A stretch of 64,000 nt of DNA from Parabacteroides distasonis (GTDB lineage Bacteria; Bacteroidota; Bacteroidia; Bacteroidales; Tannerellaceae), in the NCBI GenBank assembly GCA_015060925.1, contig SUXM01000012.1, positions 1 through 64,000 of the forward strand. Reading direction: 5' to 3'. Shown piece after piece: positions 1-64,000 of this stretch. The stretch's first letter is position 1. Each line of letters begins with the position of its first letter. The notes below the pieces were generated by a model. The model made no database searches. It had not been told where the DNA came from and worked only from the letters and a program-made list of their open reading frames with translations. Made by a program: the position numbers and the translations under genes.

Positions 1-135
1 GAATATCTGAAACTGCATATAGCCGCTCCATATCGAAACAAAAAAGTTAAAAAGTGTTTTATGAGAATAGACAATAATACAAATAGACCAACAGGTTTAG
101 TTTATCCCATTGGCTATATACCCAAAGCGGACTAA
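1..135 (+). CDS. C-terminal end of an unidentified protein, cut by the window edge
   Basis: Frame 1 is open from the first base to a TAA at 133-135, giving 44 residues that end in YPIGYIPKAD. The composition (Lys/Arg/Tyr rich, no low-complexity run) looks protein-like. A good Rho-independent terminator on the same strand follows within 31 bases, which is what the end of a real + strand gene should look like. I do not recognise the family. The 44 residues could also be open by chance, so confidence is moderate. Confidence 0.45.
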   Translation, partial: EYLKLHIAAPYRNKKVKKCFMRIDNNTNRPTGLVYPIGYIPKAD

Positions 136-165
136 ACTTATTTTTGCTTTGACAGCGCAAAATAT

Positions 166-217
166 GCTGGCGAAAAAAGAAATCATTGCAACTTCTCTTT
201 TCGTCAGCATTTTTTTA
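166..217 (+). terminator. Rho-independent terminator of the upstream gene
   Basis: An 11-base inverted repeat (GCTGGCGAAAA at 166-176, TTTTCGTCAGC at 198-208, one G-T pair) is followed by a run of T at 210-216. It lies just after the stop at 135. Confidence 0.6.
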
Positions 218-225
218 TACCTTTG
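218..225 (+). promoter_or_regulatory. Orphan -7 box, TACCTTTG
   Basis: This is an exact match to the Bacteroidetes -7 consensus TAnnTTTG, directly after the terminator and pointing right. The only reading frame downstream (from the ATG at 229 to 473) is AT-rich, looks non-coding and would start almost on the transcription start. Its target is unclear; it may serve an unannotated small RNA or be fortuitous. Confidence 0.3.
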
Positions 226-474
226 TGATGTCGGAAGTGAAAGAAAATAGAAATAATCACCTACTACGACAGAAAATTTTGTTGTGGTATTTTTGCATTA
301 CCATTTTCTTAAATCTCCGATTTTGTATGCAAATTGTATGTGATAATAATTTAGCAATACGCTTAAATGTTGATATAATACATTGGCAAACAAGCAGATA
401 TTTAAGGTTGGTAGATTGGGATATAATTTACAAGCAGACAATTGCAAATTCTGCGTTTTTTATTTATTATTGAA

Positions 475-1230
475 TTACTCTGTTAATGCTTTGCGTGTTT
501 TTTGGGGATATTTTCTGAAAAAGCTCCACCATTTTAGTTTCAATACCCCAAAGAGGGCTTCTCCAAAGATAGAAGAATTCATCTTGGATGTTCCCAATAC
601 ACGGTTGATAAAGATGATGGGGACTTCGATTATCTTAAAACCACATTGGTAAGCGGTAAATTTCATTTCTATCTGAAATGCATATCCTTTAAAGTGAATC
701 TTATCCAATTCAACTGTTTCAAGCACCTCCCGGCGATAGCATTTGAAACCGGCTGTTGTGTCTTGAACCTGCATGCCTGTCACCATCCGTACATAGACAG
801 AGGCAAAATAGGACATCAAAACTCGTCCCAATGGCCAGTTCACCACATTCACCCCATTACAATACCGAGAACCGACTGCGACATCGCCTCCCTGTTCCGT
901 ACAAGCGGCATACAATTTAGGTAGATCATTCGGATTGTGGCTAAAATCGGCATCCATCTCAAAAATAAAATCATACTTATGCTCAATGGCCCATTTGAAA
1001 CCACAGATATAAGCTGTACCCAATCCCAATTTACCTTTCCGTTCCACCATGAACAGACGCTCCGGAAACTCTTTTTGCATACGTTTCACTATATCCGCTG
1101 TTCCATCAGGTGAACCATCATCTATAATCAAAATATGAAATTCTTTCTCTAAGCCAAATACAGCTCGAATAATGTTCTCAATGTTTTCCTTCTCGTTATA
1201 AGTAGGAATAATCACAATGCTATCAGACAT
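475..1230 (-). CDS. Glycosyltransferase family 2, polyprenol-phosphate mannosyltransferase type (251 aa)
   Basis: Likely transfers a sugar (mannose in the classical family) from a nucleotide donor to a polyprenyl phosphate at the inner face of the cytoplasmic membrane, making the lipid-linked donor for envelope glycosylation. GT-A features are clear: IIPTYNEKENI at residues 7-17, IIDDGSPDGT at 35-44 and the DxD-type metal site MDADFSH at 92-98. The protein stops after the catalytic domain, without the C-terminal membrane helices of DPM1/GtrB-type enzymes, as in the short bacterial and eukaryotic Dpm1 form. It has its own promoter about 70 bases upstream and is separated from the peptidase gene by 98 bases. 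The donor sugar cannot be read from the sequence. Confidence 0.85.
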   Translation of the reverse strand: MSDSIVIIPTYNEKENIENIIRAVFGLEKEFHILIIDDGSPDGTADIVKRMQKEFPERLFMVERKGKLGLGTAYICGFKWAIEHKYDFIFEMDADFSHNPNDLPKLYAACTEQGGDVAVGSRYCNGVNVVNWPLGRVLMSYFASVYVRMVTGMQVQDTTAGFKCYRREVLETVELDKIHFKGYAFQIEMKFTAYQCGFKIIEVPIIFINRVLGTSKMNSSIFGEALFGVLKLKWWSFFRKYPQKTRKALTE

Positions 1231-1298
1231 ACAATCTTTATAAGTTGATATTTAACTTTTCGACTATTGCCTTTACAATAATCTTATCAATAATGCAT

Positions 1299-1328
1299 CA
1301 AAGTTACACTTTTTTCCCAATAAACCAA
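1299..1328 (-). promoter_or_regulatory. Promoter of the GT2 gene
   Basis: On the minus strand TAACTTTG (1306 to 1299) matches the -7 consensus, with TTG (1328 to 1326) exactly 19 bases upstream as the -33 element. The 5' UTR is about 65 bases. Confidence 0.55.
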
Positions 1329-2933
1329 TTATTCTTTGATTCTCTGGAAATCGGCCTTCTCTGTCCACTTAGGCATTTCATCATTATTGGCAATCACCAA
1401 TCCGATACTGAACATCAAATTTAGATTTTCCATCGCTCCATCAAAATCCCACCATGATTCATCATACTCATCATTCGGTTGATGATAACGATAAACTTTC
1501 GGTTTAGCCTCCTCTTTGGCTTTATCAACAAAATCATTACCACCTCTTACCAATACTGTGGGGACTCCCTTTTTTACAAAATTAAAATGATCTGAACGGA
1601 AATAACTTCCTGAAGGATCATCCGTAACTACACGTACACGACGTCCTTGAGCAGCCGCCATAGCTACAACTAAAGCATCGGTATCCGTCTTTCCGGCAGC
1701 ACGTAAAGTAACATCATGTGTACGTCCAGCCGGAGCTGCACCATCAAAGTTCAAATTAATAGCCGTTTTGGAAAGAGGGAAAAGCGGATGTTCGCAATAA
1801 TGTTGTGAACCTAACAGTCCACATTCTTCCGATGTGACAGCAACAAACACAAAAGAGCGACGAGGTTTAATGGGTAATGCCTTATACTTCTTGGCTAGAA
1901 GCATCAATGCTGCCACTCCTGATGCGTTATCACTCGCACCATTGTAAATGCTATCACCATTAATCGGTGTACCAATACCAAAGTGATCCCAATGAGCTGT
2001 GCATACAATATATTCATCTTTCAAATCCGTACCTGGAAGCACAGCTGCGACATTATGAGACTCCCCTACTGTCATCTTCACATCCAACACCACTTTACTT
2101 TTAGCTTTCATTACAAAACTTTTAAAGCCGGGTTTCTTGGCTGCTTCTATAGTTTGCTCAAAATCCACACCACTCAATTCAAAAATTTTACGACAGGCAT
2201 CTTCATGTAACCAAGCCTCCATTCCCAATTCATCTTTGTTCATATCATCCGAACAAAGTGCAATATTGGTCTGCACATGAGAAGACTGACACACTTCCCA
2301 TCCATAAGAGGCTGCCGGTTTATTATGGATAACCCATACCCCAGCTGCACCTTGACGTTTAGCCTCTTCAAACTTGTAAGTCCAACGTCCGTAATAGGTC
2401 ATATTTCGTCCACGGAAAAGAGAGGCATCATAATATCCCGGATCATTTACCATGGCTATAACAATCTTACCCTTTACATCAATTCCTTCATAATCATTCC
2501 ATCCATATTCAGGAGCATTGATACCAAATCCACAAAAAACCAAATCAGTCGTAGGAATCACCACCTTTTCTGCCCCCCGGTTGGTCCAAACCACAATATC
2601 ATCGGAAAATTGCAAATCCACGTTTCCTTTCGCACATTTTACCCGAATCCGATTTTTCTCCGGACGTGTATATGTGGCAATCTCTCGCACCGGTTGGAAA
2701 TAACTCTCGCCATTGGCAGGCAACAATCCTAACTTCTTGAACTCATCTGCTATGTAGTGGATTGTTTTTGTTTCATACTCCGTCAGAGGTTTCCTTCCTC
2801 CAAATGCATCCGAGCTCAACGTTTTGATCCTTTCTTTAAAAAAGGCAAGCTCCTCTTCATGATTTTGCGCCACCAATGAAAAACAGGAAGAGGCAAGAAC
2901 CAATCCTAATAAAATAATAAATCTCTTATCCAT
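1329..2933 (-). CDS. Exported M28-family zinc aminopeptidase with PA domain (534 aa)
   Basis: Secreted or periplasmic metallopeptidase that removes N-terminal residues from peptides. The start is placed at the ATG at 2933 because it gives a clean signal peptide (MDKRFIILLGLVLASSC..., cleavage near VAQ at 21-23); a TTG six codons earlier adds only an acidic tail. A PA-type insert lies around residues 125-240. The M28 co-catalytic zinc ligands are all visible: His in TAHWDHFG (about 314), Asp in GASDNASG (about 335), Glu-Glu in TSEECG (about 369), Asp in NFDGA (about 397) and His in RSDHFNF. The C-terminus is typical of the family. The Cys in the leader (ASSC) could alternatively make it a lipoprotein. 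It is divergent from mfd; peptide specificity is unknown. Confidence 0.88.
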   Translation of the reverse strand: MDKRFIILLGLVLASSCFSLVAQNHEEELAFFKERIKTLSSDAFGGRKPLTEYETKTIHYIADEFKKLGLLPANGESYFQPVREIATYTRPEKNRIRVKCAKGNVDLQFSDDIVVWTNRGAEKVVIPTTDLVFCGFGINAPEYGWNDYEGIDVKGKIVIAMVNDPGYYDASLFRGRNMTYYGRWTYKFEEAKRQGAAGVWVIHNKPAASYGWEVCQSSHVQTNIALCSDDMNKDELGMEAWLHEDACRKIFELSGVDFEQTIEAAKKPGFKSFVMKAKSKVVLDVKMTVGESHNVAAVLPGTDLKDEYIVCTAHWDHFGIGTPINGDSIYNGASDNASGVAALMLLAKKYKALPIKPRRSFVFVAVTSEECGLLGSQHYCEHPLFPLSKTAINLNFDGAAPAGRTHDVTLRAAGKTDTDALVVAMAAAQGRRVRVVTDDPSGSYFRSDHFNFVKKGVPTVLVRGGNDFVDKAKEEAKPKVYRYHQPNDEYDESWWDFDGAMENLNLMFSIGLVIANNDEMPKWTEKADFQRIKE

Positions 2934-2959
2934 TTCTTCAAACAATTGCAATAATTATG

Positions 2960-2967
2960 CAAATATA
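2960..2967 (-). promoter_or_regulatory. -7 box of the M28 peptidase gene
   Basis: TATATTTG on the minus strand, 27 bases upstream of the ATG at 2933. It sits almost back to back with the mfd promoter. No convincing -33 element is seen. Confidence 0.45.
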
Positions 2968-2980
2968 TAGACAAATATCC

Positions 2981-2988
2981 TACCTTTG
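2981..2988 (+). promoter_or_regulatory. -7 box of the mfd-men operon
   Basis: TACCTTTG, a perfect TAnnTTTG match, 20 bases before the TTG at 3008. Transcription would begin at about 2995, downstream of the ATG at 2957, so that ATG cannot be the translation start from this promoter. Confidence 0.6.
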
Positions 2989-3007
2989 TACAAATTTTCA
3001 TTTTACA

Positions 3008-6000
3008 TTGGAAGTTCAAGATTTACTAAAGCTATATGCAACTCATCCACAGGTCGTTGCATTAAATACCCTGCTAAAAAGTAAAAAGTCCCGCAATATC
3101 TTTTTAAAAGGACTAAGTGGTTCAGGGGCCGCAATGACGATTGCTTCTCTTTTTTCAAAAAGAAGGGGAAACTATGTCTGTATCTTAAATGATTTAGAGG
3201 AAGCCGGTTATTTTTATCACGATTTAATCCAACTGATCGGTGGCGACGGTATCTACTTCTTTCCTTCGGCCTACCGGCGTGCGATTAAATATGGGCATGT
3301 CGATCCGGCAAACGAAATTTTACGAACAGAGGTACTAAGTACCTTACAAGATCCGACTGCTCCTTTTGTAATTGTCACTTATCCCGATGCTTTAGCCGAG
3401 AAGGTTATCTCACGGGAGATATTGAAAGAAAACACTCTCAAAATCAGTGTCGGAGAAAAAGTCGACAATATGTTCGTCTCAGACGTGTTGGATGAATATG
3501 GATTTGAACAAGTTGACTACGTATATGAACCCGGACAATATGCAATCCGAGGAAGTATTCTTGATGTCTTCTCTTTCTCGTATGAGTTCCCATACCGTAT
3601 CGACTTTTTTGGAAATGAGGTAGAGACAATCCGTTCCTTTGATGTAGAGACACAGCTTTCCAAGGAGAGATTAGACAGTATCTATATTGTTCCGGAAATG
3701 ACAAAAGGGAATCGAACCAACTCCTCCCTTTTAGACTCATTGCCTTCCCAAACAGTTTTAATTTGTAAAGATCTTGCTTGGGTCAAAGAACGGATCAGTG
3801 GGATATGGAATGAAGAACCGATTATAGGAGATGAAGAATCATTCTCAGATATAGAGGAGATGCGGAAAAAGTTGGAGGATGGTGAAACATTCTTGCGAAC
3901 GGCCCTCAACTTCTGCCGGATACATATAGGAACCCGTCCTACCGGCGTAGCTGAAGCTACCATCACATTCTCAACAGAAGTTCAACCTATTTATCATAAA
4001 AACTTCGATTTGGTCTGTGCCTCATTCTCGAAATATTTAGAGAATGGATATACCCTCTATCTCTTGAGCGATGTAGAAAAACAGGCCACTCGTATTCGAT
4101 CTATTTTTGAAGATCGTGAAGAAAATATTCCTTTCACGTTTGTCAATAAAACAATCCACGAGGGCTTTACGGATGAGACACTCCGTATCTGTCTTTTCAC
4201 CGACCATCAGTTGTTTGACCGTTTCCATAAATTTAACCTCAAAAGCGATAAAGCAAGAAGTGGAAAAATCTCCTTGTCTTTAAAGGAACTGAACCAATTT
4301 ACCACCGGTGATTACATTGTGCACATTGACCACGGTGTCGGCCAGTTTGGAGGTTTAGTGCGCACAGAAGTGAACGGTAAGATGCAGGAGGCAATCAAAC
4401 TGATTTATCAGAATCATGACATCATATTTGTCAGTATCCACTCGCTCCATAAACTTTCTAAATACAAAGGGAAAGACAGTGGAGAGCCTCCCAAGTTAAG
4501 TAAATTAGGTACAGGAGCTTGGGAAAAGATGAAAGAACGAACCAAATCAAAGGTAAAAGATATTGCCCGTGATTTGATTCTTCTTTATTCGAAACGCAGA
4601 CAAGAAAAAGGATTTGCCTACAGTCCGGACAGTTTTATGCAACACGAACTGGAAGCAAGTTTCATCTATGAAGACACACCGGATCAGATGAAAGCTACTT
4701 CCGATGTCAAAACCGATATGGAGAGTGAACGTCCGATGGATCGCCTAATCTGTGGGGATGTAGGTTTTGGGAAAACAGAAGTTGCCATGCGTGCAGCCTT
4801 TAAAGCAGTGGCAGACAATAAACAGGTAGCGGTATTGGTTCCGACAACAGTACTGGCATTCCAACATTACCAATCGTTTACCGAACGGTTGAAAAATTTC
4901 CCCTGCCGAATCGATTATATCAGTCGGGCTCGTACAACCAAAGAAATTAAAGCGACTCTCAAAGCCCTCAAAGAAGGTGAAGTGAATATCATCATCGGTA
5001 CCCATCGAATTGTCGGGAAAGATGTTGTGTTCAAAGATTTAGGACTATTAATTATTGACGAAGAACAAAAATTCGGGGTTTCTGTAAAAGAAAAGTTGCG
5101 TCAATTGAAAGCCAATGTAGATACATTGACAATGACAGCAACTCCAATACCTCGTACATTGCAATTTTCTTTGATGGGAGCACGTGATCTTTCCAGTATC
5201 ACAACGCCTCCTCCTAACCGTTATCCGGTACAGACCGAGGTGGAACGATTCAATCCGGATATCATACGTGAGGCTATCAATTTTGAGATGAGCCGAAACG
5301 GCCAAGTCTTCTTCATCAATAACCGTATTCAAAACATCTATGAGATGGAGGCATTGGTCAAACGAGAAGTACCGGATGCCCGCATTGCTGTCGGACATGG
5401 CCAAATGGATCCAGAGAAATTGGAAAAGACAATTCTTGACTTTGTCAATTATGAATATGACGTATTGATTGCTACCAGTATTGTAGAAAGCGGTATTGAC
5501 GTACCCAATGCCAATACGATTATAATCAACAATGCCCAACAATTCGGACTATCTGATCTGCACCAGCTACGAGGACGTGTCGGAAGAAGTAACCGGAAAG
5601 CCTTCTGTTATCTTCTATCACCACCACTATCCAGCCTTACCCAAGAGGCTCGCCGCCGTTTGCAAGCAATAGAGAACTTCTCTGAATTGGGTAGCGGTAT
5701 CCATATAGCCATGCAGGATTTGGATATTCGTGGAGCCGGTAATATGTTAGGAGCCGAACAAAGTGGTTTTATCGCAGATTTAGGTTATGAAACCTATCAA
5801 AAAATCTTGGAAGAAGCGGTAGAAGAATTAAAAACGGAAGAATTTGCAGGATTATATTCAGATGCAACCGATAAGCATATCGACACTGGTAAAGAATATG
5901 TGAGAGAAACACATATCGAAAGTGATTTGGAACTGATGTTCCCTCCAACTTACATACCAAACGATTCCGAACGAGTTTCTCTTTATCGGGAATTGGATAA

Positions 6001-6355
6001 AATGGAGGAAGAACGTGACATCCTTGCTTTCACCGAACGGTTGAAAGACCGTTTCGGTAAAATACCGAAAGAGGGAAAAGAGCTGATTCGAGTGGTTCGT
6101 TTACGCCGAATGGCGAAGAGATTGGGAATGGAAAAAATTGTCTTGAAAAAAGGGCAAATGAATCTTTTCCTTGTTTCCAATCCGGATAGTCCTTACTATC
6201 AAAGTGAGGCGTTCGACAAACTTCTCAGATTTATCCAAAAACATCCGCGCGAATGTAACCTCCGGGAACAAAATGGTAAACGAAGTATTATTATAAAGAA
6301 TGTGCAGACGGTAGAAACAGCCTGCTGCCATTTGGAAGAAATTGAGAAAATATAA
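3008..6355 (+). CDS. mfd: Transcription-repair coupling factor Mfd (1115 aa)
   Basis: DNA translocase that removes RNA polymerase stalled at lesions and recruits UvrA for nucleotide excision repair. Domains in order: UvrB-like N-terminal module (about 1-330), RNA-polymerase-interacting Tudor-like domain starting at GDYIVHIDHGVGQFGG (about 435), RecG-like helicase core with Walker A GDVGFGKTE (about 583), DEEQ box (about 683), TATPIPRTL and a QLRGRVGRS motif, then the C-terminal TRCF domain. The first in-frame ATG (2957) lies upstream of the promoter, so the TTG at 3008 (LEVQDLLKLY...) is the likely start and fits the usual N-terminus of Bacteroidales Mfd. It is the first gene of a seven-gene operon, 13 bases before the acyl-CoA ligase gene. 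Confidence 0.95.
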   Translation: MEVQDLLKLYATHPQVVALNTLLKSKKSRNIFLKGLSGSGAAMTIASLFSKRRGNYVCILNDLEEAGYFYHDLIQLIGGDGIYFFPSAYRRAIKYGHVDPANEILRTEVLSTLQDPTAPFVIVTYPDALAEKVISREILKENTLKISVGEKVDNMFVSDVLDEYGFEQVDYVYEPGQYAIRGSILDVFSFSYEFPYRIDFFGNEVETIRSFDVETQLSKERLDSIYIVPEMTKGNRTNSSLLDSLPSQTVLICKDLAWVKERISGIWNEEPIIGDEESFSDIEEMRKKLEDGETFLRTALNFCRIHIGTRPTGVAEATITFSTEVQPIYHKNFDLVCASFSKYLENGYTLYLLSDVEKQATRIRSIFEDREENIPFTFVNKTIHEGFTDETLRICLFTDHQLFDRFHKFNLKSDKARSGKISLSLKELNQFTTGDYIVHIDHGVGQFGGLVRTEVNGKMQEAIKLIYQNHDIIFVSIHSLHKLSKYKGKDSGEPPKLSKLGTGAWEKMKERTKSKVKDIARDLILLYSKRRQEKGFAYSPDSFMQHELEASFIYEDTPDQMKATSDVKTDMESERPMDRLICGDVGFGKTEVAMRAAFKAVADNKQVAVLVPTTVLAFQHYQSFTERLKNFPCRIDYISRARTTKEIKATLKALKEGEVNIIIGTHRIVGKDVVFKDLGLLIIDEEQKFGVSVKEKLRQLKANVDTLTMTATPIPRTLQFSLMGARDLSSITTPPPNRYPVQTEVERFNPDIIREAINFEMSRNGQVFFINNRIQNIYEMEALVKREVPDARIAVGHGQMDPEKLEKTILDFVNYEYDVLIATSIVESGIDVPNANTIIINNAQQFGLSDLHQLRGRVGRSNRKAFCYLLSPPLSSLTQEARRRLQAIENFSELGSGIHIAMQDLDIRGAGNMLGAEQSGFIADLGYETYQKILEEAVEELKTEEFAGLYSDATDKHIDTGKEYVRETHIESDLELMFPPTYIPNDSERVSLYRELDKMEEERDILAFTERLKDRFGKIPKEGKELIRVVRLRRMAKRLGMEKIVLKKGQMNLFLVSNPDSPYYQSEAFDKLLRFIQKHPRECNLREQNGKRSIIIKNVQTVETACCHLEEIEKI

Positions 6356-6368
6356 CAACAAGAATTAT

Positions 6369-8270
6369 ATGAAAAAAACAATTATTGATCTTTTTGAAAA
6401 TTCGGTTAAGCTATATCCGAATAATCCTTTCTTATGGGAAAAAACAACAAAGTTTGAACCTACAACCTATAAACAGGTTCAAGAACAGGTCTATCAAGTA
6501 GCAGCCGGATTAATGGCTCTTGGAGTAAAAAAAGGTGACAATATGGCCCTTTTATCTGAAGGTCGCAATGCTTGGATCATCGGGGAGTTGGCGATGTTTT
6601 ACGCAGGAGCAACCAATGTTCCCCTTTCTATCAAACTGGAAGAGGCCAACGATCTTTTATTCCGTCTTGTTCATGCCGATGTCAAATACATCATGGTATC
6701 AGGAAACCAATTAAAAAAAATCCGTTCAATCATGGACAAACTTCCTTTGGTAGAAAAAGTGATTGTCTTTGACGAATTAAATGAATATCAAGAAAAAGAG
6801 ATAAGCTGGTCTGAAGTCGTTCGATTAGGAAAAGAATTCTTAGCCAATCATTCAATGGAAGAATTTCTTGCTGTTGGACAATCTTTACAAAACGATGATT
6901 ATGCAACGATCACCTATACTTCAGGAACAACAGCCGATCCGAAAGGGGTGATTTTAACTCACCGTAATTATACTGCCAATGTAGAACAATCTCTGTCCTG
7001 TATGGATATTGACGATACATGGAGGACATTAATCATCTTGCCTCTTGACCATTGTTTCGCTCATGTAGTTGGTTTCTATATCTTTATGTCTAAAGGAGCA
7101 TCTGTGGCAACTGTAAAGGTTGGACGTACCCCTTTGGAAACTTTGAAAAATATTCCAATAAACATCAAAGAATTCAAACCACATTTGATTCTTAGTGTTC
7201 CGGCATTGGCCAAAAATTTCAAGAAGAACATTGAACAGGGTATTCGTGCACAAGGCAAAAACGTAGTACGTCTTTTTAAATGTGCTTTAAAGATTGGATA
7301 TATCTATAATGGAAACGGAGGAGAAGACAAAGGTCGTGGTTTCCGTTGCTTGTTGAAACCTTTCGTCAACCTGTTTGATAAGATCCTATTCAGCAAAGTA
7401 CGTGAAAACTTCGGAGGACACCTCAAATTCTTCATTGGTGGAGGTGCGTTATTGGATAAAGATCTGCAAAAATTCTATTACGCAATCGGGCTGCCCATGT
7501 ACCAAGGTTACGGATTAAGCGAAGCAACCCCTGTTATCTCAACCAATGGTCCAAGACGCCATACATTCGGTAGCAGTGGTGTACTCGTTCGTCCTTTGGA
7601 ACTAAAGATTTGTGATGCAGATGGAAAAGAACTTCCTACCGGAGAAAAGGGAGAAATCGTAATCCATGGAGAAAACGTAATGGCCGGTTATTGGAAGAAT
7701 CCGGTTTCTACCGCAGAAACTGTTCGTAACGGTTGGTTATATACCGGTGATATGGGATATATGGGACATGACGGTCTTCTTTACGTATTAGGTCGCTTCA
7801 AGAGTTTGTTAATTGGTAGTGATGGAGAAAAATATAGTCCGGAAGGTATTGAAGAGGCTTTGGTTGAACACTCTTCTTGTATTGATCAATTGATCCTTTA
7901 CAACAATCAGAACCCCTATACGGTTGCTTTGATAGTTCCGAACAAAGAGCATTTGAAGAGACATCTTTCACACCAGAATTTAGATCTTTCATCTGAAAAA
8001 GGACGTGAGGAGGCAATTCGAATCATCCAATCACAGATTGACCGTTTCCGCAAAGGTGGAGATTTAGCAACTCTGTTCCCGGATCGTTGGTTACCATCTA
8101 CCTTTGCAGTGTTGCCAGAACCATTCACCGAACAAAACGGAATGGTGAATAGCACAATGAAGATTGTTCGTGGAAAGATTGAAAAGGCATACGCTTCTCG
8201 TATCGAACATCTTTATACGGCTGAAGGAAAGAATATCTTAAGTGAAGAAAACAAGAACTCATTGATTTAA
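6369..8270 (+). CDS. Long-chain fatty acid-CoA ligase, AMP-forming (633 aa)
   Basis: Activates a carboxylic acid, probably a long-chain fatty acid, with ATP and CoA through an acyl-adenylate. ANL-superfamily motifs are present: P-loop YTSGTTADPKG (about 182), GYGLSEATPVIS, YTGDMGYMGHDGLLYVLGR and a C-terminal hinge; the catalytic Lys is probably the one in NSTMKIVRGK. The start is the ATG at 6369 (MKKTIIDLFENS); an earlier ATG at 6342 overlaps the end of mfd. The length fits the FadD15/LACS type. It sits between mfd and menD with 13- and 15-base gaps, so it is co-transcribed with menaquinone genes, but a direct role in menaquinone synthesis is not implied by the sequence. Confidence 0.87.
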   Translation: MKKTIIDLFENSVKLYPNNPFLWEKTTKFEPTTYKQVQEQVYQVAAGLMALGVKKGDNMALLSEGRNAWIIGELAMFYAGATNVPLSIKLEEANDLLFRLVHADVKYIMVSGNQLKKIRSIMDKLPLVEKVIVFDELNEYQEKEISWSEVVRLGKEFLANHSMEEFLAVGQSLQNDDYATITYTSGTTADPKGVILTHRNYTANVEQSLSCMDIDDTWRTLIILPLDHCFAHVVGFYIFMSKGASVATVKVGRTPLETLKNIPINIKEFKPHLILSVPALAKNFKKNIEQGIRAQGKNVVRLFKCALKIGYIYNGNGGEDKGRGFRCLLKPFVNLFDKILFSKVRENFGGHLKFFIGGGALLDKDLQKFYYAIGLPMYQGYGLSEATPVISTNGPRRHTFGSSGVLVRPLELKICDADGKELPTGEKGEIVIHGENVMAGYWKNPVSTAETVRNGWLYTGDMGYMGHDGLLYVLGRFKSLLIGSDGEKYSPEGIEEALVEHSSCIDQLILYNNQNPYTVALIVPNKEHLKRHLSHQNLDLSSEKGREEAIRIIQSQIDRFRKGGDLATLFPDRWLPSTFAVLPEPFTEQNGMVNSTMKIVRGKIEKAYASRIEHLYTAEGKNILSEENKNSLI

Positions 8271-8285
8271 ACATTCAGCTAAATC

Positions 8286-9956
8286 ATGTATTCAGATAAG
8301 AAAAACATCTTGCAACTTGCGGCTTTGCTTATTGAGCATAATGTAAAGAAAATAGTCTTATGCCCAGGAAGCCGCAACTCTCCTATTGTGCAGACAATTG
8401 CCAATCATCCTTTCTTCTCCTGTTATTCAGTAGCAGACGAAAGAAGTGCCGCATTTTTTGCCATAGGTTTGGCATTGCATGGTGGACAACCGGCCGCTAT
8501 CTGTTGTACTTCAGGTAGCGCCCTCCTGAATATCCATCCGGCAGTATCTGAAGCGTTCTACCAACAAGTGCCTTTAGTGGTCATATCTGCTGACCGCCCA
8601 AGTGCATGGATCGGACAAATGGATGGACAAACTCTCCCGCAACCGGGGGTCTTCGGTTCTATCATTAAGAGATCTGTTCAGTTACCGGAAGTACATACCG
8701 AAGAAGATGAATGGTATTGTAACCGTCTCATCAATGAAGCCCTACTTGAATTAAATCATCACGGGAAAGGGCCGGTACACATCAATGTTCCGATTTCCGA
8801 ACCGTTATTCAACTTTACAACAAAGGAACTTCCAAAAGTGCGTGTCATCACCCGATACCAAGGATTGAACGTATATGATAGGGAATACAACAGCCTTATT
8901 GACCGACTCAACAAATACAACCGCCGGATGATCATTGCTGGACAGATGAATCTCATTTACCTGTTTGAGAAGAAATATTCCAAACTGCTCTACAAACATT
9001 TTGTTTGGCTGACCGAACACATCGGCAATAAAACCGTTCCAGGTATTCCGGTTAAGAATTTTGACACAGCTTTGTATGCCTTACCGGAAGAGAAATTGGA
9101 AAAGATGACTCCTGATTTGGTGATAACTTATGGAGGACACATCGTATCCAAACGTCTCAAACAGTTCTTGCGTAAACATCCTCCTCGTGAACACTGGCAT
9201 GTTTCATTAGATGGTGAAGTTGCAGACCTTTTCGGAACTTTAACCACGGTCATCGAAATGGATCCTTTTGAGTTCTTGGAAAAGATTGCGTACCTGTTGG
9301 AGAACCGTACATCAGAGTTTCCCCGTACTTGGGAATACCATACCCGAAACATCCCCGAACCCGAATTTGCCTATTCTGAAATGGCTGCCATCGGTGCATT
9401 GATCAAATCATTGCCCAAACCGTCAGCTTTGCATTTAGGGAACAGCTCCTCTGTTCGATATGCCCAGCTCTATACGTTACCAGAAGAGGTTGAAGTTTGT
9501 TGCAACCGGGGTATCAACGGTATTGAAGGTTCACTCTCCACTGCTATCGGATACTCCGTCTGTTCAGACAAACTGAATTTTGCCGTAGTAGGTGATCTCA
9601 GTTTCTTCTACGACATGAATGCACTTTGGAATACCAACTTTGGTTGTAACCTACGTATTCTCATGTTAAACAACGGAGGAGGCGAAATCTTCCATACATT
9701 ACCAGGGTTAGAAATGGGAAGTAAGACTCATCAGTTTGTAACTGCCAGCCACAAAACAACAGCCAAAGGATGGGCTGAAGAACGAGGATTCACCTATTTC
9801 TCTGTACACAACAGTGAGGAATTGGCTGCTGCCATGGAGTCATTCACGCAACCAACCCCACATCATCAACCGATGTTCATGGAGGTATTTACTGATGCGG
9901 AAGAAGATACTCGTCTGCTCAAATCCTATTATCACCAACTAAAAAACAACTCATAA
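8286..9956 (+). CDS. menD: MenD, SEPHCHC synthase (556 aa)
   Basis: Thiamine-diphosphate enzyme that adds 2-oxoglutarate (after decarboxylation) to isochorismate, the first committed step of menaquinone synthesis. The MenD signature CPGSRNSPI is at residues 25-33, with [13 protein letters not shown] in the pyrimidine-binding domain and the ThDP/Mg motif [14 protein letters not shown] followed by LNNGGGEIF from about residue 435. Full length for the family. Menaquinone is the electron carrier to fumarate in these anaerobes. The isochorismate synthase (MenF) that supplies its substrate is not encoded next to it. Confidence 0.96.
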
Positions 9957-9979
9957 AAATATCATTCATATTTGTCATT

Positions 9980-10804
9980 ATGGAAACAAAAAGAACTTGG
10001 ACACCCATCAAACAATATGAAGAAATCCTATTCGATTTCTATAACGGGATTGCCCGTATCACAATCAATCGGGAACGTTACCGGAATGCCTTCACTCCCA
10101 CCACGACAACAGAGATAAGTGATGCTTTATACATCTGTCGTGAACGACAAGACATCAACGTAGTCGTCCTAACCGGAGCTGGCAAAGTTGCCTTTTGTGC
10201 CGGTGGTGATATGAATGTGAAAGGACATGGCGGTTATATCGGGAAAGACGGTGTCGCCCGTTTGAACGTATTAGATGTACAGAAGCAAATCCGATCACTA
10301 CCCAAACCGGTCATTGCAGCAGTCAACGGCTTTGCAATTGGAGGAGGTCACGTTTTACATGTTGTATGTGACTTAACAATAGCATCCGAGAATGCGATCT
10401 TCGGACAGACCGGTCCTCGTGTCGGTAGTTTTGATGCCGGCTTCGGTTCCTCCTATTTGGCACGTATCGTCGGACAAAAGAAAGCCCGTGAGATCTGGTT
10501 CCTTTGTCGCAAATACAATGCACAAGAGGCTTTAGAGATGGGATTGGTCAACAAGGTCGTACCATTAGAACAATTAGAAGAGGAATATGTACAGTGGGCA
10601 GAAGAGATGATGCTACACAGTCCGCTTGCGCTTCGTATGATTAAAGCAGGGCTGAATGCTGAATTAGATGGACAAGCCGGAATCCAAGAATTAGCAGGAG
10701 ATGCAACTATGCTGTATTATATGACTGAGGAGGCACAAGAGGGAGGAAAAGCATTCCTTGAGAAGCGTCGTCCCCGTTTTGAAGATTATCCGAAGTTTCC
10801 CTAA
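9980..10804 (+). CDS. menB: MenB, 1,4-dihydroxy-2-naphthoyl-CoA synthase (274 aa)
   Basis: Crotonase-fold enzyme that closes the second ring, turning o-succinylbenzoyl-CoA into 1,4-dihydroxy-2-naphthoyl-CoA. The oxyanion-hole loops are visible: [11 protein letters not shown] (about residue 73) and [20 protein letters not shown] (about 115). The MenB-specific stretch [20 protein letters not shown] follows, and the C-terminal helix ends in FEDYPKFP as in the family. Length is normal. It lies third in the operon, 23 bases after menD and 11 before menC. Confidence 0.97.
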
Positions 10805-10815
10805 AAGTTGAGTCT

Positions 10816-11838
10816 ATGCCTTACCATATAGATATCCATTCCAGCCGCCTGCATTTCAAGAAACCGGCCGGTACTTCACGGGGGATATATACCGAAAGAA
10901 AGAGCTGGTTCATCCATCTCTCATCGGATGAATATCCCGGACGTATAGGAATTGGGGAATGTGCACCACTCCCCAACCTAAGTTGCGATGATGTTCCGGA
11001 GTATGAGGAGGTCTTGTCAAAGGCATGCCAACAGTTCACCCAAACAGGTCTCATTGATTTCGAAGGATTGCGTAATTACCCTTCAATCCTGTTCGGACTT
11101 GAAACGGCACTCCTACAATACCAAGCCAACAGCACAGCTTTGTGGGATACCCCTTTCTCACGAGGTGAAGTCGGTATTCCTATCAATGGGTTAATCTGGA
11201 TGGGTAGCTATAAGGAGATGCTCGAGCAGGTAGCGACTAAGATAGAAGCTGGTTACCGTTGCATCAAACTAAAAATCGGAGCGATTGATTTTGAAGAGGA
11301 ACTTCATATCTTACATATCATCCGCCAGCAATTCTCGGCTCGTGAGATTGAACTTCGAGTAGATGCAAACGGTGCCTTTTCTCCTACTGATGCGATGGAA
11401 AAACTCAAGCGTTTATCCGAATTGGAACTGCACTCCATCGAGCAACCCATACGTGCCGGACAATGGGAAGAGATGGCTTGCCTGACTGCAACCACTCCAC
11501 TACCTATTGCTTTAGATGAGGAGTTAATTGGATGTAACCAGCCAGAAAAAAAGGTGGAGTTGCTTGCAGCAATTCGTCCTCAGTACATCATTCTCAAGCC
11601 CTCTCTGCATGGAGGCATACAGGGTGGGAATGAATGGATCAAAGAGGCCGAGAAGCAACAGATAGGTTGGTGGATCACCTCTGCGCTGGAATCCAATATC
11701 GGACTCAATGCCATTGCCCAATGGTGTGCAACCTTCGACAATCCGCTTCCGCAAGGATTAGGTACAGGTGCACTTTTTACAAATAATATTGACATGCCTT
11801 TGGAGATCCGACAAGATTGCCTTTGGTATAACGGATAA
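10816..11838 (+). CDS. menC: MenC, o-succinylbenzoate synthase (340 aa)
   Basis: Enolase-superfamily enzyme that dehydrates SHCHC to o-succinylbenzoate. The catalytic set can be read in order: KLKIG with the KxK pair (about 151), metal ligands Asp in RVDANGAF (about 182), Glu in IEQPI (about 208) and Asp in ALDEE (about 233), and the second catalytic Lys in ILKPSLHGG (about 259). The length is typical of Bacteroidetes MenC. The gene starts 11 bases after menB and ends 6 bases before menE, indicating co-translation. Confidence 0.95.
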   Translation: MPYHIDIHSSRLHFKKPAGTSRGIYTERKSWFIHLSSDEYPGRIGIGECAPLPNLSCDDVPEYEEVLSKACQQFTQTGLIDFEGLRNYPSILFGLETALLQYQANSTALWDTPFSRGEVGIPINGLIWMGSYKEMLEQVATKIEAGYRCIKLKIGAIDFEEELHILHIIRQQFSAREIELRVDANGAFSPTDAMEKLKRLSELELHSIEQPIRAGQWEEMACLTATTPLPIALDEELIGCNQPEKKVELLAAIRPQYIILKPSLHGGIQGGNEWIKEAEKQQIGWWITSALESNIGLNAIAQWCATFDNPLPQGLGTGALFTNNIDMPLEIRQDCLWYNG

Positions 11839-11844
11839 ACAACT

Positions 11845-12834
11845 ATGGCAACCATACAAGAAGATTTACAAGTATTTTTGACAGAATGGAACCATCCCGA
11901 TCCGACTATAGAGGTACAAACTTCCGGCTCGACCGGTATTCCTAAACGGATGAGGGTACGTAAGGAGCAGATGGTAAATAGCGCCCGTTTGACTTGTGAC
12001 TTCTTGGGTTTGAAAAAGGGTGATAAGGCACTCCTTTGTATGCCGCTTCAATACATTGCCGGAAAGATGATGGTTGTCCGTTCGTTGGTTGCCGGATTAG
12101 AGCTGATTCCCCGTGAGCCATCCGGCCATCCTATGGCAGACATCGACTTTCCCCTTCATTTTGCAGCCATGATCCCGTTACAGGTTTATAACACCTTGCA
12201 GGTAGCCGAAGAGAGAAGACGACTTTGTCAAACAGAGATCCTGCTCATTGGTGGAGGCGCTATTGATAAAGAGTTGGAACAACAGCTCCGGCAACTTCCC
12301 AATCAAGTATATTCCAGCTATGGGATGACCGAGACCCTCTCACACATTGCCCTTCGCCGTTTGAATGGCCCGGATACTTCCGACTACTACACACCTTTCC
12401 CTTCAGTGAAACTATCCCTTTCACCGGACAACACATTGGTTATTGATGCCCCACTCGTTGCGCAAGCACCTTTAATAACCAATGACGTGGCTGAACTTTT
12501 ACCTGACGGCCGTTTCCGTATCATAGGGAGAAAAGATAATATCATCAATAGCGGTGGTATCAAAGTCCAAACAGAAGTAATAGAAGAACAATTACGTAGA
12601 ATCATCCCATACGACCTGGCCATTACCTCCATCCCCGACCCTAAATTTGGAGAAATCATTGTTTTATTAGTAACTTCACCCCAGGAAACCGCCAAAGGGT
12701 TCGATTTGGGAGTTTTACCCAAATACCAACGTCCGAAGCATCTGTTAGCTGTCAATGCCATTCCTCTTACAGGAACAGGGAAAATAGACCGTGTTGCTTG
12801 CAGAAGATTGGCAATAAATCTATTAGAAAGATGA
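11845..12834 (+). CDS. menE: MenE, o-succinylbenzoate-CoA ligase, short form (329 aa)
   Basis: ANL-family ligase that activates o-succinylbenzoate to its CoA thioester for MenB. Motifs: P-loop TSGSTGIPKRMRV (about residue 27), SSYGMTETLSHIALR (about 154), GRKDNIINSGGIKV (about 228) and the catalytic Lys in GTGKIDRVA near the C-terminus. At 329 residues it is shorter than the ~450-500 of most MenE proteins. The N-terminal region before the P-loop is almost absent, a form found in Bacteroidetes MenE, so I read it as complete. Its stop overlaps the next start (ATGA at 12831-12834). Confidence 0.92.
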   Translation: MATIQEDLQVFLTEWNHPDPTIEVQTSGSTGIPKRMRVRKEQMVNSARLTCDFLGLKKGDKALLCMPLQYIAGKMMVVRSLVAGLELIPREPSGHPMADIDFPLHFAAMIPLQVYNTLQVAEERRRLCQTEILLIGGGAIDKELEQQLRQLPNQVYSSYGMTETLSHIALRRLNGPDTSDYYTPFPSVKLSLSPDNTLVIDAPLVAQAPLITNDVAELLPDGRFRIIGRKDNIINSGGIKVQTEVIEEQLRRIIPYDLAITSIPDPKFGEIIVLLVTSPQETAKGFDLGVLPKYQRPKHLLAVNAIPLTGTGKIDRVACRRLAINLLER

Positions 12835-14678
12835 AATACATTCTGATTTTTATATCCCTATTCTTCGTTACACTCTTTGCCAACGGACAGGGAAGGGAGA
12901 GTTACCAGATTGCCCACGACGTGACTTTGGACAATCCGGAACGGTATGCCTCTTACGATTGCGTAAGCCTATTAGACAGTACAGACGTAACCATTCAACC
13001 CAACGGGTGTAGTTCATACATCATCCGCCGAATCGTCAAAGTCATGAACAAACGTGGTGCAATAGCACACCGTACGCTTAAAGAGAGCTACGACCCCTGG
13101 ATTACACACGCCCAATTTTACCGGGTAACAATTTACAAAGCCAATGGAGATGTATTCAACTTGGACATCACCCAACAACTATACAACATTTCACCGGCTT
13201 GTCTATGGCATCAAGGAGCCCGACAAATCCTAATGGAGGTCGGACACTTAGACCCGGGCGATATTATCGACTACCGAATCAACCTGAAAAGTTTGAGTTC
13301 AGCCCCATTTACGACTGCCCAAACAAATCCATTCCGAAGCATACCCCTTATAAGCGGGCAACCATTCCATGAGATAGTTCCTTTTGAATCACCTATCCCC
13401 ATTGCCCGAAAAGTGTATAAGGTTCATATACCTATGGAGAAAAAGATGCTGTTCCGACAAATTCCTGAAGGCTGTATCTCCTCTTCCTGTTATGAAAACG
13501 ATATGAAAACTTATACCTTTATTCGTACAAATATCCAACCGACCCAACCATCAAATAAGGAACGCTTGTTGGCCGATACCAAGGTTATGTACAATAAGCT
13601 GGCTAAGACATGGACATTAAACCCAGACAGCAGCCAAACATTACGTATCCAAATGGAACTGGATTTGCAGAGCCAAACAGATACAACAGGCATATTTAAG
13701 AAAAGCCTGTTTGTCTACAATCCGCAATACCAAGAACTGTCTATCAACAAGGCCTATATCCGACTGGCTGATGGTACAACCCATCTGATTTCCCAAAAGA
13801 ACTTGGTAGAATGTTTGCCCCATGCGGCTATGAATACTTTTGATTATAACCATCTGAAAGAGCAGGTACTTTTTCTTCCCGAAACGGATCATATCCAAAA
13901 CATCTGCCTGGATTATACCATCCATACACAAGCAGATTACCAGGCAGAATTAGATCTTTTTGAACAGATATACCAATCGTCTCCTGTTAAAAGATATACC
14001 ATTTCCATTACGGTTCCAAAACACAAACCACTCTCCTATGCATTGGCAAACTATTCCGTTAGGTCATCTATCAAACAAATGAATGGTATGTGTACGACTC
14101 AATGGGTATTTAGCTATTTACCGGCAATACAATCTATCTCAAATCCTAAGAAACCCTATCTTACCGCAACAACATATCGCTCGCAAGCAGATGCATTGGC
14201 TACATTTTCCGATCAGTTTGAGATGGAAGAGAATATGCAATTGCTTACTATCGCAGAAGGATTGATAGAAGAGATTGAAGATGAAGTTGAACAGGTAAAA
14301 GCCATTCATAAATATGTACTTGACCATTTCGACAACCTGAGATTGCCATTATCCCTTGCGGCCTATCGCATCCGTCCTTCCGAACAGGTTATCAGCTCGG
14401 CATACGGGACAGAAGCCGAAAAGGCGAACCTGCTATCAGGCCTATTAAACCATGCAGGATTCATTGCCGAACCGGTTGCCATGTATGCAGATGAGAACTG
14501 CAAAGGATTAGGAATGAAAGGCATCTCCCAGCTATTTGTCTCCTGCAAAGTAGGGAAAGATTATTACCTCCTATCTCCTACTTCCGCCACCTTGATCAGA
14601 CCAACAGAAAAAAGACCTTTCACTCTGTTTAGCGTCCATCAAGGAACAGCCCTTTTGAATTACCGGTCAGGAAAGTGA
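12831..14678 (+). CDS. Exported DUF3857 protein with degenerate transglutaminase-like domain (615 aa)
   Basis: The start is the ATG at 12831 that overlaps the menE stop; it yields a standard signal peptide (MKYILIFISLFFVTLFANGQG). Residues about 30-230 are a DUF3857 domain. The C-terminal part resembles a transglutaminase/protease fold (VKAIHKYVLDHF about 490, then YGTEAEKANLLSGLL about 523). In active members this helix begins GDCKDKA; here the Cys position is lost (YGTEAEKA), so thiol catalysis is unlikely. It is probably periplasmic and of unknown function. It is translationally coupled to menE, yet nothing in the sequence ties it to quinones. Its last 19 bases overlap the convergent oxidoreductase gene. 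Confidence 0.75.
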   Translation: MKYILIFISLFFVTLFANGQGRESYQIAHDVTLDNPERYASYDCVSLLDSTDVTIQPNGCSSYIIRRIVKVMNKRGAIAHRTLKESYDPWITHAQFYRVTIYKANGDVFNLDITQQLYNISPACLWHQGARQILMEVGHLDPGDIIDYRINLKSLSSAPFTTAQTNPFRSIPLISGQPFHEIVPFESPIPIARKVYKVHIPMEKKMLFRQIPEGCISSSCYENDMKTYTFIRTNIQPTQPSNKERLLADTKVMYNKLAKTWTLNPDSSQTLRIQMELDLQSQTDTTGIFKKSLFVYNPQYQELSINKAYIRLADGTTHLISQKNLVECLPHAAMNTFDYNHLKEQVLFLPETDHIQNICLDYTIHTQADYQAELDLFEQIYQSSPVKRYTISITVPKHKPLSYALANYSVRSSIKQMNGMCTTQWVFSYLPAIQSISNPKKPYLTATTYRSQADALATFSDQFEMEENMQLLTIAEGLIEEIEDEVEQVKAIHKYVLDHFDNLRLPLSLAAYRIRPSEQVISSAYGTEAEKANLLSGLLNHAGFIAEPVAMYADENCKGLGMKGISQLFVSCKVGKDYYLLSPTSATLIRPTEKRPFTLFSVHQGTALLNYRSGK

Positions 14679-15637
14679 ACTCCCCATTCATAGCGTAAGT
14701 CATCCAATAACCGCATAACCCGCAATGTTTCCGCATGAGGCATGTCCGGAGTTTCAATCTTTCCTTGTCGGATAGCCTCTATGGAAGCTTGTACTTGATA
14801 CTCAAAACCGGTTATCTGCAACGGGCAATAATAACGATCTATCTCCTCATGGTTTGCCGAATAAACAACAGCTTGTTGGGGATTATTGATATTATCGACA
14901 ATGATATATCCTTTATCTCCGGAAATAATCCCTTGACGATCATTCGCACAAAAAGCCGTCATCTGTAAAACAGCCATACGATGATTCCGATACACAAAAG
15001 TGATACTATTCTGTAAATCAACGCCCGTTTCACCTCTTACACAAGCAGAAGTAATACCGGTTATCTCATTTCCAAAAAGCATCAATGCAAAATTGATAGG
15101 ATATACCCCAATATCCAATAAAGCACCGCCACAAAGTTCCGGTTTGGCAATTCGTTCCTTGTCGGCAATCGGATAACCAATATGAGCAGTCAACATCATG
15201 ACCCGGCCGATGATACCGCTATCAACCAATTCACGAAGCGTCTTGGAGAAGGGCATGTAACGTGTCCATATCGCTTCCGTCAAAAAGAGACCTCTCTCCT
15301 CCGACAAGCGGATCAATGCTTCAGCCTCCCGGGCATTTGCCGTAAAAGCCTTCTCACACAAGACAGGTTTTCCCCTTTCAAGACACATCTTTGCCTGCTC
15401 ATAATGGTGAGAATGTGGGGTAGCGATATAAACCAATTGCACATCGGGATCACCGACCAACTCTTCATAAGAGCCATAAGCCTTCGTAAATCCCCATTCA
15501 TAGGCAAACCCTTGGGCATTCTCATAATTACGGGAAGCCACAGCATACGGTTCAACTCCTTTCATATCTCGCAACGTATGCGCCATCTTCCGAGCAATAT
15601 GTCCCGCACCAATGATACCCACTTTAAAATTTTCCAT
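14660..15637 (-). CDS. Gfo/Idh/MocA-family oxidoreductase (325 aa)
   Basis: NAD(P)-dependent dehydrogenase, probably acting on a sugar or cyclitol. The Rossmann motif GIIGAGHIARKMA is at residues 7-19. The family's EKP element appears as CEKAF (about 94-98), with the catalytic Lys kept and Pro replaced by Ala. GGALLDIGVYPINFAL (about 170) contains the substrate-domain GxxxDxGxY signature. The length is normal and there is no signal peptide, so it is cytoplasmic. It is transcribed alone; the substrate cannot be inferred from its neighbours. Confidence 0.88.
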   Translation of the reverse strand: MENFKVGIIGAGHIARKMAHTLRDMKGVEPYAVASRNYENAQGFAYEWGFTKAYGSYEELVGDPDVQLVYIATPHSHHYEQAKMCLERGKPVLCEKAFTANAREAEALIRLSEERGLFLTEAIWTRYMPFSKTLRELVDSGIIGRVMMLTAHIGYPIADKERIAKPELCGGALLDIGVYPINFALMLFGNEITGITSACVRGETGVDLQNSITFVYRNHRMAVLQMTAFCANDRQGIISGDKGYIIVDNINNPQQAVVYSANHEEIDRYYCPLQITGFEYQVQASIEAIRQGKIETPDMPHAETLRVMRLLDDLRYEWGVHFPDR

Positions 15638-15709
15638 ACTTCAATGTTTCATTAAATCAGTGTAAATATACAAAATCCTTTTCGCCTGCCATTTGTTCAA
15701 TGTGCAAAC

Positions 15710-15756
15710 AAAAAAAATTCCCTGCCCATCCCCTCTGAAAGGGATGAGCAAGGAAT
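15710..15756 (-). terminator. Rho-independent terminator after the transposase remnant
   Basis: A long stem with small bulges (ATTCC/GGAAT, TGC/GCA, CATCCC/GGGATG between 15717 and 15756) is followed on the minus strand by eight T. It ends the transcript coming from the lipoprotein cluster or the Rpn remnant. Confidence 0.65.
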
Positions 15757-15802
15757 CTTAATCAAATGCCCAACGAATTATTCTTACCCGGTAAGCATCA
15801 AA

Positions 15803-16156
15803 TTACAGTTTCTGCACCTCTTCTAAGGTCAAGCCTGTACAATCCACGATTGTTTGTAAATCTATACCCCTATTTTTCATATTGGTAGCAGTTTGATATA
15901 AACCCTCCTTCTTGCCTTCTAACTTGCCTTTTTTTATTCCTTCTTGTTTGCCTTTCTCTACACCCTCTTCATAGCGATATTCCATACAAGCATACCAATC
16001 TCGTTCGACCGATAGGCTCAATTCGTAGGCCAAGCGTTCATCCAAACTCATCCGTTCAACTTCAACCGCACTCTTTAACTTCTTCAAAAAGTTATCATTC
16101 TCCCAAATATGTTTTGGTATCTCTCCCATAATCTCTACATGATTTAATATGTACAA
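15803..16156 (-). pseudogene. C-terminal remnant of a PD-(D/E)XK nuclease-family (Rpn-type) transposase (117 codons)
   Basis: The 117 codons match only the last third of Rpn/PDDEXK-type transposases: YILNHVEIMGEIPKHIW, then the region MSLDERLAYELSLS, the charged coiled tail with alternating GxxxGK repeats (about 60-85) and the short C-terminal helix pair. Full members run to about 280-310 residues, and the nuclease core with its D-ExK residues is missing. There is no ATG at the right place; the frame opens with TTG at 16156, 15 bases from the end of the neighbouring lipoprotein gene, so the 5' part was probably removed by a rearrangement. A residual expressed peptide is possible but unlikely to be active. 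Confidence 0.7.
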
Positions 16157-16171
16157 AAATTAAAACTTATA

Positions 16172-17317
16172 TTACTCTTTGACTAACTCAAATCGTTGAA
16201 ATTTCAACCAATCATCATTATAATTGGGATTTTTAAAGTGACTACAACTTATATAAAGGCCATCCTCATTTATAAAATGAGCTGTAGGTACATAAGTATA
16301 TTCAGGAAATAAGGTTTCACCAATTATATTAAAATTATAATCTAATATAAGTATTGAAAATTGTTTTTTACCAGAACGTATAATTTCAAGATAACTATCG
16401 TTATTATCTACTGTTGTATTTGGACAAGCAAACCGATAATAAACATTTCTATATTTGTCATACAACAAATCCTCATAAGTAGCTTCTTCACAGGTTAATC
16501 GTAATATTTTATTAAAATCGTCAGTTTTTAATCTGTTTATTTTTATCTGTGGTATGTATTTACTTTTTAAAATATATTTCTCAGCAGTCTGATGATCTTT
16601 TGAAATCTTATATACTGTATCACTATAAAGAAAAGAATAAATAAAATTTTCTCCATCAAATATACGTCTATATTGATATCCAAATCCTGCACTTGTTCCT
16701 AAATCTTTATAATTAATAAGGTTTGGATACTTAACCAAAGATAGTTCTGTTACATTCTTTGAAGTATCTAATATAGCAGCAAGGCTATTATTTTCTAAAG
16801 TTTTTTCTCCATATATTTTATTAAGATTTTGAGTTAAAAAAATTTTACCATCAATAAATTCTATATTACCCATAGAACTAATCGTTGTTGTTAAAGGAAT
16901 TCCTTCTTTTGTTTTTGAAAAATCATATTTACAAAGAATATTTCCATTTTCATCACTTTTATAAACAAAGGTCGCATATGGACTTGTCAAGTATATTTCA
17001 TCTAAAGTTTTTATGTAAAAATCACCAATACTTTTAATAATACTATTAGCTCCTTCTGTTTTAAATATTATTTTCTTATATAGCTTTTTGGTCTTAAGAT
17101 TATAAATTAACAATTCAGGCTTATCTTTATTTTTAAATGCAATATATTCAGAATCAGTCTTAAAATAAAATATATCATTTAAAGGCATATATGTATCTGA
17201 ACTCAAATTAAATTCTATAAACTCATTTGTACTTTTTAACTCATGAGTATATCTATAATCCTTCTTACTTTTCTGAAAAGAACAGGAAGAAAATAATATT
17301 ATTATAAAAGTACACAA
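16172..17317 (-). CDS. DUF4221-type lipoprotein, probable beta-propeller; start disrupted or TTG (381 aa)
   Basis: Resembles the neighbouring 384-aa protein throughout (DLLYDKYRNVYYRFA, ILDYNFNIIGETLFPE, EDGLYISCSH), placing both in the DUF4221 lipoprotein group, likely surface or periplasmic propellers of unknown ligand. The lipobox LFSSC is at residues 8-12. The frame has no ATG and starts at TTG (17317), giving a leader without the usual Lys residues. An ATG at 17328 (MKEF...) is in another frame. One extra T in the T4 run at 17316-17319 would join them into MKEFLCTFIIILFSSC, a perfect lipoprotein leader. It is therefore either a frameshifted gene, a sequencing slip or a TTG-started gene. 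It is conspicuously AT-rich (13 G/C in 16621-16680). Confidence 0.65.
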   Translation of the reverse strand: MCTFIIILFSSCSFQKSKKDYRYTHELKSTNEFIEFNLSSDTYMPLNDIFYFKTDSEYIAFKNKDKPELLIYNLKTKKLYKKIIFKTEGANSIIKSIGDFYIKTLDEIYLTSPYATFVYKSDENGNILCKYDFSKTKEGIPLTTTISSMGNIEFIDGKIFLTQNLNKIYGEKTLENNSLAAILDTSKNVTELSLVKYPNLINYKDLGTSAGFGYQYRRIFDGENFIYSFLYSDTVYKISKDHQTAEKYILKSKYIPQIKINRLKTDDFNKILRLTCEEATYEDLLYDKYRNVYYRFACPNTTVDNNDSYLEIIRSGKKQFSILILDYNFNIIGETLFPEYTYVPTAHFINEDGLYISCSHFKNPNYNDDWLKFQRFELVKE

Positions 17318-17377
17318 AACTCTTTCATACTCAATTGCTTAAAAAATATTAGAAAGATATAAGTTTTGTTCGCATAA

Positions 17378-18532
17378 CTATTCATTTATTTTAGTCAGAT
17401 CAAATAATTCAAAAGTCAAAAAATCTTCTGATTGATTATAATTCATTTGATAATCACAACTAATATAAAGGCCTTCCTTATGTACAAAAGAGACATAAGA
17501 ATTATACACCCCTTCAGGGAATAAGGTCTCGCCTATTATTTTATAATCTTTATCTAATATAATAATTGAGAATTTCTTTCTTCCATATACAGCTTTACCT
17601 CTCCACTGTATATTATCCTCTAATGATACACTATGATAAGCAAAACGATAATAAACATCTCTATATTTATCATAGAGTAAATCACCATAACGCGCTACTT
17701 CTAAATTCTCTTTTGCTCCTTTTCTAAAATCTTCAGAGGGACTATCCAATGGGATATTATTTATATATTCACTCTTAACTTTCACCTTCTTTATACTATC
17801 ATGATTTATAGAGGTTATAAAAATATTTTCATCTACATAAAATGAATAGACAAAATCTCTTCCATTAAAAACACGACTGAATCGGGTATCTTTACTTTCC
17901 TTCTGTTTCTCTGTTAATACTGTATAATCAAGAGGATGTTGTTTATAAGATTTTAATGTTGAATCTACTACAACCGATATAGGTGTTTTATTTATAGGAT
18001 AAATACGGGAGGCTGATTGCGTTATATAGATTTTATCTTCAATCATAACCGGAGGTATATAAGGATGAGAAGACGGAGTATAAGAGGATAAGATTTTATA
18101 TCCTTCATCCGTTGTTCCATAAGGTATTTTTTGAACTATTTGTTTTGCGGTATCAACCTTGAGTAATCCTGAATAGGTATAAGAGGATAAATAGATATTA
18201 TTAAAATCTTTAATATAATACCCGGAAATAACATTTATACCATTTGGACCTTCTCTTTCAAAATCGACTTTAAAAAGATATTCATTTGTCTCAAAATCAT
18301 AAAACAGAATTTGGTTTGTTCCATAATTAAGAAAGGACAAATAGTTTCGATTATTCTCGTCTTCAAACACATACATATAAAACATATTATATCTCGTCTC
18401 TGAATCTAACGGAAAACTCTTAATCTTTCCGGTGGATAATAAACTATAGTTATATTTTTTTCCCTCTTTTTGTTCATCTTTACAAGAAGAGCATAAAAAA
18501 ATGAACAGGATTAATAAATAAGATAGTTTCAT
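17378..18532 (-). CDS. DUF4221-type lipoprotein, probable beta-propeller (384 aa)
   Basis: Starts with an intact lipoprotein leader, MKLSYLLILFIFLCSSCKDE (Cys at 17). The mature part has repeated strand-turn units typical of six-bladed propellers (residues about 50-370). It shares blocks with the gene downstream, including GDLLYDKYRDVYYRFAYH and IILDKDYKIIGETLFPEG, so the two are tandem paralogues. The function is unknown; related lipoproteins are exported and often surface exposed in Bacteroidales. Base composition is as AT-rich as its paralogue and unlike the flanking genes, suggesting a common foreign origin of the pair. Confidence 0.75.
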   Translation of the reverse strand: MKLSYLLILFIFLCSSCKDEQKEGKKYNYSLLSTGKIKSFPLDSETRYNMFYMYVFEDENNRNYLSFLNYGTNQILFYDFETNEYLFKVDFEREGPNGINVISGYYIKDFNNIYLSSYTYSGLLKVDTAKQIVQKIPYGTTDEGYKILSSYTPSSHPYIPPVMIEDKIYITQSASRIYPINKTPISVVVDSTLKSYKQHPLDYTVLTEKQKESKDTRFSRVFNGRDFVYSFYVDENIFITSINHDSIKKVKVKSEYINNIPLDSPSEDFRKGAKENLEVARYGDLLYDKYRDVYYRFAYHSVSLEDNIQWRGKAVYGRKKFSIIILDKDYKIIGETLFPEGVYNSYVSFVHKEGLYISCDYQMNYNQSEDFLTFELFDLTKINE

Positions 18533-18607
18533 TTTATTATAGATTTTACAATAGTGTATATCAAAAACTATTAGAACGGACTTAATTTCAGATTAGGTCA
18601 GATGTAG

Positions 18608-19627
18608 TTACAACAAACCTTCCATATCCAAATAACCAAATTGGATTTCATCGTTAAAATTGATAAGTAAACGGTTCTTTTCCTGATCATAACAGAAATC
18701 CGATACTTGATAAGATGTCTCCAGTGTTTGGATATAGTTTCCCTCCTTATCAAAAATCAAAAACTGAGTAGGCAAGTTCACACTTTTACCTTGATGCGGA
18801 TTATTCACAAAAGCCTCTTTTCCGGAATACAAAGCTATGAGATGTTCCTTTCCAAACACTACTTTCCTGAAATAATCCCGACCACTCTTTTTCTTCTTCC
18901 AACCGGGGCCATAAATATGTGAAATCAAATTCCCCTCTAAATCAAACAAACTAATCAAATCATACTGATGATACCATTCTACATAACGATGGGATAATAA
19001 ATCGACTGCCATATTAGTTCGCTTTTGTTCTATATCAGGATGTATATATTCCAAAGGAATCATCTCATTTGTACTGATATTCCACTTCGCTATTACCTGG
19101 TCAAATGTCGAACTACTTGTCGGCTTTATAACACGAGCCAAAGCCAACGTATCATTGATGAGGTAATAAGTATCCGGAAACTGTTCAAGCCGTAAAGCAA
19201 TCTCCTCTTTGGGGAAATAAAAGGGATTGGACAATACACTATCTACATGAAACTTAAATATTTTCAATTTTCCATGATCAGAAACATAAAAAATCCTTTT
19301 CTCTTCATCAGTTGCAATATGCCCCAAGATTGTAATCTCTTCTGGTCCCTGTCCTTTATAGGCCGTCCCCGTTAAATATCGGAATGTATTTTTGTCCAAA
19401 AGATGAATCTGTTTATCCACCGCCTTATTATCACGGACAATCAGATAATCCCCCAACAGGCACATTCTGGAGTTATTACTAATCAAGACCTCATCCATGG
19501 GAATCTCTTTAATCCTATCCTGTACATTCACGACCTTATCCCGGCTCTTCTGCCAAATTTCTCCCTTCTTCGACTGAGCACACCCCAAACAAAAAGTAAG
19601 AATCAATAAACTAACAATCTTATACAT
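18608..19627 (-). CDS. BF3164-like lipoprotein, six-bladed propeller type (339 aa)
   Basis: Lipoprotein leader MYKIVSLLILTFCLGCAQSK with Cys at 16. The rest matches the next gene upstream along its whole length: KVVNVQDRIKEI (about 31-42), DKQIHLLDKNTFRYLT, GQGPEEIT and a C-terminus of the form DEIQFGYLDMEGLL against DEKQLVHLDMEGFI. This is the TolB-like/BF3164 group of Bacteroides exported lipoproteins, whose ligand is unknown. It is second in a four-gene run of propeller lipoproteins on one strand, 15 bases after its paralogue. Confidence 0.78.
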   Translation of the reverse strand: MYKIVSLLILTFCLGCAQSKKGEIWQKSRDKVVNVQDRIKEIPMDEVLISNNSRMCLLGDYLIVRDNKAVDKQIHLLDKNTFRYLTGTAYKGQGPEEITILGHIATDEEKRIFYVSDHGKLKIFKFHVDSVLSNPFYFPKEEIALRLEQFPDTYYLINDTLALARVIKPTSSSTFDQVIAKWNISTNEMIPLEYIHPDIEQKRTNMAVDLLSHRYVEWYHQYDLISLFDLEGNLISHIYGPGWKKKKSGRDYFRKVVFGKEHLIALYSGKEAFVNNPHQGKSVNLPTQFLIFDKEGNYIQTLETSYQVSDFCYDQEKNRLLINFNDEIQFGYLDMEGLL

Positions 19628-19642
19628 ATATTCCTTTTTTTA

Positions 19643-20671
19643 TTAAATGAAACCTTCCATGTCCAAATGAACTAACTGTTTCTCATCATCCAAATTCATG
19701 ATAAATCGATTCTTCTCCGCATCATAACAGATATTTATAATAGGAAAACCAACCTGTAATGTTTTCATATAATTACCTTGCAAATCAAAAATCAATAGTT
19801 TATCAGGATAATGAGCATGTTCCCCTCCATTACGTTGATATAATCGTGTATCTCCCCAATAGGTAACAACAATCTTATCCTTACAGAAAAAGACATCTTC
19901 AAAATAGGCATTTTGGTTTGACTTGGTATTGTCAAACTTTTTTCCATAAAGGGTATATTTCAATTCTCCATCCAAAGAGCATATTGTCATCAAATCATGA
20001 TACCAATAGCCCTCTATATACAGATTGTGTTCTGGAGAAACGGCAAAACTCACCCGTTTCTTTTCTATTTCCGGATGTCCGGCATAAGGCATAAAGTCTG
20101 CTTTTCCGGTTTGCATATTCCACTTGGCAACAACCGGAATATAATCTCCCGGATTCAATACTCTCATAAAAAGTGCGTAAGAGAGTGTATCACTCACATA
20201 CTGTATCTTAAAAGGAAATTCATCCCGATTTATATCCGCTTTTTTCACAGGTTTGTAATCAGGATTAGCTAATACACTATCCATCGGGAAAGAGAGAAAG
20301 GCTTGTTTCCCATGATCAATCACATAAAATGTATTTCTTTCGGGATCCGGAACAATCTCCCCCATATTGGTTATTTCAGAAGGACCTTGTCCACGTTCTC
20401 CGACACTGGTCAAATATCGAAACGTATTTTTATCAAAAATATGAATCAACTTATCAAACGACTTATAATCGCTTATAATCAGATATTGATTTAAAAGAAA
20501 CGGACTTCCAAAATCAGAAATATCAACATCTGAAATCGTTATATCATGCAGGCGATTCTGTACATTCACGACCTTCGTTTGGGCATCATATGATTTTATC
20601 CCTTCAGCTTGTTGCTTGCAAGCCGTAAACAACAAAAGCAACATACAAAATAAGAAATAAATCTTTTTCAT
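19643..20671 (-). CDS. BF3164-like lipoprotein, six-bladed propeller type (342 aa)
   Basis: Lipoprotein leader MKKIYFLFCMLLLLFTACKQ with Cys at 18. It has the conserved pieces KVVNVQNRLHDI (about 33), DKLIHIFDKNTFRYLT and GQGPSEITNMGEI, paralogous to the following gene. It is probably the first gene of the lipoprotein run. The nearest perfect -7 box lies about 195 bases upstream, implying a long leader. No enzyme motif is visible; a sensor or binding role on the envelope is only a guess. Confidence 0.78.
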   Translation of the reverse strand: MKKIYFLFCMLLLLFTACKQQAEGIKSYDAQTKVVNVQNRLHDITISDVDISDFGSPFLLNQYLIISDYKSFDKLIHIFDKNTFRYLTSVGERGQGPSEITNMGEIVPDPERNTFYVIDHGKQAFLSFPMDSVLANPDYKPVKKADINRDEFPFKIQYVSDTLSYALFMRVLNPGDYIPVVAKWNMQTGKADFMPYAGHPEIEKKRVSFAVSPEHNLYIEGYWYHDLMTICSLDGELKYTLYGKKFDNTKSNQNAYFEDVFFCKDKIVVTYWGDTRLYQRNGGEHAHYPDKLLIFDLQGNYMKTLQVGFPIINICYDAEKNRFIMNLDDEKQLVHLDMEGFI

Positions 20672-20998
20672 AAACAGATACTTTAAATGCGTCTATTATT
20701 AATTTGCAGTAAAAATACGAAATATTCAATTTATAATCAATCTTTCATAAACTTATTTTTTATAAAGATAATCGTATTCTCTATCTGATTCTTATTTATT
20801 ATAATTGGAATGTGATCATCGGATGTTCCCCTTCCTTACATTTTTATTTTAGAAATTATATCGCAAAAGTATTCTTACCCATCAAAAAAGAGATCTTTCT
20901 GTGTTGATAATTTATTGATAATACACTTTACCAGCAAAAATCGGATAAAAATCAGCGGTTTCCAATTAACATTCAAGGATGCAACATAATAATCTTTC
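20672..20998. other. Intergenic region with a likely lipoprotein-operon promoter
   Basis: 327 bases without a gene. The minus strand has TACTTTTG (20871 to 20864), an exact -7 match that would drive 19643-20671 with a ~185-base leader. A partial copy of the ATCGGATGTA motif (20818-20826) lies in that leader. The rest is AT-rich and shows no other gene-like signal. Confidence 0.45.
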
Positions 20999-21205
20999 TT
21001 ATTCTTCCCTATACTCTAAAATATCTCCGGGTTGGCAGTTTAATTCTTTACATATAGCTTCCAACGTGGAGAAACGGATGGCTTTTGCTTTACCGGTCTT
21101 CAAAATGGAAAGGTTAGCCGGCGTCAAGTCGATACGCTCAGCCAATTCCCCCAACGAAATCTTCCGTTTCGCCATCACCACATCTAAATTGACTATTATA
21201 GACAT
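20999..21205 (-). CDS. Small Xre/Cro-type regulator, YozG-like (68 aa)
   Basis: A single helix-turn-helix domain: KISLGELAERIDLTPANLS covers helices 1-3 and the YozG-like tail FSTLEAICKELNCQPGDIL follows. It is almost exactly the size of YozG-type regulators, which are nearly always encoded beside a DUF2975 membrane protein as here (11 bases apart). It probably binds the palindromes around its own promoter at 21681-21763. Confidence 0.87.
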   Translation of the reverse strand: MSIIVNLDVVMAKRKISLGELAERIDLTPANLSILKTGKAKAIRFSTLEAICKELNCQPGDILEYREE

Positions 21206-21216
21206 AATACCTTCTT

Positions 21217-21648
21217 TTAAATCGTTAAATCTTGTTCCTCTTTCAACAAATAGCCATAACGGAAAACTTCTGCCAAAACAAGCATAAAAGTTCCGGCCAC
21301 CAAATAGGCGGCATGATCTATGGTTACCAACTCCTTTGAAAGTATTCTTTCAATTGCATAAACAAAAACCGGGGAATACAAGGCAATTCCTATGACATAA
21401 AAACAAATATAATTTTGTTTGACAAAGAAGCGTTTCTTATTAATATTCCAGACAAACAGACAAAGACAAAAGCCTATAATCACGTAAGACGTTAATTCTA
21501 ACCCAAACATAATGGCCAACGAGTTATTTCCTTCTGCTAAATGCTGTGTCAATGGTTCATACACCTCGTTATAATGATCGCATACCGTAGAAAAAAGGAA
21601 ACCCATGAAGAATCCGGTTACTACACTTAATGATTTTGTTTTTTTCAT
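21217..21648 (-). CDS. DUF2975 membrane protein (143 aa)
   Basis: Four predicted membrane segments (about 8-24, 45-68, 77-98, 108-130) and the family-typical C-terminal signature FRYGYLLKEEQDLTI. DUF2975 proteins are small integral membrane proteins of unknown function paired with YozG-like regulators, which the next gene encodes. First gene of a two-gene operon with a perfect TTTG-19-TACTTTTG promoter. Confidence 0.82.
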   Translation of the reverse strand: MKKTKSLSVVTGFFMGFLFSTVCDHYNEVYEPLTQHLAEGNNSLAIMFGLELTSYVIIGFCLCLFVWNINKKRFFVKQNYICFYVIGIALYSPVFVYAIERILSKELVTIDHAAYLVAGTFMLVLAEVFRYGYLLKEEQDLTI

Positions 21649-21680
21649 GACTATTTCTTTATTTGTTATTCAATATTTAT

Positions 21681-21763
21681 TTATCGATTATCGATATACA
21701 AAAGTAGATATAATAATATAACAAACAAATTAAAACGATATTTTTTTATCGAAAAACGATAAA
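21681..21763. promoter_or_regulatory. Candidate operators for the Xre regulator
   Basis: TTTATCG-AAAAA-CGATAAA (21745-21763) is a perfect 7+7 inverted repeat just upstream of the -33 element. A related double TATCGAT block (TTATCGATTATCGATA, 21681-21696) lies just downstream of the -7 box. The same half-site on both sides of a promoter suggests autorepression by the neighbouring Xre protein; this is an inference. Confidence 0.45.
21699..21729 (-). promoter_or_regulatory. Promoter of the DUF2975-Xre operon
   Basis: On the minus strand TTTG (21729 to 21726), 19 bases, then TACTTTTG (21706 to 21699). Both elements fit the Bacteroidetes consensus exactly; it is the best promoter in the window. 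The leader is about 45 bases. Confidence 0.7.
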
Positions 21764-21836
21764 TTTTAATCAACTTGACGAAAGAAGAAATGACTGATGC
21801 CCAATGGACAACTAAGCGACAGGCATCGGATTAAAA

Positions 21837-21896
21837 GTTTCTGCCCATGAAACTTTTGGTTTCTCGCCTGAAACTCCGAGTTTCATCGGATGAAAC
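21837..21896. repeat. Three tandem GTTTC-N6/7-GAAAC hairpin units
   Basis: Units at 21837-21853, 21859-21874 and 21880-21896 each consist of GTTTC, a 6-7 base spacer and GAAAC. The third contains the ATCGGAT core seen elsewhere in the window. They lie directly before the peptidase terminator copy at 21904. Confidence 0.6.
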
Positions 21897-21938
21897 AAAA
21901 AAATAGCCGGCAGGTAATGTCAAACTACCCGCCGGCTA
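21897..21938 (-). terminator. Terminator, duplicated copy
   Basis: TAGCCGGCAGGTA / TACCCGCCGGCTA stem (21904-21938) followed on the minus strand by seven T. It is a copy of the DPP IV gene terminator at 27098-27139 and would now terminate the cassette transcript. Confidence 0.7.
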
Positions 21939-21975
21939 ATCTCATTTACATCGGATGTAATTTTACAACCTTTCG

Positions 21976-22182
21976 TTATCTTTTCGGAATATCAACCGAA
22001 GTTTCTTGTTCTCCTAACAAATGTTGTGAGAAATAGTCTACCAATCGCCAATAGAAATACTCATTCATATCCCCAAATCCATGGCGTTGTTGTGGCAACA
22101 TCAACATATCAAAACGTTTTCCTGCCTTGATCAATGCTTCTACTACTCGCAAAGTATTTCCCGGGTGAACGTTGTTGTCTAT
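21976..22182 (-). pseudogene. Headless 3' fragment of a DPP IV (S9) peptidase gene
   Basis: Reads DNNVHPGNTLRVVEALIKAG and on to the natural C-terminus ending SVDIPKR, 69 codons including the stop. It is the same as the intact protein encoded at 27177-29618 except for one Leu-to-Met change; the other coding differences are silent. It starts at the catalytic Asp loop and has no start codon (a TAA precedes it in frame), so it is not expressed as a protein. Silent-site divergence indicates it came from a different allele rather than a recent in-place duplication. Confidence 0.9.
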
Positions 22183-22193
22183 ATTGCTTTATC

Positions 22194-23189
22194 TTATTTC
22201 TTTAAATAGCTGTCGATTCGTTTCTTGGCATTTTCGCGGATGTTGTAGTAATACAACTTGTAGTCGCTACCATGCAATGCATACTCGCCGATGCCTTGTT
22301 CGTCGGCAGGCTGTTCGGGCATACCCACAATCAACACTTCGTATTTTCGGGCAGGGTCGTACATCACCTGAGTGGAATAGCGCTCACGAGTGTTCAAAGC
22401 TCCCAAGTGGTGCGGATCGTCGGCTTCCACCTTTTCATAATCGTGCTTCCACGATACCGGATTGATGGACAACGCTCCTTCGTGGCACACTAAGTTGTAG
22501 GAACTGAACTTGCCGTCCTCCATGCGCTCACAATTCCACGAGATGACTACCTGCGTATCGGTCTCTCCCTCGGCAAACTTCAGGTGAGTGAACTTCGCAA
22601 AGTAGTCCTTGGAGTAAGAATATCCCAACGGATAAGCCGCAATCATGCGGCTATATACCTCAGGATGCTCCGCCATGTAGTCCGACAAGAGGAACTTCAG
22701 CACATTGGAACCTTGTGAGTGTCCTGCCAAGATGAACGGACGACCGTTGTTGTAATGCTTCAGATAATACTCGAATGCCGCCAACGCATCGTGGTAAGGC
22801 ACATCGGCCACCAACTGTTCCTGCTCCTCCAATGAGTAGCTCAACGACTTCATGGCATTGAGCTGGCGGTAATAGGGTGCAAAGACATTCGCCACTCCCT
22901 CGAAGCAAGAGGCCTGCCCGTCATACACTCCGGGTACTTTCGCACGCATCGAAGCATTGTCGATGGTGTTTACCAAGCCGTCGGCATCGGTCGGATCCCA
23001 AGCCGTGGGATACAGGTAGAACACATCCGCTTCATGCTCTACGGCGGAAATCTTCACCCAATTAGTGGTATCGGAGTAGTCTATTTCGTAATTCAGTTCC
23101 TCCACTTTTTCATTGTCATCACAAGCAGTAATGCTTACACCTAATATCACAGTCATAAGGGCTGTTCCTATGATTCTGAATGTTTTCAT
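22194..23189 (-). CDS. DUF3089 alpha/beta-hydrolase lipoprotein (331 aa)
   Basis: Lipoprotein leader with lipobox SITAC (Cys at 23), then a serine-hydrolase fold: the nucleophile elbow GHSQGS at about 152-157 and the preceding DVFYLYPTAW block fit the DUF3089 family (lysophospholipase/esterase-like, substrate unknown). Its first ~50 bases resemble the start of the MACPF gene (MKTFRIIGTALMTVIL against MKTFKMTGMALVAVIL), so the leaders share ancestry. It follows the MACPF gene by 20 bases and its stop is 11 bases from the direct repeat. The base composition is much richer in G+C (30 of 60 in 22741-22800) than the lipoproteins to the left. A role in toxin processing, self-protection or lipid attack is speculative. 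Confidence 0.82.
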   Translation of the reverse strand: MKTFRIIGTALMTVILGVSITACDDNEKVEELNYEIDYSDTTNWVKISAVEHEADVFYLYPTAWDPTDADGLVNTIDNASMRAKVPGVYDGQASCFEGVANVFAPYYRQLNAMKSLSYSLEEQEQLVADVPYHDALAAFEYYLKHYNNGRPFILAGHSQGSNVLKFLLSDYMAEHPEVYSRMIAAYPLGYSYSKDYFAKFTHLKFAEGETDTQVVISWNCERMEDGKFSSYNLVCHEGALSINPVSWKHDYEKVEADDPHHLGALNTRERYSTQVMYDPARKYEVLIVGMPEQPADEQGIGEYALHGSDYKLYYYNIRENAKKRIDSYLKK

Positions 23190-23209
23190 CTTGTTCTTTT
23201 TATTCTTGA

Positions 23210-25495
23210 TTATTCACCCCATCTCTTCGGATGCCATACACTCTCTTGGGTACCCCGGTTGATACGCAACTCCTTGTTGGAAATAACCGGCTGAAGCTGA
23301 TGATAGTGGATACCGCCACCCTTGTAGAAATAATTGTCTTTGCTATTGTGCAGCTTGATGCTGTCCTTTTCGAGGCTCATGTCCGCATTCACTTTCCAGA
23401 ATTTTTCGAATGCACTAATCTCACTCTGGTAAGCATTGGCACGCAGTTCAGAGCCACCGGTAGAGGCGATAATCTTTTCAGTATCCACATCACGGATACC
23501 AAAAGCTGTAAGGCGCTTCTTTCTCTGCTTATCTGCATCACTGGCTCCTTCGTCCAACGGTTGCACTATCACACAGCGTTTCTGTACACTCAAGCCAATA
23601 TCCGTGCGAGCATCATCACCTCGCTTGAAATATCCGCTAGGTATTTCGTTTTCGTTTACAAAATTGACATCCAACAAACCATAATTACAGTCTCTTTCTG
23701 AAGCCAAGGCATAGTACCAATAGTGGTCGGAACGGTCAACGGACACATTATATTCGTCTTGCGAAGTTTCCAATGCATAGTAGACATCCTCCTTTACCGG
23801 GCTGTAGGCATTGGCCATCATCGGATAGTACATACGCCATTCCCCACGGTAGTCCTGAGCACAGAACGGTTTCGGATCGCCCTTTTCCTTACCATTCTTT
23901 CCGGCTTTCATCATGACATCCACCAAAAACATAGCACTTCGCTTTTCAGCTGTAATACTGTTCTTCTTGATATAATCCGGCTTAGCTTGACTGATGGCAT
24001 TGACATTGGCGAAATAGTTCTTCAACAGCTTCAACTGATCTTCTGAAGCTTCCTTCTCTTCATGTCGCATTATGAGCATATCCAACAGATTGAATGCCAA
24101 GTCTTCGATTGGATAAATCTTGTGGCCTTCGTCCTCTTCTGCTTCTGTTTCCGTATCACTGGAAAGTTTGTAGCTCATCAGTGTCCAAAGAGCGCTGTTC
24201 TGCTCGATTCCGTTGGTAAACTCAGACCAATCGGATTTACCCAAATGTCCGCCATAAGTCAATTTTGCAGTGAGAGACTTAGTCGTTTCCTGATAATTCT
24301 CGTTCATGTAACTGTACTTTGCATCCACTTCTGTACCATCTATACCAGCTGCTTTCATGGCAAAGACCTGAGCCATGCTTTTGATTTCTGCATTTTGAGG
24401 GTGAGTCACACTTATCCCTACATGGGCATCATAATTCTGTGAAGTCTCGTAAATGTTCTGTTTACGGCCATAAATATATACCCAGCTGGCACCGAAAGCA
24501 CCTCGGGTAATGACATCGGTGCCCCATGTATCCAAAAACTTGACTGCATCGAATCTCGTAGAATCCACTTTCAGCTGTTCGAGAAATTCCGGATTGACCA
24601 ATGTGATGAGCGTCGTATCGAGTTCGTTTCTATTTCCGTCACTTTGGTATCGGCTCATATCCATATCGATTTCATAACAATGGGCTTTAGCGATATTCAA
24701 ACTGAACTCGTAATCCGTAGCGTCCTTTATAGACTGGTCAATACCCAAATCGGCAGAAACATTCAGTTTGGCCGTGATTTTCTGCTTTTCTTTTGAAAAA
24801 ATAATACCGAAAATATTTGCCGAAATGATTTCTTTCTGTCTGAATGTTTTCTGAGCATCTACACCTACATCTAAAGACCAATTGGTAAAGGTTTCTTCCT
24901 TGTCTTGGCAATTCAAGCTGATAAACTTTTCGTTGTAACTCGGATTAGCAGAAATATGGGTTTCCGGTAAATGCTTGATGGCATCGTAGAGAAGTACGCT
25001 TTGGGTGGTATTTCCCAACTTGCCGAACGAGTTGGTTCCCTTACCCAACACACTGCTATACTCGGAGTCCAAACCACTCAAAGAACGTGTGTTTATATCA
25101 TCCTTATAGAAAACGAGGAAAACGACACGTGTCCTTTCTGGTTCGTCTTTCAACGATACTTTCAGCTTGACGATGTGGGCATAGTCGGGTTGCATAGCCT
25201 TGGCTACCGGAATGATGTAACGTGTACCGTTGATTACTTCCTGATCGAATTCATAATAATCGCTTTGGCACTCTAAATCCAGATTCCGCAAGGTAAAAAC
25301 CGGAATGTGGTATTGGTCCAAATTGTTAGCATCAAGTCGGATAATCAACTTGCCATCCATGATGTCCTTTCTACCTTCGATAACTGCTGGTTCGTCAGCA
25401 TACGGGTCAAAATCATCATCGCGTTCGCACGAACTCATCGCGAAAGCGAGTATCACAGCCACAAGGGCCATTCCAGTCATTTTAAATGTCTTCAT
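23210..25495 (-). CDS. MACPF (membrane attack complex/perforin) domain lipoprotein, BSAP-like (761 aa)
   Basis: Predicted pore-forming protein. The start is the ATG at 25495, which gives a lipoprotein leader ending LAFAMSSC (Cys at 23). The MACPF signature region is FLDTWGTDVITRGAFGASW (about residues 320-338), matching the Y/W-G-T-x-(6)-G pattern, with the usual His replaced by Asp and the first Gly of the GG pair by Ala. Amphipathic TMH-like segments lie on either side. The C-terminal ~250 residues (from about 510) are a separate region of unknown fold, which in known family members decides target binding. Bacteroidales secreted antimicrobial proteins (BSAPs) are MACPF proteins that kill related strains; others are of unknown role. 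It is co-directional with the hydrolase and the AraC-type regulator. Confidence 0.85.
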   Translation of the reverse strand: MKTFKMTGMALVAVILAFAMSSCERDDDFDPYADEPAVIEGRKDIMDGKLIIRLDANNLDQYHIPVFTLRNLDLECQSDYYEFDQEVINGTRYIIPVAKAMQPDYAHIVKLKVSLKDEPERTRVVFLVFYKDDINTRSLSGLDSEYSSVLGKGTNSFGKLGNTTQSVLLYDAIKHLPETHISANPSYNEKFISLNCQDKEETFTNWSLDVGVDAQKTFRQKEIISANIFGIIFSKEKQKITAKLNVSADLGIDQSIKDATDYEFSLNIAKAHCYEIDMDMSRYQSDGNRNELDTTLITLVNPEFLEQLKVDSTRFDAVKFLDTWGTDVITRGAFGASWVYIYGRKQNIYETSQNYDAHVGISVTHPQNAEIKSMAQVFAMKAAGIDGTEVDAKYSYMNENYQETTKSLTAKLTYGGHLGKSDWSEFTNGIEQNSALWTLMSYKLSSDTETEAEEDEGHKIYPIEDLAFNLLDMLIMRHEEKEASEDQLKLLKNYFANVNAISQAKPDYIKKNSITAEKRSAMFLVDVMMKAGKNGKEKGDPKPFCAQDYRGEWRMYYPMMANAYSPVKEDVYYALETSQDEYNVSVDRSDHYWYYALASERDCNYGLLDVNFVNENEIPSGYFKRGDDARTDIGLSVQKRCVIVQPLDEGASDADKQRKKRLTAFGIRDVDTEKIIASTGGSELRANAYQSEISAFEKFWKVNADMSLEKDSIKLHNSKDNYFYKGGGIHYHQLQPVISNKELRINRGTQESVWHPKRWGE

Positions 25496-25554
25496 TGCTC
25501 TATTTAATATTATTATTTTATAGAACAAAAAAACGATTGAAAAATGAAAGTGAT

Positions 25555-25616
25555 GTTGCAGATTTACAAAACTTGTGTTGCAGATTTACAAAAAATGATA
25601 TTGCAAATATACAAAA
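25555..25616 (-). repeat. Three 17-base direct repeats with 22-23 base period upstream of the MACPF gene
   Basis: GTTGCAGATTTACAAAA (25555-25571), the same again (25577-25593) and ATTGCAAATATACAAAA (25600-25616). The period is about two helical turns. On the minus strand the third copy holds TATATTTG (25611 to 25604), a perfect -7 box about 110 bases before the MACPF start. They are likely operators, perhaps for the adjacent AraC-type protein. Confidence 0.55.
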
Positions 25617-25693
25617 CGCAACTCCTATTTATATAAAAAGAGGCAAAAAATGCAAAAATCGCCCATTTCATCGAAGAAATGGGCGGTGCTTAT

Positions 25694-26755
25694 TTATTTT
25701 GAGCCTTCGGCAAACTCGGTAGGAGAAACTCCTTTCAACTTCTGGAAATGCCTCCAGGCAGTGGAACGATGACGATAGCCAGCTTCGATGAAAAGTTCCT
25801 GTATATTGGCATCGGGATTGTGCTTCAACCGTTCGGCCACATAGTCGATGCGACGCTTGGTAATGTATTCGCCGAAAGTCATTCCCGTATGAAGCTTGAA
25901 AGCTTCACCCACATAAGTGCGGTTGGAGAATAGCTGTTTGGTGAGAGAAGACATATCCATGTCGGGGTTGCGCCAACCTTCATTCTCCTCGACAATTCTC
26001 ATGATTTTTATCCAGAGCTCATCGTCCACGAAATCGGTAGAAGCTGTATCAGGCTTGAGATAATCCTGCGTCGAAGGGGAAACAATAATACGTTCCCTCA
26101 GCTCGTAATAGGCTACACCGAAGAAGAACGCCATCCATACCAACTGATGCAGGAGTATCAGCCAATAAGCATGCGACAGCTGGATAGAGAAATGAAGCAC
26201 TCCTATCAGGCAGAAGCCTGTGGCATAGGTCATGATGAACTTGCGATCGGCACTGCTCCGACGCCAGTCGTAGGGAACCAGGAACAGGGCGAAGGCATAG
26301 GAGAGCATGATTACCAGCGAAAGCAGACGGAACCATACATTGAACTCACCGATGTGCTGCCAGATGTCGGCATAGGTATGGAGGGGAGTATATTCGATGC
26401 CTGCACACATGCCAACGAACGCCAGCATCAGCAAGGGGGCAAAAAGGCATGCATACACTTTGGGACGGCTGGCAGTGGGGTTGATCACTTCCAAGGGATA
26501 CAGGAAATAGGATATCTGTATGAGAAGGGGCACGAAGGTATGCTCCGGTTCAAAGAAATCACCATCTGCAGTGGTCGTTTCTGTCCAGGTACGGAAGATG
26601 AATGTCAAAGTAAAAAGGGCAGACACCCAGCTGAGTATTGCCTGAATGGTTCGTGAGTAGTCATTCGTCTCTTTGCGTTTCCTCCACAAAAGTATACCGC
26701 ATACGACGAGAATAATGGTCATTAAAACCAAAAAAAGTGTAGCAATATATCGCAT
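25694..26755 (-). CDS. AraC-family regulator with N-terminal seven-TM domain (353 aa)
   Basis: Seven hydrophobic segments (about 3-25, 40-56, 75-95, 102-122, 141-161, 172-194, 197-219), then a linker and a C-terminal AraC double helix-turn-helix (about 265-350). The second HTH ends in GYRHRSTAWRHFQKLKGVSPTEF, the hallmark of the family. A membrane-embedded sensor fused to a DNA-binding domain is a known Bacteroidetes architecture. The position (first in the cassette, 165 bases before the MACPF gene's long upstream region) suggests it controls that gene. The gene is G+C-rich compared with the chromosome around it. Confidence 0.85.
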   Translation of the reverse strand: MRYIATLFLVLMTIILVVCGILLWRKRKETNDYSRTIQAILSWVSALFTLTFIFRTWTETTTADGDFFEPEHTFVPLLIQISYFLYPLEVINPTASRPKVYACLFAPLLMLAFVGMCAGIEYTPLHTYADIWQHIGEFNVWFRLLSLVIMLSYAFALFLVPYDWRRSSADRKFIMTYATGFCLIGVLHFSIQLSHAYWLILLHQLVWMAFFFGVAYYELRERIIVSPSTQDYLKPDTASTDFVDDELWIKIMRIVEENEGWRNPDMDMSSLTKQLFSNRTYVGEAFKLHTGMTFGEYITKRRIDYVAERLKHNPDANIQELFIEAGYRHRSTAWRHFQKLKGVSPTEFAEGSK

Positions 26756-27095
26756 AAAAAGGGGCGTTACAGAAAATATATATCAGCAGCCCTATCGGAT
26801 GTACATTTTACTTTACTGAAATATGTTATCAAAAAATTATTCATATTCCAAGCCACTAATATATTTCAATACACAAAAATAACTAAAAATTTGATACGAC
26901 ATATCGGAGGTTACATTATTTCTTACATGACCAATGATAATTAGTATAAAACTTTTCAATATGATGGTATCATTACAATCTTTATTCAAGTTCAACGCAA
27001 TTTTTGCATAAAATATTAGGGAAATGCTGACTCTGTATTTATGCTCGCAACATAAATAATATCCAAACAATAAATACTATTCACCCATAAATTAT
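26756..27095. other. Region between the AraC-type gene and the right repeat
   Basis: 340 AT-rich bases without a convincing gene. A partial ATCGGATGTA motif is at 26794-26803. This must hold the promoter of the AraC-type gene, but no exact TAnnTTTG box is visible. A 77-codon frame on the minus strand (27070 to 26837) is AT-rich and looks non-coding. Confidence 0.4.
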
Positions 27096-27383
27096 ACAAA
27101 AAAATAGCCGGCAGGTAATATCAAACTACCCGCCGGCTAATCTCATTTACATCGGATGTAATTTTACATCCTTTCGTTATCTTTTCGGAATATCAACCGA
27201 AGTTTCTTGTTCTCCTAACAAATGTTGTGAGAAATAGTCTACCAATCGCCAATAGAAATACTCATTCATATCCCCAAATCCATGACGCTGTTGCGGTAAC
27301 AACAACATATCAAAACGTTTTCCGGCTTTGATCAATGCTTCTACTACTCGCAAAGTATTTCCCGGGTGAACGTTGTTGTCTAT
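27096..27383. repeat. Right 288-bp direct repeat flanking the MACPF cassette
   Basis: Partner of 21895-22182. Here the peptidase part is continuous with the intact gene. It shares only 'ac' plus the A run at its outer edge and ends at 27383, exactly where the fragment's homology stops. Confidence 0.93.
27098..27139 (-). terminator. Terminator of the DPP IV peptidase gene
   Basis: TAGCCGGCAGGTA / TACCCGCCGGCTA stem at 27105-27139 with seven T following on the minus strand. Confidence 0.7.
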
Positions 27384-29618
27384 GTCACCATGAATCAACA
27401 TCAAATGTCCTTTCAATTGTTTGGCTATCTCCGGATTGGATTTAATACTATAAACAAATGTAGTATCTCCCTTTTCACTTACCACCTCTTTTACTCCGTG
27501 ATGGGTTTCACTCCACCAACGGTTGTAGATGCGGTTATCATGGTTTCCGGCACAAGAAACCGCCGCTTTAAAGAAGTCCGGATATTGAAGGATGGCTGCA
27601 GTCGACATAAATCCGCCACCGGAGTGTCCATGAATACCTACACGATTGATGTCGATAAATTTATGACGATCTGCCAATTGGATGATAGCTGCTTTCTGAT
27701 CTGCCAAACCATAGTCACGTAAATTACCATAGCTGTAGTTATGATACCACTTAGAACGGCTTGGGTGTCCACCACGGTTACCAACTGTCACCACAATAAA
27801 CCCGGCCTGTGCCAAACGGTCAGTACGAACGCCCATACGGGTAAACGGATAAACGGTTGCCTCTACCTGCGGACCCGGATAGACATAATCAATGATCGGG
27901 TAAACCTTTGTGGAATCAAAGTTAAACGGTTTATACATGACCCCATACAAATCGGTCACACCGTCAGCCGCTTTCACCTTGAACGGTTCAGGGAACTGGT
28001 AACCAGCTGCCAACAACTGAGAGAAATCACTCTCTTCCAATGTCATGATTTTACGGCCGTTGCTATCCAACAAATCCGTCTTCGGAATCGTGTTGACACG
28101 AGAGTAGTTGTTTACGACAAAAGCGGCATCATCATCAATACTTGCCATGTGGAAATAGTCACCAGCTGTCACCAACTGCAAATTGCTACCATCCAAGTTA
28201 GCCCTGTACAGATGTTCGTAATAGGGATTCTCACCTGTTTCTTTTCCATTTGCTGTAAAGTAAACCACCCGTTTCGCTTCATCAATCTTGACAATCTGAT
28301 CCACATGCCAAGGACCGCGGGTAATACGGTTCTTTAAATTTCCTTTATCGTCATAGAGATACAGATGTGCCCATCCATCTCGTTCACTCCAATGAACCAA
28401 CTCTTTGCCATTACCGATAGCTGCCAACGGACGAACCTCTTGGTAGGTATTCATGCGTTCTTCGATAATCGGGCAAAGCGTATCCTGTCCGATGGTATAA
28501 GAGCAGATATCGATACGATGCAGGTCACGGCTCGAACGGGTCACAAAGAAGCGATTGTTATCACCCAACCAAACACTCGCTAACTCTCTTTTGCTTCTCT
28601 CCTTCTGCAAACGAGGCTTGCGAGCCAAACGCAAAGTCTGGTCTTTGAAAGCAGATGTTTGGATCTCCTTGTAGCTGTTGTTGCTCATATCAAACAGATA
28701 CAAATGTTGTATAGGAGCCTCTTTTTCACCCGGCATCTGGTATTTGTAAGTCTCCAATGTCGGACGAGGAGAAGCCATGGAGTTGATGACCCAAAGGTCT
28801 TTCACCTGCCGTTCGTCTTCCAAGGTAACAGCAAAGTAACGAGAGTCGGGTGACCACACGATTCCCCACACCCCTTTACGTTTTCCATTACATAACGTGT
28901 CTGTATTCAGCAAGCTATAAGGTTGCCCGAAGCCGAAATCCTTCACACCGAATGTTGTCAACTGTATATCTGTGACCGTACTGTCTTTGTCATCCTTTTT
29001 CAGTTTTTCATAATCTTCACGTGACATACGGTACAGATTCAAGTCTTTCGCATAGACAACCGTCTGGCCATCCGGAGAGATGGATGCCCAATTCGGATAT
29101 TCTATATCCTTCTTTTTGTCTTCTAACCAGGTCAATTTCTTGGTCGGATAATCGTATGAGAAATAAAATATCTCCTTTTTATTCTTAGGAGCTTTCTTAT
29201 CGGTTGTATCTTTCTTCGCATCCTTTGAAGAAACTATATGGAATGTGAAGGTTCGTCCATCCTCTTGCGCTTCCAATTTCTGGATAGGCAACTGTTGGGC
29301 AGTAAAAGGATCTTTGACTATTTCCGTAATTTGAGCCGCAAGGTTATCCAAATCGAACAAAGGCCGTTTGGTCTTGGCTGTCGGATCCACTACATACCAC
29401 GCCTTTCCGTTGCTGGTCTTGTATTCATACCAAAAGCTATTCCCTTTCTGGAACCAATGGGGATCCACAGTCGTGGAGAATAACATGGTATTTAACTTAT
29501 CAAGCGTGAAACGTTCTGCTTGTACATATCCCGGCAGACGTTCTGTACTTTGGGCTTGTGCTTCTACACCAACTAACAGGCCGGCACAAAGCAATAAAGA
29601 GCATACATGTTTTTTCAT
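27177..29618 (-). CDS. Exported dipeptidyl peptidase IV-type S9 prolyl peptidase (813 aa)
   Basis: Serine peptidase that removes X-Pro/X-Ala dipeptides, acting in the periplasm or on the cell surface. The start is the ATG at 29618 (MKKHVCSLLLCAGLLVGVEA), a standard signal peptide; a GTG four codons earlier is not needed. Residues about 60-540 form the DPP IV beta-propeller. The hydrolase domain has the nucleophile in GHSGGGF (about 665), Asp in GDIDNNV (about 744) and His in QQRHGFGD (about 777). Full length. Its 3' end and terminator are duplicated 5.2 kb to the left, so its last ~69 codons may derive from an incoming allele. It directly follows the ATPase operon terminator. Confidence 0.9.
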   Translation of the reverse strand: MKKHVCSLLLCAGLLVGVEAQAQSTERLPGYVQAERFTLDKLNTMLFSTTVDPHWFQKGNSFWYEYKTSNGKAWYVVDPTAKTKRPLFDLDNLAAQITEIVKDPFTAQQLPIQKLEAQEDGRTFTFHIVSSKDAKKDTTDKKAPKNKKEIFYFSYDYPTKKLTWLEDKKKDIEYPNWASISPDGQTVVYAKDLNLYRMSREDYEKLKKDDKDSTVTDIQLTTFGVKDFGFGQPYSLLNTDTLCNGKRKGVWGIVWSPDSRYFAVTLEDERQVKDLWVINSMASPRPTLETYKYQMPGEKEAPIQHLYLFDMSNNSYKEIQTSAFKDQTLRLARKPRLQKERSKRELASVWLGDNNRFFVTRSSRDLHRIDICSYTIGQDTLCPIIEERMNTYQEVRPLAAIGNGKELVHWSERDGWAHLYLYDDKGNLKNRITRGPWHVDQIVKIDEAKRVVYFTANGKETGENPYYEHLYRANLDGSNLQLVTAGDYFHMASIDDDAAFVVNNYSRVNTIPKTDLLDSNGRKIMTLEESDFSQLLAAGYQFPEPFKVKAADGVTDLYGVMYKPFNFDSTKVYPIIDYVYPGPQVEATVYPFTRMGVRTDRLAQAGFIVVTVGNRGGHPSRSKWYHNYSYGNLRDYGLADQKAAIIQLADRHKFIDINRVGIHGHSGGGFMSTAAILQYPDFFKAAVSCAGNHDNRIYNRWWSETHHGVKEVVSEKGDTTFVYSIKSNPEIAKQLKGHLMLIHGDIDNNVHPGNTLRVVEALIKAGKRFDMLLLPQQRHGFGDMNEYFYWRLVDYFSQHLLGEQETSVDIPKR

Positions 29619-29640
29619 TTTTCCTATCACATAGAGTTTT

Positions 29641-29673
29641 AAAAAAGGGGTCGTGCCTTTGTGACATGACCCC
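29641..29673 (-). terminator. Terminator of the V/A-type ATPase operon
   Basis: GGGGTCGTG (29647-29655) pairs with CATGACCCC (29665-29673); six T follow on the minus strand, 25 bases after the ntpK stop. Confidence 0.75.
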
Positions 29674-29697
29674 TATATCAAATCGTTTTATTTTCTC

Positions 29698-30126
<429 letters not shown>

Positions 30127-30160
30127 TTAAATTTTTAATTGTTATTGAATTACTTTTTTG

Positions 30161-31999
30161 TTACTTGTTTGGAGATGAGAAAGGTTTATACATCGTTCCC
30201 TTTCCATCATATCCTGAATTTTTAAAATATTCCACGAATGTCAAACGGATAGAGTGAACATAAGCACTCAAACAAGAGAGTGCAATATTCAGGGAGTGAC
30301 CAAAGACAAAGATCAAACCGAAACAAATCCATCCCGGGATTCCCCATAACAAATCTGCCATACTATCCTTTAGTTGCAAGCCTAATGTGTTAAACACACC
30401 TCCCAACATACCTCCGGCCAAACCTAACGCATAAAGACGAAGGTAAGAAAGCAAGTCTCCCATCAATCCGGTTGCCATGTTATAGGTATCCCATAAACCT
30501 GCACCTACATTCATGAAAACATTCCGACGAATATTATTTAATAAATAAATACCAATAGCAGAAACCGCACCAATAGCGATAAACGCCATCTTGGAAGTAT
30601 CCATAGTTATCACCTGCAGATAGTTCAATGTCCCTACGACAACCGAACCTCCAACAAACAACAACCAGCCCCAAGCTGATAGTGAGTTCTTGAATCCATA
30701 GCGAGCTGTTGAACAGATCGCTTTGACTACCATAGCAAAGCAGATATGGAACATACCGACAAGCAAAGCAAATACCATAGTCTTGTCATAAGCCGTTCCA
30801 TCAAATTTACCGGTAATCATGATTGACTTAAGCCCTTCCGGAATATCTAACTTCACAAGTTCTACCCCAAAGAAGGTTCCCATCAACGTACCGACAACTG
30901 TTGTCGCCGCACCAAGCGTGATCAACAAGTTCATCAAACCAGCCATCGACTTGCTCACCTTTGTCTTTAAGTATAATCCAAAGAGTACCAAGAAAAGACC
31001 ATATCCGGCATCTCCGACACAAAGCCCAAAGAACAAAGCATAGAACGGAGCAAACAAAGGTGTAGGGTCAAACTCTCCATAATCCGGCATACCATACATC
31101 TTTGTCAAAACCTCAAAGAGACGGGTAACGGCATTATTCCTTAATTTGATCGGTGCGTTGTCTTCTTTTTCAGCTGGGCGTGCCTCATAGTAGATACCAC
31201 TTGCTTCCAACATGGAACGGACAGCAGTATCATTCTCTACCGGAACCCAACCTTCCAACAGCACAAGTGCTCCATCAGCCTTTCTCTCCCCTCCTAATTT
31301 AACTTCCAACAAATCTATTTCACCTTGTAATTGTGATATTGCTGTTTCCACAATAGAAATGTGTGAAGCACTAAAAGCATTTTGTTGTTTCTTTGCCTCT
31401 TTGATATCTGCAAGTAAAGAAGAACGTTTAGCTTCTAACTCTGATAATCTGTATTCCGGCAAACGAACCACTTCTGCCTCTATCTTTACGGGCTCTTTAT
31501 TGACTGTTACAAAATAAGCTTGTCCGGCTTTTTTATTGATAACCGTTGCATTACATGCTTCTACCCATGCTTCTTCAAAGTTCTTTTCCGGACAACAGAA
31601 GAATTGCATGAACCATCCGTTCTTTTTCAGTTCTTCGATTACTTTCCAATCAAACTCACCCCATATTTCCATCTGAGCAAGTTCCTTTTCAAGAGCAGGA
31701 AGTTGCTGATTGAGTGCCTGCAAACGATCACGTAATGCTTCGTAACCCTCTATTGCCTCCTCTACCATTATCCCTGAAACGGAGACTTGACCTTCAGCCA
31801 AAGATGCAGAAACAGACATCTCTTTATGTAAGTTCTTATAGAACGTATGTTTCTGTAAAAGAGCTTGCAGACTCTCATCCATCTCACCTGCTTGGCGAAC
31901 TTCTACATGCACTACGCCCAATTCACGAAGCTTATCCAAGAACGTTTCATATTCCTTATGGTAAATAAGGAACGAATACTTATTCATTTTCGTAATCAT
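30161..31999 (-). CDS. ntpI: V/A-type ATPase subunit I (a subunit) (612 aa)
   Basis: Stator subunit forming the ion half-channels. The N-terminal ~300 residues are cytoplasmic and coiled-coil rich; from about 315 there are seven to eight TM segments. TM7 region LLSYLRLYALGLAGGMLGG contains the essential Arg of the channel. The start codon at 31999 overlaps the subunit D stop (ATGA), so translation is coupled. Confidence 0.92.
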   Translation of the reverse strand: MITKMNKYSFLIYHKEYETFLDKLRELGVVHVEVRQAGEMDESLQALLQKHTFYKNLHKEMSVSASLAEGQVSVSGIMVEEAIEGYEALRDRLQALNQQLPALEKELAQMEIWGEFDWKVIEELKKNGWFMQFFCCPEKNFEEAWVEACNATVINKKAGQAYFVTVNKEPVKIEAEVVRLPEYRLSELEAKRSSLLADIKEAKKQQNAFSASHISIVETAISQLQGEIDLLEVKLGGERKADGALVLLEGWVPVENDTAVRSMLEASGIYYEARPAEKEDNAPIKLRNNAVTRLFEVLTKMYGMPDYGEFDPTPLFAPFYALFFGLCVGDAGYGLFLVLFGLYLKTKVSKSMAGLMNLLITLGAATTVVGTLMGTFFGVELVKLDIPEGLKSIMITGKFDGTAYDKTMVFALLVGMFHICFAMVVKAICSTARYGFKNSLSAWGWLLFVGGSVVVGTLNYLQVITMDTSKMAFIAIGAVSAIGIYLLNNIRRNVFMNVGAGLWDTYNMATGLMGDLLSYLRLYALGLAGGMLGGVFNTLGLQLKDSMADLLWGIPGWICFGLIFVFGHSLNIALSCLSAYVHSIRLTFVEYFKNSGYDGKGTMYKPFSSPNK

Positions 32000-32619
32000 A
32001 CTTCAGCCTCCTCTACCTCTTCTTTTGCTTTACGCTTTTCTTGATTAGCCCGCATGATCTTTTGTGAAGATTTAGAAAGACTCTCTTCATCTTCCATGAA
32101 ACGTTTCACTTTGCGGATCGCATCCTTATAACCCGGAATCTGAACCTTCTCAAAAAGGTTGACTTTCTGAGTCGTCTTCTTCCTCGCATGCTCCAATAAC
32201 TCCAGTTTCATACCCGAGAACTCGGCTTCAATACCTGTACGAGCCAACTTCTTCAACAACTCTATACCATCCGTAAACCAAGCTGGGGTATTGAACAGGC
32301 TATAATGACCTACTTCAAATTGTATTTCGTCTAACAGAGGAACAATCACTCCGGCAATCTTCTTTGTAGACAACGAAACATCCTTAACCGCTATCAGCTC
32401 CGGATTAAACTCGTTCCACAAAGCCACCATGTTCTCATAACTCTGTATTTCCTGTTCAAGCTGAAGTTCCAATCGGTTCACCTCATCTTTGGTCCGCTTG
32501 ACTTCAATACGCAAGGCACTCTCTTTGCTCTTAATTGTCGGCAAAGAACGCTCACGCATCTTCAGCTGCTTCTCCAATTGTTGAAGAGATGTTTTGTTAT
32601 ATTGAAACTTTATTGCCAT
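31996..32619 (-). CDS. ntpD: V/A-type ATPase subunit D (central stalk) (207 aa)
   Basis: Central-shaft subunit, functional equivalent of F-type gamma. It is almost entirely helical with long N- and C-terminal helices (about 5-75 and 140-200) separated by a short beta part, and it has the family pattern FQYNKTSLQQLEKQL near the N-terminus. Size is normal. Start is 13 bases after the subunit B stop. Confidence 0.9.
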   Translation of the reverse strand: MAIKFQYNKTSLQQLEKQLKMRERSLPTIKSKESALRIEVKRTKDEVNRLELQLEQEIQSYENMVALWNEFNPELIAVKDVSLSTKKIAGVIVPLLDEIQFEVGHYSLFNTPAWFTDGIELLKKLARTGIEAEFSGMKLELLEHARKKTTQKVNLFEKVQIPGYKDAIRKVKRFMEDEESLSKSSQKIMRANQEKRKAKEEVEEAEV

Positions 32620-32632
32620 AAACCTTTCATTC

Positions 32633-33952
32633 TCAATTCTTCCAATACTTATCTACCAACGCTTGCTTGATATTAACTTCAGCAGGCTGGAAATATTCAG
32701 AGAACAATCCCCATGCCACATCAAGCATTTCCGTTGTATCCAAGTTTACATCAATCGCCAATAACTTACTTGAATAATCCTTTGCAAACGCCAAAGCACG
32801 ATTGTCGTAATCCGTCAAATCAAAACCATTTTCCAACTTAGTCTTTGCATTAGCGGCATCAGCATACAGACGGACAGCCGCATTCATCACCTGCGGATGG
32901 TCTTCACGTGTTTTCTTACCTGTTACCAACTGTTTCAAACGAGACAAGCTTCGGAACGGATCGACAATAACTTTACCAACGTCACTATCCTTACGTAAAT
33001 ATAACTGACCTTCTGTAATATAACCGGTATTATCAGGTACAGCATGGGTAATGTCACCCCCGGACAGAGTCGTCACCGCAATAATGGTGATTGAACCACC
33101 GGCTGGGAACTGTACAGCTTTTTCATAAATCTTAGCCAAATCCGAATAAAGTGAACCCGGCATAGAATCTTTAGAAGGAATCTGGTCCATACGGTTAGAT
33201 ACAATCGCCAAAGCATCGGCATAGTTGGTCATGTCAGTCAACAAAACCAAGACCTTTTCATTCTTTTGCACCGCAAAATATTCTGCTGCACACAAAGCCA
33301 TATCCGGAATCAAGATACGCTCTACAGATGGGTCTTCCGTTGTATTGATAAAGCTAACAATACGGTCTAATGCACCGGCATTGCTAAATGTGTTTTTAAA
33401 GAAAAGGTAGTCATCGTTTGTCATACCCATACCACCCAAGATAATCTTGTCTGATTGGGCACGCAAAGCTACCATCGCCATAACCTGATTGAACGGTTGG
33501 TCAGGGTCAGCAAAGAACGGGATCTTTTGTCCTGTTACCAACGTATTATTTAAGTCAATACCAGCAATACCGGTAGCGATCAATTCTGAAGGTTGCTGAC
33601 GGCGAACAGGGTTTACAGAAGGACCACCGATTTCCACATCTGTACCTTCAGGTATAGGACCACCATCAATCGGTTCCCCATACGCATTAAAGAAACGGCC
33701 GGCCAATTGATCCCCAACCTTTAAAGAAGGCGCTTTACCCATGAATACAACCTCTGCATTGGTACGGATACCTTCTGTACCAGAGAACACCTGCAAAGTG
33801 ACTTCATCACCAATAATCTTTACTACCTGAGCCAACTTTCCATCTACAGAAGCCAACTCGTCATACCCAACACCTGTTGCTTTCAACGAACAAGTTGCCT
33901 TTGTAATCTGGGTAATCTTTGTATATATCTTTTGAAATGCTTTTGTTGCCAT
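32633..33952 (-). CDS. ntpB: V/A-type ATPase subunit B (non-catalytic) (439 aa)
   Basis: Regulatory nucleotide-site subunit of the A3B3 head. It has the B-type fold and signature motifs (VNPVRRQQPSELIATGIAGI near 115-134, PSKDSMPGSLYSDLAKIYE) but lacks a Walker A motif, as expected. Length is typical for bacterial V/A-type B subunits (about 440-460). Confidence 0.94.
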   Translation of the reverse strand: MATKAFQKIYTKITQITKATCSLKATGVGYDELASVDGKLAQVVKIIGDEVTLQVFSGTEGIRTNAEVVFMGKAPSLKVGDQLAGRFFNAYGEPIDGGPIPEGTDVEIGGPSVNPVRRQQPSELIATGIAGIDLNNTLVTGQKIPFFADPDQPFNQVMAMVALRAQSDKIILGGMGMTNDDYLFFKNTFSNAGALDRIVSFINTTEDPSVERILIPDMALCAAEYFAVQKNEKVLVLLTDMTNYADALAIVSNRMDQIPSKDSMPGSLYSDLAKIYEKAVQFPAGGSITIIAVTTLSGGDITHAVPDNTGYITEGQLYLRKDSDVGKVIVDPFRSLSRLKQLVTGKKTREDHPQVMNAAVRLYADAANAKTKLENGFDLTDYDNRALAFAKDYSSKLLAIDVNLDTTEMLDVAWGLFSEYFQPAEVNIKQALVDKYWKN

Positions 33953-33960
33953 ACGCTCTT

Positions 33961-35718
33961 TTATTTATCTTCTCGTTCTGCTAACAGTGCATCAAGTTGC
34001 TCGTTAAACTTATAGAACTGTTCACTCTTATACTCAGAATAGTTCATCTGTTTGAATACGTTGATTAACTTCTTAAAGTAATCCATTACTTCAAGGAATG
34101 AATCAAAGTTAAATTCGGTATGACAGATTTTAACCACCTTATCCAACATAAATTCCTGGCGTTCCAACGGAGTTACAGCATCGATCGTATCGAAAGCATC
34201 CTGCTGTAGGATTACAAAGTCAATCAATTCTGATTTCCAGAATGTCACATGATACTCAACAGGCACACCATCATCACCCAAAATATTGATCTGTTCAGCA
34301 ATTTCCTTACCACGCAACATACGAGTCTTTATCTCATTAACCTTCTCAATCCATGACGGAGAAATATGTTGAGCGATGTATTCCTGAAATTCCGGATATT
34401 CCAAATATTTAGAATAACTATCAATCGGGTTCACTGCCGGATAACGCTTACGGTCTGCACGTTCCTGCTCCAACGCATAGAAACAACGAGCCACCTTCTT
34501 CGTATTTTCAGTTACCGGTTCTTTCAAGTTACCACCCGCAGGAGATACAGTACCAATAAACGTAACAGAACCTGTCTGACCATTATTCAAAAAGACGAAA
34601 CCTGCGCGAGCATAGAAGTTTGCCACAATCGCAGACAAGTCCATCGGGAACGCGTCAGGTCCGGGAAGTTCTTCCAAACGGTTAGACATTTCACGTAATG
34701 CCTGAGCCCAACGAGAAGTAGAATCCGCCATCAACAACACTTTTAATCCCATGCTACGATAATATTCCGCGATAGTCATAGCTGTGTAAACAGATGCTTC
34801 ACGAGCAGCCACCGGCATGTTTGAAGTATTTGCAATAATGATGGTACGTTCCATTAACTTACGACCGGTATGCGGGTCTACCAATTCAGGGAATTCTGTA
34901 AAAATTTCTACTACCTCATTCGCACGTTCTCCACAAGCAGCAATAATCACAATATCCGCTTCTGCCTGTTTGGAAATAGCATGCTGAAGCACAGTCTTAC
35001 CCGTACCGAAAGGCCCAGGGATAAAACCTGTACCACCTTCAACTATTGGGTTTACAGTATCGATAGTACGGACACCTGTTTCCAATAGTTTATATGGACG
35101 TGGTTTTTCTTTGTAGCAAGTGATGGCACGTTTCACCGGCCAACGCTGCACCATAGTAACTTCCACCTCTTTACCTGTTTCATCTGTCAAAACAGCAATC
35201 ACCTTATTAATATTATACTGTCCTGCCTCTACAACACTCTTAATGATATACTCTCCCTTAAAAGTAAAAGGAACCATAATCTTATGAGGTTGGAAGTTTT
35301 CATCCACTTCGCCTAACCAATCTCCGGCTCCTACCTTATCACCTACTTTAGCAAGTGGCTTGAAATCCCATAATTTATCATTGTCCAAAGCGAAAGTATA
35401 TTCTCCACGTTTCAAGAATACACCATCCATCTTATCCAAGTCATTCTGCAAACCATCGTAGTTACGAGACAACATACCCGGTCCTAAAGTAACCTCCAAC
35501 ATGTGCCCTTCAAACTCCGCTTCATCGCCTACTCGCATACCACGAGTACTTTCAAAGACCTGTACAAAAGCATTTTTACCAATAACCTTGATAACTTCCG
35601 CCATCAGCTTTACGCCTCCTACGGAAATGTAACAGATCTCATTTTGAGAAACCGGTCCGTCAACCTCTACTGTCACAAGGTTGGAAACGATTCCTTTTAC
35701 AATTCCCTTCGTAGCCAT
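33961..35718 (-). CDS. ntpA: V/A-type ATPase catalytic subunit A (585 aa)
   Basis: Catalytic head subunit. The start is the ATG at 35718 (MATKGIVKGIVSNLVTVEVD); an upstream frame extension runs into the preceding gene. It shows the A-subunit-specific bulge domain (about 120-190), Walker A GPFGTGKT (about 235) and the catalytic Glu motif in AACGERANEVVEIF. Four bases separate it from the DUF2764 gene and eight from subunit B. Confidence 0.96.
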   Translation of the reverse strand: MATKGIVKGIVSNLVTVEVDGPVSQNEICYISVGGVKLMAEVIKVIGKNAFVQVFESTRGMRVGDEAEFEGHMLEVTLGPGMLSRNYDGLQNDLDKMDGVFLKRGEYTFALDNDKLWDFKPLAKVGDKVGAGDWLGEVDENFQPHKIMVPFTFKGEYIIKSVVEAGQYNINKVIAVLTDETGKEVEVTMVQRWPVKRAITCYKEKPRPYKLLETGVRTIDTVNPIVEGGTGFIPGPFGTGKTVLQHAISKQAEADIVIIAACGERANEVVEIFTEFPELVDPHTGRKLMERTIIIANTSNMPVAAREASVYTAMTIAEYYRSMGLKVLLMADSTSRWAQALREMSNRLEELPGPDAFPMDLSAIVANFYARAGFVFLNNGQTGSVTFIGTVSPAGGNLKEPVTENTKKVARCFYALEQERADRKRYPAVNPIDSYSKYLEYPEFQEYIAQHISPSWIEKVNEIKTRMLRGKEIAEQINILGDDGVPVEYHVTFWKSELIDFVILQQDAFDTIDAVTPLERQEFMLDKVVKICHTEFNFDSFLEVMDYFKKLINVFKQMNYSEYKSEQFYKFNEQLDALLAEREDK

Positions 35719-35722
35719 ATAC

Positions 35723-36595
35723 TTATTTATTATTATTTCTTTTAAATTCATTCAAGGTATTCAAACTACCTCTCTTCATTGCTCCCACAATCTCACGGAA
35801 TGTCTTGTCGCCTGTTTCCTTATCTAAAGTCACCCAACGTTCAATCATTTCCAACTTCAACAGATACGCATATACGCTCTCGATGTCGAAAGTTTTAAAG
35901 AAAGTCTGTTCTTCAAGCCATTTCCACTTCAACAAATCAATCTTCTTCTCACGTACCATCAAGTCTGTTTCTTCTGCGATACGTTGAAGTTCAGGCAAAT
36001 ATTCCACCTCGTCACTCAAACCGAAATCACGAGCATTAGACGTACGAAGTGCCTGTGCCACCTCGTTATCCCCCACAATATATTCAGATTTATCTAAACC
36101 ATGCTTTCGACAAGTGATAGCGGTAAGCATGTTATTGATGTTTAGATTTAGTTCAAACCAAGCAACAACAAACCTATTTGGGTTCTTCATAGCATACGCA
36201 TAATAAAGGGCAGCCAAGCGATCTTCCCAAGAAATATCCTGTCTCTTATTTTCATTTTCTTCATTTTCAATGAATAATTGGAAGAAACGTTCAAAATAAG
36301 CCGGTATTCGATTATTCTTAGGCGGCTTCTCTTCTTCTCTCAATGCCTTGTATAAAGCATCCAGCTCATCATACGTAATACGTCCCCGAGATTCAGGATT
36401 TGATTCAGAATGTTTGACATAAGCCATTAAGTTCTTATTATCGAACTTTAGGTAAAACAGATCTATTAACTTTTTATCCGCATCTGTCAATATCCCGTCC
36501 AATTCTTCTCTAAAATCAGCAACGGAATAGGTCAGCTTACTGTCATCAAGCGTGATATCGGGGAGTCCTGCGATTAAGCAATAATACTTACCCAT
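35723..36595 (-). CDS. DUF2764 protein in the subunit C position of the ATPase operon (290 aa)
   Basis: A predominantly helical soluble protein starting MGKYYCLIAGLPDITLDD. The family occurs in Bacteroidetes V/A-type ATPase operons between E and A, where other bacteria encode subunit C. Position, size and helical content suggest it is the C/d-like cap joining stalk and rotor, but I see no clear sequence match to NtpC. Gaps are 2 bases (to E) and 4 bases (to A), so it is surely co-expressed. Confidence 0.82.
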   Translation of the reverse strand: MGKYYCLIAGLPDITLDDSKLTYSVADFREELDGILTDADKKLIDLFYLKFDNKNLMAYVKHSESNPESRGRITYDELDALYKALREEEKPPKNNRIPAYFERFFQLFIENEENENKRQDISWEDRLAALYYAYAMKNPNRFVVAWFELNLNINNMLTAITCRKHGLDKSEYIVGDNEVAQALRTSNARDFGLSDEVEYLPELQRIAEETDLMVREKKIDLLKWKWLEEQTFFKTFDIESVYAYLLKLEMIERWVTLDKETGDKTFREIVGAMKRGSLNTLNEFKRNNNK

Positions 36596-36597
36596 AC

Positions 36598-37188
36598 TTA
36601 AAACAACATTTCAATCAATTGCGGACGAAGGAATTCTTTGAAGAATGCAATAAATTCTTCTTCTCCAAAACTAACCTTATAAGAACCATCAGCCGGGATA
36701 ATTGTAAATGCAGCATCATGGCCACTTACCTTTTCAATTTTCACACCTTTGTCTAACAAATCCTTTGCGTTAGCAATAAAATACTTGGTTAAAGCATCAG
36801 CATCAGCAGTCTGAATAGTCAAAGTTTCTTTCTTAGCCCATTCTTTAGCCATCTCTAAAATGACCTTCTGCATAAATGCAGTATCAGAAACGATCGCTTT
36901 TACATTAGAGGATGTAATCTTATCTGTAATCAGATTAACAACTTCACTTTTCAAAGCCTCTACAGATTGAGCCGCAAACAATTTTAATTCAGCTTCCGTA
37001 TTCTTCTTTAACTCACTTGCCTGCTTTTCTGCTGCAGCGACAATACGTTTTGCTTCTGCTTCTGCTTCACTCAAAATGTTTTGCTTCTGTTCATTTGCAT
37101 CGGCGATGATTCGACCAGCTTCTTCATTACCTTTTTCTACACCTTCTTTGTAGATTTTTTCGGTCAGTTCCTGAATCTTAATATCCAT
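36598..37188 (-). CDS. ntpE: V/A-type ATPase subunit E (peripheral stalk) (196 aa)
   Basis: First gene of the operon. The N-terminal ~100 residues are a charged Ala/Glu/Lys-rich coiled coil (IIADANEQKQNILSEAEAEA region) and the C-terminal half is a compact globular domain, as in subunit E, which pins the head to the membrane part. No partner subunit G/H gene is visible in the operon. Confidence 0.88.
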   Translation of the reverse strand: MDIKIQELTEKIYKEGVEKGNEEAGRIIADANEQKQNILSEAEAEAKRIVAAAEKQASELKKNTEAELKLFAAQSVEALKSEVVNLITDKITSSNVKAIVSDTAFMQKVILEMAKEWAKKETLTIQTADADALTKYFIANAKDLLDKGVKIEKVSGHDAAFTIIPADGSYKVSFGEEEFIAFFKEFLRPQLIEMLF

Positions 37189-37240
37189 TTTTATCTTGTT
37201 TTATTAAATTGTTTCTCACTTAAAGGTATTAAACCGCCCA

Positions 37241-37248
37241 CAAAGTTA
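37241..37248 (-). promoter_or_regulatory. -7 box of the V/A-type ATPase operon
   Basis: TAACTTTG on the minus strand, about 53 bases upstream of the ntpE start, in the divergent region shared with the GNAT gene. Confidence 0.5.
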
Positions 37249-37299
37249 TTCTTTTTTATGAAAGAAACTTCTTAAAAACAAATATATTCTCTTTTTTCC

Positions 37300-37307
37300 T
37301 ACCTTTG
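37300..37307 (+). promoter_or_regulatory. -7 box of the GNAT gene
   Basis: TACCTTTG, 20 bases upstream of the ATG at 37328. Confidence 0.5.
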
Positions 37308-37327
37308 TTTGTAAAAACAAATAAAAT

Positions 37328-37831
37328 ATGTTCTCTATTACAAAAGCGACAGTTAAAGACTGCCAACTAATCCAAGATTTAGCATCTCAAATATGGGAAC
37401 CAACATACGGTTCTATTCTTTCACAAGAACAATTGATCTATATGTTCGATATGATGTATAGCTTGGATAACCTTCGCATACAGATGGAAGAACTTCACCA
37501 TCAATTTTTCATTATTCTTGCAGACGGTATTCCTTCCGGTTATCTATCCATCGAAAAAGTCGAAGAAGATCTTTTTGAGTTCCAAAAAGTCTATTCTCTT
37601 CCGGCTTTACATGGTTCCGGAATCGGACGCTATATCATAGAACAAGGTATAAGTTACCTGAAAAGTCTCCACCCCGGTTCTTTCACCATTGAATTGAATG
37701 TAAACAGAGAGAATCCGGCTTATGGTTTCTACAAACACATGGGCTTTTACCAATATGCCACTCGTGATTTCCATATAGGAAACGGATATTACATGAATGA
37801 TTATATCATGCGCATGGAAGTGGAGAATTAA
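37328..37831 (+). CDS. GNAT-family N-acetyltransferase (167 aa)
   Basis: Acetyl-CoA-dependent transferase of unknown acceptor. The acetyl-CoA binding motif A is around residues 84-110 (LPALHGSGIGRYIIEQGI, containing the Q/RxxGxG/A-like turn), and motif B is LNVNRENPAYGFYKHMGF (about 122-139), typical of RimI-like enzymes. No signal sequence. It stands alone with its own promoter on the opposite strand to the ATPase operon. Confidence 0.85.
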   Translation: MFSITKATVKDCQLIQDLASQIWEPTYGSILSQEQLIYMFDMMYSLDNLRIQMEELHHQFFIILADGIPSGYLSIEKVEEDLFEFQKVYSLPALHGSGIGRYIIEQGISYLKSLHPGSFTIELNVNRENPAYGFYKHMGFYQYATRDFHIGNGYYMNDYIMRMEVEN

Positions 37832-37842
37832 AAAGAAGTATG

Positions 37843-37850
37843 TACCTTTG
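37843..37850 (+). promoter_or_regulatory. -7 box of the CocE/NonD hydrolase gene
   Basis: TACCTTTG, 28 bases upstream of the ATG at 37879. Confidence 0.5.
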
Positions 37851-37878
37851 CCCTAAAACAAACTTAATTTACACATAA

Positions 37879-39780
37879 ATGAAAAGATTAATTCCTTTTA
37901 TCTTACTGATTGCTCTCTTTTGCTCATTCGGAACAAGGGTTTCCGCACAGGGAAATGCCCAACCGGATAGCATCGAACTGAAATTAAGAGAAGCATACAC
38001 CAAACGGGAAGTCATGATCCCGATGCGTGATGGTGTCAAACTTTACACAGCTATCTATGAACCTAAAGACAACAGCAAACGGCATCCTATCTTGATGAGA
38101 CGTACGCCCTACTCCTGCAGACCGTATGGAGATAGTTTCGTAGCCTCTCTTCGTACCAGCCAAAGCATGTTTGTAGATAAGAAGTATATCCTCGTATTCC
38201 AGGATGTACGTGGACGCCACAAAAGTGAAGGACAATTTGAACAGATCCGTCCTTTGAACAAAAACAAGAAAGGGAAAAAGGATAAAAAGAATATTGACGA
38301 AGCGACCGATACGTATGATACCATTGAATGGTTGATTAAAAACACCTACAGCAACGGAAATGTCGGTACTTGGGGTGTTAGCTATGATGGTTTTTATGCG
38401 ACTATGACGGCATCCAGCAACCACCCGGCTCTGAAAGCTGTATCTCCGCAAGCTCCGGTGACCGACTGGTTCCGAGGTGATGACCGCCATCATAACGGAG
38501 CTTTTACCTTCCTACAGACAACTAACTTCCTACCAGGTTTGGAAGGTCGTAACTATGGCCGAGGCGTAATCGGTCAGATTGTCAAGAATGATGTATATAC
38601 AGACTTCTTGGCTTTAGGTACATTCAAAAATGCAGATGATTTAGTACAAGATACAGCTGTAACAATGTGGACCAACATCAAGAACCATCCTACTTTTGAT
38701 GAATTCTGGAAAGAGCGTGATGCCCGCAGTTCTTGCTACAATTTGAAGCCTGCCATTTTAGTCGTAGGTGGTTTATATGACTCTGAAGACTGTTACGGAG
38801 CATGGGGACTTTACAAAGCCATCAAAGAACAATCTCCGGAGACTGAACTTTACCTGACATTCGGTCCATGGTGGCATGGAGCATGGAGTCGCCGTGGCTT
38901 CCAAGGATTTGGTAATGTCTATTTCGGTAAAAACACCTCTGATCATTATTTAGATAATATCCAATACCCATTCTTCCGTTATTATTTGGAAAACGAGGGA
39001 GAAAAACCGACAGATAAAGTGAACATTTTCTATACAGGTAAGAATGAATGGGAAACTTATGATGAATGGCCTATCGCAGAGATGAAACCGACTCCTTATT
39101 ACATTCATGCAAACGGTTCGGTTTCTACAGAAGCACCTAAAGAAAAAAACTCTTTCACTGAATATGTATCCGATATGTCTCGTCCTGTTCCATATACAGC
39201 GAACCCAACTTCAGCTCGTACAAAAGAATTCATGTTAGACGACCAGCGTTTTGCGACTTCTCGTCCGGACGTTATTACATTCGTAACAGAGCCGTTGACT
39301 GATACATTGACATTGGCAGGTCCGATTGAAGTGGAAATCAAAACTGCAATTGAAAGTACAGATGCCGACTTTATGGTAAAAGTGATTGACGTATATCCGG
39401 AAAAGTTCTCTTACCCAAAAGAGGTAAAAGACTACTTAAAGAATCATACCTATCCGATGAGCGGTTTCCAACAGTTGGTTCGTGGTGAGTTGTTCCGTGG
39501 ACGTTTCCGTACCGGATTTGATAATCCTCAACCGTTCACTCCGAATGAAATCACTCCGGTAAATTATACCTTGTATGATGTAGCCCACTCATTCTTACCG
39601 GGTCACCGTTTGATGATCCAGATTCAAAGTTCTTGGTTCCCAATCATTGATCGTAACCCACAGAAGTTCATTGATACCTACCATTGCACAATTAAAGATT
39701 TCTTCATGAAGCAAAACATCAAGATTTTCCACCAAGAAAATGCAGCAACCCGCTTGTTGCTTCCGGTAGTTAAGAAATAA
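37879..39780 (+). CDS. Exported CocE/NonD-family hydrolase, X-Pro dipeptidyl-peptidase-like (633 aa)
   Basis: Signal peptide MKRLIPFILLIALFCSF...SAQG, so exported. Residues about 45-360 are the S15/CocE alpha/beta-hydrolase: nucleophile GVSYDGF (Ser about 169), Asp in GGLYDSED (about 300) and His in PWWHGAW (about 332). A C-terminal jelly-roll domain (about 400-620, RPDVITFVTEPLTDTLTLAG) is typical of X-Pro dipeptidyl-peptidase and cocaine-esterase family members. It could be a peptidase, amidase or acylase; with the DPP IV protein in this window it may aid peptide scavenging. Confidence 0.88.
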   Translation: MKRLIPFILLIALFCSFGTRVSAQGNAQPDSIELKLREAYTKREVMIPMRDGVKLYTAIYEPKDNSKRHPILMRRTPYSCRPYGDSFVASLRTSQSMFVDKKYILVFQDVRGRHKSEGQFEQIRPLNKNKKGKKDKKNIDEATDTYDTIEWLIKNTYSNGNVGTWGVSYDGFYATMTASSNHPALKAVSPQAPVTDWFRGDDRHHNGAFTFLQTTNFLPGLEGRNYGRGVIGQIVKNDVYTDFLALGTFKNADDLVQDTAVTMWTNIKNHPTFDEFWKERDARSSCYNLKPAILVVGGLYDSEDCYGAWGLYKAIKEQSPETELYLTFGPWWHGAWSRRGFQGFGNVYFGKNTSDHYLDNIQYPFFRYYLENEGEKPTDKVNIFYTGKNEWETYDEWPIAEMKPTPYYIHANGSVSTEAPKEKNSFTEYVSDMSRPVPYTANPTSARTKEFMLDDQRFATSRPDVITFVTEPLTDTLTLAGPIEVEIKTAIESTDADFMVKVIDVYPEKFSYPKEVKDYLKNHTYPMSGFQQLVRGELFRGRFRTGFDNPQPFTPNEITPVNYTLYDVAHSFLPGHRLMIQIQSSWFPIIDRNPQKFIDTYHCTIKDFFMKQNIKIFHQENAATRLLLPVVKK

Positions 39781-39798
39781 AACTATATTTTATAGATA

Positions 39799-39835
39799 AA
39801 GAAAGGGTATTTGCTTCATGCAAATACCCTTTCTT
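39799..39835. terminator. Bidirectional terminator between CocE and PhoH genes
   Basis: Perfect 16-base stem (39799-39814 and 39820-39835, loop TTCAT) between two convergent genes. The stem ends in A/T-rich pairs that give T-rich tails on both strands. Confidence 0.75.
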
Positions 39836-39849
39836 GTATACTCTTTAAT

Positions 39850-41169
39850 TTACAACAGATTCGAAGCTAACTCTGATAACTGACTACGTTCACCTTTGAT
39901 TAGGTTGATGTGTGCAAAGAGATCTTGTCCTTTCATCTTATCCACCATATAAGCTAAGCCATTACTTTGTGCATCCAAATAAGGAGAGTCAATCTGCTGG
40001 ATGTCTCCGGTAAATACCATCTTTGTTCCCTCTCCGGCACGTGTGATAATGGTCTTGATTTCATGCGGTGTCAAGTTCTGAGCCTCATCAATGATACAGT
40101 AAGTTTCTGATAAGCTTCGTCCACGAATGAAAGCCAATGCTTCAATCACCAACTGACCACTTTTCTGTAAATCATCAATGCGGCGTGCATCCGCACTACC
40201 CGGGGCAAACTGTCCCTTTATGACATTCAAATTATCAAACAACGGCTGCATATAAGGAGCCACCTTCTGTTTTTCATCACCCGGAAGGAATCCCAAATCT
40301 TTATTGGCCAAAGCGACAATCGGACGAGCCAATAGAATCTGCTTATAAACATTCGCCTGTTTCAAAGCCGAAGCCAATGCCAACAAAGTCTTACCGGTAC
40401 CGGCCTTTCCTGTCAATCCGACTAACTTCACATCGGGATCATTCAAAATTTCAAAAGCGAAGCTCTGTTCGGCATTACGAGGTTGAATTCCATAATTACC
40501 GCCCTTTTCCACCCGTTTCACTTTTCCGGTAAAAGGATTATAACGAGCCAAGATGGAGTTTCTTTCACTCTTCAAAATAAAACATTCATTCGGCTCAAAT
40601 CGGATCTCAAACATACCAACATCCAATCCTTCCGGAGCGGCATACATCTTATCAATTAATTCCGCATCAATATGTTCATACGTATCCTGTGCCCGTTCAA
40701 ATATATCGACATTGACCACCTTGTCGTTGATATAGTCCTCCACCTCTATTCCCAACGAGCGAGCTTTCATTCGTAGGTTGACATCCTTGGTTACCAGAAT
40801 CGTTCTTGTCTTCTTTTCTGCATCTGCCACAGAAAGTGTACAAGAAAGTATTCGATGGTCAGGGGTACGTTCCGGGAATGACTGATAAATCTTATCCTGG
40901 TATTTATCCCCGGTAACAACATGCAAGATGCCTTTACCCGGACCTAAAGAGGCACCTTTCAAGAAAAGATCATTACTCGTCAAGGTGTCAAGTTCACGGA
41001 CAAACTCACGTGCATTGTAATTGATCTGATCATTCCCCTTTTTAAACTTGTCCAATTCTTCCAACACAACGATCGGAAGGTAAATATCATTCTCCTGAAA
41101 GTTGTGAATGCATCTGTAGTCGTGCAGGATTACATTGGTATCCAACACAAAATTTTTCTTTGCTCCCAT
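39850..41169 (-). CDS. PhoH-family ATPase with N-terminal PIN domain (439 aa)
   Basis: PIN-PhoH (PhoH2) protein, a predicted RNA helicase/nuclease. The PIN domain occupies about 5-140 (KNFVLDTNVILHD with the first catalytic Asp, further acidic residues near TKDVNLRMKA). The PhoH P-loop domain has Walker A GLTGKAGTGKTLLALA (about 250) and Walker B CIIDEAQNLTPHE (about 357). It is full length. Single gene, convergent with the CocE gene. Confidence 0.92.
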   Translation of the reverse strand: MGAKKNFVLDTNVILHDYRCIHNFQENDIYLPIVVLEELDKFKKGNDQINYNAREFVRELDTLTSNDLFLKGASLGPGKGILHVVTGDKYQDKIYQSFPERTPDHRILSCTLSVADAEKKTRTILVTKDVNLRMKARSLGIEVEDYINDKVVNVDIFERAQDTYEHIDAELIDKMYAAPEGLDVGMFEIRFEPNECFILKSERNSILARYNPFTGKVKRVEKGGNYGIQPRNAEQSFAFEILNDPDVKLVGLTGKAGTGKTLLALASALKQANVYKQILLARPIVALANKDLGFLPGDEKQKVAPYMQPLFDNLNVIKGQFAPGSADARRIDDLQKSGQLVIEALAFIRGRSLSETYCIIDEAQNLTPHEIKTIITRAGEGTKMVFTGDIQQIDSPYLDAQSNGLAYMVDKMKGQDLFAHINLIKGERSQLSELASNLL

Positions 41170-41318
41170 GATCTTTCGATTTAATGATTATGCTATAAAG
41201 TTAGCAAAAATTCCGACATATAATCCATCCAACCTTGATAAAACAGAGATTAGACCAATTAATTCTACATTTTTCACTATTTAATCAATCTATTCATCGG
41301 ATAAGTTCATAATTTATG

Positions 41319-41326
41319 TACTTTTG
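41319..41326 (+). promoter_or_regulatory. -7 box of the DUF4861 gene
   Basis: TACTTTTG, 54 bases upstream of the ATG at 41381. It also lies upstream of an earlier in-frame ATG at 41342, which is not preferred because the lipoprotein leader starts at 41381. Confidence 0.5.
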
Positions 41327-41380
41327 TGACCTCATATATAGATGATTATTAACACTTCAAACTATACTTATAACAATTTT

Positions 41381-42589
41381 ATGAAGAGAATTTCCTATTT
41401 ATTATTGGCAATCTTTGCTTTTGCATGTACTCCTGAAAAAAAGGTAGAAATTACCATCAGTAATCCTTCTGCCATGGATCGCCCAAATGAAATAACAGAG
41501 ATTGGGATGGATGCCATTGACAAACTACAAGGTGAAACTTTCATCATTACTGATAGTCAAGGGAAACAGATTCCTTACCAAGTAACGTATGATAATAAAA
41601 TCATCTTTCCAGTTTCCTTGAAAGCAGGGGAAAATATCACTTACCAAATCACTCCCGGTACACCGGAAGCTTTTAAGACTGTGTCCTGCGGAAAACATTA
41701 TCCGGAACGTGTCGATGATATTGCTTGGGAAAATGACCGCATCGCTTTCCGTGCATACGGTCCGGCTTTGCAAGCAAGTGGTGAAAAAGCCTTTGGTTAT
41801 GATATTTGGGTAAAACGTGTAGAAGAGCCGGTCGTTGAATTGCGTTATAGCACTGAATTGAATCCGGAAACCAAAGCAAAAATAGCAGAATTGCATAAGA
41901 CAGACCCAAAAGCGGCAAAAGAATTATCTAACTCTGTTTCTTACCACATCGACCATGGGAACGGATTAGATTATTATAAGGTAGGTCCAACCTTAGGTGC
42001 TGGAACTTCTGCCCTACTGGATAACGCAACAATAGTCTATCCTTATTGCTATAAAGATTATGAAATCTTAGACAATGGTCCTCTGCGTTTCACTGTTAAA
42101 TTGGTTTATAACCCATTGACCATCCAAAAAGATACAAACGTGATCGAAACACGTACCATCTCTTTAGATGCCGGTTCACAATTAAACAAGGTTTCCATCA
42201 AATATGACAATTTATCAGAAGTGACATCTATCGTAACTGGCATTGTCTTGCATGAGCCGAGTGAAGATTATCAAACAGATGCAACTAAAGGATACATTGC
42301 ATACGCAGATCCAGAAGATGCAGTAAATGGACAGACTTTTGCTGCAGCCGTATTCCCTAATAAGATTAATGAAGCTAAAGCTGTCAAATTTTCTGATAAA
42401 GAGAAAAAAGAACGTGGAGCAAATGGTCATGTGTTAGCTTATAACACATATACTCCGGGAAGTGTTTATACCTACTATTGTGGTGCTGGTTGGAGCAAAT
42501 GGGGATTTGAGAACTCAACAGAATGGTTCAATCATATACAACAATTCGCTCAAAAACTAAAAGAACCATTACAAGTAACTATTAAATAA
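41381..42589 (+). CDS. DUF4861 lipoprotein (402 aa)
   Basis: The start is the ATG at 41381, giving the lipoprotein leader MKRISYLLLAIFAFACTPEK with Cys at 16. The mature part is all-beta in appearance and matches the DUF4861 family, found in Bacteroidetes beside polysaccharide utilisation genes and thought to act on, or bind, uronate-type sugars; that role is not proven. There are recognisable blocks FRAYGPALQASGEKAFGYD and WSKWGF near the C-terminus. It lies between PhoH and a GH2 enzyme on opposite strands. Confidence 0.75.
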   Translation: MKRISYLLLAIFAFACTPEKKVEITISNPSAMDRPNEITEIGMDAIDKLQGETFIITDSQGKQIPYQVTYDNKIIFPVSLKAGENITYQITPGTPEAFKTVSCGKHYPERVDDIAWENDRIAFRAYGPALQASGEKAFGYDIWVKRVEEPVVELRYSTELNPETKAKIAELHKTDPKAAKELSNSVSYHIDHGNGLDYYKVGPTLGAGTSALLDNATIVYPYCYKDYEILDNGPLRFTVKLVYNPLTIQKDTNVIETRTISLDAGSQLNKVSIKYDNLSEVTSIVTGIVLHEPSEDYQTDATKGYIAYADPEDAVNGQTFAAAVFPNKINEAKAVKFSDKEKKERGANGHVLAYNTYTPGSVYTYYCGAGWSKWGFENSTEWFNHIQQFAQKLKEPLQVTIK

Positions 42590-42620
42590 GTACAATTACT
42601 TATATAAACCAAACTCACAA

Positions 42621-42680
42621 TTACATCCGATGTAATCACTGATTAGGTCGGATGTAATTCAAAATACATCGGATGTAATT
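42621..42680. repeat. Three clustered ATCGGATGTA-type palindromic elements
   Basis: TTACATCCGATGTAA (42621-42635), GATTAGGTCGGATGTAATT (42641-42659) and TACATCGGATGTAATT (42665-42680) lie in tandem in the convergent gap between the DUF4861 and GH2 genes. Related copies are at 18591-18607, 21881-21896, 21946-21960, 26794-26803 and 27147-27161, always between genes. Confidence 0.65.
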
Positions 42681-42712
42681 TTTTATCAAACACATATCTT
42701 ATTTACATTACA

Positions 42713-42754
42713 AAAATGGAGGTAATCCACAAGCGGGTTACCTCCATTTTTGTA
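42713..42754. terminator. Bidirectional terminator between DUF4861 and GH2 genes
   Basis: An inverted repeat AAAAATGGAGGTAA ... TTACCTCCATTTTT flanks a short CCACAAGCGGG loop between the two convergent genes. The A and T runs serve both directions. Confidence 0.65.
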
Positions 42755-42773
42755 TAAATCTATAACTATATTT

Positions 42774-45700
42774 TTACTTCCCTTCTACAATTTGTCGGAA
42801 CATACGGGCCAAAACTGGTGTTGTATCTAATTTGCCATTCAACTTCATAGAACATACCACCCAACTACCTTTACCATCTTGTTTCTCACCTAAAACCATC
42901 TGTTCACGGTAAGTCAAAACCGGAGTTACATCTTTTGAAGTAAACAAACGATATTCATATCTATCCGGAGCATTGATAACCGAAGAATAGACATATTTCA
43001 AATCGGTAGATTCACTGCCTGCCAACCAACGATGCGTTTTGTTTCTGAAAACAATCCAACTATCTTTATCAACTGTTTCAACAGAGAGATTCAAATTAAA
43101 TACAGGACGTTGATAGGTTACAGCATCTTTCAATACCAAAGCACGAGCTCCAGCTTTAACAGCTGTTTCTACTTTTGTTCTCATTGAAGAATCTAATAAG
43201 CTATCAGATACAATCACCAAATCACTCGCTAAGATTTCTCCCGAACGTACAACCTCTTTCAATCCGTATTGTTTCAAAATAGCATCTGCATCTTTACTTT
43301 CTCCTACTAAATAAACACGTGATTGTTTATTACATTTTTCAATCGGATAAACATAACCGTTTGTTTGTTCTTCATGAATAGCCTTACCTGTAGCCTTGTC
43401 AAATAAGCCGACACGAACAACAAGAGATGATTTCTGTTTAACTTGAGGCATAGTCACAGGTAAAAAACCTTGGAAACTTACTGCTTCTTGTACATTAGGA
43501 ACTGACGCCAGAGCCATACCGGAATTGATTACTTTTCCATTCAATTCTAATGTATATTTCAATACTGCTTCCGGATTTTCTTGTGTATCATTACAAATCC
43601 AAACTTTAAACGGATAAGACTCTCCACTAAAGAAAGCTGTACGTTCTGTTTCTACCTGTACAGATAATGGAGTTAAAGCATCACGATAAACAAACCATGC
43701 AGGTTTAGGAGTACGTTCACAATCCATGATAGCCTTCATCCAACAATTAGGCCAAGCATCAATAAAAAGATGAATGGCAAAAGAGTTCATCCGAGGCATA
43801 CGTCTGAAAGCTCGTGAGACATGATTGATTCCCCACGCTTGATGCTGATGGCTCTCACGTACCCAATCTTCCATCGTGTATTGGGTTTCAAACCAATTCC
43901 AATGCATTTTCCAAGTTTGTGCCCCGGTATAGATACCATACATATATTGCGGATTCCATGTACCATCCTCCTCTTTCTTCAACCACTCAGCCGGATATCT
44001 TCGTTTCATCAAATCCGGGAAGTCCAATCCTTCCGCTCCAAACTCGCCACATCCGTACATCCATCCTTTGCTAACCTTCATCCATGCGCCACGTCCTAAA
44101 TCAGGTAACGCAATACCATGCTTGTCATACCATATATTGTAACAATGATTATCAGGATAACCATTATTAGGAGCTTGATAATCACCATCCACATATTTCA
44201 CTGCTCGTTCCGGATTTTCATTATGAACCACCACATCCAATGCGTCAAACAGACGTTCGTATGCATATCGGCTGATAGCATGCGCCTGCTTTTCCGCCAT
44301 GGACTCATTCAAGTAACTCATCAAGATTACAGACGGATGGTTACGCAATACACGTTCAATACCACTGGCTTGTTTCAATATTTCTGTATATTGTTTCTGA
44401 TTGATATAGGCAAAAAGAGGGAGGTCAGCCTGCATCATCATCCCTACACGATCAGCATACTCATAGACCTCTTTCGGAACAATACGTTGTGTAGTTCGGA
44501 TAAAGTTGATATTGGTAAGTTTTGCCAACAACAAATCGTCAGTTAAACGTTCCCAATCATGAGCCATCACACTTTTTTGCAAGAATCCCATTGTATTGGT
44601 ACCACGCAAACGCACCTCTTTTCCATTTAAATAGAAACGTCCTTTCGGTATACTTGTCTCACTAATCACAAACTGTCGCATACCAAACTGTTGTTTCCGT
44701 CCATCTAACAGATTACCCTGTTTGTCAGACAATCGTACTTGCATCTGATATAACCATGGTGTAGCAGGTTCCCACAATTTCAAAAGCTCTTCCGGTATCG
44801 GTATGATAGTTTTATTCAAGACACGACCACCTTCTACACGAATTTCCTTATGCTGATTCTTTACAACAGTTGCCTCAAAGTTCTGTCCAAACAAACTATA
44901 TTCCAACATAAAATGGTCGGCATCATCTCCATTTTCCAAATCAACCTCTACCCATAACTCTACAGCTGATTGGTCTAACAATGGCCGACAGTACATATCT
45001 GCAATATATGGCATTCCTCTTCCTTCGATATAAAGATCTTGGTAGATACCAAAACCGGCCGGACAACAGATCCAACCGGAATAAGGGTCATCCCAACCGG
45101 CACTATTACTTGCTGCTAACTTATTTCCCCAACGACGAGGTGTCGCCTCTCCTCCTAACATGGAGTAATCGTTACGAACCTTAACCAATAAAGTATTCTT
45201 ACCCGGACGAAGATATTTCTTGATATTGAACTCAAACTCATCCAACATCCCTTCATGATACCCTACATGGTGTCCATTTATATAAGCATCCGTATAATAG
45301 TCAGATCCATTAAAGTGAAGCATAACCGCAGGCATTGCCGCTAACTCCTTTGGTAACTCAAACTCTTTCCGATACCATGCTGTTGCTACCCCATGCGGAC
45401 CATGATAATAAGGCATTGCAACTTGTTCCCATTTTCCACCACCTTGTGACAAAAGACTGAAATCCAAACAATCCTCTTTCGTCTCATATCGGAACAACAT
45501 ACTGTCTATTCGAATCGTTTGACGTACGGATTGAAATTTAGGAGCAATATCCTGTAAATAGGTTGCATATTGATTTCGTAAACTACCTAATGCTTGCTCC
45601 ATTTCTTGCTTGGTTGTTATTTTCTTCAATGGAGTAAAACGATATTTCTTGCTATCAGACCAGGTTAACTCTTTATCCGGTAGAACCTTCTCCCCTATTT

Positions 45701-45854
45701 TTTCCAAAGGACGATCACCCTCTACAATCTGTTTATTACTGGCTATCGCCGTATAAAAATCTTTTTCTTCTTGTTTGTTTTGTGCTAATATAAATTGGCT
45801 AGCTAACAAACTAAGAACAACAATCCTCCCGTATCTTCCATGCATGTTTTTCAT
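42774..45854 (-). CDS. Exported glycoside hydrolase family 2 enzyme (1026 aa)
   Basis: Signal peptide (MKNMHGRYGRIVVLSLLASQFILAQ). Domains in order: a ~95-residue leader region, sugar-binding jelly roll (about 120-280; YYTDAYINGHHVGYHEG), immunoglobulin-like GH2 domain, TIM barrel and C-terminal beta domains. The acid/base Glu is in MSYLNESMAE (about 515) and the nucleophile Glu in YGCGEFGAEG (about 604). The specificity could be beta-galactosidase, glucuronidase or mannosidase-like and cannot be fixed from these motifs. No SusC/SusD pair is nearby, so it is not in an obvious utilisation locus. Confidence 0.88.
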   Translation of the reverse strand: MKNMHGRYGRIVVLSLLASQFILAQNKQEEKDFYTAIASNKQIVEGDRPLEKIGEKVLPDKELTWSDSKKYRFTPLKKITTKQEMEQALGSLRNQYATYLQDIAPKFQSVRQTIRIDSMLFRYETKEDCLDFSLLSQGGGKWEQVAMPYYHGPHGVATAWYRKEFELPKELAAMPAVMLHFNGSDYYTDAYINGHHVGYHEGMLDEFEFNIKKYLRPGKNTLLVKVRNDYSMLGGEATPRRWGNKLAASNSAGWDDPYSGWICCPAGFGIYQDLYIEGRGMPYIADMYCRPLLDQSAVELWVEVDLENGDDADHFMLEYSLFGQNFEATVVKNQHKEIRVEGGRVLNKTIIPIPEELLKLWEPATPWLYQMQVRLSDKQGNLLDGRKQQFGMRQFVISETSIPKGRFYLNGKEVRLRGTNTMGFLQKSVMAHDWERLTDDLLLAKLTNINFIRTTQRIVPKEVYEYADRVGMMMQADLPLFAYINQKQYTEILKQASGIERVLRNHPSVILMSYLNESMAEKQAHAISRYAYERLFDALDVVVHNENPERAVKYVDGDYQAPNNGYPDNHCYNIWYDKHGIALPDLGRGAWMKVSKGWMYGCGEFGAEGLDFPDLMKRRYPAEWLKKEEDGTWNPQYMYGIYTGAQTWKMHWNWFETQYTMEDWVRESHQHQAWGINHVSRAFRRMPRMNSFAIHLFIDAWPNCWMKAIMDCERTPKPAWFVYRDALTPLSVQVETERTAFFSGESYPFKVWICNDTQENPEAVLKYTLELNGKVINSGMALASVPNVQEAVSFQGFLPVTMPQVKQKSSLVVRVGLFDKATGKAIHEEQTNGYVYPIEKCNKQSRVYLVGESKDADAILKQYGLKEVVRSGEILASDLVIVSDSLLDSSMRTKVETAVKAGARALVLKDAVTYQRPVFNLNLSVETVDKDSWIVFRNKTHRWLAGSESTDLKYVYSSVINAPDRYEYRLFTSKDVTPVLTYREQMVLGEKQDGKGSWVVCSMKLNGKLDTTPVLARMFRQIVEGK

Positions 45855-46048
45855 ACGATTTAAATAATAACAAAATCTGTTACAATATTCGGAATAAATC
45901 TTAATATGTACAAATCAATACCACAATACTTTCCTAACCACAATAAATAAGATAATTTCATTATGTTTTTATATGAAAATAATCATCTCACAAATTGATT
46001 TTCTTTATTATTAGCACAATGTCTCTATTATTTAACATTGGAAATCAC

Positions 46049-46056
46049 GACCTTTG
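46049..46056 (+). promoter_or_regulatory. Imperfect -7 box of the YhcH-type gene
   Basis: GACCTTTG differs from TAnnTTTG only at the first base; 45 bases upstream of the ATG at 46102. Confidence 0.35.
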
Positions 46057-46101
46057 TATCCATCATTCAACAGGAATGATTCAACTAAAATTTTGAGGCG
46101 T

Positions 46102-46554
46102 ATGATACTTGATTCACTGAAGAACACAGAAAAATTTGAGAGCCTACATCCTTTGTTTAAAAAGGCTTTCGATTATGTAAAATCAACTGATTTTTCTCAA
46201 ATGGAAGATGGGAAATATGAATTGGAGGGAGACCGTTTATATGTAAGTATTGCCAGCATCATTGGTAAAGATAAAAAAGAGGCTGCCATCGAAACCCACA
46301 AAAAATACATTGACATCCAATTACCGTTGTTAGGTGTTGAGAAAATTGGCTGGAAAGCGGGTGACGAACTGCAAGAGGAGTCGGTTCCTTATAATGAACA
46401 AAAGGATATTACCTTTTATGTAGATCGACCGACTGCTTATACGAAAATCTATCCGGGGCATTTCGTAATTTATTTTCCCGAAGATGGACATGCACCCGGT
46501 ATCGGACAAGGGAATATCCGCAAGGTTGTCGTAAAGGTACAAATAGAAGATTAG
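46102..46554 (+). CDS. YhcH/YjgK/YiaL-family protein (150 aa)
   Basis: Cupin-like beta-barrel family. Members are linked to sialic acid and other sugar catabolism (EbgC/YhcH), and some bind a metal or act as sugar anomerases/isomerases. The start is the ATG at 46102 (MILDSLKNTEKFES), preceded by GAGG. Family blocks are present: HKKYIDIQLPLLGVEKIGW and GHFVIYFPEDGHAPGIG (about 112-130), the latter containing the probable metal ligands. Full length, cytoplasmic. Confidence 0.85.
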   Translation: MILDSLKNTEKFESLHPLFKKAFDYVKSTDFSQMEDGKYELEGDRLYVSIASIIGKDKKEAAIETHKKYIDIQLPLLGVEKIGWKAGDELQEESVPYNEQKDITFYVDRPTAYTKIYPGHFVIYFPEDGHAPGIGQGNIRKVVVKVQIED

Positions 46555-46560
46555 GGAATA

Positions 46561-46600
46561 AAAAGAGCTGCCTCACTTTTGAATCGGGGCAGCTCTTTTT
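46561..46600. terminator. Bidirectional terminator between YhcH-type and USP genes
   Basis: GAGCTGCC (46565-46572) pairs with GGCAGCTC (46588-46595), with A4 before and T5 after, between convergent genes. Confidence 0.75.
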
Positions 46601-46609
46601 CTATCAAGT

Positions 46610-47725
46610 TCAAGCATTGACCACCAAAAGCGGTGTGTCAGTATGGAATAACATCCTTCTTGCAATAGATGGATTAAAGATACGGGCAAAGACATTTCGG
46701 CGATAAGAGCTGATCGCTATAAGGTCAATTTGTTCATCCCGAATAAACTTTTCAACCGCCAATAACAAATCGCCATCAGCCAAAACGGTATGGGAAATGG
46801 ATGCTTCCGGATACTGCTTCTTCAAATACTCATCAATACCTGTCAAACGTATTTCATTCCATTCATTCTTACTGGTTGAGATATTGAATAGATGAATCTG
46901 TACGTTGTAAGGTTTCATCACCTCCATAAAACGATCAAACGCAATCAAATCTCTTTGCTGGAAAGAGGTTGCAAAAGCAACATGTTTCACCTCATTCAAA
47001 TCATTAAATGGTATATGTTCGGGAATAGCCAATACCGGTGCTTTATTGACATCAATCACCTCTCCGGTCACACTTCCTATCAAATCAGCCTCTTTCCGAT
47101 TCTTGCCACGTGTACCCATCACAATAAAAGAGGGTCTGTATTCTTTGGCATAAGATATAATCTCCTCCTCCGGAAGCCCTTCCCGCAAGACATAATCATA
47201 TTTCACTTGAGGTAATTCTCCCGATTTGATCTTACGGTTTAACAATGTACAGATATTTTCCATATCTACGTTGACCCGTTTCAAGATGCACTCTATGGAT
47301 TCCACCTCGTCCATTTGATACGCTAATGTATCCCCTATAGGAATGGCAGATGGGAAATAGGGACCGAAATAGGCATGCATTAACATCACTTCTGCCCCGA
47401 TCTCATAGGCATGATTGAAACCTATCTCACATGCCTTGATCGAATAATCAGAAAAATCTATTGGTATTAATATCTTTTTGGCTTGAGAAGCCTTGTGTTC
47501 TTTTTGTTCTTTGTTCTCACTCAGCCACTGCGTATCTTCAATCAAACGCAAAGCATGAGGCAGATCGCTTTCCTTTATACGCACACGTACTCCGGCAGAA
47601 ACAACCGGTTGGATCTGATTCACATTGTGTATGTAAACCTCTATACCCTCTGTTTCAAGCATCGTTTTGAGAATTTGTGCTTTCTCGAACGTGTGAATGG
47701 CCAATGTTACTAATTTTTCTTCCAT
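46610..47725 (-). CDS. DUF2007 - double universal stress protein fusion (371 aa)
   Basis: Three parts: an N-terminal DUF2007-like domain (about 1-68; LETEGIEVYIHNVNQ, PVVSAGVRVRIKESD), a first USP domain (about 85-235) and a second USP domain (about 240-371). The first USP keeps the ATP-binding pattern G-x2-G-x9-G-S (MGTRGKNRKEADLIGSV). In the second the equivalent site (AISSYRRNVFARIFNPS) has lost it, so only one lobe should bind nucleotide. It is probably a cytoplasmic stress-sensing protein. The DUF2007 part is otherwise usually a separate small protein. Confidence 0.82.
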   Translation of the reverse strand: MEEKLVTLAIHTFEKAQILKTMLETEGIEVYIHNVNQIQPVVSAGVRVRIKESDLPHALRLIEDTQWLSENKEQKEHKASQAKKILIPIDFSDYSIKACEIGFNHAYEIGAEVMLMHAYFGPYFPSAIPIGDTLAYQMDEVESIECILKRVNVDMENICTLLNRKIKSGELPQVKYDYVLREGLPEEEIISYAKEYRPSFIVMGTRGKNRKEADLIGSVTGEVIDVNKAPVLAIPEHIPFNDLNEVKHVAFATSFQQRDLIAFDRFMEVMKPYNVQIHLFNISTSKNEWNEIRLTGIDEYLKKQYPEASISHTVLADGDLLLAVEKFIRDEQIDLIAISSYRRNVFARIFNPSIARRMLFHTDTPLLVVNA

Positions 47726-47775
47726 ACTCGTGTGTTTTATGAGTTAAACAATCAGATTTATAAAATGGTTGCCTA

Positions 47776-47820
47776 AAAAAAATCCCATAGCATCCTCTAT
47801 AATAAAGAGCCTGCTATGGG
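47776..47820 (-). terminator. Terminator of the small HTH gene
   Basis: CCCATAGCA (47784-47792) pairs with TGCTATGGG (47812-47820), extended by CTCT/AGAG; a T-rich tail follows on the minus strand. Confidence 0.65.
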
Positions 47821-47842
47821 AATCTTTAATGCAATGATTTTT

Positions 47843-48112
47843 TTACGCTTGAGGTGCTTCAGAAGCCTCTTCTGCGAGTATCTCCAAAGCACGTTCTAAA
47901 ATCGTGGTATCATCCAACACAACCAATCCGCCATCCGGACCCGGTTCAATATGTATTCCACAACTATTTCCATCTTGAAAATTATGTCCACCAAAATAGT
48001 TGCGTACAGTTTCAACAGATACACCCAATTCATCCGCTATTTGATGCATACAACCATCCGGCAAACTATCTTTTAGCCTTCTTAATTCATTAAACGTAAT
48101 TGTTTTAGCCAT
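47843..48112 (-). CDS. Small HTH DNA-binding protein (89 aa)
   Basis: N-terminal helix-turn-helix of about 45 residues: ITFNELRRLKDSLPDG then MHQIADELGVSVETVRNYFGG, in which the recognition helix is VSVETVRNYF. A central segment HIEPGPDGGLVVLDD and an acidic Ala/Glu-rich tail follow. Similar small proteins are widespread in Bacteroidales and have no assigned role. Alone between a terminator and its own -7 box. Confidence 0.68.
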   Translation of the reverse strand: MAKTITFNELRRLKDSLPDGCMHQIADELGVSVETVRNYFGGHNFQDGNSCGIHIEPGPDGGLVVLDDTTILERALEILAEEASEAPQA

Positions 48113-48194
48113 ACATTCATTTTAAAGGTTAATACTACCTATTATTTATGCCCCTAACTTAATCATTTTATACAACAGGCACAAATTATTTTAT

Positions 48195-48202
48195 CAAATA
48201 TA
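48195..48202 (-). promoter_or_regulatory. -7 box of the small HTH gene
   Basis: TATATTTG on the minus strand, 83 bases upstream of the start at 48112. Confidence 0.4.
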
Positions 48203-48223
48203 TCTTATGCTTTACGACATAGA

Positions 48224-48901
48224 TCATGGTTGGAGGAATAAAGCCAATGGTTCTGAAAAAAGTACCATGAGACAGATAGTTATAGCTATTGCATACACAA
48301 TCAGATGGGCTTGCTGTTTGGTATAACTTACAGGAGCCGGCAACCAAATGGCACAGGCATATTGAAACAACCGATAGACTACATATCCAAAGAACAATCC
48401 GACAAGAATTCCAGGCACAATATCCGAAATGAAGTGCACTCCCAGATAGATTCGGGTATAAGCCGTCAATGTAGCCCAGAAAAGGAGTGTCCATCCTAAT
48501 AGCCTATTTCGCATAATCAATGTCAACAATGTGGCAAACCCAAAGGCATTCGCAGCATGGCTGGAGATAAATCCATACCGTCCACCCCTATAATCAAAAA
48601 CCGTCTTTACCTGCTCCATAAAATCGGGATGATGAGTAGGCCTGAATCGGGCAAAAAGAGGCTTACAGACATGTGAAGCGAACTGGTCACAGAGAGTAAC
48701 CACCAATACTATTGCCAATAAAACAAACAAAGACTCACGCCAATTACGCTTATATAGCAAAACCACAAGTATAAATACAGCTAACGGCAGCCAAACTGCC
48801 TTCCCTGAATAGATCCACATAAAGTGATCCAAGAATACAGAATCGCTGCCGTTAAGCGCAAAGAACGCATCGCGTTCGTATGATAAAATTTTCTCAAGCA
48901 T
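48224..48901 (-). CDS. PAP2-family membrane phosphatase (225 aa)
   Basis: Integral membrane phosphatase, probably acting on undecaprenyl pyrophosphate or another lipid phosphate. The three catalytic motifs are KPLFARFRPTHH (C1, about 82-93), ISSHAANAF (C2, about 114-122) and TRIYLGVHFISD (C3, about 160-171); C2 has SSHA where PSGH is usual, with the catalytic His kept. About six TM helices. It follows batE by 20 bases and may be read from the Bat transcript. Confidence 0.87.
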   Translation of the reverse strand: MLEKILSYERDAFFALNGSDSVFLDHFMWIYSGKAVWLPLAVFILVVLLYKRNWRESLFVLLAIVLVVTLCDQFASHVCKPLFARFRPTHHPDFMEQVKTVFDYRGGRYGFISSHAANAFGFATLLTLIMRNRLLGWTLLFWATLTAYTRIYLGVHFISDIVPGILVGLFFGYVVYRLFQYACAIWLPAPVSYTKQQAHLIVYAIAITICLMVLFSEPLALFLQP

Positions 48902-48921
48902 TAGATAGAGGCAAATAGGAA

Positions 48922-49689
48922 TTAAATCACTTCAAGATCTTTACTTGGTATCCATCCAATATTACCATCCTCTACCTCAATCTCGCTCCAATCTCCTAAT
49001 TTACTTTTAACAGAGACTTTTGTCCCTTCATGCAAAATAAACAGATCCGTACCACTTGCATCCGGAGAACTTTTGATTGTGACTGTCGGTGCAAAAATGA
49101 TGGCTTGATTACGGTTCATCAACTCCTCTTTCTGGTTGCTTGCAAAGATATTTGCAATAATAACCAAAACTAAAAGAAGTAATCCTATATAAAAGCCTAA
49201 CTTCTTCAAATGAATCCATTTGGAGAAAAAGAAAAGTATAAGACAACCTATAAATAAGATAAAACAGACTACACCTATTTTTGCCCATGAATCTGCGGCA
49301 AACATATTTTGAACTTGATCCACCCAACGGGTAAGGAAGAAATCCCCTATCGGTTCAATCTTATCCACTGCTTTTTGCTGTGCCAACTGTAAATTAAAAC
49401 GAATATCCTTATCCCCCGGATCCAACAACAAAGCCCGTTCATAATTCAAAACTGCCGGTGCAATCTTATTTGCCTTATAATAGGCATTCCCTAAATTATA
49501 ATAGATCTCAGCCGATTCTCCATAGCTATTCAAAAGCCCCTCATACAACTCGATCGCTTTACCATAATCCTCTTTAGTATAGGCAGCTTCAGCCTCTTTG
49601 ATTGCTGCCTCTTGTGCCCATGCCCCTACAGTCAAACATTGAACCAAAAAGAAGAATATGATCTTTTTTATATTACCTATCACCTTCAT
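48922..49689 (-). CDS. batE: BatE, TPR and SH3-domain membrane protein (255 aa)
   Basis: Last gene of the Bat block. Signal peptide (residues 1-25), two TPR units (about 30-95), two central TM segments (about 137-157, 163-183) and a C-terminal bacterial SH3 domain (about 200-255; TVTIKSSPDASG, GNIGWIPSKDLEVI). The order matches BatE of Bacteroides fragilis, where the bat genes were linked to aerotolerance. Its start is 4 bases after the batD stop. Confidence 0.88.
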   Translation of the reverse strand: MKVIGNIKKIIFFFLVQCLTVGAWAQEAAIKEAEAAYTKEDYGKAIELYEGLLNSYGESAEIYYNLGNAYYKANKIAPAVLNYERALLLDPGDKDIRFNLQLAQQKAVDKIEPIGDFFLTRWVDQVQNMFAADSWAKIGVVCFILFIGCLILFFFSKWIHLKKLGFYIGLLLLVLVIIANIFASNQKEELMNRNQAIIFAPTVTIKSSPDASGTDLFILHEGTKVSVKSKLGDWSEIEVEDGNIGWIPSKDLEVI

Positions 49690-49693
49690 AGCA

Positions 49694-51523
49694 TTACTTT
49701 TTTATTGTATTCTCCATTTTTCCAATGGCATCTACAGTCTGTTCATATAATTTATCCATTGCATCCGAAGTTTGTGCCGGAGCATAACGTGCGAACTCAC
49801 ATGTATTTAGGATATCCATAAACTCACGTATCAACGAATCTTCTACTCCATATTTAGCCAACTCATTTTCCACATTATCTTTCGTCAAATTGGCTTGAGG
49901 TATACTTAACTTGTCACTCAGATACCCCCATAAAGCACGAAGCACTTCATCATAAAATTCCTCTTTTTTGTTTTCTTTCATCAATTTACCAGCATTTTTC
50001 AAACGCCTTACAGCCATCTTATTTGCCTTCTTTGTCCGAACTAACGCCAAATCCGAATTTTCCTTCACTTGCTTGCGATAAATGATAAAGAATACAATAA
50101 ACAAGATTGTCGGAAGCAGATAACACATATAATACATGAATGATCCAAAGAATAACTCATTGTTTGGAACAAAGCGGATATTCTTCACCTTTAAATAGCG
50201 AACATCTTGGCCTAAATACCTTACACTCTCCTTGTTACTAAAGTTTGAAACCACTGGCGCTGCTGTACCTCCTTCTCCCTGCTCTACATGCAACTTGTAA
50301 GGTTCAGAGGTAAGGGTTTTATAAGTATTACTTTTCGTGTCAAAATAGGAAAAAGCGATGGCCGGTATTTCAAAATCTCCACCAAAACGAGGAATAGCCA
50401 TATACTCAATCGTCTTCGTTCCGGATGAACCTGCGGTCGTCGTTTTGATATTGGTTTCCACTTTCGGATCATACACATCGAAATCATTCGGGAATACTAC
50501 CTCCGGATTCTTTACCAACTTGATATTACCATTACCGGAAATAACTACTTTGATTGTAATCGCCTCATCAGCTTTCACACTCGTAGAGGAGATAGAAGAT
50601 TGCATGGTAAAGTTTCCTACAGCACCGGAGAAAGAGGAAGGCTTTCCTGATGGTAAATTCTTCACATCCACCGTAACCGGAGAAATTGGGATGGATTTAT
50701 TAACATCGACATAACCTCCACCTTCAAAAAAATCAAAGACACTTCGTGGACGTGATGCAGCCATTTGTACACGCATCGCAACATCTAAACTTCCACTCGG
50801 TATCGTGATCTTACCCGCCCGTTGCGGATATAATACAGCCTGCTTAATGATAAACGTACCATAATTCCGACCATTATAGTTCTCCAAGACCAACTGTCGG
50901 TTCTGTGGTAACTCTATCTCCTGCGTCAAAAATCCCTCAAATTCAGGCAACTTCAACTGATTAATACCTACCACATTGGCCTTTCTCGGATTAGCATACA
51001 ATTTATATGTAACTAAAAATCCCTCTTGTTCATATACACTTTTCTTGGAGAGGTTCACCCCTACAAACAAATCCTCCTTGCCCACAGCTGATGAAGAGGT
51101 TGCACTCTGTCCATTTTGTTGAGCGGCATCCTCTGCCTTATCCGGAGGAAGAACTTTTATAACTAAAGCATTGGATGAATAATTTGAACCTTTTACTTTG
51201 ATTGTTGCAGGAGCAATATTAAAAGTTCCCTCCTTCTTTGGCTGTAAAATATAGGTAAACGTAACAGCCGTCTCGGTAGTCATCTGTCCGTTAATCACCT
51301 GCGTACTCATACTCGTAGATGTTGAAGGACCTATTAACACTTCAAAATCGGGTAATTCCGGTACACGTAAATCTTTACCTTCCGCATTCACCGTGTACGA
51401 CAATCTAAATGTCTCCCCCATCACAACAGCTTCCGGTGCAGACGCCCTAAAGGTAATGTCTGTCGCTTTTATTACCCCCCCGAAAGTTGTCAAAAGCACG
51501 AATAAGAAAACTAATTTCCTCAT
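49694..51523 (-). CDS. batD: BatD oxygen-tolerance protein (609 aa)
   Basis: Large exported membrane protein: signal peptide (MRKLVFLFVLLTTFGGVIKA), repeated Ig-like beta domains in the periplasm (the first around ATDITFRASAPEAVVMGETF, residues 20-120, then two or three more to about 440), one TM segment (about 458-478) and a cytoplasmic helical tail with a Lys-rich stretch (KKANKMAVRRLKNAGKLMKE). This architecture is diagnostic for BatD, the scaffold of the Bat complex. Confidence 0.92.
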   Translation of the reverse strand: MRKLVFLFVLLTTFGGVIKATDITFRASAPEAVVMGETFRLSYTVNAEGKDLRVPELPDFEVLIGPSTSTSMSTQVINGQMTTETAVTFTYILQPKKEGTFNIAPATIKVKGSNYSSNALVIKVLPPDKAEDAAQQNGQSATSSSAVGKEDLFVGVNLSKKSVYEQEGFLVTYKLYANPRKANVVGINQLKLPEFEGFLTQEIELPQNRQLVLENYNGRNYGTFIIKQAVLYPQRAGKITIPSGSLDVAMRVQMAASRPRSVFDFFEGGGYVDVNKSIPISPVTVDVKNLPSGKPSSFSGAVGNFTMQSSISSTSVKADEAITIKVVISGNGNIKLVKNPEVVFPNDFDVYDPKVETNIKTTTAGSSGTKTIEYMAIPRFGGDFEIPAIAFSYFDTKSNTYKTLTSEPYKLHVEQGEGGTAAPVVSNFSNKESVRYLGQDVRYLKVKNIRFVPNNELFFGSFMYYMCYLLPTILFIVFFIIYRKQVKENSDLALVRTKKANKMAVRRLKNAGKLMKENKKEEFYDEVLRALWGYLSDKLSIPQANLTKDNVENELAKYGVEDSLIREFMDILNTCEFARYAPAQTSDAMDKLYEQTVDAIGKMENTIKK

Positions 51524-51553
51524 TATATATCTTTTTATCTGTTTACTATTTTA

Positions 51554-52282
51554 TTACCACTCTTTTTCTGTTCGACGACGCTGTTGCTGTTGTGCCTGCG
51601 CTTTTTTAACCTTTTCTTGAGTGTCTTTTTCATCCTGCAAGAAAGCATCCAACATTTGCTGCGCATTGTCTTTGCTCATCTGCTCATTTTGTTGCTGCTG
51701 CTGTTGTGTCTTATCTTGCTTATTATTATCCTGTTGTTGCTGTTGATCTTGTTGCTGATCTTCTTTCTTGTCTTGATTCTGATCTTGATTTTGATCCTGT
51801 TCCTGTTGTTGATTCTGTTGATCCTGCAACAACTTCTGGGCTAAAGCCAAGTTATATCGAGTTTCATCATCTTTAGGATTTAAGCGTAAAGACTGCTTAT
51901 AAGCCTCCACACTCTTTGCATACTCTTTATTGTGCATACCAATATTCCCTACATTATGATAAATCTCAGCCAAACGAGATTTACCTTCCGGCGTTTCAAC
52001 CATTTTGTCTCCTCTTCCGGCAATAAGTTGATATTGCTCTGCGGCTTCAGGGAATTTCTGTTGCTTAAACAACGCATTTCCTAAATTGTAAGTTCCTTCT
52101 GTTGAACGGGGATTTACCTCTAAACTCTTACGATAAGCAATTTCTGCTTCTGTATATTTTTCTCCTTGATATAGTTCGTTCCCTTCACGCACATTTTTAC
52201 GTTCTGCCTTCTGTGCAAACATCACACTTGAGCATAAAAGGAAAGTTCCTACCCATATCATTGTGTTTTGTATACGTATCAT
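51554..52282 (-). CDS. batC: BatC, TPR protein with Gln/Asp-rich tail (242 aa)
   Basis: Signal peptide then three to four TPR repeats (about 28-145; EAEIAYRKSLEVNPRSTEGT). From about 150 to 210 it becomes a low-complexity run of Gln, Asp, Asn and Lys, before a basic C-terminus (QQRRRTEKEW). Similar low-complexity tails are common in BatC. The periplasmic TPRs probably bind other Bat proteins. 12 bases after batB. Confidence 0.88.
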   Translation of the reverse strand: MIRIQNTMIWVGTFLLCSSVMFAQKAERKNVREGNELYQGEKYTEAEIAYRKSLEVNPRSTEGTYNLGNALFKQQKFPEAAEQYQLIAGRGDKMVETPEGKSRLAEIYHNVGNIGMHNKEYAKSVEAYKQSLRLNPKDDETRYNLALAQKLLQDQQNQQQEQDQNQDQNQDKKEDQQQDQQQQQDNNKQDKTQQQQQQNEQMSKDNAQQMLDAFLQDEKDTQEKVKKAQAQQQQRRRTEKEW

Positions 52283-52294
52283 CTACCCTTTAAT

Positions 52295-53314
52295 TTAAGA
52301 GAATAATTTTACCTTTTTAAATATACGATTCTTTCTATCCAATGTCAAGAAATCTATCACCAACAAAATTAAGGCTATCCATGCAAAAGTTTGAAAACGT
52401 TCATCATATTCTGAATACACCTTACTATCTAATTCCGATTTATTCATCTTATCAATCTCTTTTTGCAAGGCGCGAAGTGCAGAGTTGGTATTATCCGCAC
52501 GAACATAAATCCCTTGACCGGCAGCTGCAATCTCTTGACACATCTGTTCATTTAACTTAGTTATCACTACATTTCCGGCTCTATCTTTCATATAGTTATT
52601 ACTTCCATCGACCGGAATAGGTGAACCTTTTGGATCTCCCATACCAACTATATTCACATGAATACCCTTTTCTGCGGCTGCAGTAGCAGCTTTAACGGCA
52701 TCATCTTCATGATTTTCACCATCTGTAATCAAGATAATAGCCTTATCAGAAGTCTCACTTGGAGTAAAAGAGCGTACAGCCAAATTGATTGCTGCGCCAA
52801 TCGCTGTACCCTGTGTGGACACCATGGATGGATTGATAGAAGAGAGAAACATCTTAGCCGATACATAATCAGAAGTAATCGGGAGTTGTGTAAAAGCATC
52901 TCCTGCAAAAACAATCAAACCAACTTTATCATTCGAAAAGCCATCTGTCAACTTTGAAAGCATCTGCTTTGCTTTAGAGAGCCGATCTGGAGAGACATCT
53001 TCCGCTAACATAGAATTTGAGACATCCAAACAAACCATAATTTCAACTCCTTGCCGCTTAACAGTCTCTAACTTTGAACCAAATTGAGGTCCTGCTATCA
53101 CGATTATTGCCATGGCTATCGCTCCAAACAACAGCCAAAATTTCAGATGTTGACGTTTCCTAGACACTTCAGGCATCAACTCTGCCAAAAGAGTTGGATT
53201 ACCATATCTTTTTATTGCTTTTTTCTTCAATATAGCTGCATAAATATGAAATACTACCAATACAGGCAGAACAAAAAGCAAATACAAAAATTCAGGATGT
53301 GCAAAACGAAACAT
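52295..53314 (-). CDS. batB: BatB, membrane-anchored von Willebrand A domain protein (339 aa)
   Basis: Two N-terminal TM segments (about 8-28, 57-77), a VWA domain (about 90-290) with the MIDAS motif CLDVSNSML (about 95-103), T in LPITSDY and D in LITDGENHEDD, and a C-terminal TM segment (about 310-330). It binds a metal ion and should interact with BatA; the two share TM-VWA-TM layout. Confidence 0.93.
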   Translation of the reverse strand: MFRFAHPEFLYLLFVLPVLVVFHIYAAILKKKAIKRYGNPTLLAELMPEVSRKRQHLKFWLLFGAIAMAIIVIAGPQFGSKLETVKRQGVEIMVCLDVSNSMLAEDVSPDRLSKAKQMLSKLTDGFSNDKVGLIVFAGDAFTQLPITSDYVSAKMFLSSINPSMVSTQGTAIGAAINLAVRSFTPSETSDKAIILITDGENHEDDAVKAATAAAEKGIHVNIVGMGDPKGSPIPVDGSNNYMKDRAGNVVITKLNEQMCQEIAAAGQGIYVRADNTNSALRALQKEIDKMNKSELDSKVYSEYDERFQTFAWIALILLVIDFLTLDRKNRIFKKVKLFS

Positions 53315-53327
53315 AAGCCTTTCCTAT

Positions 53328-54314
53328 TTACGGTATATTTCTTAATAATGTATTTCTTAATAATATCTCAACCAGTAACAAGAAAAACAGGAGAATTGCC
53401 CAATTCTTGTACTCTTCCTGTTTCTTACTATATTCCTGTACACTGATTTTTGTCTTTTCCATCTTATCAATTTCTGAATAGATTTCTTTTAAACTCGCAT
53501 TATCAGTCGCACGGAAATACTGTCCTCCTGTCGTAGCAGCCATCTGTTTCAATGTCTGTTCATCTATTTCAACCGGTACATTCTGATACTGGATACCAAA
53601 AGCCGTTTGGAATGGATATGGTGCTTCACCTTGTGTTCCAACACCAATTGTATACACCCGAATACCGAATGTCTTGGCAATCTCCGCTGCTGTTACCGGA
53701 GCAATCTCCCCTGTATTATTGACACCATCTGTCAACAAAATAATGACTTTCGATTTTGCTTGACTATCTTTAATACGACTAACAGCATTAGCCAATCCCA
53801 ACCCTATTGCAGTCCCATCTTGAATAATACCAGGCTGAATGTCTTTGAATAGATTTAATAAGACAGTATGGTCGGTTGTCAAAGGGCACTGGGTAAAACT
53901 TTCTGCAGCAAAAACAACCAACCCTATATTATCATTTGGTCGACCATTGATAAAGGCAGAAGCGACATCTTTCGACGCTTCTAACCTGTTTGGTTTCAAG
54001 TCTTGAGCTAACATACTAGTAGAAATATCCATTGCCAATACAATATCAATTCCTTCTGTCGATGAATTTTGCCAACTATTTGTTGATTGCGGACGAGCCA
54101 ATATGATAATCAATACTGCGATAGCAAACATTCTCAACACAAAAGGAAGATGTCTTAACCAAATCTTCCATGAAGCTGTTCCCGGAATATCAAAGCCCTC
54201 CGTTGATGATACTTGCAAACTTGCTTGACTTTTACTAAGTTTGTAAACGTACCATCCAATCATTGGAATCAGCAATAATAACAAATATAAATATGTAGGA
54301 TTTGCAAATACCAT
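53328..54314 (-). CDS. batA: BatA, membrane-anchored von Willebrand A domain protein (328 aa)
   Basis: TM helices near 6-24 and 56-72, VWA domain with MIDAS LAMDISTSML (about 92-101), TDH and LLTDGVNNTG, and a C-terminal TM segment. First of the bat genes proper, 1 base after the preceding orf, so certainly co-translated. Confidence 0.93.
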   Translation of the reverse strand: MVFANPTYLYLLLLLIPMIGWYVYKLSKSQASLQVSSTEGFDIPGTASWKIWLRHLPFVLRMFAIAVLIIILARPQSTNSWQNSSTEGIDIVLAMDISTSMLAQDLKPNRLEASKDVASAFINGRPNDNIGLVVFAAESFTQCPLTTDHTVLLNLFKDIQPGIIQDGTAIGLGLANAVSRIKDSQAKSKVIILLTDGVNNTGEIAPVTAAEIAKTFGIRVYTIGVGTQGEAPYPFQTAFGIQYQNVPVEIDEQTLKQMAATTGGQYFRATDNASLKEIYSEIDKMEKTKISVQEYSKKQEEYKNWAILLFFLLLVEILLRNTLLRNIP

Positions 54315-54315
54315 C

Positions 54316-64000: not shown

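Follow-up and report, generated by a model that had tools for sequence, protein, structure and literature searches.

How did three genes come to lie between a complete peptidase gene and a second, headless copy of that gene's 3' end? This arrangement occurs in the window, the whole 64,000-nucleotide stretch of Parabacteroides distasonis DNA analysed here. We propose, with a probability of about 0.7, that a three-gene antibacterial toxin cassette was acquired and became integrated behind the DPP IV gene via recombination anchored in its final ~290 bp (Table 1).

Table 1. Features of the cassette and its immediate surroundings, in window coordinates.
Feature	Position	Strand	Domain match
DUF2975 + HTH_26, resident neighbours, next to DPP IV where the site is empty	20999..21648	-	
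Headless DPP IV 3' end (68 codons, stop, terminator); cassette left border	21890..22182	-	
DUF3089 lipoprotein, 331 aa, alpha/beta hydrolase of esterase type, GHSQG motif	22194..23189	-	PF11288 9.8e-46
MACPF-domain lipoprotein, 772 aa as listed, BSAP-like toxin candidate	23210..25528	-	Pfam PF01823
AraC-type regulator, 353 aa, hydrophobic N-terminal half (by eye)	25694..26755	-	HTH_18 6.3e-15
AT-rich leader, DPP IV terminator to AraC gene; cassette right end	26756..27090	-	
Right copy: 3' end + terminator of intact DPP IV gene	27091..27383	-	
Intact DPP IV-type S9 peptidase, resident	27177..29630	-	Pfam DPPIV_N 4.1e-40, Peptidase_S9 2.1e-36

The bracketing repeats at 21895-22182 and 27096-27383 (offset 5201) are identical at 279 of 288 positions, the nine mismatches being those already counted in an earlier sequence-only reading, and the block can be extended to 293 bp with 11 mismatches. 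By comparison, the runner-up among ungapped 288-bp self-matches (offsets of 300-39999 scanned) had 184 matches and belonged to a tandem gene pair. Each copy comprises the final 68 codons of DPP IV together with its stop and terminator; as that reading had described, 27096-27383 is joined to the whole gene and 21895-22182 is headless. Both terminators fold, and the repeat boundary coincides with the end of the terminator T-run. The coding differences between the copies had been called mostly silent, and are so: six are silent and one is a replacement (Leu/Met), a ratio with P of 4e-4 to 2.5e-3 under no constraint. Each end likewise shows almost only silent differences (24/0 and 27/1) from the corresponding locus of a sister species, Parabacteroides sp. 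RGIG7277 (L037), whose DPP IV protein is 97% identical. Because these differences, mutual and against L037, are nearly all silent, both ends appear to have evolved as the ends of working genes.

The mismatches are also clustered, seven of the nine falling within a 43-bp patch; uniform placement reached such clustering in 226 of 200,000 draws, and placement restricted to third codon and non-coding positions in 3,066 of 200,000. Outside that patch the copies are thus near-identical, and the earlier view of them as diverged alleles has to be refined: a recombination mosaic fits better than two uniformly diverged alleles. Polarised by L037, six mismatches are odd in the left copy and one in the right, with two unassigned, so the whole-gene copy looks resident, and the odd bases lie mostly in the headless one. 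To find a donor of the odd patch, 44 distinct DPP IV stretches were compared, among them both copies from the window; apart from these, the sister genome G029 came closest to the headless copy, with 43 of 51.

The sequence-only reading predicted that related genomes lacking the three genes would have one copy of the end. This is what L037 shows: a single end, with DPP IV directly adjoining DUF2975. The alignment to L037 continues to 27087, the contig has the L037 gene order on both sides of the cassette, and the AT-rich leader has no match to L037 intergenic DNA. That reading had also held that acquisition would be undermined were the arrangement shared by all close relatives, with genes of matching composition and age. 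Exactly two full copies of the end were found in the window's genome; one full end occurs in each of the 25 of 37 other same-genus genomes with a match, and no second full end was seen in any of the 37, 12 of which had no match at E 0.001. Besides its own end, G029 has only a 30-base terminator-like match. The claim that foreign DNA entered here thus stands as to the empty site, the intact gene and the extra end, but not as to the G+C contrast offered with it, which is misleading: the cargo genes have 43.3% (MACPF), 48.1% (AraC) and 49.3% (DUF3089), as against 43.9% for DPP IV and 41.1-44.7% for four V-ATPase genes, and it is the AT-rich left flank that stands out, with its DUF4221 genes at 24.2 and 28.4%. 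We reject G+C as a sign of foreign origin here, and regard the acquisition reading as largely supported.

What the cassette carries, namely an AraC-type regulator, a MACPF lipoprotein and a DUF3089 lipoprotein, had been overlooked. The PF01823 match of the MACPF protein is weak but above cut-off (23.4 bits vs 21.5, E 7.6e-5, residues 311-434). Since homology begins at residue 12, the likely start codon is the ATG at about 25495. By eye there is a putative lipoprotein signal (...FAMSSC-ERDDD) with acidic residues after the cysteine, and C34 is invariant in all seven aligned MACPF proteins. Six relatives are 24-34% identical over most of the length (alignment A4), none above 36% was found, and the C-terminal half has no Pfam match at E 0.01. 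Against solved structures, a single-sequence search gave nothing at E 0.01, and a profile search gave only weak matches to complement C8 alpha (four distinct PDB sequences, E 0.04-0.09); a single-sequence AlphaFold model was unusable (pLDDT 29.9). The distribution of PF01823 is sporadic, with matches in 24 of 393 genomes of the order, the window's own included (21 over cut-off, the protein of the window again among them). Carriage on a plasmid or phage was considered and dropped, the MACPF protein having no relatives in the plasmids, phages or viral contigs searched. In the DUF3089 protein, S158, D211 and H306 are invariant across seven aligned proteins, and the MACPF-linked DUF3089s form a group of their own, apart from five Parabacteroides DUF3089s (tree support 100/99). 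The cargo is most likely a weapon that acts on rival bacteria by forming pores, accompanied by a regulator of its own and a partner enzyme.

Parts of the cassette recur elsewhere. MACPF is directly followed by DUF3089 at one other locus, in a genome of a different family (G147), and relatives of the AraC gene lie directly upstream of MACPF at two other loci in one other genus (G209 and G302). In G008, G209, G302, G271, G011 and G001, the neighbourhood of MACPF showed no relative of DUF3089. G209 and G302 carry the AraC-MACPF unit at two unrelated sites, with 93.6% identity over 3.6 kb, and the G302 insertion site lacks the unit in G209. There the order is HAD-X1-X2, as against HAD-X, AraC-MACPF, X end in G302, where a cassette seems to have taken the place of the second tandem paralogue.

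Among 44 MACPF places, drawn from 38 loci, 5 are spanned by direct repeats (40-800 bp, 80%), compared with 349 of 7600 places chosen at random. Such repeats are not clearly commoner around MACPF genes, so bracketing is not clearly characteristic of these toxins. The five are the window, L149, L178, L187 and L192, of which L178 is a tandem-repeat array and L187 has repeats of 50 bp at 80-82%; at L148 a repeat pair around the unit is 73% identical, below the 80% limit. In 111 loci, each at least 8 kb long (2.16 Mb in all), brackets formed by a gene end and its headless copy were found at three, namely the window, L149 and L173, all among the 27 that bear a MACPF place. A general rule of gene-end brackets around MACPF cassettes was nevertheless discarded: L149 is accounted for by tandem paralogues, and in L173 the bracket does not enclose the MACPF gene but stands next to it.

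We suggest the following course of events. A cassette comprising the AraC-type regulator, a MACPF lipoprotein of the BSAP kind (Bacteroidales secreted antimicrobial proteins with a MACPF domain; PMC4999547, PMC12853789) and the DUF3089 lipoprotein hydrolase would have entered a Parabacteroides lineage, recombination being anchored in a DPP IV end that the incoming DNA itself brought. It may have arrived as a circle integrating by single crossover, or as linear DNA of which one side was joined through homology and the other illegitimately. A second end would let transcription of the cassette finish at a terminator of its own and leave DPP IV intact. The MACPF protein would be displayed on the surface and kill near relatives, and the DUF3089 enzyme would alter the producer's surface, or otherwise assist, so that the producer is spared.

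Other histories can be told for the same bracket. Duplication of a gene end with mostly silent differences, together with its terminator, is typical of att sites; e14/phage 21 at icd and cis-mobilizable elements are examples of such integration, and elements of this kind are recognized by att-like direct repeats at a gene 3' end and by an integrase-bearing relative at the same site. The cassette could accordingly be a non-autonomous integrative element whose integrase is elsewhere or lost, the two ends being attachment sites. Its 293-bp direct repeat at the DPP IV 3' end, stopping where the T-run does, is att-like, and of 17 Parabacteroides loci one, L052, has integrase fragments (Phage_int_SAM_5) at distances of ~4.5 and 6.3 kb behind DPP IV. 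We nonetheless consider this unlikely. The cassette contains no integrase, as the sequence-only reading had also stated. A scan of the 6 kb behind DPP IV at those 17 loci covered 65 proteins (at least 150 aa); none of the families matched by two or more of them is an integrase family, and among the matches listed (25 of 82 families) the fragments of L052 are the one integrase find. The second end is absent from the 37 other genomes of the genus, and this model expects the incoming end to be fused to the gene, where here the gene-attached copy looks resident.

More doubtful still is an assembly product, a contig fusing the empty chromosome with a separate molecule (e.g. a 5.2-kb circle of cassette plus one end) or joining two strains. 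The genome is a draft (41 contigs, 88% complete), probably assembled from a metagenome, and a run of 115 bp identical between the ends could tangle a short-k assembly graph, which would equally allow an empty chromosome plus circle; against this stand the nine differences between the ends, the finding of no further full copy, and L037 gene order on both sides. Least probable to us is the remnant of a tandem duplication, an older second DPP IV having been replaced except for its end. The G302 and G209 gene orders offer a seeming precedent, yet each of the 25 other genomes of the genus in which the end was matched has just one, and the window ends are 96.9% identical as against 86% for the two G302 ends.

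If the preferred reading of acquisition by recombination at the DPP IV end is correct, a cassette with a natural empty site, a recombination footprint and a recurrent enzyme partner makes the movement of BSAP-type toxins testable, and likewise the survival of a producer with no co-acquired substitute receptor. The DUF3089 hydrolase may protect the producer; if so, it would provide an enzymatic route alongside the receptor swapping of BSAP-1 and BSAP-2. It is a speculative and rather doubtful extension that some Bacteroidales MACPF toxins are paired with a dedicated surface hydrolase from a distinct DUF3089 group, which would shield the producer by editing the producer's own receptor, and that toxin and enzyme spread together as integrase-free cassettes with a housekeeping gene's end and terminator as landing pad.

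Like the BSAPs, which kill some of their close relatives, the window protein has a Bacteroidales host, a MACPF domain and a sporadic distribution, and by eye a putative lipoprotein signal. BSAP-1 and BSAP-2 have adjacent genes for a non-targeted receptor substitute, and co-acquisition of BSAP genes with their neighbours has been suggested (PMC4999547); in contrast, no OMP, O-antigen or glycan locus lies beside the window's MACPF gene, whose neighbourhood (DUF3089, AraC, DPP IV, DUF2975) is without a receptor-substitute gene. Groups 1 and 2 of PMC12853789 have the C-terminal domains PF18885, PF20779 and PF20785, none of which the protein matches at E 0.01. The DUF3089 protein resembles esterases of the type of Est10, a DUF3089 / lipolytic family XV enzyme (PMC4431682), in its domain and GHSQG motif, and differs in that such proteins are encoded next to MACPF genes in two families. 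As to movement, homology-facilitated illegitimate recombination has been proposed for toxin modules of the V. cholerae T6SS (PMC5361080), and the likeness to that proposal lies in a toxin module beside a homologous anchor, no integrase, and displaced genes left behind, although the leftover there is an immunity gene, and here the 3' end of a peptidase gene, which is unrelated. The system is a variant of a known weapon family, not a new kind of system.

On exact recount, the repeat announced by the sequence-only reading stands: the two stretches match at a constant offset of 5201 with 9 mismatches in 288 bp (11 if the block is widened to 293 bp), while no other 288-bp self-match within the window exceeds 184 matching positions. 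As that reading also held, both copies are ends of a DPP IV gene, one attached to the whole gene and one headless. Each comprises the final 68 codons of the peptidase together with its stop and terminator, and the two terminators fold with z = -7.3 and -6.6. The DPP IV end was matched in 26 of the 38 genus genomes searched, two full copies occurring only in the window's own genome; short terminator-like extra matches were found there (two, of 70 and 29 bases) and in G029, a Parabacteroides genome (one, of 30 bases).

Features of the window's bracketed cassette and of L192, a compared MACPF locus (G435:C20:76001-95000)
Feature	Position	Strand	Remarks
Headless DPP IV end	21895-22182	minus	left repeat copy
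DUF3089 lipoprotein	22194-23189	minus	GHSQG motif; conserved Ser158, Asp211, His306
MACPF protein, putative lipoprotein	23210-25528	minus	772 aa; MACPF domain barely above Pfam cut-off
AraC-type regulator	25694-26755	minus	HTH_18 (Pfam)
DPP IV end of intact gene	27096-27383	minus	right repeat copy
Whole DPP IV-type peptidase gene	27177-29630	minus	one repeat copy attached
L192 repeat	7862-7912 and 10623-10673		perfect 51-bp direct repeat
L192 MACPF gene	8049-10667	minus	Pfam 1.9e-7; AraC/TPR regulator adjoins

An empty site is found in the nearest record to the window, L037 (JAFYOM010000117.1; Parabacteroides sp. RGIG7277 from the caecum of a water buffalo; apparently identical with genome G029), where V-ATPase, DPP IV (protein 97% identical to the window's), a single DPP IV end, about 250 bp, and DUF2975, HTH, beta-propeller and DUF4221 genes follow in the window's order minus 5.2 kb, with one beta-propeller gene rather than two. 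This is the arrangement anticipated for a relative lacking the cassette, with one end and the peptidase beside DUF2975. The window has two tandem beta-propeller paralogues (18608-20671), and the single gene of L037 (4772-5794) resembles a hybrid of them. Nucleotide identity to L037 is 87.7% across V-ATPase and DPP IV up to the terminator (83.5-92.5% per 200 bp), without a step at 27383; measured per 100 bp, the headless copy shows 82-90%. Left of about 21700 it is 86-97%, reaching 92.5-100% in the beta-propeller/DUF4221 block (17640-19540); since this exceeds the right-flank identity, exchange between the two lineages is more recent for the AT-rich left flank than for the right; it may or may not have been part of the event that brought the cassette.

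Which copy lies closer to the resident allele had been posed as a question, and the answer leans to the gene's copy: scored against L037, one of the nine differences is odd there, six are odd in the headless copy and two are unassignable. Most coding differences are silent, as claimed, with six silent and one replacement (Leu to Met, a codon also present in loci L038 and L039); at least six silent of seven has a P between 4e-4 and 2.5e-3 under unconstrained change, so the odd bases derive from an intact gene. The earlier view of two diverged alleles calls for refinement, as seven of the nine mismatches are packed in 43 bp, with two across the remaining 245 bp. We read this as a recombination mosaic, in which a short patch of foreign DPP IV allele sits in an end that is resident elsewhere. 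This clustering is only modest if variation is restricted to third codon and non-coding positions (3,066 of 200,000 draws), and no close match to the patch was found among 44 distinct DPP IV stretches compared (the window's two included).

We put the probability that the cassette is acquired and BSAP-like (resembling the Bacteroidales secreted antimicrobial proteins with a MACPF domain) at about 0.7. The observed order is an intact gene with its terminator, the cassette, a headless end with its terminator, and resident DNA; a circle that bore the cassette plus one DPP IV end would produce it on integrating by a single crossover. Illegitimate recombination on one side, with homology as the anchor, would produce an identical order, and such a route has been proposed for toxin modules of Vibrio (PMC5361080). 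No integrase or transposase was noticed inside the cassette, as previously stated, and an att-type element without an integrase is possible; the sole integrase hint among 17 Parabacteroides loci, among the families listed, is a fragment pair about 4.5 and 6.3 kb behind DPP IV in L052 (Parabacteroides bouchesdurhonensis). Behind DPP IV, at roughly +3.1 to +8.3 kb, that locus has near-identical tandem blocks, each with a frame resembling, by eye, a radical-SAM enzyme, and the two integrase fragments (Phage_int_SAM_5) lie among these blocks. Because the window's two ends share a 115-bp identical run, a short-read assembly could also have joined a circle and an empty chromosome into one contig.

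Sister species of another family (G302 and G209) carry AraC-MACPF units 93.6% identical across 3.6 kb at two different sites, with no transposase or integrase noticed by eye. Where G302 has its unit, G209 carries a tandem pair of lipoprotein genes; in G302, AraC-MACPF appears to have taken the place of the second, leaving its end behind. This accounts for the bracket in G302 without invoking duplication by insertion, and it counsels caution in reading the window's bracket, although tandem copies of DPP IV were not observed. MACPF genes show no clear enrichment for surrounding repeats (direct repeats span 5 of 44 MACPF places, against 349 of 7600 random places drawn from those loci). One of the five is the L192 repeat, which closely flanks its MACPF gene and is a possible footprint of single-gene insertion. 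In L173 (G042:C15:35501-55500), a 378-aa gene of unknown family has a headless second copy of its end (13789-14136 and 16901-17247; 96%, 348 bp); between the two lie a 271-aa DUF2971-like gene (below cut-off) and one of 343 aa, with a MACPF gene about 3 kb away; in L187 (G714:C13:29001-49000), a C10 peptidase gene, with a Spi inhibitor domain also present, lies between two MACPF-related genes and has its 3' end duplicated upstream (80%, 334 bp).

Homologues of the window's MACPF protein were found in 4 of 59 relatives and 5 of 393 order genomes (both including the window's own), 2 of 7 in G302's family (both already known) and, by profile search, 7 of 301 in the family of genome G434, six of them weak. 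Six aligned relatives are 24-34% identical to it. An AraC regulator lies immediately upstream of MACPF in G209 and G302, and in G147 MACPF is followed by one frame carrying two DUF3089 domains. The closest regulator to the window's AraC protein (52%; L145, G029:C307, 752-1873) lies in the empty-site sister genome, upstream of DUF3575, DUF5119 and fimbrillin-like genes.

All three cassette genes share the DPP IV orientation, and with 11 bp between the DUF3089 stop and the headless end, their transcript would stop at the headless copy's terminator. Relatives of the DUF3089 protein occur in 8 of 38 genus genomes (the window's included); none of its type stands beside MACPF in G008, G209, G302, G271, G011 or G001. 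In an unrooted tree of eight rows (the window, two G147 domains and five more from the genus, out of seven, with the shortest two matches omitted), the MACPF-linked copies fall on one side of a branch with support 100/99, and by blastp the fetched flanks of those five showed nothing related to the window's MACPF. This is the best evidence, with two loci behind it, that DUF3089 may be a toxin partner, not a passenger.

By analogy with BSAPs, as described in parts of PMC4999547 and PMC12853789, the probable role of the MACPF protein is to kill closely related bacteria. The DUF3089 hydrolase may protect the producer by modifying an ester or lipid at its surface, a role we consider rather unlikely; processing or an unrelated role may apply equally well. 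The closest MACPF relative has an acyltransferase gene (PF01757; G008:C11, 7752-8888) immediately upstream, perhaps a sign that such toxins are associated with surface-ester chemistry. According to PMC4999547, BSAP-1 and BSAP-2 producers survive through a substitute surface molecule whose gene adjoins the toxin gene; the window's cassette has no such adjacent gene, and the DUF3089 hydrolase is the natural candidate for protection.
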